Below are positions 1-64,000 of a stretch of DNA of 64,000 nucleotides, piece after piece. Within the stretch, counting starts at the first letter, position 1. Every line of letters starts with the position of its first letter. Location: contig SNVD02002448.1 of NCBI GenBank assembly GCA_013180625.2, positions 1-64,000 on the forward strand, given 5' to 3'. The notes below the pieces were generated by a model. It saw only the letters and a program-made list of their open reading frames with translations. It made no database searches and was not told where the DNA came from. Position numbers and translations under genes: made by a program. The stretch comes from Boswellia sacra. Lineage: Eukaryota; Streptophyta; Magnoliopsida; Sapindales; Burseraceae.

Positions 1-124
1 GTCGGTTTGACCAAGTGACACGTATTGAATACGTGTCAGGGCCATACGTGTCGCGCAAAAACCGACATGTATTCTGATATGTGTCAGTTTTCGGCCGACA
101 CAAAAACACGTTTTTGTTGTAGTG
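1..124. mobile_element. CACTA element terminus (right-hand end)
   Basis: The segment ends in ...TTTTTGTTGTAGTG, which on the other strand is CACTACAACAAAAACG, a typical CACTA terminal inverted repeat. Just inside are short palindromic GACACGTATT/AATACGTGTC-type units (for example 17-37), the kind of subterminal repeats that bind the element's own transposase accessory protein. The rest of the element is outside the window. Sequence to the right of 124 is LTR sequence, so this CACTA inserted into or beside an older LTR. The 3-bp target duplication cannot be checked. Confidence 0.7.
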
Positions 125-497
125 TGGTGTGGTGTTATCAAGAGTTGGAAGAAAAAGTCTTGGTGAGGTTGCTCATCAAGTAAGTTGTAAAGATTTCTAC
201 AACTTAGTGGAAAGCTTAGCTCGTGGAGCTAGGAGCCCGTGGACGTAGGCAAGGTTTGCCGAACCACGTAAATTGAGTTTGCACTCTCTCTATCCCTATT
301 CTCTTTACATTTACTTGCATTTGTGATTGTTCTTTATTTCCATTCTCTTGATTGCATTCTATTTTCATCTTCTTCACCTTTGTTCTTAAAGAAAGATTTG
401 AATAATTTTGATCTTTCAAGAAAAGTTTTACAAATCCGTTTTGATAAGTAAAAACCCAATTCACCCCCCCTCTTGGGTTGCCATACTTGGGTCAACA
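125..497 (+). repeat. Truncated Copia LTR (3' part), same family as 58564-60363
   Basis: This stretch matches the last ~370 bp of the LTR at 58564-60363 almost base for base, including the GGAGCTAGGAGCCCGTGGAC block and the end GGGTCAACA. No primer-binding site follows at 498, unlike at the complete element, so it is a solo or 3' LTR. Its 5' part lies beyond the CACTA end at 124. The five bases after it (TCCTT) would be the target duplication, but the partner is outside the window. It interrupts an ANTH exon. Confidence 0.85.
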
Positions 498-699
498 TCC
501 TTGTCAACCAAATTTATTGTACCATCACTTATAGCTTGATAGATTTTAATGCTTTCAGAAGCAACCTGTTGGCAACGACAGAAGACAATCAGAAACAATA
601 ATCACATCAAGAACATCTATACAAGCCATATGTTTAAACTTCACATACCAGTGACAGGGCCAACTGAATCACAAAATTATTAACTGCTGCTCCTTGCGG
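498..699 (-). pseudogene. ANTH-domain clathrin assembly protein (AP180/CALM-like) fragment, two exons
   Basis: On the minus strand one exon runs 699-649 and reads PQGAAVNNFVIQLALSL, followed by a GTATGT donor. The next begins at 565 after a CAG acceptor and reads VASESIKIYQAISDGTINLV before it is cut at 498 by the LTR end. These are consecutive pieces of the plant ANTH domain, which binds phosphoinositides and recruits clathrin at the membrane. Intron phase is preserved across the ~83-bp intron. Only about 40 of the ~300 ANTH residues are present, with no start and no C-terminus. It sits with other unrelated fragments on the same strand, so I read it as a captured piece rather than a resident gene. 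Confidence 0.72.
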
Positions 700-1742
700 C
701 TGTAAAAATATTTTAAAGAAGTAATCCATCAAATACAAAACTAAGAAGAAACCAAAAAATATAAACAGTTTTTTATAGGCCCAAATTGCTCAAAAATCAC
801 CATAAGTTGTACAACTATTGCATTATCAGGCAAGTTTTTGACAAATATGGAGTGACCCTTAATTGCAGAATATATAAGGAAAACATTAAAACAAGGCAGA
901 GTTTACAATTTATATAAAATGTTCAAAATCTAATAAACTCTATAATTGCATTGCTACACTTGAATTATTATGCATTTGCACAAATGATTATATACAAAAG
1001 CACTAGTCAAGAATTGAGGAATAAGTTAAATATGGAAAAATCATCAGCACTTAAAAGTCATAAAAACAGGTTATTCTAGATGCAACAGCTAAGCTAAGTA
1101 CAAGCTGAAGAATCAATCACATGTAGATCAACAAATTAAGTTACAAATATCCTAAAGAATTCACAGAAAACAAGGCTAAGAGTTAATCCTTCATGGTTAT
1201 ATTTCCTAGCTAATTAAAATACTCGGTGACCAACTAGCACTTGTATTGCAAAGAAAATTAATGTGTACAAGTCATCAATTTCTTCACTTCCCTAAGTTTC
1301 TCAGGTAAATCCTACGTGGTTGCCTCACAAATCTCGTTGCAAACAATTAAAAAATAAACAAAAAGCATCAAGAAATTATCAATTAATTAACCATATCATG
1401 AACCTAGCTATATGGCATTCTTTTTCACGTAGCACTCAAGAATTGTCCTTCAAATATTTTATAGGCCTGCAGATCAAATTAATGTGTTAGATCACAACCA
1501 TTAAATGATGGAAATGCAACAACACTTATCTAAACTTAGTGGGTGTCTTCTGCTGAACTTTTGAGAGACAAGGAAGCATAGCCATTCTGGCCTACTTTAA
1601 ATATTATTTTCTGTTAAAATCTACCGCTACCAACCAGTAGACATGCAATAACCAAATCACATAATAAGAGAGAGATATGAGGTTTTTGAAAAGTTTTGCA
1701 ATTATTGTTAAACTAACCTTATCCTATGATAATTTCAATTAC
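700..1742. other. AT-rich stretch without recognised gene
   Basis: No ORF with recognisable similarity and no repeat border is seen. The stretch lies between two captured exons on the same strand and may be captured intron or junction sequence. A short minus-strand open stretch near 1531-1595 was not identified. Confidence 0.5.
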
Positions 1743-1815
1743 CTCACATAATAGCATATCTTCCTCCGGCGACCATCCTCCTTTCTTGAAATCTGAGTTC
1801 AAGTATGTGTACCAC
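1743..1815 (-). pseudogene. FLP: FOUR LIPS/MYB88-type R2R3-MYB exon fragment
   Basis: A 73-bp minus-strand exon has an AG acceptor just before 1815 and a GTAATT donor after 1743. It translates to WYTYLNSDFKKGGWSPEEDM followed by LLCE. This is the junction of the R2 and R3 MYB repeats as found in the atypical FLP (MYB124)/MYB88 factors, which restrict divisions in the stomatal lineage; ordinary R2R3-MYBs have different residues here. The following FLP exon is not found downstream on this strand. It is a single captured exon and cannot be functional. Assignment to the FLP/MYB88 subgroup rests on recall of the family. Confidence 0.7.
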
Positions 1816-2198
1816 CTGCCAGTTTCGATATTACACCCACATCAGATTAATCTGATAATAATAAATTAAAAGAAGGGTACAAAACAGAGGATCGTTCAAC
1901 AACTTGTTTTATAACTTCTTCACCAACATTCTTCTACACTGTCTTGTTGTTTTATCTTTGAATTTAGATGCAATAATTGACCAACTGCATACAAATATCA
2001 GAACCAAAACATCGAAAATAAATAAATTACTTAAAAAAAAGAGGACAAAAACAACAGAAACATATCATTATAGAACCATATGAAAAACGATTCTTCTATG
2101 AGAAAATAGAAAAGCCCAGGTCCACATAGAGGAATAAGGCCCAAGCAAGGGAAAGAACATGAAAATGAGTTGCTGAAAATCTCAGGAGAATAACTTAC
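1816..2198. other. Non-coding stretch between captured exons
   Basis: AT-rich DNA with no recognised gene. The 73-residue minus-strand reading frame starting at 2252 is the USP exon read through into its intron and does not represent a separate gene. Confidence 0.5.
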
Positions 2199-2304
2199 TG
2201 TAAATCCAACCCTTGCAGATGGAGGCAATGTTTTGGGATAGTCTTGCATCATACACTCAAGTCGAGTTGAGGACTTTAATGCAGATTTGGTAGCATCTTT
2301 GTAT
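2199..2304 (-). pseudogene. USP: UDP-sugar pyrophosphorylase exon fragment
   Basis: A 106-bp minus-strand exon bounded by a TTGCAG acceptor (before 2304) and a GTAAGT donor (after 2199) reads [20 protein letters not shown] then [15 protein letters not shown]. The [16 protein letters not shown] core is a signature of plant UDP-sugar pyrophosphorylase, the broad-specificity enzyme that makes UDP-sugars from sugar-1-phosphates and UTP. The complete protein is about 600 residues over many exons and only this exon is present. The reading frame is clean and both splice sites are canonical, so capture was recent or the fragment is little decayed. No other USP exon was found nearby. Confidence 0.85.
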
Positions 2305-2603
2305 CTGCAATGAAACAGATTTTCAGCAACTGGTTTACTTTATATGTTGGCGTGCTAAGAGATGCTTGTCCACCACCAGCGTTACTGGTTGAAATGAGAG
2401 AGGCAGCTTGTGTAACCAGTCCATGATTGCATTACTCATCCAACTTATCTAGAGACAATGCAAATGCTTTAGCAATTCAAGCCAAACAAACATAAGCATG
2501 CTCCAACACCTACAAACACAACAAATTGCTGATGATGAATATTAAGAGAATACCAAATGGGAAGGTATTTCTCTAGTCATGAATCTATAACTTAGTATTC
2601 ATC
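2305..2603. other. Non-coding stretch with an unassigned minus-strand frame
   Basis: Around 2345-2420 the minus strand reads AASLISTSNAGGGQASLST in an open frame. I do not recognise it; it could be another exon scrap. Otherwise nothing is identified. Confidence 0.3.
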
Positions 2604-2820
2604 ATATTTGGTTGGGTAATAGATCACCTTCTTCTTTTGAAGCAATCTTGAAACTAACAACAAATTCTGGGTTAATATGGGTATTAACATTCATATTCCA
2701 AACTATATAATGTCTTGGATTTTGTGGATCATTAACTTCACTATCAAAATCCTTTTTGCTGGGATGAAATCCTCTACCTAGTAAGCCTGGATTGACATCA
2801 GTTCCAATTATTAGGCCATA
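2604..2820 (-). pseudogene. RCD1/SRO-type PARP-like domain fragment
   Basis: The minus strand from about 2820 reads GFHPSKKDFDSEVNDPQNPR, then HYIVWNMNVNTHINPEFVVS, then FKIASKEEG. The NPRHYIVWNMN-NTHI-PEFVVSFK block is diagnostic of the PARP-like domain of plant RCD1/SRO stress regulators, which have lost ADP-ribosyl transferase activity. A stop follows at 2604-2606 just beyond a possible donor. The WWE and RST domains and the rest of the PARP fold are absent. It is one exon-sized scrap on the same strand as its neighbours, consistent with gene-fragment capture. Assignment to the SRO family is firm; the exact paralogue is not determinable. Confidence 0.8.
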
Positions 2821-4256
2821 AATGATATTTAAAAATTAAAAAATAAATAACAGAAATAAGCAAAAAGCCCTATCAACCAATGAATATAGACGAATGCTGT
2901 CAAAGTTCAAGGCAAAATAATCTATAAGATAAAATTTTGGCCAGAACTGCCCATAGATTAACGTCCTCAGCATTTGCCTTAACTATTCTTGCTCAGCATC
3001 TGACAATCTATTTCACTTTCAAATAAATCCATCCTAAAAATCATAGTAGTTGCTCAACACATTGGAAGCTGAAAACAATGTGTGTGTGTGTGTGTGTGTG
3101 TGTGGAGGACCGACAAACAAACTTTCAACTATTATCATAAGATCATAAACCCATGTCCTTATTCAGATAACAACAAAATCTATTATATTCATGGAATTTA
3201 ATTAATTATGACAAGAGTTGTTGAAATATTTAATTTAGAACATTGCAATTGAGAGGTCAAAAACGGGCAGAAAAAAACTTTCCTAACTACAATTGTTATG
3301 CTTTGAGAATCCTTATTACCATATAGCTAAAGTTAGGACTACAAGACTTGTTATAACTTCTCATACTCGTAGAACCTATGTTAGATTTCCTCTCAACTTT
3401 CAATTGACTTTAAACCTGTTTTAGCTCCTAACTTCCTTTGCCGTTTAATCATAACAATAGATCAAGAATAAGATGATAAGCTAATATGAGGTGCAAATTC
3501 ACATTTCTTTTATTTTCACTATGCTTCAAGAAGAAAAAGAAAAAGACTTGCTTTATCATGACTACATGTTCCACAATCACCAATGACTAAAAGCAACACC
3601 CCACATTGGCACATTCTAATATTTCACCACATCAGTTTCTAAGGAGAAAAGTTCCCATAAAAGATTCCTATTTACGCCTATACCATCAAGTAAATTGGGC
3701 ATCTTAACAATATACTTCTGATGATTATCATTCAAAAGGTTCCATACAGCATTTAGTATCCGCAAAGTTTTAGATATCTAGTAACAATCAGAACATTCCC
3801 CTATGAAAGAAAAATAGTTTAATCACCAGAAGCTCCACTCAGTTCCTAACTATTCCGCTGAAAATAACAAAGAGACAGAAGAAAAAGAACTCAAGCACAA
3901 ATCAAGTTTCAATTTTTTTCTTATTTTGCAACGTTTTCTTCTGAACCAAAATTAACCCAGATGAGTTTGTTCAACAACACTTCCATTACACATTCAAGAA
4001 CAACAAGATCTAACCTTTACGTGATGCATTTCAGTATATATAAAATAACAATAATACAGATAGCAATACAAGGTGAGGGTAATAAGAAAACTTACAAACA
4101 GTGGTATTTTACTTACCGACTTGTAAAAGAAGCTGAAGCTGACGCAAAGAACAGAAACAGTGGCAAAATCAGAGAAAGCAAACAAAAACAATACTTGAAG
4201 TTGGGTGAAGAAGAAGGAGAATAACAAAAACCTTAACCTATCAGGCTCTGTATTTT
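2821..4256. other. AT-rich stretch without recognised gene
   Basis: It contains a (TG)13 microsatellite at 3079-3104. Two overlapping opposite-strand frames at 3961-4227 are low-complexity and match nothing I know. No element border is seen. Confidence 0.45.
3079..3104. repeat. (TG)13 microsatellite
   Basis: Thirteen uninterrupted TG units are directly visible. Confidence 0.95.
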
Positions 4257-4302
4257 AACGTTTCTGAATGGTCTGTATTTTAGTAGTCCATTCAGAAACG
4301 TT
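4257..4302. repeat. Perfect 15-bp inverted repeat (hairpin)
   Basis: AACGTTTCTGAATGG at 4257-4271 is exactly reversed and complemented as CCATTCAGAAACGTT at 4288-4302, with a 16-nt loop. A TCTGTATTTTA motif precedes the left arm and recurs in the loop. It could be the remains of a small foldback element; the stem is short for a miRNA precursor. Confidence 0.75.
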
Positions 4303-4965
4303 TCATATTATGAAAATACATGGAGATTCAGAACATAGTCAAATCCAGGGGAATGAAATAAAAAAAAAAGAAAAGTTTTTTTAGCAAATACATAATTAAA
4401 ATGACTAGAACTTGATCAGTTCAATTTCTTTCTCCATAACAAATGATACTTTTTGACATTAATAAACTTACTGAGCTTCAGACAAAATGCTATTTAAGAA
4501 TTTCATAACATAATTGAAAAAACATACAAAAGGTATATTTTAGGTTAGACTTAGTTTTATACTTCCCCTAAATTCAACTGATCTCTTATAACATAAATGC
4601 AGCTCTAGTAACTCTCAGTAAAAATGATGAGAACAAAGCTCTCAAAACCACTTTAGAAAATCAAATGGTTATACCAAGGTATTACATATTCAGGGAACAT
4701 GTGGTTAGCAATAATCATAAATCCTTATAATCCAAGCATGAGTAAATGAACAAAAGTACACATTCAAAACCTTTATTGTTCATGAGTTACCGAATATGCA
4801 ATATACATATATCAACTGATTTATAGTAATATATTGCACAAAAGAAATAAACAAATATTTGATACCTTAGAGACAAAAACACGCATGATCCATTTCCTTA
4901 GATTAGGCGTCAGAACTGGGTTCATATTAGGAAATCAACTAAATCAAGTCCATATAAATACTTAC
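4303..4965. other. AT-rich non-coding stretch downstream of the HUB1 fragment
   Basis: The sixth and later HUB1 exons would be expected here if the gene were complete, but none is visible. The HUB1 homology stops at the exon 5 donor. Confidence 0.5.
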
Positions 4966-6738
4966 CTCTAACACGTTTAAGCTCAACTTTGCCTTTTAAA
5001 TCATTGTCTTGATGGCTCTGTAGTTTCCTTGCCACTGATTTGTGCTTCAAGTGAAGATCATTTAGTGCTAATCTCAAACTTTTAACTTCTAACACCAAGT
5101 CACTAGATGACTTTTGTCTGCATGAGCCTAGCAAAATTTGCAGTGTACATGGGAAACTGAGGAACAAATCTTGCAAGAAAAAGATTACAATTTACAATGC
5201 AGAACAAATATTTTCTCACAACACTCACCATCTCCCACCACGCCTTTCACAGTAGCAGAATATAGCCCATCCTTTAGATACCACAGGTTGTCAACAGCAG
5301 CTACTCTATTACATAAGATGTTCTTAGTCTTCTCAGAGGCGATTTCTCTATCTTCTTCCATTTGATTAGGGCAATTATCTACAGAGCAACTTTCAGTTGC
5401 TCTAGTTTCTATAAGTCGACTGAGGAAAGCATCATGGGGGGATAAGGACTTCCATCTGACAATTGAATTTAAATTACAGAGAATCAAAAAAAGTAGTACA
5501 GCAGAGAGTAACAGGCAAGGAAAGCAAAGGAACCAAAAAAAAAGCGTGGTAGGTAATCTCACCCTCCTCCTTAACTGATACACATCTAAAATCTTGTCCA
5601 CTTCTTGACTCTCTTGCCCGGATAGAACATGATTCCATGTCAGTGACCAACTATTATAAAAGCATATAATCAATTTTCCATAGGGCAAAACACAACGCTG
5701 TAGGCATAAAGCCATGAGATATTGCATACTTTTATTTCAAATCTTTTCTTTTCTTTCATTCTTCTTTTACCTGTTAACTTATTTATTTTTTGCATCAAAA
5801 GAAGAAAAGTAAAATAAAAACCTAGGGTATTACCTCTTCCCAATACTTATTCACCACCTTTAATGTGGAATCATAAGGTTGTTGTCTCTCCTTCAGTTGA
5901 GTGAACTTATTATCAAGAGTAGAATACTCAATCTTCTGGGCCTCTAACTTTTGAACAAGCTTTTGATTTTGGAAGTGAAGGACAACAGTATCAAGCTGCA
6001 TTATGAAAAAGAAAAGGTTCAAACAAACAAGTTGTAATAGAAGAAAGTAAATCACGGCAACAACCGAACTAATCACAAAAAATTAGTAAACAAAAACTTT
6101 TTCTTATATTAATCAAAAGAAATGCCTCCAAACAAATTATCCCAACAAACATACAGCCTGCTACACAGTCAAAATTGCTATAACAAAAAAGGAGGTCATC
6201 ACGTAAAAATGGATACATTCTCCACGTCTGCTGATATATTTCATAAATAAATGAATCATGGCGAAGTTGTCCCAGTTACAAGCTAAAGAAAACACACTCA
6301 AATTGAAAAGAGGCATTCAATTCACAGCGCAACTAAAATTTGAAGCTTGAAAAAAGTATCATTACAATAACTCAACATTGAAATACCAACCACAAATATA
6401 ACAGAAATTCAATAACTACTCTTCAATTGAATCAATAAAGCAAATATAACTAAAAAAACATAGAATTTCCTAATTGTTTTATTAATCCCAAATCCAAAAC
6501 CTTAGAAACGCAATCAAGAAACACTCAAAAACTGAAAATTACAAACGAAGCATCAAAATCAGTCAGGTAGCAAAGCAAAACACACAAATGAACAACAATC
6601 AAAAGAAAAAATATAGAAGAAACGTACCTTTGTGTCCTCGGATGAAGGAAAAAATGGATGCTTCTTAGCGGTAGCGGCAGTTGGTGATATGGAACTGAAG
6701 TGGAGCCATTTTCGGGCTGGCTGACCTGTGCTCCCCAT
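4966..6738 (-). pseudogene. HUB1: HUB1-like E3 ubiquitin ligase (BRE1 type), first five exons only
   Basis: Five minus-strand exons with canonical GT-AG borders can be placed: 6738-6628 (starts MGSTGQPARKWLHFSSISPT), 5995-5834 (LDTVVLHFQNQKLVQKLEAQ), 5650-5563, 5455-5229 (LSRLIETRATESCSV) and 5127-4966 (LVLEVKSLRLALNDLHLKHK ending ELKRVRG). They match in order the N-terminal ~230 residues of plant HUB1, which with HUB2 monoubiquitinates histone H2B through a C-terminal RING. The coiled-coil middle and the RING (about 650 residues) are absent. Exon 4 has a one-base frame shift next to the G6 run at 5436-5441, between DGSP and HDAF. The other exon phases agree. It is 5'-complete, 3'-truncated and flanked by unrelated gene fragments on the same strand, so it is best read as captured. 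A transcript would give at most a short non-catalytic peptide. Confidence 0.88.
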
Positions 6739-7649
6739 TGAAACGCACAATTATTTAAAATTATTTGGCATATACAAAAATTATTTAAAGAAAAAACCTT
6801 AATGTTCAACAAAAACCTTAATGGCAAGGTTAAGATGGATTCAACTGGACTTGTATGCCCACACAGGCTCTGTATTTTAACATATACAAAAATTATTTAA
6901 AGAAAAAACCTTAACCTCTCATATTCTCCAATAATTCCGCATCAGGCAGTTCCAAAAAAACTACCAAACATGTAAATAATCTAGACAACAACACTAAGCA
7001 AACAACAAAATTCAAGCTTAAACTTCAAAAGATTAAATAAAATTTTATTTGAAAATAAAATACATTAAAAAAATAAAAAAAGCAAATGAGGATACACAAC
7101 TTATATCCATGCTTGGCCATTCAGAGAAACCTGAAGCAATACCAGATTCCAGTGTTGTTTGTGAGCACCTGAACAAAACAGAAACTTCAATTCACTTTAT
7201 CTTCCACGTGACGCCACCAAGTGGGAGCTTTCTCAAGATTCAAATAGCAACAAATATTTGAAATTAAAAAAACCTAACACCATTTCACTTCAATGGATTC
7301 TACATTTGTATTTAAAAAATTAAAATTTGTGGATATTGATACACTACATTGTTATCAAGTTATTGCCTACACAAAAATTAAAAATTGTCACCAAAATTTC
7401 CCAGAAATTAAAAAAAGAATTACGAAATCATATTTGAAAGAAAAAATAATAAACCCATTAACAATAAAGAGAAAATAAAAAATAAAAAAATCAAGATTTA
7501 ATTTCTTACTCTTTCCTCCACTTTCTCAACCACCAAACAAGAAGATTATGCAACACAAGACAAATCTATCAGAGAAGAGACATAAAAACAAGAGAAAAAG
7601 GGTACTTGACAAGTTTGATTGCGGGTGTATGGGTTTCTTAGGATTCGAC
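6739..7649. other. Upstream region of the HUB1 fragment, no gene recognised
   Basis: The ~35-bp sequence ATATACAAAAATTATTTAAAGAAAAAACC occurs twice (about 6771 and 6882), so a local duplication is present; AGGCTCTGTATTTTAAC at about 6864 also occurs near 4243. A minus-strand stretch near 7080-7170 (ESGIASGFSEWPSMDISC) may be another exon scrap but is unidentified. Confidence 0.4.
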
Positions 7650-7888
7650 AAACCTCTCCAATAGCACCCTTATAAGAAACTCGTTGTGATCCCACACCAC
7701 CCTTCTTGGATTTCGATTTAGGAGCAACAGCTATAGCATAGTCACTTATGCTTGAGAGGAAGTAAGCAAAGGAAGTAATGCACGCATGGTGGAAGGTGAG
7801 GTGAGGGGGAGTGAGAGAAGGGGAACTTGGAGGTGGATTGGTGAAGAGAAGAGCAGCGGAATGTGGATGCGAGGCTGCATGAAGCCAT
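7650..7888 (-). pseudogene. Unidentified gene 5' end with plastid-transit-like N-terminus
   Basis: An ATG at 7888 opens a 48-codon frame starting MASCSLASTFRCSSLHQSTS and rich in Ser, Pro and His, with few acidic residues. That is the composition of a chloroplast transit peptide. It stops at 7742. A second frame then continues with SDYAIAVAPKSKSKKGGVGS and QRVSYKGAIGE, suggesting one frame shift in a formerly continuous exon. I do not recognise the protein. It lies between the CACTA end at 8197 and the HUB1 fragment, on the same strand as all the other captured pieces. Confidence 0.4.
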
Positions 7889-7974
7889 ATGTTAGGGCTT
7901 CAAAGGACAGGAGCGAGAGAGGAGATAAGGAAACCCAAAAGTGAAGAGCAAAATGAGGTGAAGAAGTGAGACGG

Positions 7975-8197
7975 CTAGGGCAAAAGTGTGGGAAGGTTTT
8001 TTCTTTTTATTATATGTATATACTTGTCACAGATATGAGAACGTGATAAATATGATTTTGAAGTCAGGACAAAAAATGCCAAATATGAGTAATAAGAGAG
8101 TTTGACCTCCAAACAAGTGTTGTAGTTATCACCATTTAAAAAAACTGTCAAATAAGAAAAATTGAAATTGTCAAATATGTGAAAATTTCTTGTAGTG
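7975..8197. mobile_element. CACTA terminus and subterminal region (element X)
   Basis: The sequence ends ...ATTTCTTGTAGTG at 8197; read on the minus strand the element begins CACTACAAGAAATTTTCAC. The ~220 bp inside it is clearly related to 10735-10955 (shared CACTACAAGAA end, TGACAAATAT and ATATACTTGTCA motifs), so both belong to one family. The three bases outside (TTG) would be the target duplication. The end lies 11 bp beyond an SPS exon. The partner end was not found to the left within the window. Confidence 0.78.
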
Positions 8198-8208
8198 TTG
8201 AGACTTAC

Positions 8209-8945
8209 CTCTATGACTGCGAGACTGAATGGTTCCACAAGAGCTGGGTTGATGAAAACACCCTTTAAGAGACAAAGCTACCAGAAGTATTATTGTTAGT
8301 AAATTTAATATTGAAAGGAACCAAAAGAGTTCAAATTCGTCTAAGCTGATAATTTGTCAGTAGTGAGCTGCATAGATCCAGGATAACGAGCACTCTTCTC
8401 CATCTTTGGTCATCACTATCATGATTGACCAAAAGTTGCAGCAAATCCCATTTACAACCCTTTGTGTGTAGAATATTCTATGACTATGATAAATGCTTAT
8501 GGGCCTAATTTAGCACTATGAACATACCTTAGTTTTTGCAACCAGGCCATAAATGTCAGGAACTTCAGTTTGCTTATGATGCTTGGGATGAGCCACTTGA
8601 CCATACAAGTCATACTTGTCAATGAGCTTGAGTACTGTTGTAAGAACAACTGAGCTGCTATTAGACATCTCTTCAATATCATCTTTGTTTCCCAGTATAA
8701 GTGTCTGCAGCAGTAAAGATTTTCAGAATCAGTCATCAAATTAACTTGGAATTTATCTATTGTCTTAAAATCCCTTTTGAATGATAGATCATTGAAGTCA
8801 AAGACATAATTACCAAGTTGGCTAGCTCCCGGAGGGGCTGGCACTCCCCAAAAGCCTTGAGCAATGTGGTGACATTTTTCTTGTTGTCAGGACGTGACAA
8901 TGCAAGTATAGTTCGCTTGTGAGGGTTTATGAAAAATCGCATTAT
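8209..8945 (-). pseudogene. SPS: Sucrose-phosphate synthase fragment, three consecutive exons
   Basis: Minus-strand exons 8945-8814 ([20 protein letters not shown], ending [12 protein letters not shown]), 8704-8528 ([40 protein letters not shown]) and 8262-8209 (GVFINPALVEPFSLAVIE) have clean GT-AG borders and compatible phases. They encode 121 residues of the GT-B glycosyltransferase domain of plant SPS, which makes sucrose-6-phosphate from UDP-glucose and fructose-6-phosphate. The segment covers the nucleotide-sugar-binding region before the E-x7-E motif; the usual PFGLTLIEAAAHG reads PFSLAVIE and then meets the donor. The next exon is absent because a CACTA end lies 11 bp into the intron. 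Upstream exons are missing as well. The fragment has no stops or frame shifts. Confidence 0.9.
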
Positions 8946-9514
8946 CTGAAAAGTGTTTAATAGCACCAACTCAATGACTCCCTAAATCTTTCAATTAAAA
9001 TGATTAATGGCCAAGAACTTACATCTCATCTTCAATCAAAACTTTGAAGCACCTTCTGTACAACAAAGCTAAAGTGAACAGAAGTATGGTATAAATTTTC
9101 CTGTCTCTAATAGGATAAGTTTTGAAGAAGCCTGAGCAATACGCTGGCTCAGCCCTGCTGAATGTTACATTGTCTTTTGTTCTGGCTTCAGGTAAGCAAA
9201 TAATTAACTAACACAGCAAAAGCCAAACTCAAATTACCAATTAAATCAACCATTTACAACATTAAACTTTCATTATTGGTCTATGAAAATGAAAACTTTC
9301 ATAGAACCACAACCTAAACCATAACCTACAGCCACCAATAGAATGAAGCACATAACGACAAACCTAAAAGACTTTTAAAAATTTGAACTTTCTTTTCAGT
9401 TTTGACAGAAACGAAACATGGTTTACTGCTCATGAAAAAAGACAACAACTTGAAACATACCAGATGAGAAAAACAAGATCTGAACAAAACCATTTAATCT
9501 TATTTCAAGTTTAC
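8946..9514. other. Non-coding stretch between SPS and DUF1218 fragments
   Basis: No gene recognised. The position is compatible with captured intron or junction sequence. Confidence 0.45.
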
Positions 9515-9601
9515 CTTAATCCCTGTAGCTTTTGCAGTGAAACCAGTCGTAGCAGACAACAAGCCTAAGAAACCAACAACGCTGCACAAAATAAAAGCTT
9601 T

Positions 9602-9610
<9 letters not shown>
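9515..9610 (-). pseudogene. DUF1218 family (plant four-TM membrane protein) first exon
   Basis: An ATG at 9610 opens a 32-codon exon reading MERKAFILCSVVGFLGLLSA then TTGFTAKATGIK, with a GTAAAC donor at 9514. The hydrophobic run at residues 6-24 is the signal/first membrane segment of the DUF1218 family, whose members sit in the endomembrane system and some of which affect lignin and wall traits. The later exon with the other membrane segments is not found. A CT microsatellite directly upstream on the minus strand is in the expected 5' UTR position. It is a 5'-complete, 3'-truncated fragment like HUB1. Confidence 0.7.

Positions 9611-9636
<26 letters not shown>
9611..9636. repeat. (CT)13 microsatellite
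   Basis: An uninterrupted CT run directly next to the DUF1218 ATG; on the coding strand it is a GA tract in the leader. Confidence 0.93.
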
Positions 9637-9805
9637 ATCGCACACACTCAAAGCTTGTTGCTTTCTCTCTCTTGCTAAAATTTTGGTGGGTTTGTCTGAA
9701 GGTGAAGCGTAAAGTTGGTCAGATTACTATGCAAGTGAAAGTGGTGCATGAATGGAAATTATGATGTCAAATTGATAGCAATTATGGAAATGTAAGAGAA
9801 AGATA

Positions 9806-10243
9806 TCACAGTTTCATTAAGAGAGAAGAGTGTTTAACCTCAGACCATATCACGAGTAGGTGCCTTTTGTTCTGGGTTCTATCAGAGCCAATCAATGACT
9901 TCAGATCAGCTTCATTGTCTGATGAAGCTTCATTTTCCAACCACTCCTGCACGATGTTCACCTCGCACTCTGTAAAGCACGCGTCGATCTCTTCAAGCCG
10001 GTGAGAGGCCGGGTCCATGAGCCCCTGGTTCGTCAGGGCTTTCAAGAGAGTCTGCCCCAATGGCCCCACGATCTCGCACTTCTGGCCCGCGGGGTCCATT
10101 GCGAAGAGCTTAATGATTCTGTCTGCGACTTTGGCGGAGGAACTGGTGGCGGAGGACCGAGACATTAGGTATTGGGAGCGGAGGGAAAGAGATGGAAGCC
10201 GGTGAATTTGGGAGGAGAGCTTTTGAACGGTGGCTACAGCCAT
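9806..10243 (-). pseudogene. Mitochondrial 2Fe-2S ferredoxin-like protein (complex I C1-FDX type), C-terminally decayed
   Basis: From the ATG at 10243 the frame reads MAVATVQKLSSQIHRLPSLS (basic, serine-rich, mitochondrial-presequence-like) and then KVADRIIKLFAMDPAGQKCE, LGQTLLKALTNQGLMDPASH and a CFTECEVNIVQEWL segment. This matches the plant ferredoxin-like family related to C1-FDX, a component of the bridge between the complex I membrane arm and the carbonic anhydrase domain. Family members are about 155-160 residues and end with a conserved Gly-Cys-Gln-Val...Trp-Asp region. Here residues after ~95 (ENEASSDNEADLKSLIGSDR) diverge and the expected C-terminus is missing, so the gene is truncated or frame-shifted. 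It is on the same strand as the SPS and DUF1218 scraps and lies inside the CACTA end at 10955. Confidence 0.68.
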
Positions 10244-10734
10244 CCGCCAAAGCGCGTTTTCTCTGATAGGTGTGGTTTGAGAGGGGAAAGCGAGGAGGTA
10301 AAGAGACTTGAGGAGGCGAACGGGACATCGAGAAGTGGGCTTTCTTCCAACTCTTGTTTTCTAGAAGATAATAGTGGGAAAGTTTGATAAAGGGTTCTGT
10401 TCTAAAGATGCGAATGTGGAAAAGAGAAACCCAAACTTCGTCTATAGCATATGTCCTCACTTTGAAAATTAAACAATGTAATTTTAATTACTTTAAAAGT
10501 ATAAAATAATTTATTTATTTTATACAATTTTCATATTTAAAATTTACTTCTTATTAATTTGATTTTAAAAATTTATTATTTAATTTATATAAAAATATTA
10601 TCTTCTATTTAAATATTTTTAAAAATTATTTTTAATTAAATATTAAAACATAAAATTGTATTATTTAATTATTATTTTGAGATTTTTTTACTTCTTTATT
10701 TGTTAAAATTTAAAATATTATATTCATAATGCTT
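10244..10734. other. Upstream region of the ferredoxin-like gene
   Basis: It is GC-richer up to about 10460 (leader/promoter side of the gene), then abruptly very AT-rich to the CACTA subterminal region. The composition break near 10465 is a candidate capture junction. Confidence 0.4.
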
Positions 10735-10955
10735 GAAAGAGAAGATGAAAAATGTGAGAGAGAAATGGGTAAGATTACATATTTATATACTTGTCATATT
10801 TTTATAAAAAATATGAAAAATATTTGATTGAATAAAGACAAAAGTGACAAATAAGATGAATAGGCAGGTTTGACTTTTTATATTTATCACTTTTTTAAAA
10901 AAATGCCAAATAAAAAAATTATAAAGTGACAAATATATAAAAAATTCTTGTAGTG
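10735..10955. mobile_element. CACTA terminus and subterminal region (element Y)
   Basis: The sequence ends ...AAAATTCTTGTAGTG at 10955 (minus strand CACTACAAGAATTTTT). The inner ~220 bp resembles the element X end at 7975-8197, including ATATACTTGTCA and AAGTGACAAATATATAA. The three bases outside are ATT. No left partner is seen in the window. Confidence 0.75.
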
Positions 10956-11864
10956 ATTTGTATTAATATTTCATCTAGTTAATCAATCAACAAAACCCCC
11001 CATTTATTCTGTTTTCGCTTTCGAATAACAAATTTAATTAGAATCAATCCTCGTGGGAACGATATCTACTTATCACTTTATTACTTGTGCGACTAGTATA
11101 CTTGCTAGTTTCGAACGCATCAGCTTTAATAATACTACATTTACAAAGTCTATATATAAAGTTAATATAACATCAATAATGCAATGTCATATGACAACAC
11201 ATATTACATTGATAACTCATATCAATCTTTTCAATTGTTTGATATTACATCAATTTTGTATATAAAATTTGTATACAGATTTTGTAAGTGTAGCATTACT
11301 CCTACTAGTATAAGTCATAAATTAATGTGCAATGTGGCACATATGCATAATAGTAATACAAGTACAAGTAATTAATATGCCTATGGTGACGTTTATAACT
11401 GATCTTGTCTTAATCCACAGTTTACTTTTTTTTCTCTTCGGTAATAATATAATAATTAAAGTGTCATATTTTGATTAATCATGAAAATCAATTATAAATA
11501 ATAATTTTTTACCATTTACTTCAAGAGAGTTAAGAGTACCCTGTGAATACTATGTTCTTTCTTTCCCTCAATTAACGATTAAAATATATATATAACGATC
11601 ACGGATTTGTAGATATAGAAACTAATTTATCTTCACCATTACAAAATAAACATAACTATAAAGATTCCTGATTCATCCTTAACTTAATTTATACTCTTTT
11701 GATTCCAATATTGGATTGGCGTCAACTTTAGTTTTAGAAATCAGTTTTATGTATTATCTCAAAATTAATGTATAAGATCTCCACCAGACAAATTTTTTTT
11801 GGAATTAATTGTTTATTTTTTCTTGAGTCTACAACGGAACTGAGACATAATAATAATAATAACA

Positions 11865-11901
<37 letters not shown>

Positions 11902-12478
11902 TGTTATTATTATTTGTAGATCCCACATATTTTTCTCTACAGAAGCTGGGATTATACTCCCATTAGATCTCTCATCCCATGCCTTATTATCCCACAAGGC
12001 CCACATATCAAACAGCACTAATTGAAATAATACTGGTTGAAATATAAATGTTGTTTGTGAGTCATTTCAGATATGTTGGATGGGATACAAAGCATTGCTA
12101 AAAAAAGATTAAAATTAAATTATTGAAATAACTTTTACAACCATTTTATGTTTTTGTAAAACAATCATGCACTAAGTTTATAACAAATACGACCAACTTT
12201 CATGTGTGTGCGTGTGTGTATATATATATGTATAAGCGCCGAAAGATAAGAGAATTACTTTTATTACTCAATAGAAGAAGAAAATTTATATATGATTGTT
12301 ATGGAGCCCATTTATTAAAACAAATATTCTGTATGATAGACCATGATCTTTTATATATACAGAGATATAGAGAAGAAGACAATTTGTATATGATTGTTAT
12401 GGAGCCCATTAAAAGGCATATTAAAGTTGGAAACAAATATTATTTATTGTATATGATTGTGTGTATGCAGGTTTACGT
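10956..12478. other. AT-rich DNA with a possible LTR remnant and a microsatellite
   Basis: The stretch AATCCTCGTGGGAACGATAT...ACTTATCACTTTATTACTTG (about 11045-11090) resembles sequence seen beside or inside LTRs of plant Ty3/gypsy elements. A TAA-type microsatellite follows at 11847-11916. No gene is recognised. Confidence 0.35.
11847..11916. repeat. (ATA/TAA)n microsatellite with inverted tail
   Basis: About 18 AAT-type units with one AAC interruption, followed by TTGTTATTATTATTT, so the tract can fold on itself. Confidence 0.85.
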
Positions 12479-12657
12479 ACAAAGCTTCTCCAGTCCGGTT
12501 TCCCGGATTTTAAGAAGTATCCGGCCTTGTATTTTCGTCCTTTAGATTTATCTAAAGGTCACCAAATTTATTTTTTGTTTGGGGATTAACAGCAAGCATG
12601 GTCATTTAATGTCTCTAAGAGAACATTTAATGCTCTTTACACATTCTATAATCAATC

Positions 12658-12793
12658 GGACAAATATCACGGACCACCTCTATCTTTTGTCAAAATTATG
12701 TGCGCGCATAAAGTTTGACACTTTTTGTCATCAAATAACCCTGTACCTGTGAAAAGTCGTCATTGACCACCCGTCTGTTAAAATCTCCGTTAA
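12658..12793. repeat. MULE left terminal inverted repeat
   Basis: 136 bp pairing with 18494-18629, with scattered mismatches. It includes GACACTTTTTGTCATCAAAT and TGACCACCCG. Confidence 0.9.
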
Positions 12794-13594
12794 AAACCCG
12801 TAAATAACTTGAAATAAAAGGGTTATAACGGTCTTTTCACAAAAAAGTCTTGGATATATAAGTGAGTAGTCAACGAATAAAATATTCTTCACTTTCTATG
12901 GAATCAAGTTTTAGTCCCCACAGTAGCATGTCATCGTCTTCGACTTGGCGTGACCCTTGAGCTTACTGTGCGTCACCTCACTGTAGACATCATCGACTCA
13001 GACCACAAGAATTCTGTTGAAGCTGTAGTAACTAACGGGTAATGATCTCCCCACAGTAACCTCAGCTTTTGTTCAGTTGCATGGACAGTAAGAAGTGTTT
13101 GGGTTTGTCGTAGTGTCAATAACGTTTAAATTTTTTATGACTTTTGAATGATTTTAAGTGTTTTATTGTTACAAAACTCTATCGTTTGAACTGGTTTTTG
13201 ATTTTTGAAAATTGTTGAAACCCTAGATTTTATGGAAATTTGGGGGAATTTCAAATTGATGGGAAAAATGAGTAATTTATGTGACAAGTTGGTTACGAAC
13301 TGTTATATTGACATGTATGCAATATTTTTGAGTGAAGCTCATGTGCATGGGTTCTTCATTCAATGTTTATTATATTTCTGTTATTTTTGTTAGTATTTTT
13401 CTTTATGGTTTTTATTATGTATACCTCGTACATGTCAATATCTGATGGTGCATGCAATATTTCTTCTATTAACTATAGTGGTGCATGGTTCCTGCCTTTG
13501 TTGTTTACTATTCTTTTGTTATAGCTGGCTAATTTTTTTTAATAATTTTTTTTCCTTGTGTATCCCAATATCTGATGATGCATTTGGTTATTAG
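12794..13594. other. MULE 5' region upstream of the transposase
   Basis: No gene recognised between the left TIR and the transposase frame. It presumably holds the promoter and leader. Confidence 0.5.
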
Positions 13595-16500
13595 ATGGCT
13601 GTTTTTTTCTTAATTTTGGAATATTTGGATAGTGAGTATCCAGTAGGAGATGTAGACCATGACAAAGTTAGTTTAATAGGGTTGTTTCAAGCTACTCTAC
13701 ATCTTTGCAAATTAGAGATTGTAGATCATACAGATGTCAATTTCTTTGTCAGTTTACCATGGAATGGATAGAAATATCTCATTGATAGTGACTCTAAGTT
13801 CTTGCAGTTGTTACATATGTATGAAATTAATGGTTTGACTGAATTAAAAATCATAGTTGAGATTATTACCCACGATATTGACCCACTAGCAAAGATGTTA
13901 CCCGATGACTTAGGAGGAAATGAGCCACCACAGATAGAGTTGCCAGGTGTTGTAATGAATTCAAAAAATGAGAATGAAACTGAGTTGCCAAACCTTGAAA
14001 AAAATGCTTAAGCTGTACCAACTTCACCCATGTCACCTGATATAGTTCAAAAAGAAGTTAATGAGATAGAAATTGAGAGCCAAAACTTAGAAAAAAATCC
14101 AGTAAATGAACCAACAAATGGTGATTTATCCCCTACAGGGCTTGAAAGAGTTAGTGAGGTTGAAACTGGGTTGCCCAACTCAGTAAAAAATGCTTTTGTA
14201 GAACCATCATCTAGTGAGTTACCTGCTGCATGTGAGAAAGAAGTTAATGAGCATGAAAATCAATTGCCCAACTTAGAAACCAATGCAGAGACTCATCCTA
14301 TAGAACCTGAGATGCCTAATGTAGGTGAAACAGAGTTGTCTAACATTAATCTAAATGAAAATATGAGTGAAGGGTTAGTAGGATAGTCAATAGGGCATAG
14401 TGAATATGACATAGATACTGACTTTGATGCAGATTATAGGCCAGAAGATAGTGTGGAGTCTCAACATGATGATGCATGGGTAGACAGTGGTAGTGGGAGT
14501 AGTGGTGAAGAGGAGTCAGCTGATGATAGCTCACATTACCAAAGTGATGGTAAGAATTTTCAAAAACTAGTTAGTGGTTCAGATGAAGAAGAAGTAGGTA
14601 GTGCTAGAATGGCAAGGGTACACAGGCAAAAATTATTTAATGAGGGCTTAGGTGGTGAGATTATATTAAGGGTGGGGCAAACTTTTGATAATCTGAACCA
14701 TTTTCGACAAGTACTAAAAGAGTACTCAATTAGGAATGGTATAAAGCTTAAAAGAGTGAAAAATTATAGGGATAGGGTTACTTGTAAGTGTGCTACACCA
14801 AAATGCTATTGGAGGATTCATGCCTCTAAAACTCAGGACCTTGTAACATTCCAAATCAAGACCTATTATCCTGAACATAAATGCTCAAATGTACCTGACA
14901 CCCCTGAGTGCCCCTATGCTTGGATTGCTAAAAAATATGAGGATCATTTTAGAGAAAATCCAAACTTAGGTGTATACTGGTTAGAGAAAGATTTGAATAG
15001 AAGATTTGGCTTTGAATCTTCAAAACAGAAACTGTATAGGGCTAGAATGCATGCTCTTCAAATCATAGGTGAACACCATCAGAAAGCCCATAATTTATTA
15101 CATAAATATGCAAATATTGTCCAGCTTACAAACCCAGGGTCTACTGCCTATGTGAGGGCAAATGCTGAAATGATATCTGCTTCACCAAAATTTCAAGGCT
15201 TTTTTATTAGTTTTCCTTCTCAGAGGAAAGGGTTTGTTGAGGGTTGTAGGCCTTTTATTGGTGTAGATGGGTGTCACCTAAAGGGTCTACTAGGAGGGGT
15301 GCTTTTAGCTGTTGTGTCAATCGATGCCAACAATGGTATGTTCCCTCTAGCATTAGGAGTTTGTGAGGTGGAGTGTACATCAACTTGGAATTGGTTTCTT
15401 CAATTATTAGGAGAACACATAGGAGGGGTTGATGGGTGTGGACTGCCTATGACTTTCATGAGTGATAGGCAAAAGGGTATTTTTAATGCTTTAAATGAAC
15501 AATGGCCATATGCATCATCAAGGTTTTGTGGTAAACACTTGTATGATAATTTCAAGAAAGGACATAGTGGACCAGGTTTACAAGTATTATTCTGGAGGGC
15601 ATGCAAGGCAGCCAATACCCTTGACTTTAAAACTGCCATGGAGGAAATCAAAGCTGTAGGTGCTTTTGACTATTTGTCAAAGATTCCTATCACCAGTTGG
15701 AGTAGACATTCGTTTGATGAAAGGGTCAAAGTTGATTATGTTATAAACAACATTACAGAGTCATTCAACTCCTGGATCAATAGACATAGAAGTCAAACTT
15801 CCCTGAGCATGCTAGAGGACATCAAAAGGAAGATAATGAAGAGGATGCAAAAAAAGTATCTTTTTTATTCCAATAGTGTACACTGTTTCCAATAGTGTAC
15901 ACTGTTTTCTTAATACTTTTGACATTTTATGTCATTTTGATTATTTTGTTCATTTTTTAATTTAATTAACAGGTTTAGAGAATGTATGAAGTGGCATGGT
16001 GATGTGGGTCCCAAGATCAAAACCATTGTTAGTGAGAGGGGGAAATCGAGGAGAGTGATGGAGGTGATGTGGTGTGGAGATTTCGAATTTGAAGTGGTTA
16101 ACAGAGGGAGGGTGTATATTGTGAGGTTAAATGAGAGATTTTGCTCACATGGACTATTTCAAATATCTGGAATCCCTTGTACACATGCAATTGCTACTAC
16201 AAATGAGAGGAGAATTGATGTACATCAATTTGTAGGTAAGATATTGTCGAGGGATATGTATATAGCATCATACAACCTCTACATAAGGCCAATTCCAGAC
16301 TAAAGTGAATGGCCAGAGGCGGCTTGTAATAACTTGGAGGCTCCCAAGATCAGAACCAAAGCAGGCAGGCCAAAGAAAGCAAGGAGGAGGGCAGCGGATG
16401 TACCCAGCCGATCAGGCTTTCCTTTGTTTACAATGAAGTGCACAAATTGTGGTGGCTACAACCATAATAAAAAAAGTTGCAAGTCTGCCCCATAGCCAAA

Positions 16501-17193
16501 AAAGAAAAAGGTTATAAACTCTGTTGCTTACATTAAAATTTTTCCTTTAATTCACTTTACATTCTTTCCATTTTGCTAACTATTTCTTTTAATAACATGA
16601 TTATGTTTAAGGCTCGAACCTCCTCATCTCAGCAAGTTTAGCTTCCTTATCTCAACAACCCTCAAGGTCATCTCAGCAAGCCCAGCTGCCCCCCAGATCA
16701 TCTCAGCAAGTCCAGCAGCCCTTAGCATCATCATCATCCCAACTTTCACAGCAACCTTCATCTCAGCAAGGTTTAGCTACCTCATCCCAACAACCCTCAA
16801 GGTCATCTCAGCAAACCCAGCTGCCCCCCAGATCATCTCAGCAAGCCCAGCTGCCCCTAGCATCATCATCATCCTAACTTTCACAACAACCTGCACATGT
16901 AACTCAGACCCCTCCACCATTGTCTCAAGCATCACAAAGTCATGGATTTACAACTCCTCTATCCTCACAACAATCAATGGGGTCAAGCACATCCAGAAGA
17001 GGAAGAGGTAACTTTTATGCACATAGAAGTCAAAAATTTTGTACAAGTTTCCTGTGATTCTTACTTATTCATCTTTTTATTTACAGTCACAAGGTGGTTC
17101 AAACAAGACAACCATTGACAACCATTGAAGATCAAGCTAAGTTCTCCTGGGAGTGTGGTGCAACCTTCCATTTTTTTTGTTATTTATTATGGT
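13595..17193 (+). pseudogene. MULE (MuDR-type) transposase, four exons with nonsense mutations
   Basis: Exon 1 (13595-15855) keeps one frame throughout but carries three internal stops (near 13769, 14009-14011, 14384-14386). It contains the MuDR DNA-binding domain (LRVGQTFDNLNHFRQVLKEY, CKCATPKCYWRIHA) and the MULE catalytic domain (FIGVDGCHLKGLLGGVLLAV, MTFMSDRQKGI). Exon 2 (15973-16510) holds the SWIM finger (FQISGIPCTHAIA) and a CCHC knuckle (CTNCGGYNHNKKSC), with stops at 16301 and 16493. Exon 3 (16612-17007) is a Gln/Ser/Pro-rich tail made of a tandem duplication. Exon 4 starts at 17087 after TTTACAG and ends near 17193. Introns have GT-AG borders. The enzyme would bind the element's TIRs and cut and paste it. 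Most stops are compatible with C-to-T changes (CAA/CAG to TAA/TAG). The start at 13595 is the first in-frame ATG I can support. Confidence 0.88.
16624..16891 (+). repeat. 133-bp tandem duplication in the transposase tail
   Basis: 16624-16756 and 16758-16891 are near-identical copies coding SSQQ...LPPRSSQQ. Copy 1 lacks one G after CAGCAA (frame shift) and copy 2 has TAA at 16875-16877 where copy 1 has CAA. Confidence 0.88.
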
Positions 17194-17684
17194 AAGGGTT
17201 TGGTTGCTCTTTATTTTGTAAATGAGCTAGAGCAGTCCGCTACATCCAGTGTGCTGTAAGTTAGGGCATAGTCATATCATTATTTTGAAAATATTGTTAT
17301 GCTACATATGGCACCATAGCATTGTACACATAGGACATAATATTCAGAACCAAAAACTATTAACAGTTTTGCTGAGCTTGTACTTGTACTTCTTTTGATA
17401 ATGGCAACAAGGTTGTCTGCTTTTGTACAATTACAGTTTGCTTATGTGTATGTCACCAACACACTAACACACTAACACATAATTTCATATTACATTTTGT
17501 TCCACATATATTGCTTATCATGACATTACAAGGCATGCAAGTAAACACCTTAGGAAAAAATACATTGGACACTTCAACAATAATTGCCTTACATTAACTT
17601 TACAAGGCATGCAAGTAAACACATTAGGAAAATGTACACTAGACACTTCGACAACATCACAATCTTTTTCATTTCCTCATTCAT
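17194..17684. other. MULE internal spacer between convergent genes
   Basis: It holds the 3' ends of the transposase and of the antisense GRF ORF. A short direct repeat, ACAAGGCATGCAAGTAAACAC, occurs at about 17527 and 17602. Confidence 0.5.
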
Positions 17685-17972
17685 TTATATGACCATCTCA
17701 TTGTTGCTGAGCAATTGCTTCAAATCATGTTGCATATCTCTGATAATAGGGTCACCGCCATCCATTTCGTGGCCATGAACATGACACCAGTCTTCAATCA
17801 AAGCTATTTCATCATTTTCAGGCTCCCACCACCTATAGAAGTTGCATGTTTCAGTTTTGCATACAAGATATAGCTTACCAGGATCTTTGGAAGATTCAGA
17901 TATCATAACTGCTGCCTTTGCATCACACTTGCATTTTCTATTCTTGAATTTGATTGTGTGCCCGTTGATCAT
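17685..17972 (-). CDS. GRF-type zinc-finger protein carried by the MULE
   Basis: A 95-residue antisense ORF starts MINGHTIKFKNRKCKCDAKA. Cysteines of a GRF zinc finger are visible (CKC near residue 14, then LVCKTETCNFYRWWEPEND near residues 37-55). GRF fingers bind nucleic acids. The ORF is uninterrupted, in contrast to the transposase, and the ATG sits about 520 bp inside the right TIR. Its place (second gene, convergent to the transposase) resembles that of mudrB in MuDR, though it is not homologous to MURB as far as I can tell. No function is known. It may be an accessory protein or a captured host gene. The tail (DPIIRDMQHDLKQLLSNNEM) looks helical. Confidence 0.65.
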   Translation of the reverse strand: MINGHTIKFKNRKCKCDAKAAVMISESSKDPGKLYLVCKTETCNFYRWWEPENDEIALIEDWCHVHGHEMDGGDPIIRDMQHDLKQLLSNNEMVI

Positions 17973-18493
17973 TTTACTTCTCTCATTTTTATAACTTGAT
18001 GTGTTGCTACTGGCCCTTGCATAACTTCAGGATGACTGACTCATTGCAATGGCTATTGCTATTTGATGTGTTGTTGTTGTTGTTTCAGATGAATGTTGTT
18101 TTGTTTTGAGATTGAAAGAGTTGTAGAACTGCAGTTCGAGATAAATGTTGCTATAAGATTGAATGAGTTGTCGGTTTGGAAATGCAACAGTGAGTGGGCG
18201 GAGTAGAATACAAATGAATTTAGGGGATGAGTTTCATGAATTTATAGCGTAGACATTCATGTCTTGCATGAGCAGGGACATAAAGAGGCAATGGCTAGGA
18301 TAAATTTTTAAACTGACGAGGGTAAAATTGTCATATAAATAAGCTTTTGGGCAGGGGCATTAATTTCATTTTAACAAGGGCAAATAGATATTTTGTATCC
18401 CCTTGTTTACTCAAATCCTGCACATGTTTTTCAGCAACTGCTGTTAGGGATACTATGGTAATTAGATGCATATTGGATGAAAAAATAATCTGA
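17973..18493. other. MULE right internal region
   Basis: Presumed promoter side of the antisense GRF gene. No other gene is seen; the minus-strand frame at 18331-18645 mostly reads through the TIR. Confidence 0.45.
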
Positions 18494-18629
18494 ATTAACG
18501 GAGATTTTAACGGACGGGTGGTCAATGATGACTTTTCACAAGTACAAGGGTATTTGATGACAAAAAGTGTCAAACTTTGTGTGCGCAATAATTTTGTCAA
18601 AAGATAGGGGTGGTTCCTGATATTTATCC
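18494..18629. repeat. MULE right terminal inverted repeat
   Basis: Reverse complement of 12658-12793 with scattered mismatches. Confidence 0.9.
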
Positions 18630-19391
18630 ATAAATTATTATACAACAGTTCTAAATGTTACTTAAATATAAATACTTTTTTTTATTCAAATTGACTTGAA
18701 TTTCACTCATACATCAGTATTCAAAAAATTAACCGTTTCAAAACATGGAACCTCTTTAATAAATTTCTTTTTAAGTTTCTATGTTTAATTTTAGTTACTT
18801 AGAACCACTTTAAAATTAATATAATCTTTACCCTTTAATAAAATGTGCAAAAAAAAATTTCCCTAAAGAATAAATAAAAGTTTAACATATTGTCTTTTTT
18901 TTTTTGTTTAAAGACTTTAGAGCAAGTTAATTTGAACATTTAAATTGAAGAATATATTATTACAAAATTCTGCTGCAGAATTTTTTCACTGCATGCGACT
19001 TTGGGCTAGAACACTCAATTTGTACTTTTTTTATTTATCAATCAAAATTTTTATGCATAAAAAGGAAAAAGAAAAGATATGCTGGATGATAATTTTTATG
19101 ATTCTTAAAAAAAATTTATGTTTAATTTGTTGAAGGATAATATACAAGCAATATGCAAGTCAATTTGAGTAAAAAATGAATTTATATGTAGGAACATTTA
19201 AGACTGTTATATAATATTAGATTATTATAGAATGTGAAAAGAGCGTTAAATGCTCTTATAGAGGCATCAAACGACTCTGGGTGGGTATTACAGAAAAGCT
19301 GCCCGCCTGCTCTTAGCCCTCGAACAAAGAAAGAACTGTGTGACCGTTAGATTTATCTAACGGACAAAAATACAAGTCCGGATATTTCTTA

Positions 19392-19692
19392 GGGATAATT
19401 CTAATTCGCCCCCTGAGGTTAGGCTTAAATAAAATTGAGGACCTCAGTTTTCTGAAATCTAAGATTGCCCCCTGAGGTTACTGTAGCACCATTAGATTTA
19501 ACGGAAAATGTATTAAATAGTAACTTAACGCTAATAAACAGTAGTATTTTCTATTAAATCTAACGGTTTAATGCATTTTCTGTTAAATCTAACGGTGCTA
19601 CAGTAACTTCAGGGGGCAATCTTAGATTTCGAAAAACTGAGGTCCTCAATTTTTTTTAGGCCTAACCTCAGGGGGCAAATTAGAATTACCCC
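19392..19692. mobile_element. MULE-like MITE, copy 1 (301 bp, 9-bp TSD)
   Basis: It begins GGGATAATTCTAATTCGCCC and ends with the inverted copy ...GGGCAAATTAGAATTACCCC. Flanks are identical: TATTTCTTA at 19383-19391 and 19693-19701. A 9-bp duplication and TIRs over 30 bp point to mobilisation by a MULE. It has no coding capacity. It sits in the right arm of the foldback element. Confidence 0.93.
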
Positions 19693-19715
19693 TATTTCTT
19701 AAAAGGTGAGACACG

Positions 19716-20837
19716 TCCAATTTTCACCAAATAACCTCATTCACTTTCCATTGTCTATTTCTAACCCCATTTTTATTTTTAACTAATTCTAACCCCTTTT
19801 ATGAACTGAAAGTACAATTATGCCTTTAAAAGTTTAGAAACTAACAAAGCACCCACCAACGAGTTTTTTCTCCTCGCTAATGACACTCGCCTCTCTCTTT
19901 CTCCTCCTCCTCCCCCTCCCTGTGTTCTGCTCATCCTCTACCTCATCGTTCAACCCAAGCCCCCCAAAATCCCAATCAAGAACCGCATGATCCCATTAAT
20001 GATCAACACTAGCATCAGTGAAGACCAGCATTTGGATTATGGAGGCTTCTTTTCTCCTATTTTTCTTCAAAATTTTTTTCAATGCATTGAGGAGGCGCTT
20101 GTGTATATAAACAAGTTGTACACCCTTCCCTCCAGCATCACCATCTGAAGCCATCAGCCAACACCAAACAACACTCTCTCTTTGTTTGATTTCCAGATCA
20201 AAAAACAAAAAAGAAAAAAGAATCTGAGCCATTAATCAAAGTGCTCTCCGGTGTTTATCACCATCGGTGTTTGTTGGGTTTGGGTTTCTTGCTGGGTGAT
20301 TTCCATGGGTTTCTACTAGCAGTGATGTTTGATTTGTTCCTATTGAAATGGAATTGGATTTGAGTTGGAGTCTCAAGCTATGCCATGGAGGATGTCTTTC
20401 TTTGAGCATGCCGTGGAAGAACTACAATGATGCTGCCTTGGTTGGAAGTTAGAAATGAAATCAAATTTCTCTTTTGCTTGTTGGCTAGAACTTAGATTAT
20501 GATTAGAGGACTTTATCATGATCTGTATCTATAGTGAAGTGACTGAAGGAGAAGAGAGGAGAATTGAAGAAGCGATGGAGAGAGATGGATGGGGAGAGAA
20601 GAAGACGAGAGAAAAGGTATAAGGGTTGGTGGATGGTGGTGGCGGACGATTATACTTGTTATAAGTGTTGCTTGTGGTTCTCCAGTCAAAAACAACCAAA
20701 CAAATTGGGTAGAGAAGCTGAGAAGGAGGGTATCTTTGTCTTTTCCTATAGAAAATGGGTTATAAACAAATAAAATTGAAAAAGGGGTTAGAATTAGTTA
20801 TTAGAGTCCAAAAGAGGCCAAATAAAAAAATAATCCG
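19716..20837. mobile_element. 1.1-kb TIR element with decayed 9-bp target duplication
   Basis: Flanks TGAGACACG (19707-19715) and TGAGACAGC (20838-20846) agree at 7 of 9 bases. The ends are weakly inverted (AAATAACCTC...CTAACCCC against ATTTGGCCTC...CTAACCCC). Removing it restores the foldback right arm so that it aligns with the left arm at 12479-12510. The inside is CT-rich and has a 78-residue minus-strand frame at 19996-20232 that I do not recognise. It could be a small Pack-MULE or a non-autonomous element. Confidence 0.6.
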
Positions 20838-20865
20838 TGAGACAGCGGATTGGAGAAGTTTTGTG

Positions 20866-22377
20866 TATATATATGCATCCTCGCTACCTGCAGTACTATA
20901 AAATAAATAAAACATAAAATATTTTAAATTAATAAAATATTTATTTATTAATAAATAAATAACTTCAATAAATTAATAATTTTTTATAATCATAATAGTA
21001 TTAACTTGTTGGCGTTTTATTGTAGTACTGGTTGTGAAGTAGAGAGACAGACGGACAATTGATGAGGTGATGGGTTTGAAGGTTTTATGAAAGACAGAAT
21101 AAGTGTGCATATATACAGCTTTATTCGACAATCTATCATAACTGTAGAAAAACAAAAATACCCTCAACCGGATAATTTTAAGATAGCAGTGTTAAAAAGG
21201 TGGGGTGTTTAAGTCAGTTTTTTAAACGGAGGGAGGTTTGGAACAAACATCAAACTTCGCAGAACTTATAGCCACTATCCACTGTGCAGCCACTTCAATT
21301 TCAAACTAGTGTTTTGTCCGATCCACTTGTATCTCTCCTTTGTATAAAAATAACCTAGAATATTTTTTAAATTAGAATTTTAGCACGTTAAAATTATCTT
21401 TAGATTAAAGCATATTGATTAATATGCTATGAGTGATCAAGGAGTGTATTATTATGAAACAGATAAATTGCTGGCAAGTTTTATTACTAGAATCATTATC
21501 CAAACTCAGCCAACATAAGAGAGGATCCAAATGCTTGCTAGAAAAATTAAATCCAGTGTCTACACATAGATCAAACTTCGAAGCATCATAATGCTTCATT
21601 CTCCACACCACCATAAACAGAAACTTGAATCTGAAATTAACAACATTTTAGCATTTGAACAGACCCATTGAAAAGATAGGATCTATTCTAAAAACACAAG
21701 GTTTTGATTTTGGAACTAATAACCAAGTGTACAATTTGTGAACATTGCAAGCATTTAGTTTTCTATCTTGAGTATGATTTTTTTTTTCTTTTGTATTCTT
21801 TGATTTTGCTTTCAACTCTGATAACATTTAAAAGAGTAGTGGTTACTTAATAGGCTGCTAGGCTGCTGGCTTTGGGATTTAAAATTACAAGGATGCCAAG
21901 TGTGTTAGCACTTGATAGTCAATTAATTCTACATTGTTTGAGCAAATGTCTAAAAAAAGGTTCGCAGAATATAATACACTAAACTTTAGTTTGAAAGTTG
22001 TGGACGGTGAGGTATTGTAACAAATTAATTTCAAAATTATTTAAAAAAATCTATATTTAAAAAATGCATAAATAATGAAATGCTACCATCAAAGCTATCA
22101 ATATATCTATAAAAGAGTATCAAAGTTGGACTTTACATATGACATGAACAATTAATTAATTTGGAATGACCCCTATGTTTCGAGTTAATGAGAAACGTAC
22201 AATTATGCTATAGTTTGCATAAAGATAAGAAATTGGTTCTGTGTTTTGCCCTCTAAACAATAAAAAGATGCGGAGCTAAAAAATGATGCATAGAACATAA
22301 TCCTCCATTTATATTCGCATGACAAAGGAGATAGAAGGTTCAAACAGTTGCTCCAAGACACCAATTAACATAGGCAA
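20866..22377. other. AT-rich DNA without recognised gene
   Basis: No convincing ORF, element border or RNA gene is seen. Confidence 0.5.
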
Positions 22378-23545
22378 TCAAATTATGATACACGTATGCC
22401 TAGGACTCAACGTCATGAATATGCAAGAAAGAGAATTAACTAAAACTGAACTACTCCGTCCATTGCTCATAATATGTACTATTTAAATAGGTAAATACAG
22501 AAAGCGTACAAGTACTACACATTCTTCAATATATCGAAAACAGGTACTAAAAGTAGTTAAATTTCTGCAGCCTGCTTTCTAATATAAATGTAATTCATTT
22601 TGCATCAAAGACAATTACAACTTACAGTTGTTAGATCTCTACAAACTTTGTCAGTAATATGTGGAAATCACGCAAAAAGGTTCCTCAAGCAGCCAGCCCT
22701 ATAATGATTATGTATAACAATGAAATCGTTAATAATAAAGGAAAAGAAGGAGAAAATACAATACTCTTATCTAAAATAGTTTTTTTTTTTAATTAAAAGG
22801 AAAAAAAAAAGAAATCAACCAAGAGAATTTGGGGATATTAAGATGCGAATGAAGAGCTTTTCTCTTGCTACTTGAACATTCTTATCTGTGAAGTAGATAG
22901 GAATTGAACAATAGTCTAACTATAAACCTTTTTCCATATTTTGAAATTCAAAAGTTAGGCTGGTTTATGCCCAAATTTAAGATATTGCTATGCATATAGA
23001 TTCTTCAAGAGGCTAGTTACCATAATCAAGTTAGAATAAATGCTTTGTAAACTCCTAAAGAAATTAACAGAGGAAGATTGGACCTTTTGCAATCCATACA
23101 ATTCATAGGTAGTGCTTTCAAAATTTAGAAGCTACAAGCCAAAACATCACATGGAGACACGAACTCAAGGGAAAGTTAGTTACCATGATTTGTACTCATG
23201 TTTAAACAGAAAACAACTTCTCAACAAAGTATCGTTTTCACATCAGACATTAATTTGACTAATATCTACTTTTAAGTCCACCATGCACATGCTGTTTCCT
23301 AAACAGCCAATTTGTCACTTTGTGAGGTGATCATCAAATCATGATCTATAATAGAAGAAGTACATTTTTTCAGCGGCAAGACTGAACAGACTACAACAGT
23401 TACCACCACGATGCATTGTGCAAGATCGACAATTTTAACAAAAATGTCATCCAGGATAGACAATCCTCTTGTATGAAAAACATCAATTGTCTTGCCATTT
23501 GATCCACATTCATATAAACACCAAATCAACACAAAATCGCAAGTT
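22378..23545. repeat. Duplicated block, intact copy
   Basis: Its left half (22378 to ~22912) matches 24041-24590 and its right half (~22913-23545) matches 52383-53005. Shared landmarks are CCTAGGACTCAAC, CTACTCCGTCCATTGCTCA, and GATATTGCTATGCATATAGATTCTTCAAG. It is the uninterrupted version of the copy split by the composite CACTA. No clear gene in it; a 77-residue minus-strand frame (23299-23532) is not recognised. Confidence 0.82.
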
Positions 23546-23754
23546 GTGTGTACAAAAACTCAGTCAAACCACTGTTTCATTGTGACTTAATGAATCCACT
23601 TCTGACATTGATGCAAAAGGGTTTGTATGAAGCAGCTAACCTTGTAATAATCGGGTTCAAAAGTGAAATCATTGGCAAGAAGATAAAAGATAGATTTTAA
23701 TATCCATGGATGGCAGCTAATTCTGTATCTTAAGCCAAATTTGATAGCTAAAGT

Positions 23755-24040
23755 GTAACGCCCCAAAACCGATAAAAAAATTTTGATAATAGACTAGGGA
23801 AATACTAACAATAAATTTATAAAAGTAAAAGTTCAATGAATCATCTTATTGGAAAAAGTAAAAGTAACATTAACACAAAGAGACATCCAACTATCTCTAT
23901 AGTCAAAACAAATTCTAACAAACTCAAGTTCCAAAAACAGTTATAATAAACTAAAGTCTTCTAATTGCATAACTGCAAACAGAAACAAAGCTCCAAAATC
24001 AACAACCAAACTCAACTAACACAACCAAAGTCTTCTTATA
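23755..24040. repeat. Possible LTR or insertion remnant between duplicate blocks
   Basis: It starts TGTAACGCCCCAAAACC, resembling the TGTAACGCCCC start of some plant Ty3/gypsy LTRs, and lies exactly between the two duplicate blocks. No end or TSD is defined, so the call is tentative. Confidence 0.25.
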
Positions 24041-24590
24041 TCAAATTATGATATATGCATGCCTAGGACTCAACATCATGAATGTATAAGAATGAGAATG
24101 AGTAGAAGTTAACATGCTCAGAATATATACCAACTTGTTCAAACCACTACTCCGTCCATTGCTCAAAATATAAACCATTTAAACAGGTAAATACAGAAAG
24201 GATACAAGTGCTACACTTTCTATATATTGAAGACAGCTACTAAATGTAGTTAAATTTCTACAATCTTCTTTATAATAGATATATAATTCACTTTGTATCA
24301 AAGGCTACTACAACTGAAGAGTTGTTAGATCTCTAGAAACTTTATCAATAAGATGTTGAAATCCTTACATTCACGCAAAGAGGTTCCTCAAGCAGCTAGC
24401 CCCGTAATGATCATGAATAACAATCAAATCGTTAATAAAGAAGGAAAAGGGAGAAACCCCAATACTTCATCTAAATTAGGCTTTTTTATTAAAAAAATCA
24501 TACAGGAGAATTCGGCGAAGTTGTGAATGAAGAGCTTTTCCGTTGTTACTTGAACGTTCTCATCTGCAAAGTCGATAGTAATTGAAAAAT
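24041..24590. repeat. Duplicated block, left half of the split copy
   Basis: It matches 22378 to ~22912 and stops at ATTGAAAAAT, where the CACTA-like end at 24591 begins. The remainder of this copy is found at 52383-53005. Confidence 0.82.
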
Positions 24591-25219
24591 CGCTATAAAA
24601 ATCATTGTCTTTTATGGCTGCCACTTTGCGGCAGAAGCTTTTTTACGTCTGCTTTACGGCGGCTACTCAGCTGCCTCAAATAAAAGCCGCCGCAAAATAT
24701 TTACGGAATTTTACGGATGGTTTTTAATTTCTTGCTGCTGCTGTCCAATTTTTCGTGGCTGCATTGATGCTGACGTGAAAGTCTATATACCATAGGCTGC
24801 CATGTTTATTATGGCTGCTTTATTGCTGATGTAAATGAATTGCAAAAATTCATAACTTATTCTACGTACTTAAGAATTTATTCATTTTAGATGTAACGTA
24901 ACAAGAAAATCAATTGTTAGAAATTCAATTTCATTTTATTTAAATTTAATTTACATAATTTAAAATTTAGATTGAAATACATTATTAACAAAATAAAGCC
25001 TTTGAAATATTTATGTTATTACAAATTTATAACTCAAAAAGTAAAAAATTTATACAAATTGAAGCATCAATTCGTCCTTAAGGCTTCTATTTCATCCCCC
25101 TCTAATCCATACCCTTTGCTTGCTCGACAAAACCATCTCGAAAGCTACCTCAATAAGCTTTTATCGCAGGGCCACTGGCTTTGGTTTTAAAAAACAGAGG
25201 AAACAGATCAAACCTTAAA
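24591..25219. other. Left subterminal region of the composite CACTA
   Basis: Up to ~24800 it is rich in GCGGC/GCCGC hairpin motifs (TTTACGGCGGC, AAAGCCGCCGC, TTTACGG), as expected of a CACTA subterminal region. No gene is seen. Confidence 0.55.
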
Positions 25220-25623
25220 GGGATAATTCTAATTTGCCCCCTGAGGTTAGGCTTAAAAAAAATTGAGGACCTTAGTTTTCTGAAATCTAAGATTGCCCCA
25301 TGAGGTTACTGTAGTACCGTTAGATTTAATGAAAAATGTATTAAACCGTTAGATTTAACGGAAAATGCATTAGATAATAACTTAATGCTAATATTAGATT
25401 TAACAAAAAATGTATTAAATAATAATTTAACGCTAATAAGCAGTAAAATAGACAATAATACACTTTTCTAAATGGTTTGTAAAGCATTAAGTTACTATTG
25501 AATACATTTTCCGTTAAATCTAATGGTGCTACAGTAACCTCAGGGGGCAAATTTAGATTTCAGAAAACTGAGGTCCTCAATTTTCTTTACACCTAACCTC
25601 AGGGGGCAAATTAGAATTATCCC
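25220..25623. mobile_element. MULE-like MITE, copy 2 (404 bp, 9-bp TSD)
   Basis: Same ends as 19392-19692 (GGGATAATTCTAATTTGCCC ... inverted at the right). Flanks AACCTTAAA are identical at 25211-25219 and 25624-25632. The middle is ~100 bp longer than copy 1, with an extra repeat of TTAGATTTAACGGAAAATG-type sequence. Confidence 0.93.
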
Positions 25624-25806
25624 AACCTTAAATAACCTTCCCCCCTCTTCCACTTTCCTGTAACATTAATCAATCAAACAATGAGTTTAGATTCCTTAAC
25701 TACAATTAAATAGACAATATGTCAAGCAACTTGCATTCCCTAGAGACCAAAAATGCAAATTCCATACCGAAGAATCTTGCAATTTAATGGAAAAATAAAC
25801 GACTAT

Positions 25807-26151
25807 TTAGTAATAAAACTGCAAACCAAGATAGACGGTAAACAAATTGTACATTACACAGAAGGAAAGCACCATCCTGAAATCTCCATCATTGTCAATC
25901 CCACCCTTGCAATTCTTGGAGACAAGAAGAAAAGCATTTTGAGTGGCTTCATCCTCCCAACTCCGCAAGAAAGAAACGCTCTTCAGTTTTGGATTTTCCA
26001 TTAACCCAAGAGATTGGAGTTCTGGGAAAGGGTTTAGATTTGTCATAGTACCTTCATGCAATTTTCTAGCGCTTAACGTTTCTTCCATCATAGAACACCA
26101 ACTAATTGAAAGAAACTTGATATTTACATAAGAATGAATACTCTTTAACAT
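25807..26151 (-). pseudogene. CC-NBS-LRR (NLR) C-terminal fragment
   Basis: The minus strand reads FLSISWCSMMEETLSARKL, then NLNPFPELQSLGLMENPKLK, then SWEDEATQNAFLLVSKN. These are typical of the last leucine-rich repeats and C-terminus of RPS2/RPS5-like coiled-coil NLR immune receptors. The stretch between the LRR block and the WEDEATQNAF tail is shorter than in family members, so an internal deletion is likely. The NB-ARC domain and the rest are absent. The fragment ends near the hAT element at 26168 and lies inside the composite CACTA, so it is either captured or resident debris. Confidence 0.72.
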
Positions 26152-26299
26152 ATTTCGAGGGCTGAATTAGGGGTGGGCACGGGTCAGGTCGGGTTTGGCA
26201 ATACCTGATCATACCCGAATATTCATCAGGTTTAATAAATTAGAACCGATTTCGGTAATTATTTTCAACTATCCGAAGGGTACCGATGGGATCGGGTCG

Positions 26300-26830
26300 G
26301 GTCGGGTGTATCGGGTTGACATCCGACACTCGACACTTACATGTCGAGTCGTGTCAGATTCACAACCGACACTCGATATTAGTTTATTTTGGATGACATC
26401 GAGTGTCGGACGTATCAGATATCTATTTTTGAAGACATCGAGTGTCGGATGATGTATCCGACACTCGACACTTACATGTCGAGTCGTGTCAGATTCACAA
26501 CCGATACTCAACACTTACATCTCGAGTCGTGTCGGATTCACAACCGACACTCGATATCAGTCTATTTTGGAAGACATCGAGTGTCGGATGCATCATCTAA
26601 CACTCGAGACTTACATGTTGAGTGTCGGATTCACAACCGACACTCGATATTAGTGTATTTTGGAAGACATCGAGTGTCAAATGATGCATCCAACACTCGA
26701 CACTTATATGTCGAGTCGTGTCGAGCTCTATCGAGCGCGTCAAGTTTTGTCGAATTTTGTCGAGCGTTTTTGTTGTTTGCTTGTTTTAGCTTTGTTTTTT
26801 TTGCCTTTTTGCATCATATTGAACTATAAC
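26300..26830. repeat. hAT left subterminal repeat array
   Basis: About four imperfect units of roughly 100 bp built from short palindromes (GACATCGAGTGTCGGATG, CCGACACTCGACACTTACAT). The several overlapping frames here are artefacts of the repeat. The array ends in a unique TTTTGTCGAATTTTGTCGAGCG block. Confidence 0.88.
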
Positions 26831-27430
26831 GGCCTTGTATTTGCACGTTGAAGCAAATGGCAAGTGAATTATAGACAATAGAGGATGTCTAAACATTGAC
26901 AGAGGTGGAGTTGTTAAGAGTTAGGAAATGCAGCATTTTTTTGAATTGTAGACAATAATAGAGGATTCATTTGAAGTGTTCGAGTTTCAATAAGATAATA
27001 GATGATGCAGCCATGCAGCAGTTGCCACAAACAATCTTTCGAGTTTCAATAAGACAACAAATTAATTCAAAGCAACATGCCAAGAAGACAATATGAATAC
27101 AGTGTGAGATTTGGAGAAAAAACTCCACAAACTCATGAATAAAATTTCATGGGTAAATAAAGAAAATTCCTAAAAACAAACAAAAATAACAAATACAAAG
27201 ACAAACTCCAAGAGATGAAGCAAACTCCACAACAGTCAAGCAAAACAAAATATTAGAATTTGAATTGTCCGCAAACTCCAAATTCCACAAACTCCCACAT
27301 TTGAAGCCCCAACTCCAAGTTCCAGCTCCACAATATTCATGCTTTAATGTCCAACCGCTCCAATGTTGATATAGTAGATCCAAACACATCTTTATCATTG
27401 ACAAATGCAAAAAAAAAAAAAAGTTATAAA

Positions 27431-29570
27431 TTAATATAATGAAATCACGATATGATCTAATATAAAAGTAAAATGGTTAATGAATGGTATTTTACCTGAC
27501 ACAGCAGATTCAGATTCACCAAACACCATATGATCCCCATCTTTGCTTTCATCCAACTGTGAGAATGGGAAGATTTCATCACATAATGTGTAAGTAATCC
27601 AATTTTGTGAGCAGATTAATGACTCAACCATTTTAGGAGTTAGCGAGCTCCTAATTGATCTAGAATGCGTCCGCCTATACTAAGTGCAAACTCAGAAGGA
27701 ATAACAAATACATCCCTTGCCATTCTTGCTAAAACAGGGAAGTTTGCCACATTTACCTTCCACCAATCTAGTATTTCAAAATTATCTTGTTTTCCTTGCA
27801 CTATTGGATTAGACAAATACTTCTCCACTCCATGTGATGAACCTTCCAATTTCTCATCCTAAAGAAACCTTTCAAGTGGATGTTGTTTGGGTACGGGGAA
27901 TTGAGAAGTTTGATATTGATCAACATCAACTGACATAGATGCTGAGGAACCTTCACTCACCATTTCATTTGAAGAAGCCTCCTCATTCTCAAAAGAAGCA
28001 TACAAATCATACAATTTATACAATAATGCTTTAATCTGTGATGTTTTCTCCTCAGATTTACTAAGACCCCACATTACCTTATAAGCATAAGTCAGAAACT
28101 TTAACTTAGCCCTAGGATCAAGAATAACAGCAATGAGCAACATGTGATTTACGCCATCCAATGAACCCCAATATTTATTAAACTTCTTCTTCATATTTTT
28201 TGCCATATCACATAAAATATTATTTGTTTGTTCGTCTAAATCACTCAAATAATCCTGAAGTTGCCACATCTCATGAAATAAAATATGGGCTGTAGAAGTT
28301 AAAGAAGAAGTGAACTTGAGAGTTACCTCATAAAATTGCTTCAAAAATTGTACAAAAACAGAAGCTTTATCCCAATCATCTGTTTGAGGAGGCCCCACCT
28401 TTTTCTCCTCAGAAAAATAATTAAGATAATGCCCGTTGTCCTCCTTCAACCGCTCAAGTGCTTGTTGAAACCGTAGAGCACTATCTAGCATCAAGAAAGT
28501 CGCATTCCATCTTGTAGGAAATATCTAACACCAAATTCCCTTTATATTAAATCCTTTGATGCTCTGCACAATCTCTGAACCTTTGTAACCTTGCAGGAGA
28601 AGATCTAACATATCTCACAGCATTTCGAATTCTAGTTATGGATCAATCAAGCTTTTTTAAACCCTCACCTACAATCAAGTTAACAATATATGCAGAACAA
28701 CGCACATATAAGTACTTCCCTTCTAGAATCATCCCTCCACTTTTCCAATTCTTCATTAATTTCTTCTTAAAATAGTTGATAGCTGTTTCATTTGCACTTG
28801 CATTATCAACTGTAATAGTGAAGATATTCTCCAAACCCCAAGCGTTCAAACAACCCTTAATAATTCTACCAATTGTTTCACCTCTATGATTAATAACTTG
28901 AGAAAAACACAAAATTCTTTTCTGCAACTTCCAAGCATGATCAACAAAATGTGTAGTGATCACCATATAGCTCATATTTTGAATGGATGTCCAAATGTCG
29001 GTAGTGAGAGAAACCCTAACCTTGTATGCCTTGAAATAATTCTTCAAAGCTTATTTCTCACTTACATAAAGCTTCAAAATGTCTCTTGCAACTATTCTTT
29101 GTGAGGGAACTTCAAATTTTGGACAAGCTACCCGCATACGACGCCGAAATCCTTTATTCTCAACAAATCGAAATGGCAGCTCATCTATAATTACCATCTC
29201 TACAAGTGCTCTCCTAATTGCTTCTTTATCAAATCCAATAGATACAAGATTGTTTGATGTCCCACTCTCTAAATTTTTCCCACAAAAAAAAAACTTTTTG
29301 TTTCTCGTCATTCTCCGCATGTTGTTCACTCAAAACATATTTGGGGCACACATTCAAATGCTTCAACAAGTTAGTTGTGCCATGCTTTTTACTGTCTGAA
29401 GTAAAACTTTTCCCACAATAGTTGCACACACATCTATTCCCACTAATTTTTTTGAAATGACTCCACACTACCGAAACTTGAGGCTTCTTTCTCTTAGATT
29501 TGATAGATGTTGCTTGATTACTGAATTCATCTGCTTGACCTTTATTCGGGGAACCAGTTTCAGAAGCCAT
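27431..29570 (-). pseudogene. hAT transposase, disrupted
   Basis: From the ATG at 29570 a BED zinc finger is visible (VVWSHFKKI, CNYCGKSF, LLKHLNVCP), then the RNase-H-like catalytic region (SLTTDIWTSIQNMSYMVITT, FTITVDNASANETAI, CSAYIVNLIVGEGLKKLD), the DUF4413-type region (VILDPRAKLKFLTYAYKVMW), and the C-terminal dimerisation domain (ILDWWKVNVANFPVLARMAR, VIPSEFALSIGGRILD). Lesions include a frame shift at the A/T run near 29283-29292, in-frame stops at 29051, 28643 and 27859, a shifted stretch near 28495-28640 and another shift near 27635. The usual CSAH motif reads CSAY. It would have excised and reinserted the element; it cannot now. Confidence 0.9.
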
Positions 29571-30162
29571 AACTGGTAAAATAAAATTAGTTTATTCATG
29601 AATAAGAAGTGTAAATATTCCCTTGCAACCAGCAAGCGTATTAAATGCATTAAGATAAAATTGAAACAGCAAGCAATCTATGCAACCGGCAGGCGGCAAG
29701 CATTTTAAATGCATTAAGATAAACCCTTTGTTTACTTACACTTAATTTCTTTCAAACCCAAAATTGATCCAATCCAATCCAAACCAATAAACCAATACAG
29801 ACATATAAATTGAAGAAATCCTGAATTGAAGAATAATTAATTGACTGTGATCAAATTTTGGCTTCACAAAGACATGGAACTTTACCTAGTCAAAGAGACA
29901 AACAAGACTCCAACTTACGCGCGAAACAAACGAACAAGGTGGAGACTTGGAGTCGTGGCAACTGGCGAGCCACTATCGGCCTCTGAGGTTAACTGTGATC
30001 GAAATATAGTCACCGGCGCGTTGAAGTGAGGTAGTGAGAGACGTTGAAGAGGGGATGTTGAAGTCGGCTCGGCCGAGAGAAAATTGAAATTCAGTAAGAT
30101 GTGAGAGACGAGTAAATATACGATAATTACATGTGGTGAGGTCTACAATAAAATTTTTGGAA
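29571..30162. other. hAT 5' region
   Basis: Non-coding region between the transposase start and the right subterminal array. It contains a duplicated AGCAAG...TTAAATGCATTAAGATAAA motif (about 29630 and 29700). Confidence 0.5.
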
Positions 30163-30530
30163 GACATCGAGTGTCGGATACATCATCCGACACTCGACAC
30201 TTGCATGTCGAGTCGTGTCGGATTCATAACCGACAATCGATATCAGTCTATTTTGGAAGAAATCGAGTATCGGATGATGCATCTGACACTCGACATTTAC
30301 ATGTCGAGTGCCGGATTCACAATCGACATTCGATATCAGTCTATTTTGGAAGACATCGAGTCTCGGATGCATCATCTGACACTCGACACTTACATGTCGA
30401 GTCTTGTCAAGCTCTATCAAGCGCGTCGAGTTTTGTCGAATTTTGTCGAGCGTTTTTGCAGGTTGCTTATTTTAGGGCTTTAGCTTTGTTTTTTTGCCTT
30501 TTTGCATCATATTTAATTTAACTATAACCA
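30163..30530. repeat. hAT right subterminal array, in direct orientation to the left one
   Basis: The same units as 26300-26830 (TCTATTTTGGAAGACATCGAG, CCGACACTCGACACTTGCAT) and the same exit block AGTTTTGTCGAATTTTGTCG...TTTTTGCATCATATT occur here in the same orientation as on the left, whereas the TIRs are inverted. Confidence 0.85.
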
Positions 30531-30734
30531 ATTAACTTATGCCACGTGGAAAATTAAATTGTTTTCAATAAAAAATATTCAGGTCGGGTATCAATCGGGT
30601 TTATTTAATTTTACCCGATCTCGGGTCGGGTAATATCGTGTACTTCAAATTTATACCCGATTTCGGTTATTTTTTCTCTCTTACCCGATCAAACCTGATT
30701 CGGGTCGGGTCGGGGAATTATGCCCACCCCTAGG

Positions 30735-31230
30735 CTGAATTACCTACAGAATTTATTAAACTCCTTTACTTTGCTTACTCAACTTTTCAGGCTTGAAGCA
30801 AGTAGCAGACCTTTTTTCTGCTAATGTCTTAGCCCTTGGATACTTAACATTGGGCTGATATAGGTAACCTTTATCGAACAAGTAGAAATAGAATAGTTTT
30901 ATAAATTAAAAAAAGAAGCAATATTTAAGGGAAAGGTTATCAAAACAAGAATTATTATTTTAGTTTCTCCACTTTTATTTCGATTAGATGTGTACCCAAC
31001 CATCCTTGTAGTAATATATAGAAATGAAACTTTTCTGACTTAACTTTGCAGGCCTGCAGCAAGTAGCAGACCTTTTTCCTACTAGAGACTCAGCCCTTGG
31101 AGAGCTAAAAGAAACCTTTATCGAACAGGTTGAAATAGAATAGCTTTATACATTTTTTTCTTTAAAAAGAAATATTTAAGGGAATGTTTTCAAAATGAGA
31201 ATTATTATTTTAGTTTCTCTTCGTTTTATT
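30735..31230. repeat. ~280-bp tandem duplication
   Basis: GAAGCAAGTAGCAGACCTTT...CCTTTATCGAACA...AATAGAATAG...ATTATTATTTTAGTTTCTC occurs at about 30785-30975 and again at 31060-31220. No coding content is recognised. Confidence 0.82.
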
Positions 31231-31357
31231 GATTAGATGAGAGAGCTTATCAAATCTCGAAGGTAATACCTCCTAACCAATCAAGGAGCGCATGCTAAAT
31301 ACATATAACAACAATGATTTTCTCAAAATAAAGAAATCGTATAATAAAAATGTATGT

Positions 31358-31575
31358 CATCTTGGCACTGTCTAGGATATAGCCTTTCTTGGCCTCCAAG
31401 AGTTGGCCTAACCAATTCAATTATCTTATCTGGGTTTCCAAGATCATTATAGAATTCATAGTGATAAATCCTGTCAGATAATTTTCCTACTTCTTTGCAA
31501 TCTCCTCTGCAGTCCTTCAGCTCTTTTTCTCTCAGTGCTCTAAGCCCAACAGGTGTCTCACTTGGCGAATGTGGC
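31358..31575 (-). pseudogene. Lipoxygenase exon fragment
   Basis: The minus strand from 31574 reads SETPVGLRALREKELKDCRG, then LSDRIYHYEFYNDLGNPDK, then VRPTLGGQERLYPRQCQDD. The DRxYDYxxYNDLGNPDK...RPxLGGxxxxYPRRC pattern is characteristic of plant lipoxygenases, at the junction of the PLAT domain and the catalytic domain. Departures from consensus (HYEF for DYDV, PRQC for PRRC) suggest relaxed constraint. Only ~70 of ~900 residues are present, and no iron-binding histidines. It lies between the hAT and the inner CACTA, within the composite element. Confidence 0.85.
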
Positions 31576-32428
31576 TACCCAAGTTAAATGATCATAAAAC
31601 TAAGTTAGTGTTGATGCTTGATGATCATAATTTTATATGCAAAATTGAATAAAAAATGCATATTGTCCATTTGGTTATTGGACATATATGATTGTCACTT
31701 GTCATGCCAGAAATGAATGATTATGTCAACGGTGCACTCTCTGGAAAGCTGGCCCATCTAATAATAAGATATATTAATTAATAATTTTCTCTTTCCATAT
31801 TTCCTTCTTTGTGTTTTTAGACTATAAGAGTTGTTAAAGTATATGGGTTAATTTGATTTACCAATTGAGTTAGTTGCTTTGACAAGATTCAATAACTGTT
31901 GCTAGCTGCCCAGTTCTGAAGTCTGAATGGTTTAACTTCTTCTTATCTGAGGCAAAATTCAAAGGCTATGCTACAAGTTTTGACTTTAACTTAATTTGTC
32001 ATTGAATCAGAACACTTTGGAGAAATTCCAACTGGCAATATCCTCCAAAAAAGTCAACCTTTAACACCAACCAAAAAATCCAAAATATGAAATATAATGA
32101 CATAATCAACAATTATTTCTAAGAATACAAAGCTTATTTCCAATAAAAGAAACAAGTGCTTACAACTTGTATTTCATTTTCAGTTATTATTTTCTCTAAT
32201 AATGACATACTGCACACAGAAAAATACCAAAAAAAAAAAAAAGCAAACAAAATGAGAACTTGAATTGACATGGATAATAAAACACAAGGATTGATAATCC
32301 CATGCCTCTTCCAAGTCTTTTTATTTAAATTTGTATTAAGCATTATATTTCAAATAGATCATGTAGCAACTACAAGGTATTTGTTCTCTTTAAAAAGAGA
32401 AAAAACTTACATAAGTCTGGTCTACCAA
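31576..32428. other. Non-coding stretch between the lipoxygenase fragment and the inner CACTA
   Basis: No further lipoxygenase exon or other gene recognised. Confidence 0.45.
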
Positions 32429-32799
32429 CACTACAAGAAAAACAGTTTTTTGCGACAAAATTTTTTGCGACGAAATAAAATTCGTCGCAAAAAGCGGCCT
32501 TTTGCGACAAAATTATAATTTCGTCACAAAAGTTAGCATTTCAAAAGAAAAGATATTTTGCGAGGAATTTTTCGTCGCAAAATAAAACCTTTAGCGATGA
32601 ATATTCATTTCGTCGCTAAAAACTCTAGTGACTAATTAGGGAAGCATTTTTTGCGACGATATAAAACCTATTGCGACAAACTTTTCATCGCAAAACGTAT
32701 TACACGAAGATGGGATTTTGTGACAAAAATTTTATAGCAACATGAACATTTTTTGCGACAAAATTATATTTCTCGCGAAAAAAAGACCTTTTGCGACAA

Positions 32800-34040
32800 A
32801 AAATTCCCCGCTAAAAGCCATTCTAATTTACCATGCATATATGGCAATACTAGACATTTTGCGACGAAAAAATAATTCCTCGCAAAATGTGACCTTTTGC
32901 GAGAAAAATTTTCTCGCACAAAATTGATTTTTTGCGGCAAAAAATCTATTTTTTGCGACAAAACATTCCCCGCGAAAAGCCATTTTAATTTACTATGCAC
33001 ACGTGGCAATACTGGACCTTTTGCGACAAAAACGTGATTCCTCGCAAAATGTAACTTTTTGCGAGGAATTTGTTGTCGCAAAAGGTCCATTATTTTGCGA
33101 CAAAGCATTCCTCGCGAAAAGCCATTTTAATTTACTATGCACACGTGGCAATACTGGACCTTTTGCGACAAAAACGTGATTCCTCGCAAAATGTGACTTT
33201 TTCCAAGGAAAATTTTCTCGCAAAAAATATGTTTTTTTGCGACAAAAAATTCCTCGCGAAAAGCCATTTTAATTTACTATACACACGTGGCAATATTGGA
33301 CCTTTTGCGAGAAAAACGTGATTCCTTGCAAAATGTCACTTTTTGCGAGGAATTTTTTGTCGCAAAAGGTCTATTTTTTTGCGACAAAACATTCCTCGCG
33401 AAAAGCCATTTTAATTTACTATGCACACGTGGCAATATTGGACCTTTTGCGAGAAAAACGTGATTCCTCGCAAAATGTCACTTTTTGCGAGGAATTTTTT
33501 GTCGCAAAAGGTCTATTTTTTTGCGACAAAACATTCCTCGCGAGAAGCCATTTTAATTTACTATGCACACGTGGCAATACTGGACTTTTGCGACAAAAAC
33601 GTGATTCCTCGCAAAATGTCACTTTTTGCGAGGAAGTTTTTGTCGCAAAAGGTCTATTTTTTGCGACAAAACATTCCTCGCTAAAAGCCATTTTAATTTA
33701 CTATGACATTTTGCGACAAAAGCGTGATTCCTCGCCAAATGTGACTTATTGCGAGGAATTTTTTGTCGCAAAAGGTCTATTTTTTGCGACAAAACATTCC
33801 TCGCGAAAAGCCATTTTTATTTACTATCCACACGTGGCAATACTGGATATTTTGCGACAAAAACGTGATTCCTCGCAAAATGTGACTTTTTGCGAGGAAT
33901 TTTTTGTCGCAAAAGGTCTATTTTTTTGCGACAAAACATTCCTCGCGAAAAGCCATTTTAATTTACTATGCACACGTGGCAATACTGGACCTTTTGCGAC
34001 AAAAACGGGATTCCTCGCAAAATGTCACTTTTTGCGGGGA
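32800..34040. repeat. 141-bp tandem array within the CACTA
   Basis: About nine units carry the landmark AAGCCATTTTAATTTACTAT(GCACACGTGGCAATACTGGA) at ~32817, 32981, 33122, 33264, 33405, 33547, 33687, 33810 and 33953, spaced 140-142 bp, with one ~123-bp unit and a more diverged first unit. Each unit holds several TTTTGCGAC/GTCGCAAAA hairpin halves. Long frames on both strands (up to 280 codons) have the same ~47-codon period and no protein-like features, so they are by-products of the array. Confidence 0.93.
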
Positions 34041-34169
34041 AAATTTTCTCGCAAAATATTTCTTTTTGCGAGGAAAATTTTCTCGAAAAAAATATACTTT
34101 TTGCGACAAAAAATAGACCTTTTGCGACAAAAAATTCCTCGCAAAAAGTTATTTTTTTAAAATTAAAAC

Positions 34170-36170
34170 TTAATAACTATCTTCTTTTGTTTTCTTCTCT
34201 TTGTTTATGATTCGTCTAATATATAAGTCTTTGTTTAAAAAATGACTAAAAAAAAGAATAAAGAAAGTATTAAAAATCTAATTTGATTTTATATAAATTG
34301 ATAATTTTTAAATATAGTAGGTCCATTTGGATATTCATATAAATTTTTATTAAAAAAAAAGACCATTTGTGATTCCATTCATGCTTTTAAATGTGAAAAA
34401 CTATTAAGATTAGTATTTGTAAAAGAGATAAATAATTAAAATAAACTCTATATATGTGTGTGTATGTGTGTGTGTGTGTGTGTGTGCGTGAGTGTGTGTG
34501 TGTGTGCGTGCGTGTGTGTGTGTGATATGAATCGTTAATAATCCAATAATCAAGCATAAAATTTATTGCTAATTATTTATATATAATCTAATTTATGTAT
34601 GATTTATATATGTCTAACTGCTAAATTACAATTATGATAAACTTATTACTATGACTAATTTTTAATTGATGAAAACGAGATTGGAAAAAAAATCCAACTT
34701 CTAAAAATCTAATTTATTTTTCAATGTTAATTATATGTCAAATAAACATAAATAAATAAATAATTAATAATCATGTAATGTTGCCTATAATTATGTTTTT
34801 TATTTTTTTGTTATAAAGTGTATTAATTTAGATAGTATATTTTTCTTAGACTTTTAATTTTTATCGTATAGCTTTGAGTAAATTGTTGAGATATTTTAAT
34901 CAATTGTTAGGGTTTATTTTAAGGGAGATAAATAATTAAAATGAACTCTATAACAAAAAATAAATACATTTGTTACATATTGATTACTATATGAATAATT
35001 AATCATTTACTGGTAAATGGCAAAAACTAATTTTCAATTCGTAATACATATGATACTTGTAGCATATGTATATGTATATATGTCTAATAATTAAATTACT
35101 TATATGAAAAAAATATTTTTTATAATTGTAAAAAATATTTTTAATAATTGTTATTTTTATAAAAAAATGGATAATTAATTTAAAGGCATTCTATACTTGA
35201 AAATAAATGCAATTTGTTACATTTTTATATAATTATAATATGAATAAGTAATCATTTACTAATCAAATTAGAAAAGCTTATTTTCAATTTCTTATAACAA
35301 CAAATATGACATATATAGATATCTAATTATTAAATTACAACTATTACAAACTTATGGTTTGCATTTGTCAAGATATTTTAAATATTAATTGTTAGCATTT
35401 GTAAAATGAATAAATAATAAAAAAATATTCACTAAAATTAAATGCATTTGTTACATAATAATTATAATATGAATATTTGATCATTTATTTATTAAAGTAT
35501 TAAAAACTTATTTTCAATAACTCGCACACGACAATTATGTCATATGTATAGATGTTTAAGTATTATGCATTTATTAATGATAGTTGAATTGTGTGTATTT
35601 TGTTAACACTTTAATACATATGACAATTATGACATACGTTTATATGTTAATAATTAAATTATCTCCATCACAAATTAATTTTTTAAATTTGTAAAACATA
35701 TTTTTAGTGTTTTTAAAAGAAATAGATAATTAAAATAAATTATAGCTAAAATGAATAGAATCTTTTTGTTACATATATGATTATAATATCAATAATTAAT
35801 TATTTATTGATCATTAAAGAAATTTATTTTTGTAATTCTTCATATAACAACTATGACATATGTATAAATGTCTAACTATTGTTTACATTTGTTAAATAAT
35901 TCTTGAGTTGTTGTACCTATTTTATTAACATTTTAATACTCAATAAAAATAATTAAATACCATATAATGTTTTATATTTCTATTGTATATGGTTGTTATA
36001 TTATTTATTAATTTGTCATCAAATTATTTAATACCAATCCAATATTATATAAGTTTAATTATGAATGAAAATTTAATTAATAAATAAACTTATAATTATC
36101 CAAGTCTAAGTATTGTTTATTTAAATATTTTTAATTTTAGATTTAGATTTTAATTTTAATATTTTTTTAA
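34170..36170. other. AT-rich interior of the CACTA
   Basis: About 2 kb of very AT-rich DNA with no gene. It contains an interrupted GT microsatellite (34454-34524) and repeated phrases such as ATTTGTTACATA and TATGTATAGATGTCTAA(C/T)TATT spaced a few hundred bases apart, suggesting an old diverged tandem array. Confidence 0.55.
34454..34524. repeat. Interrupted (GT)n microsatellite
   Basis: About 70 bp of TG units with occasional C or A substitutions. Confidence 0.93.
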
Positions 36171-36174
36171 GACT

Positions 36175-36530
36175 TTTTGCGACAAAATTTTTGTCGCAAA
36201 AGATTAGAATTTTGTCGCTAAAGATTAGCATTTTAGACTTTTAGCGACCACTTTAAAATTCCTCGCAAAATGGGGTCTTTTGCGAGGAAAATTTAAATCC
36301 AAATTCGTCGCAAAAACTAAATTTTAGGCGGACTTTTTCCCGCCTATTAAATTTCAAATTTTTACACCTTTAGCGACAAAAACTTTGTCGCTAAAGACCA
36401 AAATTTTGTCGCAAAAAGAAAATTTTAGGCGGACTTTTACCCGCTCTATTTATTTCATATTTTTTAAATTCTTTTACGACAAATTTTTCGTCGCAAAATG
36501 TCCAAATTTCATCGCAAAAAATCAATGCCT
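36175..36530. repeat. Internal GTCGCAAAA/TTTTGCGAC array of the CACTA
   Basis: Repeated TTTTTGCGACAAAA, TCGTCGCAAAA and AATTTTAGGCGGACTTTT blocks. The GGCGGACTTTT...CCCGC motif is present twice. Confidence 0.8.
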
Positions 36531-36534
36531 TTAT

Positions 36535-37080
36535 TATATATACACCACCTAATTCTTTGGTTTACTTCATTTTCTTTCATCTATTCTACTTTCCTCTTCA
36601 TTTTCATTTTTATCTACTTCTCTTCTTTCCCTAACACTATTATCAAGGTAAATATTTTTACTCATTTTTTCTTTTATGTTGTAATATATTTACTTTCAAG
36701 ATTCATATAATTTTTATTTTTTAATTGTCAATTAATATTATGCTTTTTTGTTTAATAGGTATTTTGGAAGAGGGAATGCAATTAAAAATCTTAAGTTCTT
36801 TATTTCTTTAACATTTTTTTTTGTATACACTTATCTCTCATATCCTATATTATTACTAATTAATATTTTACTTCTTTTTTGTTTTTAATAGGTATAATTG
36901 AAGGTGTGGTACATTTGAAGACTTGAAGATTGATATAAAATCAAGAAACAAAAAATTTAGTGGAGGATGAAGTTTTGTATTTGTTGTATTATCTTGTTTT
37001 TTTATTTTTTTTATTTTTCCATGTACAACCAAAGTTCCAAGTTGTATTAAATTTTTGTAATTTGTTATTATTTAATAAAA
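36535..37080 (+). other. Possible spliced non-coding transcript of the CACTA 3' part
   Basis: Splice-like borders are visible: CTATTATCAAG|GTAAATATTT, TTTAATAG|GTATTTTGGAAGAGGG and TTTTTAATAG|GTATAATTGAAGG, ending near an AATAAAATTATT polyadenylation-like signal. The short frames have no recognisable protein. It may be what is left of a CACTA gene. Confidence 0.3.
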
Positions 37081-37199
37081 TTATTCTTACAAAGAATTCT
37101 GTTGCATAATGACATAATTTTGCTATTTTATTTTCGAATTTATAACAAATTAAAATAAATTTTATGAATTCTTAAAAAAATCAATTATGTTAAAAAATT

Positions 37200-37631
37200 A
37201 GGTCTTTCGCGACGAATTTTTTGTCGCTAAAGATCGGATTTAGTGACAAAAAATCGTCGCAAAAGATATTTACAATGAAAATAATTTGTTTTAAATATGA
37301 TTTTGGTATAAAATTTTTTGCGACAAAATTCAAATTTGTCGCAAAATATGTTTTTTTGCGAGGAATTTTATATTGTCGCAAAAAGTTAACATGACGTAAT
37401 CCTATTTGCGACAAATATTTTGTCGCAAAATACCACTTTTTGCGACCAAAATTTCCTCGCAAAAAGTCTTTTTGCGAGAAATTCAAGATTCGTCGCAGAA
37501 AAACCTATTGCGACTCACATTTTGCGACTGGAACACGACGAATTTTTTTTCCTCGCAAAAACTTATAGCGACGAAATTTTGACTTTTTGCGACGAAATAT
37601 TTCGTCGCAAAAAGTCATTTTTCCTGTAGTG
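37200..37631. repeat. CACTA right subterminal array
   Basis: Dense TTTTGCGACGAA / TTCGTCGCAAAA units in both orientations leading into the terminal CTGTAGTG. Confidence 0.85.
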
Positions 37632-37634
37632 CAA

Positions 37635-39155
37635 AGTACTTAAACTCTTGCACTGTAATTTCGGCCTCTACTCTAATTTGTTCATGGTTTCAATAGTCCA
37701 ACTGTAAACCAAAAAATTACAAGCACATCAAGAGTTAATTTTTTTTTTTATATTCATCAAAAAAATCAAGAAGCTAAATATAAAATAATTAACAATAAGA
37801 TAACTTACTTTGAAAAATAAAGATTCAGGTTATGCCACTGGGGTTCTTTCCATAGCTTTCCAAATGTAACTGCTCCCTAAAAGAAAAATCCAATTTCTCC
37901 TTGCACAAGACACAAAGGCAAAGGATGTTAACAATTGAGTCCAATAAGGCTTGATAATAGATGTAACAAAATGGGTTAACTCTTAACTGTTGATGGTGGA
38001 AATATCAGTGCAAAGCCACGTTAAATGAGATTGAAATTTAACATAAAATGCATTATTTTACTCAATAAAAATAATAAAAAAACTGTTGTAAGAGCCACGC
38101 ATCTAGATACAAAAAAAAAAAACACGAAAAGATTATGAGAAATTAAAACTAAAATCACCAAATCAATGCAATGGCTAGAGATTTAATTTACATTTCATAC
38201 AAAAAGCGAATATGTCGAAACACATTAATAGAAACAAATCCAAAACATTAACAACATAGAAACAAGTACTAATCTTTGCTACAATTAGGCTTATAGCAGT
38301 TCACTGACAATAACAAATCATACAAGCATAATACACAAAGTGGATAAAAACAGAAAAAATGAGAATAAGTTATATAGAAACTGATTGCATCAGAGATTTG
38401 GTTGGCTTCTCGATCTACTTCTATAGGATTCAACAAAGATAATCAAAATCAAAAGATAAAAATAAGTAAAAACTAATGAAGTATTACAAAACAAAAGAAT
38501 TTATAAAAAATAATATTGAGATAAAAAAGAAAAAAAATCAGAAGCTTAAACTCTTCAGCAAGATTAAACTAATGAAAAAGAGAATAAGCTCCTAACTGTA
38601 TCTCTAAGCAGATCTGCAACTAGCAATGAGTCGGTCTCAGTTCGGTGTACGATCGACAATTTGGTTCTCTATCAAGAATGTGACTGGGAAGCGCATGATA
38701 GCTACTTCGTATTAGTCTCTCACGATTGCAACCCAATCAAAGGCTTCTTCATCTGTCTCTTCGCTCTCAAGCTTGCCTCCATTTCAGGCTTCGGCCTTGA
38801 CAACAAGAATATCAATAACCGTCAAAGTTGCATGACTACTGGAGCGGCGACTGTCAAGAGATGGTGAATCCCATGAAGGCTTCGTGGATGGTGTTCAGGA
38901 TTTGTAAAGAAGGCTAATCGATTTGAGGATTCTTTCTTTATTTAGTGTTTGTGAATTGGGGTTGTAATTAGGTTTTGATTTTTCTTTATATAGTATTCAT
39001 TATATACGGCATTCATTGCTGCTTGCAGTAAATCATTCCCAACTTTTGACAAATCTAGGCCGATATTCATGGATTGCAATAAATTTAAAGCCTTTTACTG
39101 CATTAATTTAAAATCGCGGTAAAAGCTCGTAGTAAAAAGGCTATTTTCTTGTAGT
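37635..39155. other. Non-coding stretch, interior of a second CACTA relic
   Basis: AT-rich with a GC-richer patch at 38630-38900. The frames there (68 codons on the plus strand, a short one on the minus strand from about 38782) are not recognised. Confidence 0.4.
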
Positions 39156-39156
39156 G
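39040..39156. mobile_element. Orphan CACTA terminus
   Basis: The sequence ends ...GGCTATTTTCTTGTAGTG at 39156 (minus strand CACTACAAGAAAATAGCC), with GGTAAAAGC/TAGTAAAAAGGC subterminal motifs unlike those of 32429-37631. No matching left end was found. Confidence 0.6.
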
Positions 39157-39775
39157 ATAGTTTCTGACCAAATTATAGTCAAATTAAAACTAAACATTGC
39201 TTGTTAAGACTTTTAAGTTACATTATAAGCAACTGAAGTAGGAGATTCAAACAAACTTGTCTTTACTTTCATTGTTCTTTTTGCTGCCTTAAGACCACAG
39301 AGACATTGCAAAATATAAAAGCATCACCTCTAATGCAGTTCCAATGCAAACTTATTAAAGCATCAACTCTCTATTGAGCTGCAAGATAAAATTGAATGAA
39401 TCAGCATCTACAGAACAGTTTTGGTATAGACAAAGCTTTTGGCATGAAAGCAAAATATAAAGTATGCAATACATAAAACAATATAAAACCTGGTTGAAGC
39501 CTTTAGGTCTTTAAAAAATGAACTTGCACTAAAACTAAACTCACCTTTTGGATGTCTTTCTTTTACCTAAAAGAAACTCCAAAACAAAACGAAAGTCACA
39601 AATGAACCTATAATGAAATTACCCCTGCAAAGCAGCTCTATTTCCGTCACTCCATGATAGCTTAAACCTCGATAGGCATTAATATATGCCATCGACCAGT
39701 TGAGAATATTAACTTGAAAGGCTTTGTTTTCTTATCGCATTAGTATCAGACTATCAAATTCAATTTTCAAAACTT
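39157..39775. other. Non-coding stretch
   Basis: No gene or element border recognised before the Copia LTR. Confidence 0.45.
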
Positions 39776-40642
39776 TGTTAGATCTAGAACTATGAAGTTA
39801 TGAGTAACATAACAGTAAACTGTAAAGTAAAATGACATAGGAGGATTTTACGTGGTTTGGTTACAAAACCTGCATCCACGAACAGCTTTAGAGCTACAAT
39901 TCACTAAGTTCTTATTTGTACAATCTTTAGGATCGTTTACAGTGCTAACTCACTCTCACCCACTGACCTAATCTTTGTAAAACAAAATCCCACCAAGATC
40001 TTAAACTCTAGTAACACTGTCCACTCTCTATCACTGATAACTTAACAATACACTGTTAAGTAAAACATAACCATGATGTCTGACTCTGAGTTACATAAAC
40101 ACTTAACTCGCAAGTTCTCTTAAGTGTATACTAACTCAGACAGACTTAATAAAAAATTCATGCACAATTACAACCTCTCATACGTGAATAAAACACTTAT
40201 AAAATAAAATCAAAGAATCATTCCTATTTGCGTTGAAGCTCTCTTCTTAATTCTTGTAGTACCGTGACATACACCCATCAACTCCACATGTTATGTAAAC
40301 ATAACATTATATATATAGTGGGATGCCCGATTGTAATTTCTTTAAAATCCTGTAAAAATCTTTAATCAAACTCAAATTAGGATAAAGACCAATACAATAG
40401 GAAGCGATATAAGTATCTCCTAAATAAAATAGGACACAAATAAATATACTCTTATTTTAACTAGGATGCATCAAATAATGTCCTAATCTAAAAAGATATT
40501 CATTATGAATCAAATACTTCTCAAATTATACTTCTAGAAACAGTAAAATAGGAAATAATATAATGTTCTAGTTTTATCACAAGTTGCTCCAAAATTATCA
40601 TGTGTATGGCATATGTAAGAGTGTCACACGTTGACACGAACA
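39776..40642 (-). repeat. 3' LTR of the Copia element
   Basis: 867 bp, TG...CA, aligned over its full length with 48778-49644. Confidence 0.93.
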
Positions 40643-40656
40643 ATCTACCCCTTTTT
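40643..40656 (-). promoter_or_regulatory. Polypurine tract
   Basis: On the minus strand AAAAAGGGGTAGAT lies directly before the 3' LTR, the expected primer for plus-strand DNA synthesis. Confidence 0.7.
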
Positions 40657-41465
40657 GGCAACTTGTGATAAAAACACCAAACTGTTTCTGATCAAAGAAT
40701 ATCACACAAAGATAAGTCAGAAACAACTATCAACAATCATGACCTAGCAAACAGAAAATATCATACTTAAAGAAATAACAATTGTAAAGTTACAAATCAC
40801 ATAACAGAAAAATGTCTGAATGTATATATCCTACAAAAACAAAACAAAGTGAAGTTGACAAACCTATCAAACAACACTTCAACCAAATCATGAGCAGAAA
40901 AGTAACAAAAACATCAAACAAATGAAATATGCACTCACCCCCCCTTACTTACTACCCTTGAAGTGAAGGAGAATCAACCAAAAAAAAATATGAAAACAGA
41001 CAGATTTATCAAAAACTTCTTCTCCCCCTTGATTTCAGAACAAGTTAAAAAAAAATTAACAAAGTCAGGCAGACTTAAGAATAGGAGGGGAAGAGGAACT
41101 GCCAAGTCATTTTTTGAATCTTTCAGCCTTTATTTTGAACCTTTTCTCAATAGTGGTGGGTGTAGGCTGATCAGAAGCCACATGAGTTCTCTGTGCTTCA
41201 ATGGTATTAGATGAAGAAGCAGTGACCTCTACCACAATCTTACGAATTTCCTTGTCAAGTCTGTTAGCATTGGTTTAAGTTGGCTGTGACTCAGCAACAG
41301 GTTGTTGTAGATCTGCAAGTGATTCTGCTGCAAGCTGAGTTGGGATTGCTATTGCTGGTTCTGCTGTGTCTGCTTCAAGAATGGATTCCTGTGTGTGTTC
41401 TACACCTAGTATGGTATCTGCCACATGTGGAGGTGACTGTGATGGTGGTGGAGAGACCTGTTGTT

Positions 41466-42977
41466 CTACTTCAGGGACTGGTGTAATGTCAGGTCTACTT
41501 CAAAAGGTGTTGAAGATAATGTCATTTCAGGTTCCACTTGAGTTGGTTCATCTGACAAGGACTCATCCCTCTGTTCTGGAACTACTATTGCAATTTTCTT
41601 CTTCTTCTTGTTAGACTTTTTCTTCACCACTTTGACATTCTTCTTGCCCTTCAAATCAGGTCCCTTAACTTTCTTCTTTGATTTCTTTTTCTTCATCTTC
41701 TTTCCTACTATCATGTCTATCTCAATAGCAGGTTGTTCATCTTGATCCTCCTCAGGTATTTGCTCAGCTGTCTCAGGTATTTTCTCATCAGTCTCTGGCA
41801 TTTGCTCAACAGACTACTTATGTACCACATCTTCAGTTTCCATGGGTAGTGGTTCTTCTGCAGCAACAAATTTTCCTACAAGTTTATTTTCTAAAATATA
41901 GTGCTTTGCTTTGATGTCTTTAAGATCCTGCACAATACCAGATAAAACAGAATTGATCAAAGCAAGCTGCTCTTCCATATTATTCATTGGATTGTTGTAG
42001 ACTCTTCTTGGTTTCGGTTCAGGGACATACATATCAGTTTTGTCATGCAGTCCTTGTAAAAAACCTTTTGTAATGGATTTAGACAAAATTTCAGTGTGTT
42101 CTTTTGGTCTAATGGGAATACCATTTTGAGCTAAAATACCTTGAATTAAATAAGGAAATACAAGCAAATGGTAATCAGATTTATATGGTGCAATCTGGAC
42201 AATCATCCTATAAATCCATAAACCTAGATTAATAGGTTTATTTGTTCTTAAACAGAACAAAAATTTCACTCTATCTCCCCTGACCTGGTTCTGATGTGAA
42301 GAGGGAAACCAATCAAACTGAGCAATTTTATGCAGAACCCTATACTTTTTTCTAAGTTATTGTTGATCAATGCCATCTCTCAGATTCCAAACTAAATCCT
42401 CTCGACCAGTTAATTCCTTAAGCACAACTTCCATATCAAAGTTTTCTTCGACAAAGTGCAAGCTACCAATTGGTATATCAAAGAATGTGTTGATGACATT
42501 TGGTAAAAATTTCACAAACTTTCCTTTATAATACACTTTGAGATAATGATAGCTCTTTGGGTTATTAATTGAAGCAGTTATATTCGCATAAAATTCTTGA
42601 ATCAAAGATTTAATAGGGGGTAGGAAGTTGTTTATCGTTTGAGTCCAGTAAATAGACTCAAGAAGTTCATTCAAACCATACTTGTTGAAGTCGGTTAGCT
42701 TCACTAGACTTTCGATCTACAACTTCCTCTTTGATGTATACTTTAAGAAATTCTGCTTAACAGCTGTTATGAGGAACTTGTTGAACTTTTGCTTCATTTT
42801 TTCCTTCATTCACTTAACTGGAATTGACTAATCTTCACTCATTGCAGGATCAATTGGGATCTCTACATGTTATTGTTGAGACTGAGACGACTGAGAGCTG
42901 TCGCTACTGTTGAGACCAGAGTCATATGGGGAAGATGATGTACTGGTGGTCTTTGTGGATTCAGATGATGTCGCCAT
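41466..42977 (-). pseudogene. Envelope-position ORF of the Copia element (putative plant transposon protein)
   Basis: Downstream of RNase H, one minus-strand frame from the ATG at 42977 (MATSSESTKTTSTSSSPYDS) runs through several in-frame stops to 41466. A middle block (YYKGKFVKFLPNVINTFFDI) resembles the plant retrotransposon domain often labelled putative plant transposon protein. A segment near 41840-41960 looks coiled-coil, and the C-terminus is strongly basic (KKMKKKKSKKKVKG). Sireviruses carry a non-pol ORF here that has been called envelope-like. I see no convincing membrane segment in the main frame (a hydrophobic leader lies only upstream of the chosen ATG), so any envelope role is unproven. 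Confidence 0.68.
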
Positions 42978-43077
42978 TGCTAGGGTTTGAGAGCTGTAAG
43001 ATTTTGCTAGAGCAGAGAGAAGCGAGACGAGATAGAGAATGGATACCAAGCTGATTGAATATGATATGAACAAAGAG

Positions 43078-43899
43078 AACCCTAACTATGTTTGTGATAA
43101 ACTTGGGAAGAAACTATATTTTAAATACAATTCCGTTTCCCATAAATTTTAAATTTTTAAATTCTTTTCCAAAAACCCTTAATTAATATCATTAATGAAC
43201 AAAAATTAAAATTTGATTTCCATTAAAATAAGGAATTCTAATAGAGCTAGGATTTTCGCCACTGAAGTTTCTCCACCTCAATTCAATAAAGCTGACATGG
43301 CATTTTGACGCATAGACATACAAGAAGAGTCAAATTTTAGATAGGCACAATGAGCATCGTATGATATGAAAAACATAACAGAAAACAATTAATGTACCAT
43401 AACAACAATATCTGGATATCATATGAATCATTCTAAGGAAGCATATTTCAGAGTTGTTTATTATCTTCATATGAAAGTAGTTTTCATTTATTTTTCAATC
43501 AATTGAGATGTCAAAAATATTATTTTGACGTATTAAGAGTTAATCACATTGGATTATAAATACAGTAGCTTTCACACAATATAGAGGTAGCCTTTTTCCT
43601 TTGAGTGGGTGATCTCAACATATTTCTCAGATACTTTGAGGTTACTCTCAATGATGGCTTTCATACATCATATATTGGTAACCCTCTATGTTTTCTTTCA
43701 CTTTAAATAAGTATCTTAATATTCACACAATTTTATATTACAGCTCACACATGCTTAATTAGAAGAAAACTTATGATAGTGTAGATATAATTAACATAAC
43801 AGTAACTAGTGTTTATTTAGAAAACTGACAGATGCCTAAGGCCTTTCTTAGATTTGTAAATCTTGTTATATCCAATGCCTTACTGAACGAGTCAAATAA
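43078..43899. other. Spacer between the pol and envelope-position ORFs
   Basis: AT-rich, with no gene. An AG acceptor for the downstream ORF could lie here but cannot be chosen by eye. Confidence 0.4.
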
Positions 43900-46800
43900 T
43901 TATTTATCAGTGGAGATGTGTTCAATGTGTATTAGCTTAGACTCTACAAGTTCCCTTATAAAATGGTATCTTATGTCAATGTGTTTTGTTCTAGAATGCT
44001 GAACAGAATTTTTGAAAATGTTTATAGCACTCGTATTATCACAAAATACAGTTATTGGTTTTTGTTCAATACCATAATCACTTAGCATTTGCTTCATCCA
44101 AAGTAGTTGTCTATAATAACTTTCTGTTGCTATGTTTTCAGCTTTAGCAGTAGACAAAGAAATTGAATTCTGCTTTTTTCTGTGCCAAGAAACTAAGTTA
44201 GTACCAAGATAAAAACATCCTCCTGATGTGCTCTTCCTGTCATTTGCATTTCTTGCCCAGTCAGCATCACTAAATGCTGCAAGATAATCATTTATATCTT
44301 TAGAAAACCATATCCCATAATCATGGGTAGCTGATGATTCTTTTAGTTACTGCCAGATGTGATTCTTTGTGATTTGCTTGAAATCTTGCACAAAGTCCTA
44401 CACTAAAACACAAATCTGGTCTACTTGCTGTGAGGTATAACAAACTGCCAATGATGCTTCTATATAAACTTGCATCAATCTCTTTTCTTGCATTGTCTTT
44501 TGAAAGTTTCAGATTATTACTGATAGGAGTTTTTATTGGTTTTGCATTCTCAAGTCCAAATTTCTTTACAAGGTTTTTAGCATATTTTGATTGAGATATG
44601 AATATTCCATCATTCAGTTGTTTAACCTGCAATCCAAGAAATTTAATTCTCGTACCATGCTCATCCCAAACTCTTCCTGCATCAACTTAACAAACTCATT
44701 AGTTTTGCTTTTGTTAGTTGATCCAAACACAATGTCATCTACATATATATTGACCAATAATAAAATAGTTAGATGCTTGTTTGATAAACAAAGTTTTATC
44801 ATTGCTACCTCTACTATAACCTTTATTGATCAAAAAGTTTGTCAATCTTTCATACCAAGTTCTAGGAGCTTGTTTCAACCCATGCAAAGCTTTATGTAAT
44901 TTGTACACAAAATTAGGATGTTTAAGATCTTCAAATCCCTTAGGTTGTTCAACAAAAACTTCTTCATCGAGATAGCCATTTAAAAAGGCTATTTTAATAT
45001 CCATCTGATACAATTTAAAATCAAGTAGACAAGCAATTGCAAGTAGTAATCTGATTGACTCAAGTCTAGCTACTTGTGCAAAGGTTTTATCAAAGTCTAT
45101 GCCTTCTACTTGTGTGTAATCTTCAGCTACTGGCGTCTAACCTTTAGCTACTAGTGTGTAACCTTAAGCTACTAGCCTGACCTTATTTCTTACTACTTGA
45201 CCACTTTCATCAGTTTTATTTTTGAATATCCATTTAGTTCTAATAACATTTGCATTTTTTGGCCTAGGAACTAATTCCCATACTTCATTCCTTTTAAACT
45301 AATTAAGTTCATCTTGCATTGCCTGAATCCAAACATCTTCTTTTAAAGCTTCTTTCACATTATTTGGTTCAACTAATGAAACATAACATTCAAATTTTAC
45401 CTGATTTCTTACCTTGCACTTGTTTTCATCATACCATTCGGTGTTCCAATGATAGAGCTGGTTGGATGTGCCTTCTGTATCCAAGTGGGTGGATCTTTTC
45501 TTTCATCTTCATTTCTAATTGAGTTTCTGTTCAGATCTATGTTATCAGTTCTCATTGTTGTGTCTGATGTAACAGCAATGGTTTCCTCTTTCAAAACTGA
45601 ATCGTTTCTATCATTATTGCTATCTAAAACTGATTTTTTTGTATACTCTGTAAAGCTGGTTATGCTTTCTTCTTGTGAGTACTTTGCATAATCATCGAGA
45701 TCATCAAATACCACGTTTGCAGATTCCATGACTGACTCAGTTCGATGATTATAGACTCAAAAAGCTTTGTTGTTTTGTGTATGTCCCACAAAAACTCCTT
45801 TATTACTTTTTGGATCTAATTTGCGTAACTGCTCTTTGTGATTTAAGATGTAACACCTGAATCCACAAACATGAAAATATTTCAATTTAGGTTTTCTTCC
45901 TTTCAAAATTTCATAAGGTGTCTCATTAGTACCAAGTCTTAGAAAAACTCTATTTGAAATATAACAAGCAGTGCTTATTGCTTTAGCCTATAGCCGTTTG
46001 GTCAACTTCTTGCTATTGAGCATCACTCTAGCCATCTCTTGAAGAGTTCTATTTTTTCTTTCCACAATGCCATTTTGTACAGACGTTTTGGGAGCTAAAA
46101 ATTCATGTTCAATTCCATTATATTTGCAAAAATCAGCATAGCTAACATTTTCAAACTCCTTGCCATGATCATTCTTTATTCTCACTATCCTGCCAATGTT
46201 CCTGTTTTGCTCATTTTCAAGCTTAACACAAAGCTTTCTTAAAGCTTCAAAAGTGTAAATCAACCCAAGTGTATCTAGAAAAATCATCCACACACACAAA
46301 TATATATCTCTTACCAGTAATGCTTTCAATTTGTATAGGGCCCATAGGATCAATGTGAAGCAAATCAAGAATTTTGGATGTGCTAAGATATGGAATGGAT
46401 TTGTGTGCACTTCTAATTTGTTTTTCCATTTGACATGGTCTACAAATTTAATTAACTTTGTCATCAAGTTTAGGAGCTCCTTTTATAGCACCTAACTTAG
46501 TTAATTTAACTAAGTCTTTGTAATTTAAGTGTAATAATTTTTGATGCCACAATTCTATATCCGAAATCTTAGCATGAAATGCAATTTTTACCAAATAACA
46601 ATTATCCAAAGATCTATTTCCTTCTAAAATGCATTTACCAAAATTGTCTAAAACCATGTATTTGTTTTGTGTGAAATTAACAATAAACTTGTCATCACTT
46701 TGACTAATACTAATTAGATTAGCTTTCAAACCTTCAACTAGAAAGACATTTTGAAAGTTGGGTAGGCCTTTGACATTCAAAGTGCCTTTGCCAATGATCT

Positions 46801-48700
46801 TACTTTTTGCTCCATCTCCATAAGTAACATTTCCTCCCCTGCATGCTTCAAAATATTTCAAAAACTGTTTATTTTCAGTCATATGCCTGGAACAACCATT
46901 GTCAAAATACCACAAATCGTTAGAAGAACGCTTAAGTGTAGTAAAAGCAACTTTGCAGACTGTCTTCTCTTTCTTAACCCACAATAGTTGTGTCTTTTGT
47001 AACAGTTTGAACTGTTTTTGATTTTTTATGCAATAGATTCAACAATTTAAAACATCTAGGTCTAATATGTCCTTTTCTATTACAAAAATAACAAGTTGGT
47101 ATAAATTTTCTTACCTTTTCTGGGCTGGATTTGAAAGAGCTTAAAGGGGAAACAAATGCTTTATTGCTTTGTGAACTAGGGCTTGACCTTTTTTTGTTAG
47201 GTTCAGAATTTTTATCTAATGTTAAAGCTTTTACAAATACTATTATTGATGAGGATGCAACATAACCTTTTGTATACCCCAATCCATGTTTGTTGGAATT
47301 GTCTCTTTCAAGACTTAAGACCTGATCAAGCTTAGCTAACCCAATTCTGAGTTGATCAACACATCTTTTGTTCTTAATCAGTTTTAGTAATTTTCTCAAT
47401 ATGTGCTATTTTGTCTGTCAAAGCAAGCTCCAATTATGTGATATAGTTTTCAGCATAGGATTTTTCACATTTTAGCACTTCAATCTCCTTCTTCAAAGTT
47501 TTGATTTCTTCTTTCTGACTCAGCCATCACTATAGAGTGCATTGTAAGTTTGTTGCAACTCTTCATAGTATTCTGGATCATCTTCTGTATCTGAATGATC
47601 AACATTGGTTCTGCAGTGTTCTGTTTTGTTAGTCATAACAGATTTCCCTTTTTCAGCTGCAGATGTTGTGAATGTAACAAAATTACTCATGCATTCTTGA
47701 TCTTTCGATTCAGATTTTGATTCATCACTCCAGGTAGCTGTCAAGCCTTTGCTCTTCTTTTTGAGATTAACATATTTAGATTGAATATGCCTATAACTAG
47801 AATATTCATAACACTAAATTTGTCCTTTCTTATCAGGTTGGTTCAATTTCTTCTTATCATTCTCCTTGTTGAATTTTTTTAACTTGTCTTCATTTGAATT
47901 TGATTGTTTTCCTTGATTCTTTTTCATGAAATTCTTTTTCATGAACTTGACATAATTTTTTGTTAGAAAAGCAATCTGTTTGGAATCAATTTCATCAAGC
48001 TCATCGTTACTTTCATCATCAGATTTTTCAGTTTTAACAATGAATGCAATGCTTTTCCCTTTCTGCTTCCTAGTACTACGATTAATCTCAAAATTTTGGA
48101 GAATGCCAATTAGTTCATCAACCCTCATCTCATCAGCGTTTTTAATTTCCTCAATGGCTAAAATTTTAGGTTGAAATTTATCTTGAATAGATCTGATTAT
48201 TTTGCTAACAATTTATGCATCAGTGAAAGTCTTGCCAAGCATGTATGTAGAATTGGTGATGTGACATAGCTTAGAGTAAAACTCAGAAATTGACTCATCT
48301 TCATGCATCATTAAATTTTCAAATTGAGAATCAGTCTCATCAATTTAGATCTTTTAACAGATGCAGTACCTTTATGTTTTACCTCAAGAATGTCCCAAGC
48401 TTCTTTGGTCACTTTGCACCTTGAAATCTATCCAAAGTTGTTTAAGTTCACAGCAGCAAAAATTGCATTAAGAGCCTTAGAGTTCCAGCTTGAATGTCAG
48501 TATTCTTCATCAGTCCATTCCTTCTCAGGTTTGGGTTCAGAATCACCAAATGCATTCAATCTTGTTGGTGGTGTTCATTCTTTTAGCACACTGGTCCATG
48601 CCCTGTCATCAAGAGATTTGATATACAACATCATTCTTACTTTCCAATAAGAATAATTACCATCATCAAGAATAGGTGATTGAGTTTCAGATCCTCCATT
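43900..48700 (-). pseudogene. Copia gag-pol polyprotein, heavily disrupted
   Basis: In minus-strand order: gag with acidic and lysine-rich stretches (about 48700-47520); a zinc knuckle CYFCNRKGHIRPRC (near 47060); the protease motif FDNGCSRHMT where DSGCSRHMT is usual (near 46890); the GAG-pre-integrase block ELWHQKLLHL; integrase (LDLLHIDPMGPI, KNDHGKEFEN, QNGIVERKNRT); RT (YQMDIKIAFLNGYLDEEVFV, YVDDIVFGS); and RNase H (CDNTSAINI near 44050). A knuckle expected earlier in gag has lost a cysteine (CYEYSSYRHI near 47800). Stops and frame shifts split it into many pieces, for example at 45988, 46450, 47400 and 44735. It is not functional. A small imperfect triplication of GTGTGTAACCTTAAGCTACT lies at 45113-45178. 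Confidence 0.92.
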
Positions 48701-48763
48701 ACGAATAAGCTCTATTCCTCCAAATTAACGTGATCTTTTCTTCACTTGTATATCAGTGAACCT

Positions 48764-48775
48764 TCTCTGATACCA
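48764..48775 (-). promoter_or_regulatory. Primer-binding site (initiator tRNA-Met)
   Basis: On the minus strand TGGTATCAGAGA lies 2 bp inside the 5' LTR, matching the 3' end of tRNA-Met-i except the last base. Confidence 0.88.
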
Positions 48776-48777
48776 AT

Positions 48778-49644
48778 TGTTAGATCTGGAAGTATGAAGT
48801 TATGAGTAATATGACAGTAAATTATAAAGTAAAATGGCATAGGAGAATTTTATGTGGTTCAATTACAAAGCCTACATCCACGGATAGCTTTAGAGCTGCA
48901 ATTCACTAAGTTCTTGTTTGTGCAATCTTTAGGATTGTTTACAGTGCTGACTCACTCTCACCCACTAACCTAATCTTTGTAAAACAAAATCTCGCCAAGA
49001 TCTTAAACTCTAGTGACGCTGCCCACTCTATATCGCTGATAACTTAATAACACACTATTTAGTAAAATATAACCATGATGTCTGACTCTGAATTACATAA
49101 ACACTTAACTCGCAAGTTCTCTCAAGTGTGTACTAACTCAGACAGACCTAATAAAAAATTCATGCACAATTACAACCTCTCATACATGAATAAAACACTT
49201 ATAAAATAAAATCAAAGAAGCATTCCAATTTGCGTTGAAGCTCTCTTCTTAATTCTTGGAATACCGTGACATACACACATCAACTCCATATGTTATGTAA
49301 ACATAACATTATATATATAGTGGGATGTCCAATTGTAATCTCTTTAAAATCTTGTAAAAATCTTTAATCAAACTCAAATTAGGATAAAGACCAATACAAT
49401 AGGAAGCGATATAAGTATCTCCTAAATAAAATAAGACACAAATAAATATACTCCTATTTTAATTAGAATGCATCAAATAATGTCCTAGTCTAAAGAGATA
49501 TTCATTATGAATCAAATACTTCATAAATTATACTTCTAGAAACAATAAAATAAGAAACAATATAACATTCTAGTTTTATCATAAGTTGGTCCAAAATTAT
49601 CATGTGCATGGCACATGCAAGAGTGTCACACATTGACACCAACA
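48778..49644 (-). repeat. 5' LTR of the Copia element
   Basis: 867 bp, partner of 39776-40642; it would carry the promoter for minus-strand transcription. Confidence 0.93.
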
Positions 49645-52379
49645 AACTTAAAACAAACAAATTCTATTTTTACAATACTATTAGCATATAGAGAGTAATT
49701 ATGAGATTGCTTTTATCAGATTCTAATCCATTGCAGATTGATTTGAAACTAAACAAAATTACAATAGTAGTGGCTAATGGTAAGTCAAATTATAATTCAA
49801 CCTAAATAAGCCTCACTAACTCTATGATGTAGATATTGGATGGTAGGGTTACAATCAAACTTTAGAAAGAAGAAGAATAGTAACTATTAGTCGCATAACA
49901 AAATAATTAGGAAACTATAATAACAACCTTGTCATAAAATTTAATTAAATTCCCATGAATAAAATACATCAGGAGACTATAAAATTTGATCTCATCAGTT
50001 CCATGCCATTAATTACTTGTATAAATCAAAATCTAGAGCCATTCTAATGTTGAAAAAATATTACAGATCTTTCAATCCATCTACTAATCAGTTCTAGATT
50101 CATTCTTTCAAGTTAAAAAGTTATTATCTTTCATAATTCAATATTAGATATGATTTAATTCAACTCAAGATCCTGTTTAGACATACAAAGTAAGCATGGC
50201 ATATTAGAATGGAAGCTCATCGCAATCGACAATGAGCCTTTAACTCTAATGATTACCTCAAAAATTAAGGGCAAACACCATTCAAGGAGGACAACAAGAA
50301 CTTTATTCCATCTTTTAAGTCTCACTAAAGCACTATAGCATCATCCTTGGATCCAAAGATCAATTAAATGTTTCTCTAGCTAAAAAGGCACATGAGATTG
50401 TCTCACTTAGTTTAAAAATCTAAAATTATTTAGAAAGAAGCCTACTTGTTGATAAATGTTTTGGGGTTCCAATGCAAAAAAAAAAAAAAAGTATTCAACT
50501 TATAAGAGAACTTATTGATTATAAGATAACTTTATAATGATGATATTTCAAAGGCCTAAATTATGAATTGAGTTCAATAAGATAAATTAGTTTTGTAAAT
50601 CACAATACCAACAAAATCAATCATATGATCACAGAACCACATTGAAGAATTACCAAAATTGAAAAAGCAAATGTACCACAAATACATGAAATTGGAAAAG
50701 GAAACCTGAACCTGATCTATTTACTCAACATTTTTCTCCAAATAGTTTGAAAATACTTATTATTATAGGAAGAATAAAGTGATCAAGATAATTATGAACT
50801 AAGGAAATTCAACAGAATTGAGATTCACATAGAGACAGATCCAAAAGTACACATAGGATGGAAATGAGTACTTAAGTTAATTTCTCTTAAAGGGAATACA
50901 GAGACCAAAAGATGAAAACCATGAAACAGAGTTTATTATATTTATGAATGGTTAAGGGTATATGATTATTATCTAAACATGTAGCAACCAATGGAACTGA
51001 CTAAGAATGGAAAAAAAAACATAACCTTAATAGGTATTTCACAATTATCTAGTGGAGCTAGTAGATTTAGATTTGGAACATTTGAATGCATTTTCTTCAC
51101 ACCAAGCTACAATAGAAAACATCATCATGAACACTCTAATTCAAAAAGTGTTTATAGAACAAACTATGGAAATTCTAAGCTGAATTTTCATCTTGCCTTT
51201 GACATATTCATTAGTTAATGACATGAAACTAAAAGACTAACTATAGAATAGATTGCAATTTATATAATAAAATCATGAGGATTAAGTGTTCGATGAAAAT
51301 CCAACATTGCCAACTCCAACTAGGTTCTTAAACATAAAAAATTAGAAGGTGTTTAAGGTGGAAAAATTCAAATAAAGGCAAAAATCATATGATAAGATAA
51401 GATAGAAGAGAGATTATTACTTGGGGAAGCAATGATTGCAAAGCGTTAAAGAAGAAGAAGCCATTCTCCAGTTCTCTTTCTGTTTCTAATGGATAAGCCT
51501 GTTATTATTTTAAGCTCCGCCTACTTACATGTTCTGAGGTTATTAACCCAGAGGATGCATTAGTTCATATCAGCTTTAATAGATCATTACAATTTACCAT
51601 CGCATACATGAAATACAAAAACAGGTTTAAATCCAAAAGAAAAAAAGGTATTACTTCTCAGCTTTAACAGATTATTACAATTTACCACATCCATGAAGTA
51701 CAATAACTCGTTTAAATTCAAATGAAAAATGGGCATTACCTATTGGCTTTAACAAATGTTGAGCAACAATGTAGGAACATTAACAACAACCTTGATTTAA
51801 TCTCATTTTTAGCTGAAAAATTAATATTTAAATTTAAATAAAAAAATTAAGTAGAAAATCGAGTAGATCAAAGAAAGGAACAAAAATTCACCTGAGATAG
51901 TTGAAATTAGGGTTTATTCCCTGTGAAGGCCAAAATGTTGCCTGAAAGCAACCAAAATTTAAATAGAGAAAATACAAGAATCAAAATTTAAACAAAAATT
52001 GAACAAAAATCCTGCAAAGTTACCTGAAAGAGATTTGAAAAAGGAACAGAGCAGAGCAGGAGAGAGAAGAGTCGAGAAGAAGAACGTAATCTACAAAAGC
52101 AAATGCAAATGGGAAGAAGAATTATTGAAAGTTATTGAAACAATTAACGAGCGATTTCCTTTACATGATTTTCTTGGCATCAATTAACGAGAGAGAATTT
52201 TTCTTAGAAATAAGGGAAAGAAAGAATTGATTTCTAGGTTAACAAATTAGGAAAAATGATTTGCGTCGGGGAGTTACTGCCTTATTTGGAGCAAAGGTGT
52301 TGTTGGCACCAACTCATTTATGTCGGCTCTTAACACTACCGCAAATAAGTGACATATACGAGGCTTTTTTATTTTAGTG
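49645..52379. other. Right interior of the composite CACTA, no gene recognised
   Basis: AT-rich DNA. It holds a ~90-bp tandem duplication (51571-51745) and, at 52260-52379, GC-richer hairpin sequence (ACTACCGCAAATAAGTGACA, TTGGCACCAAC) leading to the CACTA-like end. Confidence 0.5.
51571..51745. repeat. ~90-bp tandem duplication
   Basis: CAGCTTTAA(T/C)AGATTATTACAATTTACCA...ATGAA(A/G)TACAA occurs twice in succession with a few mismatches. Confidence 0.8.
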
Positions 52380-52382
52380 AAT

Positions 52383-53005
52383 AATCTAACTGTAAACCAC
52401 TTTCTATATTTTGAAATTAAAAAATTAGTCTGGTTTATACGCAAATTGAGGATATTGCTATGCATATAGATTCTTCAAGAGGTAGTTACCATAATCAAGT
52501 TTGTAAACTCCTATAAAAGTAAAAGAAAAAATGAAGCCTTGCAATCCATATAATTCATAGGTAATGATTTCCAAATTTAGAAGCTACAAGCCAAAACATC
52601 GTAAAGAGACACAAACTCTCAGAAACACCGAAAGGAGAGTTAGTTACTACGATTTGTACCCCAATTTAAATAACAAGGAACTTCTTGGCAAAGTATCATA
52701 TTCACATCAGACATTAATTTGACTAATATCTACTTTAAGTCCACCATTCATCTCCTATTATTGAAACAACCAATTCGTTGCTTGGTGAGGTGAAAATCGT
52801 CAAATCATAATCTATACCAGTAAAAGTAGATAATTTTTCTAGAGCAAGTCTGAGCAAACTATAATAGTTACCATTAAGACGCATTGTACATGGTTAACAA
52901 TTTTAACAAAAATATCTTATAGGATAAACAATTCTCTCTTATGAAGAACATCAGTTGTCTTGTCATTTGATCCATATCACATATACACCAAATGGCAAGT
53001 TCTAT
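52383..53005. repeat. Duplicated block, right half of the split copy
   Basis: It matches ~22913-23545 (TATATTTTGAAATT, GATATTGCTATGCATATAGA, CACATCAGACATTAATTTGA). Together with 24041-24590 it reconstitutes one copy. Confidence 0.82.
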
Positions 53006-53902
53006 GCTCAAAATCTTTTCACAACTTTACTTGGTGATCGACTTTATGGTTCTTTAAAACATCATTTTTGATATGACAACGCCTCAATGTGCCGACTAAT
53101 CAATTATTGTGAATTGCAAACATTGAGGAATAGCATATAACTAAATTACGAAGGAGTACATAAGAAATAGGGCAAATTAATTCATAGAACTTTAAAGGAA
53201 AAGAAAAAAATGAAATAGTATATAAAACCCTGTAAGGAATTGAAATTGGAAAAAAAAAATTCATATTTACATACAAAGGGCCCCAACAATCTTTACAAAT
53301 TTTTCATATATTTTCTTTTAATTTAAAGCAATTTAAACATCAAAAGAAGCAATTTCTATAATGAAATATTGTTATAGAGTGCTCAATTAAGCAAAGAATA
53401 ATAAATCCAGGAAAGATCCACATATCAGAGTAACAAACACATAATATGTAATTGCTCTGATAGCACCTTAAAAAAAAAAAAAAAACCAACAAAGTGGCAA
53501 TTGTTAACTTCCAGGAAAAATTAAAAAAATGTTCAAAATTTAAGCGTAGATTGCAAAAGTAACCTTTTTCCCGAAAATTTGTATACCATGGCCCTTTATT
53601 GGACACCATTGGATGCTGTTGAACAAAGTCATTCATAAAAAAAGCCCCCCAATTTGGGACATTTTTTTAATTTTTCCGAACTTCTAAGACAAAGAAAGTG
53701 GGAGAATGCTTCTCAGTAAGAAGAGAAACATCTAAAAAACACTTGCATCCCAACAACCAAGATGGTAGCTAAAAGAATGAGGAGTAGATGTTGAATGCTG
53801 CTTTATCCAACTCAGTGGGAAATTCATAGAAACGAACTTAAGCCTACAATTCTTCAAGTTATAAAATGATGTGGACTTTGCAAGATAATCATTATCATAT
53901 CT
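53006..53902. other. Non-coding stretch beside the F-box pseudogene
   Basis: No separate gene. 53780-53902 probably belongs to the 3' end of the F-box gene (a minus-strand frame continues after its stop). Confidence 0.45.
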
Positions 53903-54860
53903 CTACTCATCATAGATAAAACAAACATAATTCCCTTCACATCCACATAACTCGTTCACTGAAAGAGAGAATGCATAATCATTGCCTGCAAACAACACTT
54001 TATTCTCCAATTCATGCATCACCATAACCCATTCACGTTCCCCTTCATCATGTTTATAAACCTTAAAAAACCAGCCAAAGTGACAAACCAACAACAAATC
54101 CATGAATGACTTTCCCAAGTATTGTGATGGATTGCCCATATTTTGCAGGGATTTTGCAACTTGGGTATAGCTCAAAGACTTACAATCTAGAGCTATAGTC
54201 AAACCTATATAAGCTAAAGCATAGAATTTTTCATTGTGGCAAACAATATCATGAAAACAATCAACAGTTGTGTCTATGTTAGTCCACTTCTTGTCTCCAT
54301 TTCTCCAAACAACTAATTTCTCTATATCATTATGGATAGCCATAACTGCAAACCCATCATTATCAACACATTCTGAAACAATCACTTTTCTGAAAAATAT
54401 AGGCACTCTTTCATACATCTCATAACTATGTACTCTACTTCTTAAAGTAGCTAATTCAAGTCTGTGAGCTGTAGTTATCTCTTTAACTTGATAATCAAGC
54501 AAGTTCAAAGACTTTGGTAACTTATAGGACATATTTTTAAAACAACACCCACCAAGCGGATCACTGATTCTGAACTTTTTGCGCTTTTATTTTGACTAGA
54601 TGGCATAACAGTGGACTTGCAGGGTATGAAATTGGAGCCATTGCCAAGGGTTTAGTCATCAGAGAAATAAATCCTAAAACTTGAGTGAGGAATTATGATT
54701 TTTTTGAGGATTAAAAAAGTGGCTAAGGATCGAAATGAGCGACAAACTGTATGAAATTGAAGGAAGTCGTCGAGTGAGTGAAGGAAGAGGCATTTTGCTA
54801 TGATGTCGAGTATGTCCTACGGGAGATTAGACCAATTAGGCCTGGTTCTTCTTTGAAAAG
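53903..54860 (-). pseudogene. F-box protein with KIB/DUF295 beta-propeller domain
   Basis: A 209-codon minus-strand frame from 54532 (MSYKLPKSLNLLDYQVKEIT) includes VWRNGDKKWTNIDTTVDCFH, DIVCHNEKFYALAYIG, FKVYKHDEGEREWVMVMHEL and NKVLFAGNDYAFSLSVNELC. That matches the blade repeats of plant DUF295 (KIB1-4/SKIP23-like) proteins, which as F-box proteins select substrates for SCF ubiquitin ligases. In another frame, 54850-54760 reads AKCLFLHSLDDFLQFHTVCR, a decayed F-box. Between them FRISDPLGGCCFKN is in frame with the main ORF but preceded by stops, so at least two frame shifts separate the F-box from the propeller. The ORF ends at 53903, probably early. It is a decayed member of a typically tandem-duplicated family. 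Confidence 0.78.
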
Positions 54861-55237
54861 GATATTACATTCATAGAAGACTCACTCGACTCTAATCCAA
54901 CTCTACCTAATACAATACCATAGTATCCTTTATATAGGCAAAGGCAATATACTATGCTAGGATGCTTCCTTATCTCTAAGGAATCTCCTTCACACGTTAT
55001 TATATGACTCACCATACTTTATGTCACATCACACTACTTTACAACTCAAACCTTATCTCTAATATCATTACAATGGACACGTCACTACTATGACTCATCA
55101 CATTATAATATTACATCATTATATTGGACATCTCATTACCATGACTCATTACATGCATTATTACTTTTACTTTATATCACATCAAGTCACATCATGTCAA
55201 CCTCAATTCTCAATCCAACTATTTTTCCTTCAGAATA

Positions 55238-57042
55238 TTGGCTCTCATTAGCAATATTTTCGTGCTACAAACAATGAGGTTTTCTCAACAGAACTTATTA
55301 GCTAAAAGGATACATCTTGATATTTTTCTAGGATTATCTTTTGCTCATAAATTTTTGGGTTCAACCTTGCCAGATAAAGACCTTGTTATAGGTTTTGATC
55401 TTTTAACTCTGTTTTTCACAAAAAGAGTCCTCATTAAACCTGATGGGCTTAGGTACAAAAACTATTTTCATTGATGGGTTAAATTAGATCCGTCCTATTC
55501 TTTTGACCCATTAGAAAAGCTAAAGGCCATATTCTTTCTACCTCTGCAACCAATAGCCATTCTGAGTTCTTGATGAAATGTTCAAACCCTCTTTCGAAAA
55601 ACTCAGAATTCTTCATTTCTCTTCCTTTCAAAAAGAATAAAGATGTTAGCCCTACAAAAGCTAGCCACAGAGGAATGAGTCCTGAATATTACAATCTTGC
55701 CATCCAAGAACTAGATCAATTGCAAGCTCAAGGTTTAATCGAACCTGCAAAATCTGTATGGGCTTGTGAAGCTTTCTATGTCAGTAAAAGGCCTGAACAA
55801 TTTAGAGAAAATTTGAGATTAGTGGTTGATTTTCACCCTCTCAATCTCTTCTTAGCTTGCAATAAATTCCCAATTCCTAACACTCACACTTTGCCAACCT
55901 TGCTGAAGCCCGTGTTTTCACCAAAATTGATTTTAAAGTAGGATTTTGGCAACTGGGAATCCAAAATGATGAAAGAGTTAAAACAGGATTTTGTATCCCA
56001 AATCATCACTTCCAGTGGACTGTTATGCCTTTGGGGTTAAAAACAGCTCGTTCTATTTTTCAGAAGGCTATGATCAAAATCTTTCAACCTCTCATGTCTC
56101 ATATGTTGATCTATATTGATGATCTCCTATTGTACTCATCAATAAAAGAAGAACATTTGAAGCTACTACAGCAGATGCATTCCATTCTTCTTCGATATGG
56201 TATTATGATCTCTCCTAAGAAATGTAATTTTGTGGTACCAGAAGTTGATTTCCTCGGAATGATAATTTCAGAAGGAAAATATCGCCTTCAGCCTCACACT
56301 AGAAAGCAATTGCTAGATTTTCCTGATGAGAATCTTTCCAAGCAATAGATCCAACAAGTACTGGGTATCATCAACTCTATGGCCGAATTCATTCTTAAAC
56401 TCTCAACGGTGATTCGTCCTCTTCGGCTCATGCTTAAGAAAAATGCTCCCCTTTTGGGGACCAAAACAAACTACTGCAATGTCCCAAATTAAGAAGATTG
56501 CTTAAGATCTTCCTCCTCTATAAATTTCCTCTACTGGGAAAAGAATTTTACAAAATGATACTAGTGATTTCCATTGGGCAACAATCTTTCTCGAAAAAAA
56601 GAATAGAAAAATAAATGTTTGTGGATATAAAAGTGGTTCATTCTCTGATTCGGAGATCCATTATCACTCCACATTCAAAGACATTCTTGCAGTCAAAAAA
56701 GGCATTGAAAAATTTTAGTTTCATCTTATAGGCCATTACTTCCCAGTGGAAATGGATATGAGTTCATTTCCAAGAATGTTGCAATTCAAGCAGAAGCAAC
56801 TACCACATCCTCATTTACTCAGATGGTCAACATGGTTCTCTGAGTTCAACTTTGATGTCAAACATATCAAAGGAGCTAAAAATGTTCTTGTAAATATGTT
56901 ACCTCAGCCTCAACAACAAAAGACTTGTCAAGACAAATCTCTTCAGGTTATTCCAATAATTCACATAGTGCGTCCTGCTACTTCTCTAACAAATCAAGTT
57001 GAATTCCTTCCTCTAGAAAGTCCAGTGTTGATGGCAAACTAA
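55238..57042 (+). pseudogene. Pararetrovirus-like pol (protease, RT, RNase H), multiply broken
   Basis: Pieces in order are a protease-like segment (55238-55474), the start of RT with KSVWACEAFYVSKRPEQFRE and LRLVVDFHPLN (55570-55941), the RT core with the MPLGLKTARSIFQKAM segment and the active-site motif YIDDLLLYS (56025-56348), and RNase H with its downstream MEMDMSSFPRMLQFKQ block (to 57042). Stops near 55480, 55939, 56348 and 56718 and frame changes between pieces make it non-functional. The block after RNase H is shared by caulimovirid polymerases and is the main reason for that assignment. Confidence 0.72.
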
Positions 57043-58300
57043 TGTCTGGAGCAGTCTCATCATCGACAAATAATTGAGTATCAGGCCAAGATCCTCGCTC
57101 AACATGGTCCATTCACTCTTGGGAGTGTAGAAATTCACCCAGATTTTCCATACATGAAGATTTATCAAGTTAAAAATGTTGAAAATGATTTCAATCCAGA
57201 AGTCTTATGGTTTCTTTGGCACCTCATGCAGTAATTTTCAATTGGAATTGAGTTCAATCTCAATTAAATGCTAAACAGAATGGCTCATACAAGCCTTCTA
57301 CATGATCACAAAACCTTCAGCACTCCTTTCGGATGTTTCCACATTTTCCTTGAATGGTTTCATCCTCTTTCATGGTGAAAAAATCAATTCGAGCATCAAA
57401 GACAGAAAAGTTTGAATCTTCGGGGCCAAAAGGTATCACATCACGAGATCTACATCTTTAATAGAACAAGCATTACCACTAACAGAAATTCGCAGTTCTT
57501 TTCTCATGTGCAGGAATATACTTGACTTCATATAGTCTTCAACAGTAATGGGAATGCTATCCTCATGAATTTAGAGAATTTTAAAGGAGAATTTTAGAAA
57601 TTAATTCAAGGATCCCTCCTCAGATTTGACCATCCATTGAAGATGATGCGCTTTGGGAACAATATTTTTCAAAATACTCCTATTAACTCAGACAATATAG
57701 AAAGGTGTATTATTCTAAGCACAAACTCATGAAAGAAAGAGAAAGTTCTTTTAATCTCAGGAAGCCCAAGAAGATGATGATTCATTATTACAGCCTAGCC
57801 TCCAGAATATGCCACAACCATCTCAAAGTGAGCCATATCCATCATAATTTCAAGATTCGCAGGATCCATACAGCTGGGATGAATCTTATCTCTAGAACTT
57901 TTTGGAAAAGGAGTCTTTGCTAACTCAAGCAAAAGACAAGGAAGATGACATCCTAGAATTTGACATGGTGAGACCCAGATAATGATGATGACTCAGACGA
58001 ATATCCAAGAATTTCTAACATCACCACTTCTCTAAAGTGATAAGGATGATCTTCAAAAGCCAAAGACCATGTGACAGTTGTAAAATAACTTTATGTAAAG
58101 TAGCTTTAGGCTTTTGTCCTATTAGGCATGCTTTTACGAGAAAGTAACTTCTCTTTACTTTCCTTTGTTTTGTCTTATATGTAAAAGATAAATATCTTAT
58201 CTTGAGAAAAGTGATACTTATCATATAGGGAAAAGTGTCCATGAAAAGAATGTCCACGTGTCCAAAGAGATAAGTATCTTATCTCTTTTATCTTGTAAAA
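57043..58300 (+). other. Downstream part of the pararetrovirus-like unit
   Basis: From about 57760 to 57985 an open but stop-interrupted frame reads QPSLQNMPQPSQSEPYPS and KESLLTQAKDKEDDILEF, acidic and proline/glutamine-rich. I do not recognise it; a second viral ORF remnant is possible. The rest is non-coding. Confidence 0.35.
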
Positions 58301-58364
58301 GGTTGTCCAATGAAAGTATGTACAAGTTCCTTATAAGCTTGAGAGGTACCCAACCCTCTCTCTG

Positions 58365-58375
58365 TTATAAATAAA
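58365..58375 (+). promoter_or_regulatory. TATA box of a pararetrovirus-like promoter
   Basis: TTATAAATAAA follows a region with CCACGTGTCC (58255-58264) and pyrimidine-rich CCCTCTCTCTG, and is followed by a purine-rich leader. The arrangement is like a plant or pararetroviral genomic promoter. Confidence 0.45.
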
Positions 58376-58782
58376 TGCTCCAGCTTCTTTTGGAGGGGCA
58401 GAGAAGGAAGAGATAGAGGAGATAAAGGAGCTTACTCTAAAAACTTCTTAAGTATTATCTCCCAAAACAATCTTACAACACTTGTGTTGCTCTCCTTTCA
58501 CAGCTTGCTTTACCTCGTTGCTATGATTATGATCTTGTTTTGAAGTTGATCTCAGAACCATAATGTTAGCCCTAAGGCTACATGATAATTTTGATGATAA
58601 CAATACACATTGATTAATTGAGATTTACTAACATGTTTATTTTTGTGCAAGAGTAAGATCATTGAAATAATTTTAAAATCAAGAAGAGGCTTATTAAAAT
58701 GAAGTGTTGAAGCTAAGGAGAAAACTACATGTTAAAGGCACCAAAGTTTAAGAACAAGGATTGACTCAAGGAATGTGACACA

Positions 58783-59500
58783 TGAGCAATGTTCAATCAA
58801 TTGGTCATATATATCTCTACAAATATCCAAATGATATGATTCTTGAGCCTTTGGAAAGCTTACTCAATTTATAACATTTAATATGTTTTAATGAAATTCA
58901 AATTTCAAGTGCAAGGTTGTCCAAATCATCATGCAATTTGAAAGACAAATGGAAGCAACTGACATGAGCACCGAATACTCCTTTGGACATATCTTGAGCT
59001 AGAAAAATCAAAATGACTTGATTCTTGCGGCATTGGAAAGATGACTTAATGAAGAATATTTCATATGTTTTAAAAAAATTCAAATTTCAAACAGAAGGCC
59101 GACATAATTGACATGCAATTCGGTGGACCGACACAAAGAAGAAAAATCAACTCACATGAGCACCGAATGGTGTTTTGGCCATATCTTAAGATAGAGATAT
59201 CCAAATGCTTTGATTCTTAATGTTTTGAAAATATTATTCAAATATGAAGATCTTTCATGTTTTGAAGAAATTCAAATTTCAAATGGAAGGCTGACAGAAT
59301 TATCATTCAATTTGGTGGACTAACACAAGAAAGAAAAATCAAGTCACATGAGCACCGAATGGTGTTTTGGCCATATCATGAGCTACAGATATCCAAATGA
59401 CTTGATTCTTGATGAGTTGGAAAGCTCATTTAAACGTGCAAATCTTTTATGTTTTACATATTTTCAAATTTCAAACAGAACATTAACAAAAATGGCAGAC
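58783..59500 (+). repeat. ~188-bp tandem array in the LTR (four copies)
   Basis: Copies start near 58783, 58968, 59158 and 59348. Shared text includes CACATGAGCACCGAATGGTG, TTTTGGCCATATC, CCAAATGACTTGATTCTTG and CAAATTTCAAACAGAAGGC. The first copy is the most diverged. Confidence 0.88.
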
Positions 59501-59783
59501 AATATTACAGTTTTTATGGTAGGCAGAAAATTTGGAGTTGGTGTCTTCACTTGTTCAAGTTCATCTCATTTGCCTATAAATGAAGCCCTTCTCCCATGCA
59601 TTCAGCAAGACAAGAAGTGCAAGAGAATCATTTTATCAAGCAAAAAGCAAGAGAAATATCAAGTCTAGAGCGCTTTTATATTATTTATCTACTCTTTGAA
59701 GAGAGTTATACTTTTGTTGTAAAAATTATCTTGGTTCTTGTAGTGTGGTGAGAGTGAGATATTATTGTAAAGGATAATAGTTA

Positions 59784-60055
59784 TCCTTGAGAGAACTCTT
59801 GTTGTGTGGTATCAAGAGTTGAGGAAAGTTGCCTTGGTGAGGTTGTTCATCAAGAAGAACTCTTGGTGTGGTGTTATCAAGAGTTGAAGGAATTTGCCTT
59901 GGTGAGGTGTTCATCAAGAAGAACTCTTGGTGTGGTGTTATCAAGGGTTGAAGGAAGTTGCCTTGGTGAGGTTGTTCATCAAGAAGAACTCTTGCTGTGG
60001 TGTTATCAAGAGTTGAAGAAAAAGTCTTGGTGAGGTTGTTCATCAAGCAAGTTGA
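59784..60055 (+). repeat. ~66-bp tandem array in the LTR (four copies)
   Basis: Units GAACTCTTGGTGTGGTGTTA...GCCTTGGTGAGGTTGTTCAT start near 59790, 59857, 59921 and 59987. Frames on both strands across it are repeat artefacts. Confidence 0.92.
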
Positions 60056-60365
60056 AAAGATTTCTACAACTTAGTGGAAAGCTTAGCTCGTGGAGCTAGG
60101 AGCCCGTGGACGTAGGCAAGGTTTGCCGAACCACGTAAATCGAGTTTGCACTCTCTCTATCCCTATCTCTTTATTTTTACTTGCACTTGTGATTGTTCTT
60201 TATTTCTATTCTCTTGATTGCATTCTATTTTCATCTTCTTCACCTTTATTCTCAAAGAAAGAGTTAAATAATTTTGATCTTTCAAGAAAAGTTTTCTAAA
60301 TCCGTATTGATAAATAAAAACCCAATTCACCCCCCCTCTTGGGTTGCCATACCTGGGTCAACAAG

Positions 60366-60377
60366 TGGTATCAGAGC
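60366..60377 (+). promoter_or_regulatory. Primer-binding site (initiator tRNA-Met)
   Basis: TGGTATCAGAGC, 2 bp after the LTR end, is the standard complement of the tRNA-Met-i 3' end. Confidence 0.95.
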
Positions 60378-60417
60378 AAGGTTGCTCATTTTTTTTAATC
60401 TTAACCGATTTTGAGCT

Positions 60418-63400
60418 ATGGCAACTTTTAATTCAACTTCATATGTTGAGGGACTTTCTATCTCTAGACCTCCATTTTTTAATGGAAGTGATTACTTTTA
60501 TTGGAAAACTAGAATGAGTATTTTCTTGAAATCTTTTGATTATGATTTGTGGTCTATTGTTTTGGAAGGACCTTTTGTTCCTACCAAAATTGAAAATGGG
60601 GAATGCATGCTTAAATAACCTAAAGAGTTTAGTGAAGATGATAAAAAGAAATTGAGTTTGAATGCTAAAGCTATAAATGTGTTATATTGTGCTCTAGATA
60701 GAAATGAGTTTAATAGAATATCTACTTGTTCTACGGCACAAGAAATATGGCACACACGTGAAGTTACTCATGAAGGAACTAGTCAAGTTAAAGAATCTAA
60801 AATTAGTATGCTAGTTCATAGTTATGAGCTTTTTAAGATGAAACCGGATGAATCAATTTTTGAAATGTTTACTAGATTTATGGATATTGTCAATGGTTTG
60901 AAATCTCTCGGTAAATTTTATTCTAATATTGAAATGGTGAGAAAGATTCTTAGGTGTCTACCAAAATCTTGGGAGCCAAAGGTGACGGCAATTCAAGAAG
61001 CAAATGACCTCACCAAACTACCATTAGAAGAACTTATGGGTTCTCTCATGACTCATGAAATCACCTTGAAGAAGACTGAAGAAGAAGATTGCAAAATGGC
61101 AAACATGTGCTTCATGGCTTTAAGAGAAAATGAGATAAGTATTCTAAACCATGATCCTAAGCTTTCATATGATGAATTACTTGAAGCATTTCAAAATTTA
61201 CATGTACAATTTGATAAACAAAATTCAAAAATCAATACTTTCAAAAAGAAGTCAAAAATCATGTTATCTCAATTAGAAGAGTTGATAGAAATAAATGAAG
61301 CTTTAGAAAATGAAAATGAAATTTTAAAGCAAAAAGATTTTGAAAGTTTGGAAAATCAAATACATTTATTAAAAACTGAAAATGAAATTTTAAAACAAAA
61401 TGATTTTGATAAATTAGAGAAAAAAATGTTATTTTGAAAAAGGAAAATAATGATTTAAGAAATATTGTTGATAGTTTTACAAAAAGCACAAAAAATTTGA
61501 ATTCTATGTTACAAAACCAAAGGTGTGTTTTTGATAAAAGAGGGTTAGATATAAAAGTCATAAAAATCAAAAGTATTTTAAAAACTATTTTGTTCATGCA
61601 TCTTCTAGGAATAATCCTAATCATTCATGTAATTATTGTGGAAGAAAAGGACACAAAATGCATTCTTGTTACATTAAGAGAAATCCTAATTTGAAACAAA
61701 TATGGATTCCAAAAAGAACCATAACTAACCCCTAAGGACCGAAGAACTTTTGGGTACCAAAAAGTTACTCCTTAAATGTTGATTGTAGAGACAAAGGAGT
61801 GGCAAACACAAGTGGTACTTAGATAGTGGATGCTCAAGGCATATGACCGGAGATGCCTCCAAATTTTCAAGATTAATCATGAAGAAAGGAGGATATGTGA
61901 CCTTCAGTGATAATGCCAAAGGAAGGGTAATCGGACATGGTTATATTGGTAACCCTTCTTCACCTATTATTAAAGATGTTTTGCTTGTTCATGGTTTAAA
62001 ACATGATTTGATTAGCATTAGTCAATTGTGTGATAAGGGATATTTTGTTACTTTTGAGCCTAATAGATGTGTGATTAAGGATGTTAGTAACAATAAGACA
62101 TTATTTGTTTGTAATAGATGTGGTAATATTTATACAATTGATATTGATGTTAATGATCATGTAGAAAATTGTTTCATTGTTAATCATGATGCTTGGTTAT
62201 GGCATAGAAGGTTAGGTCATGCTAGCATGGACACAATTTCAAAAATTTCTAAAAATGATTTAGTTGATGGTCTTCCAAAAATAAACTTTGAAAAGGATAA
62301 GATTTGTGATGCTTGTCAATTTGGAAAACAAGTGAGAACTTCTTTTAAACAAAAGAAATTTATTTCAACAAATAAACCTCTACAATTACTTCATTTGGAT
62401 TTATTTGGACCATCAAGAACTCAAAGCCTTGGTGGAAAGTATTATGTTTTTGTTATTGTGGATGATTATTCAAGATTCACTTGGGTATTATTCTTGAAAA
62501 CTAAAAATGATGCCATACAAGCTTTTTCAAAATTTGCAAAAAGAGTCCAAAATCAAAAAGGATATTCTATTGTGTCCATTAGGAGTGATCATGGTGGTGA
62601 AGTAGACAATGTTGCATTTGAAAATCTTTGTGATGAAAATGGTTTTGAGCATAATTTTTCCTCACCTAGAACTCCACAACAAAATGGTGTTGTTAAAAGG
62701 AAAAATAGGACTATCTAAGAAATGGCTAGGACCATGTTACTTGAAAATAATTTGCCAAAATATTTTTGGCCCGAAGCCGTTAATACCGCATGCTTTATAA
62801 TCAATAGAGTCCATGTTAGAGCTTTAATAAAGAAAACTCCTTATGAACTTTGGAAAGGAAGAAAACCCAACATTGGATTTTTTAAAGTTTTTTGATGTAA
62901 ATGTTTTATTTTAAACACCAAGGATAACATTGGAAAATTTGATGCAAAAGCCGATGTTGAAATTTTTGTTGGCTACTCCAACCATTGTAAAGCATATAGA
63001 GTTTTTAACAAAAAGACTCTTACTATTGAAGAATCTATGCATGTTGAATTTGATGAAACTAATTTTATTTCTTCAAAGAATTTAGATGATGATATTGTTG
63101 AGGTAGAAAGGCAAATCAAGGAATCAAGGCTTGATGAAAAGAGTCAAGATGATTTACAACTTCAACAAGAAAAGCTTGAGGAAGTAAATGATTCTTCCCA
63201 AGAATTACCAAAGGAATTGAGGTATGCAAAAGTTCACCCTAAAGATCTTATTATTGGTGAACCATCACAAGGTATGAGAACTAGATCTTCTTTTAGAAAC
63301 TTTTGTAAACATTTTGCATTTGTCTCTCAATTTGAACCAAAAACTTTTAAAGAAGCCGAAAATGACGAAAGTTGGATTTTGGCTATGCAAGAAGAATTGA

Positions 63401-64000
63401 ATCAATTTGAGAGAAATCAAGTTTGGGAATTAGTCCATAGACCTAAAAATCATTCTATTATAGGCACTAAATGGATTTTTAGAAATAAATAGATGAAAAT
63501 GGCACCATTATTAGAAACAAAGCTAGACTTGTTGCTCAAGGATACAATCAAGAAGAAGGTATTGATTATGAGGAAACTTTTGCACCTGTTGCTAGATTAG
63601 AATCCATTAGAATGTTGTGTGCATTTGCATGTTATAAAAATTTTACATTATACCAAATGGATGTCAAAAGTGCATTTTAAATGGTTACATTATGGAGGAA
63701 GTATATGTAGAGCAACCTCTTGGTTTTCAAAATCATGATTTTCCAAACCATGTTTTCAAACTCAAAAAGGCACTTTATGGCTTGAAACAAGCACCAAGCG
63801 CATGGTATGATAGATTGAGCAAATTTCTCATTGATAATGGTTTCGAAATGAAAAAAGTTGATTCTACTCTTTTTGTTAAAACAAAAAATGATGATTTATT
63901 AATTGTTCAAATCTATATTGATGATATTATATTTGGTGCTACTAATATTTCTATGTGTGAAGAATTTTCCAAGTGTATGCAACAAGAATTTGAAATGAGC
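60418..64000 (+). pseudogene. Copia gag-pol polyprotein, 5' part, with several lesions
   Basis: From the ATG at 60418 gag begins MATFNSTSYVEGLSISRPPF and continues in one frame past a TAA at 60616 to about 61437, with a coiled-coil rich in ENEILK repeats near 61300-61430. After frame changes come the zinc knuckle CNYCGRKGHKMHSC (near 61635), the protease motif WYLDSGCSRHMTG (near 61810), GAG-pre-integrase (LWHRRLGHASMDTI), integrase (LDLFGPSRTQ, RSDHGGEVDN, QQNGVVKRKNRT, then a stop at 62716), and RT ([49 protein letters not shown] near 63915). Stops or shifts also occur near 61437, 62896, 63490 and 63677. Fewer lesions than in the minus-strand Copia suggest a younger insertion. RNase H and the 3' LTR lie beyond the window. 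Confidence 0.92.

Follow-up and report, generated by a model that had tools for sequence, protein, structure and literature searches.

Fragments of at least eight host genes on one strand of a Boswellia sacra contig, probably the cargo of two related non-autonomous CACTA elements

Results

Within the analysed window, which comprises the first 64,000 nt of contig SNVD02002448.1 from Boswellia sacra, the region from position 498 to 10955 carries same-strand fragments donated by at least eight unrelated host genes, and some of these fragments are already broken. Probably two related Pack-CACTA elements, both non-autonomous and one nested in or fused to the other, are represented here by their right-hand part. 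Host coding DNA, the cargo by which Pack-CACTA elements are recognized, is present across 498-10955. The outer element, with its terminus at 10955, would carry fragments of a complex I ferredoxin, a sucrose-phosphate synthase (SPS) and perhaps a DUF1218-like protein. The inner element, with its terminus at 8197, would interrupt an intron of the captured SPS and would carry HUB1, SRO, UPL3, USP, MYB, ANTH and perhaps RRM fragments.

CACTA termini and the truncated left side

The CACTA-type end that a sequence-only reading of this DNA had placed at 8197 is confirmed, and a second, related one was found at 10955. Terminus A (8012-8197, minus strand, reading CACTACAAGAAATTTTC) lies 11 nt inside the SPS intron, and terminus B with its subterminal repeats (10779-10955) reads CACTACAAGAATTTTTT on the minus strand. 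Both end in TTGTAGTG and point in the same direction, with 2,758 nt between them. Terminus B aligns with 8012-8197 at 69% over 189 columns (E 9e-14), and the last 78 nt of the two are 79% alike. They differ by about 20-30%, which counts against the two-element reading, and are therefore either old or derived from different subfamilies. A ATTTGNCA-type subterminal motif, picked after inspecting both termini, occurs three times per 200 nt at each of them, against a background of 0.25 per kb in 11000-64000, 0.27 in 498-7997 and 0.78 in 8198-10755. Both termini thus have subterminal repeats of the CACTA kind, with the reservation that the motif was chosen post hoc. The flanking trinucleotides are TTG (8198-8200) at terminus A and ATT (10956-10958) at terminus B.

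That the whole block is bounded by CACTA ends, as had been proposed, was not confirmed. In a plus-strand scan of the window for left CACTA ends, no site with fewer than four mismatches in 17 positions to either terminus was found, and neither element is therefore complete in the window. The chimera is truncated at 498 by the 3' part of a copia-family LTR (125-497), which is 94.6% identical to 59993-60363 in an alignment that stops at 497. Insertion of this copia element would have removed the left side at a later time. A third element of CACTA type is present by its right end inside the LTR (1-124, with TTGTAGTG at 117-124), and this end has no match elsewhere within the window. Pfam searches detected no transposase domain in ten plus-strand ORFs of 498-10955, nor in the three minus-strand frames of 400-10200, although the latter search was weak and missed the known fragments too. 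A CACTA transposase encoded elsewhere presumably moved both elements.

The missing left end and the position of the inner CACTA end within a captured intron would also be expected if a Helitron had captured the fragments and had merely received one or two short CACTA insertions. Co-oriented fragments of several genes with their introns are typical of plant Helitrons. However, a simple scan of 498-10955 on both strands for a perfect GC-rich stem followed by CTRRT found none, the identified fragments leave about 0.5 kb free before the CACTA end at 10955, and a piece with an ATG starts roughly 0.3 kb inward of the one at 8197. We therefore regard a Helitron as unlikely.

Gene fragments on both sides of terminus A

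All fragments are encoded on the minus strand, as the earlier reading had stated. The ATG-bearing piece adjoining terminus A (7640-7891), which had been described as a transit-peptide-like start, matched nothing in profile or protein searches, and neither Pfam nor protein searches gave a match for a piece at about 7190-7100. Exons 1-5 of HUB1, a BRE1-like E3 ligase, follow with their introns (4965-6738). They were identified by tblastn of homologues (P0001-P0007) and spliced reading, and cover residues 1-251 of an 872-aa homologue, in agreement with the five exons reported before. In the spliced reading the frame is lost where exon 4 begins, and this frameshift rules out a functional HUB1 copy. 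Full-length HUB1 is present in Pistacia, Melia and Citrus. A putative 5'-UTR-like exon is located near 4110-4240.

Further to the left, a C-terminal PARP-like piece of an RCD1/SRO protein (2605-2790; 5ngo E 2.5e-11, 7plq E 4.8e-9) and one UDP-sugar pyrophosphorylase (USP) exon with canonical AG and GT (2197-2306; MbUSP E 9.9e-10) were both recovered as previously assigned. Between them lies an exon of the E3 ligase UPL3 (2341-2510; matches e.g. P0243-P0245, with P0285 named UPL3-like), which carries two in-frame stops. Only about 33 nt separate the UPL3 donor from the USP acceptor, a distance below the plant intron minimum. The single exon formerly ascribed to FLP/MYB88 does encode a MYB repeat (1743-1984; Pfam Myb_DNA-bind_6 E 1.7e-10, MYB chains E 3.4e-17), but it consists of two pieces (1984-1925 and 1814-1743), the first with its donor away from the expected place, and it is presumably FLP/MYB88-like. 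Two exons of an ANTH clathrin assembly protein (498-703, as 703-649 and 564-498) are likewise as described. They match Pfam ANTH with E 1.5e-6 and are contiguous in the profile (174-212), a Pistacia protein (P0242) shows 97% identity over 14% of the query, and the second exon is cut by the LTR at 498. A possible RRM exon (769-860), presumably G3BP-like, matches Pfam RRM_1 with E 0.004, which is under the curated cut-off and not far from the noise of the plus-strand control (best E 0.014). Its best PDB match has E 0.0099, and none of the 50 matches of a protein search admitting proteins of 148-470 aa maps to it.

To the right of terminus A the SPS fragment (8209-8946; TIGR02468 E 2e-69) comprises three exons (about 8946-8814, 8702-8527 and 8262-8209) with introns; the exons are contiguous on profile positions 470-590 and have AG/GT borders. 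The first exon of a complex I ferredoxin (NDUFX, also named C1-FDX) extends from its ATG over 9932-10243 (8e73 E 2.3e-37; AT3G07480 in 7aqq E 6.9e-31) and stops after residue 104. An ORF at 9515-9610, running from ATG to AAG/GTAAAC, is a putative first exon with a GT donor. We presume a DUF1218 protein, a label for which Pfam and the protein search admitting 148-470 aa gave no supporting match. A piece at about 9931-9830 had no match in Pfam or protein searches. RRM and DUF1218 are thus weak labels and would account for two of ten donors. The five or six donors previously counted in 7.7 kb are real as fragments, but that frame was too small and missed UPL3, the possible RRM exon and everything to the right of 8197.

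Strand bias, splice borders and controls

If orientation were random, the chance of one orientation for the eight firm donors would be 2 x 2^-8 = 0.008 (0.004 with RRM, 0.002 with RRM and DUF1218), where firm means firm homology and where the minus strand received closer scrutiny than the plus strand. In a tblastn search with 57 proteins (E 1e-3) matches were obtained on the minus strand only. Seven of these queries come from the 120 matches listed, out of 2474, in a first protein search, where the named ones are HUB1/BRE1-type or hypothetical, so that this search is uninformative about the other pieces in its query; the others are all 50 matches of a second search, every one of which maps to the ANTH or UPL3 exons. 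As a control, ten of the longest ORFs on the plus strand of 498-10955 were compared with Pfam and gave no match above the cut-off and five sub-threshold matches (best E 0.014). Because these controls favour families already found, a plus-strand fragment from another gene may have been missed. When whole minus-strand frames were compared with Pfam (stops as X), one weak DUF3915 match (E 0.043) was returned, in a search whose queries were too long and which missed known fragments as well. Rfam gave no match on the window at the gathering threshold.

Canonical exon borders were seen by eye at 26 of 33 expected positions, with the DUF1218-like and RRM exons counted in. Capture from DNA is supported by the retained introns and splice borders. 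Separate retro-insertion of gene copies is extremely improbable, as SPS, HUB1, MYB and ANTH keep introns with AG/GT borders. Processed pseudogenes are rejected for these four by the lack of intron loss, an argument that does not extend to the single-exon SRO, UPL3, USP, RRM and ferredoxin fragments.

The identified exons all lie on one strand, many splice borders are intact, and ATG-bearing first exons are found near both termini (ferredoxin at 10243, the piece at 7891). Such an arrangement might suggest that the array is transcribed and selected, whether it serves as a novel chimeric gene or regulates its donors in an antisense or decoy fashion. The frameshift in HUB1, the two stops in UPL3, the short UPL3-USP distance and the LTR cut in the second ANTH exon speak against it, and we consider selection very improbable. 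Because of the HUB1 frameshift and the two UPL3 stops, the array most likely has no present role beyond that of decaying cargo. If transcribed, exons with intact borders could yield chimeric spliced RNA as in the soybean element Tgm-Express1.

Filler-like borders of the HUB1 block

The right border of the HUB1 block (6764-6918) contains a 34-nt repeat (6769/6881) and copies of an 18-nt and a 14-nt repeat. The left border (4226-4302) has the 14-nt and 18-nt repeats in common with 6904 and 6864, and a hairpin at 4257-4302. With low-complexity runs left out of the ranking, the three longest exact direct repeats in 10.5 kb (34, 18 and 14 nt) are all located at these borders. A length of 18 nt was reached in two and 34 nt in none of 200 Markov-2 simulations, and under a Markov-1 model a repeat of 20 nt arose once in 60 simulations. 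Being a local duplication, the 34-nt repeat could have a later origin.

Such borders with their hairpin would also fit patches of chromosomal double-strand-break repair that were never transposon-borne, the CACTA ends being accidental, and gene duplication by repair beside CACTA insertions was reported from wheat (PMC4290129). At least eight donors in the same orientation together with two related CACTA ends are hard to obtain by random repair, however, and this origin appears quite improbable. Gene-fragment capture by CACTA elements, as the earlier reading had it, is still the best reading of the array, but a single capture in a single element is not supported. Several rounds of capture are likely because of the second related end, the at least two donors between the ends, and the filler-like borders of the HUB1 block itself. 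Within the two-element reading, DNA would have been captured over these rounds by abortive gap repair and template switching following transposon cuts.

Discussion

The patchwork is no new kind of element but richly illustrates an established transposon habit, and its description as a striking case has to be toned down in view of direct precedents, namely Tgm-Express1 (PMC1947982) and the published Pack-CACTA or Pack-TYPE elements (PMC8903248), both of which it resembles. According to its description, Tgm-Express1 is a complete 5.7-kb CACTA element that sits in an intron and holds fragments of exons and introns from five unrelated host genes; its transcripts have been shown, and captured exons are spliced into chimeric ones (PMC1947982). 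In contrast, the Boswellia region draws on eight or more donors and shows two related termini separated by 2,758 nt, with neither element complete. The main text of the Tgm-Express1 description does not contain the word "orientation".

Host coding DNA, several loci per element and CACTACAA termini, here the right-hand ones, are common to Pack-TYPE elements and the present region, and in the model given for them neighbouring insertions of the same orientation are proposed to move jointly and to enclose the DNA between (PMC8903248). Internal ends are deleted or mutated in that model, whereas here the internal right end at 8197 appears undamaged and an internal left end was not seen; simple nesting is an equally good fit or a better one. 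Non-autonomous CACTA elements of the Ipomoea nil Tpn1 family are also similar in their captured host genic regions and subterminal repeats, and one case of a chimeric transcript is described (PMC5105172). In that family the terminal repeats of both ends and the 3-bp duplications have been identified, whereas each element here is represented by a single side. Genomic-DNA capture (with the Ds2-22 intron kept), filler DNA and template switching in repair are known from Ds and animal Pack-TIRs (PMC3260210, PMC8277862), but these are hAT and animal elements, and for the Boswellia region repeats are the basis of the filler reading. CACTA capture was also reported in grapevine, with one PPR piece opposite to the transposase gene (PMC2528002), and in Chenopodium (PMC8978399).

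How cut-and-paste transposons pick up pieces of unlinked genes is still debated, and a review considers a yet undiscovered mechanism possible (PMC13317346, section 4). Tentatively, the locus might preserve intermediate steps in the growth of Pack-CACTA elements, since related termini of the same orientation are flanked by fragments on both sides and the HUB1 borders share templated filler. If so, there would be a direct tie between CACTA gene capture and template-switching gap repair, and the stepwise assembly of a one-strand array from eight to ten donors would be explained. With its at least eight donors, internal terminus and filler-like borders, the array can be used for ordering captures and for discriminating between the neighbouring-insertion and the gap-repair model. 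For annotators it is a warning that consecutive conserved exons, here from many real genes, do not make a gene.

Gene fragments in the array

The gene fragments of host origin at 498-10955 lie on the minus strand throughout, as the sequence-only reading had claimed for the part it saw, and are read from right to left. Left of the inner terminus, a CACTA end at 8197, their order on this strand is an ATG-bearing piece, HUB1, RCD1/SRO, UPL3, UDP-sugar pyrophosphorylase (USP), MYB, a possible RRM and ANTH. The ATG-bearing piece, which lies close to the CACTA end, gave no match in the sequence and profile searches. The five HUB1 exons read from the sequence (within 4965-6738) were recovered by all seven homologues tested, taken from 120 listed, which align to exons 1-5 and to nothing beyond them. 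These exons cover residues 1-251 of the 872 residues of the HUB1 homologue P0001. The best relatives among the matches listed are from Pistacia (72%), Melia (69%) and Citrus (68%), besides an assembly protein (71%); like the MULE transposase described below, they suggest that the host probably belongs to the Sapindales or their vicinity. The spliced reading is broken by a frameshift where exon 4 begins, and the UPL3 exon carries two in-frame stops.

Searches also bore out the C-terminal PARP-like piece of RCD1/SRO (5ngo, E 2.5e-11), the single USP exon (MbUSP, E about 1e-9, in a search topped by a designed repeat protein of which no single stretch passed) and the two ANTH exons (Pfam E 1.5e-6, Pistacia protein 97%; against the PDB E 0.76 only). 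The supposed single FLP/MYB88 exon is indeed MYB (Pfam E 1.7e-10; MYB chains E 3.4e-17), but consists of two pieces, and the narrow name FLP/MYB88 is tentative. The possible RRM exon, presumably G3BP-like, has a Pfam E of 0.004, below its cut-off, and matches other RRMs in the PDB at E 0.0099 or worse.

The genes named in the sequence-only reading were found; UPL3 had been missed, and the whole half right of 8197 had not been seen. This half includes three exons of sucrose-phosphate synthase (SPS; TIGR02468, E 2e-69, contiguous profile positions 470-590), whose 234.5 bits lie below the full-length cut-off of 1143.95, as expected for a fragment, and a first exon of complex I ferredoxin (NDUFX, E 2.3e-37). 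A further first exon in this half we take to be from a DUF1218 protein, a label which no search confirmed. Eight donors are firm (ferredoxin, SPS, HUB1, SRO, UPL3, USP, MYB, ANTH), while the RRM donor is weak and the DUF1218 donor unconfirmed. Assuming random orientation, the chance of eight donors sharing one orientation is 0.008; one-directional read-through may simply let an array persist for longer.

CACTA termini and limits of the array

TTGTAGTG ends were found at 8197 and at 10955, the outer terminus. Their terminal ~180 nt are 69% alike (E 9e-14), and the last 78 nt 79%. A ATTTGNCA-type motif, picked after viewing these ends, occurs three times per 200 nt at each terminus, compared with 0.25/kb in 11000-64000, 0.27 in 498-7997 and 0.78 in 8198-10755. 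The inner terminus lies 11 nt behind an SPS exon border with its GT donor. Of the proposed CACTA boundaries 498..8197 the end at 8197 stands, but at 498 a copia-family LTR cuts the array. Scanning the plus strand of the window revealed no left CACTA end with fewer than 4/17 mismatches to either terminus. Right of the outer terminus, at 10956-11130, LTR-like sequence was recognised by eye (AATCCTCGTGGGAACGATATCTACTTATCAC, presumably an LTR-type motif), and the outer element may therefore sit in a retrotransposon.

We interpret the region as two Pack-CACTA elements whose types are related, with the inner element either nested in the outer or fused to it. In the published neighbouring-insertion model (PMC8903248), internal ends are deleted or mutated, whereas in the present case one right end inside the array looks intact and no left end shows inside it. 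Plain nesting therefore fits at least as well.

Joints, introns and possible repair traces

Exon borders are largely intact, as had been proposed: by eye, AG or GT is present at 26 of 33 expected borders (15 acceptors and 18 donors, including those of the DUF1218-like and RRM exons). Exceptions are the end of the ferredoxin fragment, the first of the MYB donors, the two borders each of SRO and RRM, and the ANTH end cut by the LTR, seven in all. The retained introns indicate capture from DNA. Only ~33 nt separate the UPL3 donor from the USP acceptor, so that this pair can hardly splice together.

The longest three exact direct repeats in the 10.5 kb (34, 18 and 14 nt, low-complexity runs excluded) are confined to the borders of the HUB1 block, the left one at 4226-4302, which also holds a hairpin (4257-4302), and the right one at 6764-6918. 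Of 200 Markov-2 simulations, 2 produced a repeat of at least 18 nt and none produced one of 34 nt; in Markov-1 simulations (n=60) 20 nt was reached once. These repeats look like templated filler from break repair. Both copies of the 34-nt repeat lie within a single border, however, so a later local duplication could account for that one. A 15-nt perfect inverted repeat flanks the USP exon on both sides (2168-2182/2317-2331), possibly another repair trace. The frameshifted HUB1, the stop-bearing UPL3 and the truncation by the LTR argue for cargo and against a gene.

Other transposon features

The window is transposon-rich plant DNA. The right end of another CACTA-type element (1-124, TTGTAGTG at 117-124) lies inside a copia LTR; visual comparison with the copy of this LTR near 59993 suggests TGG as a candidate 3-bp duplication. 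A copia element occupies 59993-63492, its LTR part (59993-60363) being 94.6% identical to 125-497 and its gag/pol-like ORFs (60619-63492) named by eye. Tandem 64-nt units lie at 59792-60047. The 13 nt TTGTAGTGTGGTG occur at 59738-59750 and 117-129, each adjoining LTR sequence of one family; position 59745 may be a CACTA end. A CACTACAAGAAAAA left end and a TTTTCTTGTAGTG right end delimit 32429-39156, with tandem arrays of TTTTTGCGACAAAA type; the flanks, CAA and ATA, mismatch as a duplication. A related 93-nt unit forms two arrays, at 26458-26716 and 30155-30402, which may be the subterminal repeats of a further CACTA element. Further ORFs are a long MULE transposase (14387-15895; nearest Citrus 40%, Acer 44%) and a minus-strand 227-aa ORF (53903-54586) resembling, by eye, a piece of an F-box-associated protein.

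Comparison with known captures

Tgm-Express1 holds fragments of five genes, and at least 12 distinct transcripts arise from its allele, 11 with captured exons (PMC1947982); on chromosome 3B of wheat, 140 CACTA capture events are reported (PMC4290129), and Ipomoea Tpn1 elements likewise capture host genic regions (PMC5105172). The kind is already known, and the number of donors together with the doubled termini makes the Boswellia sacra array a rich case of it.
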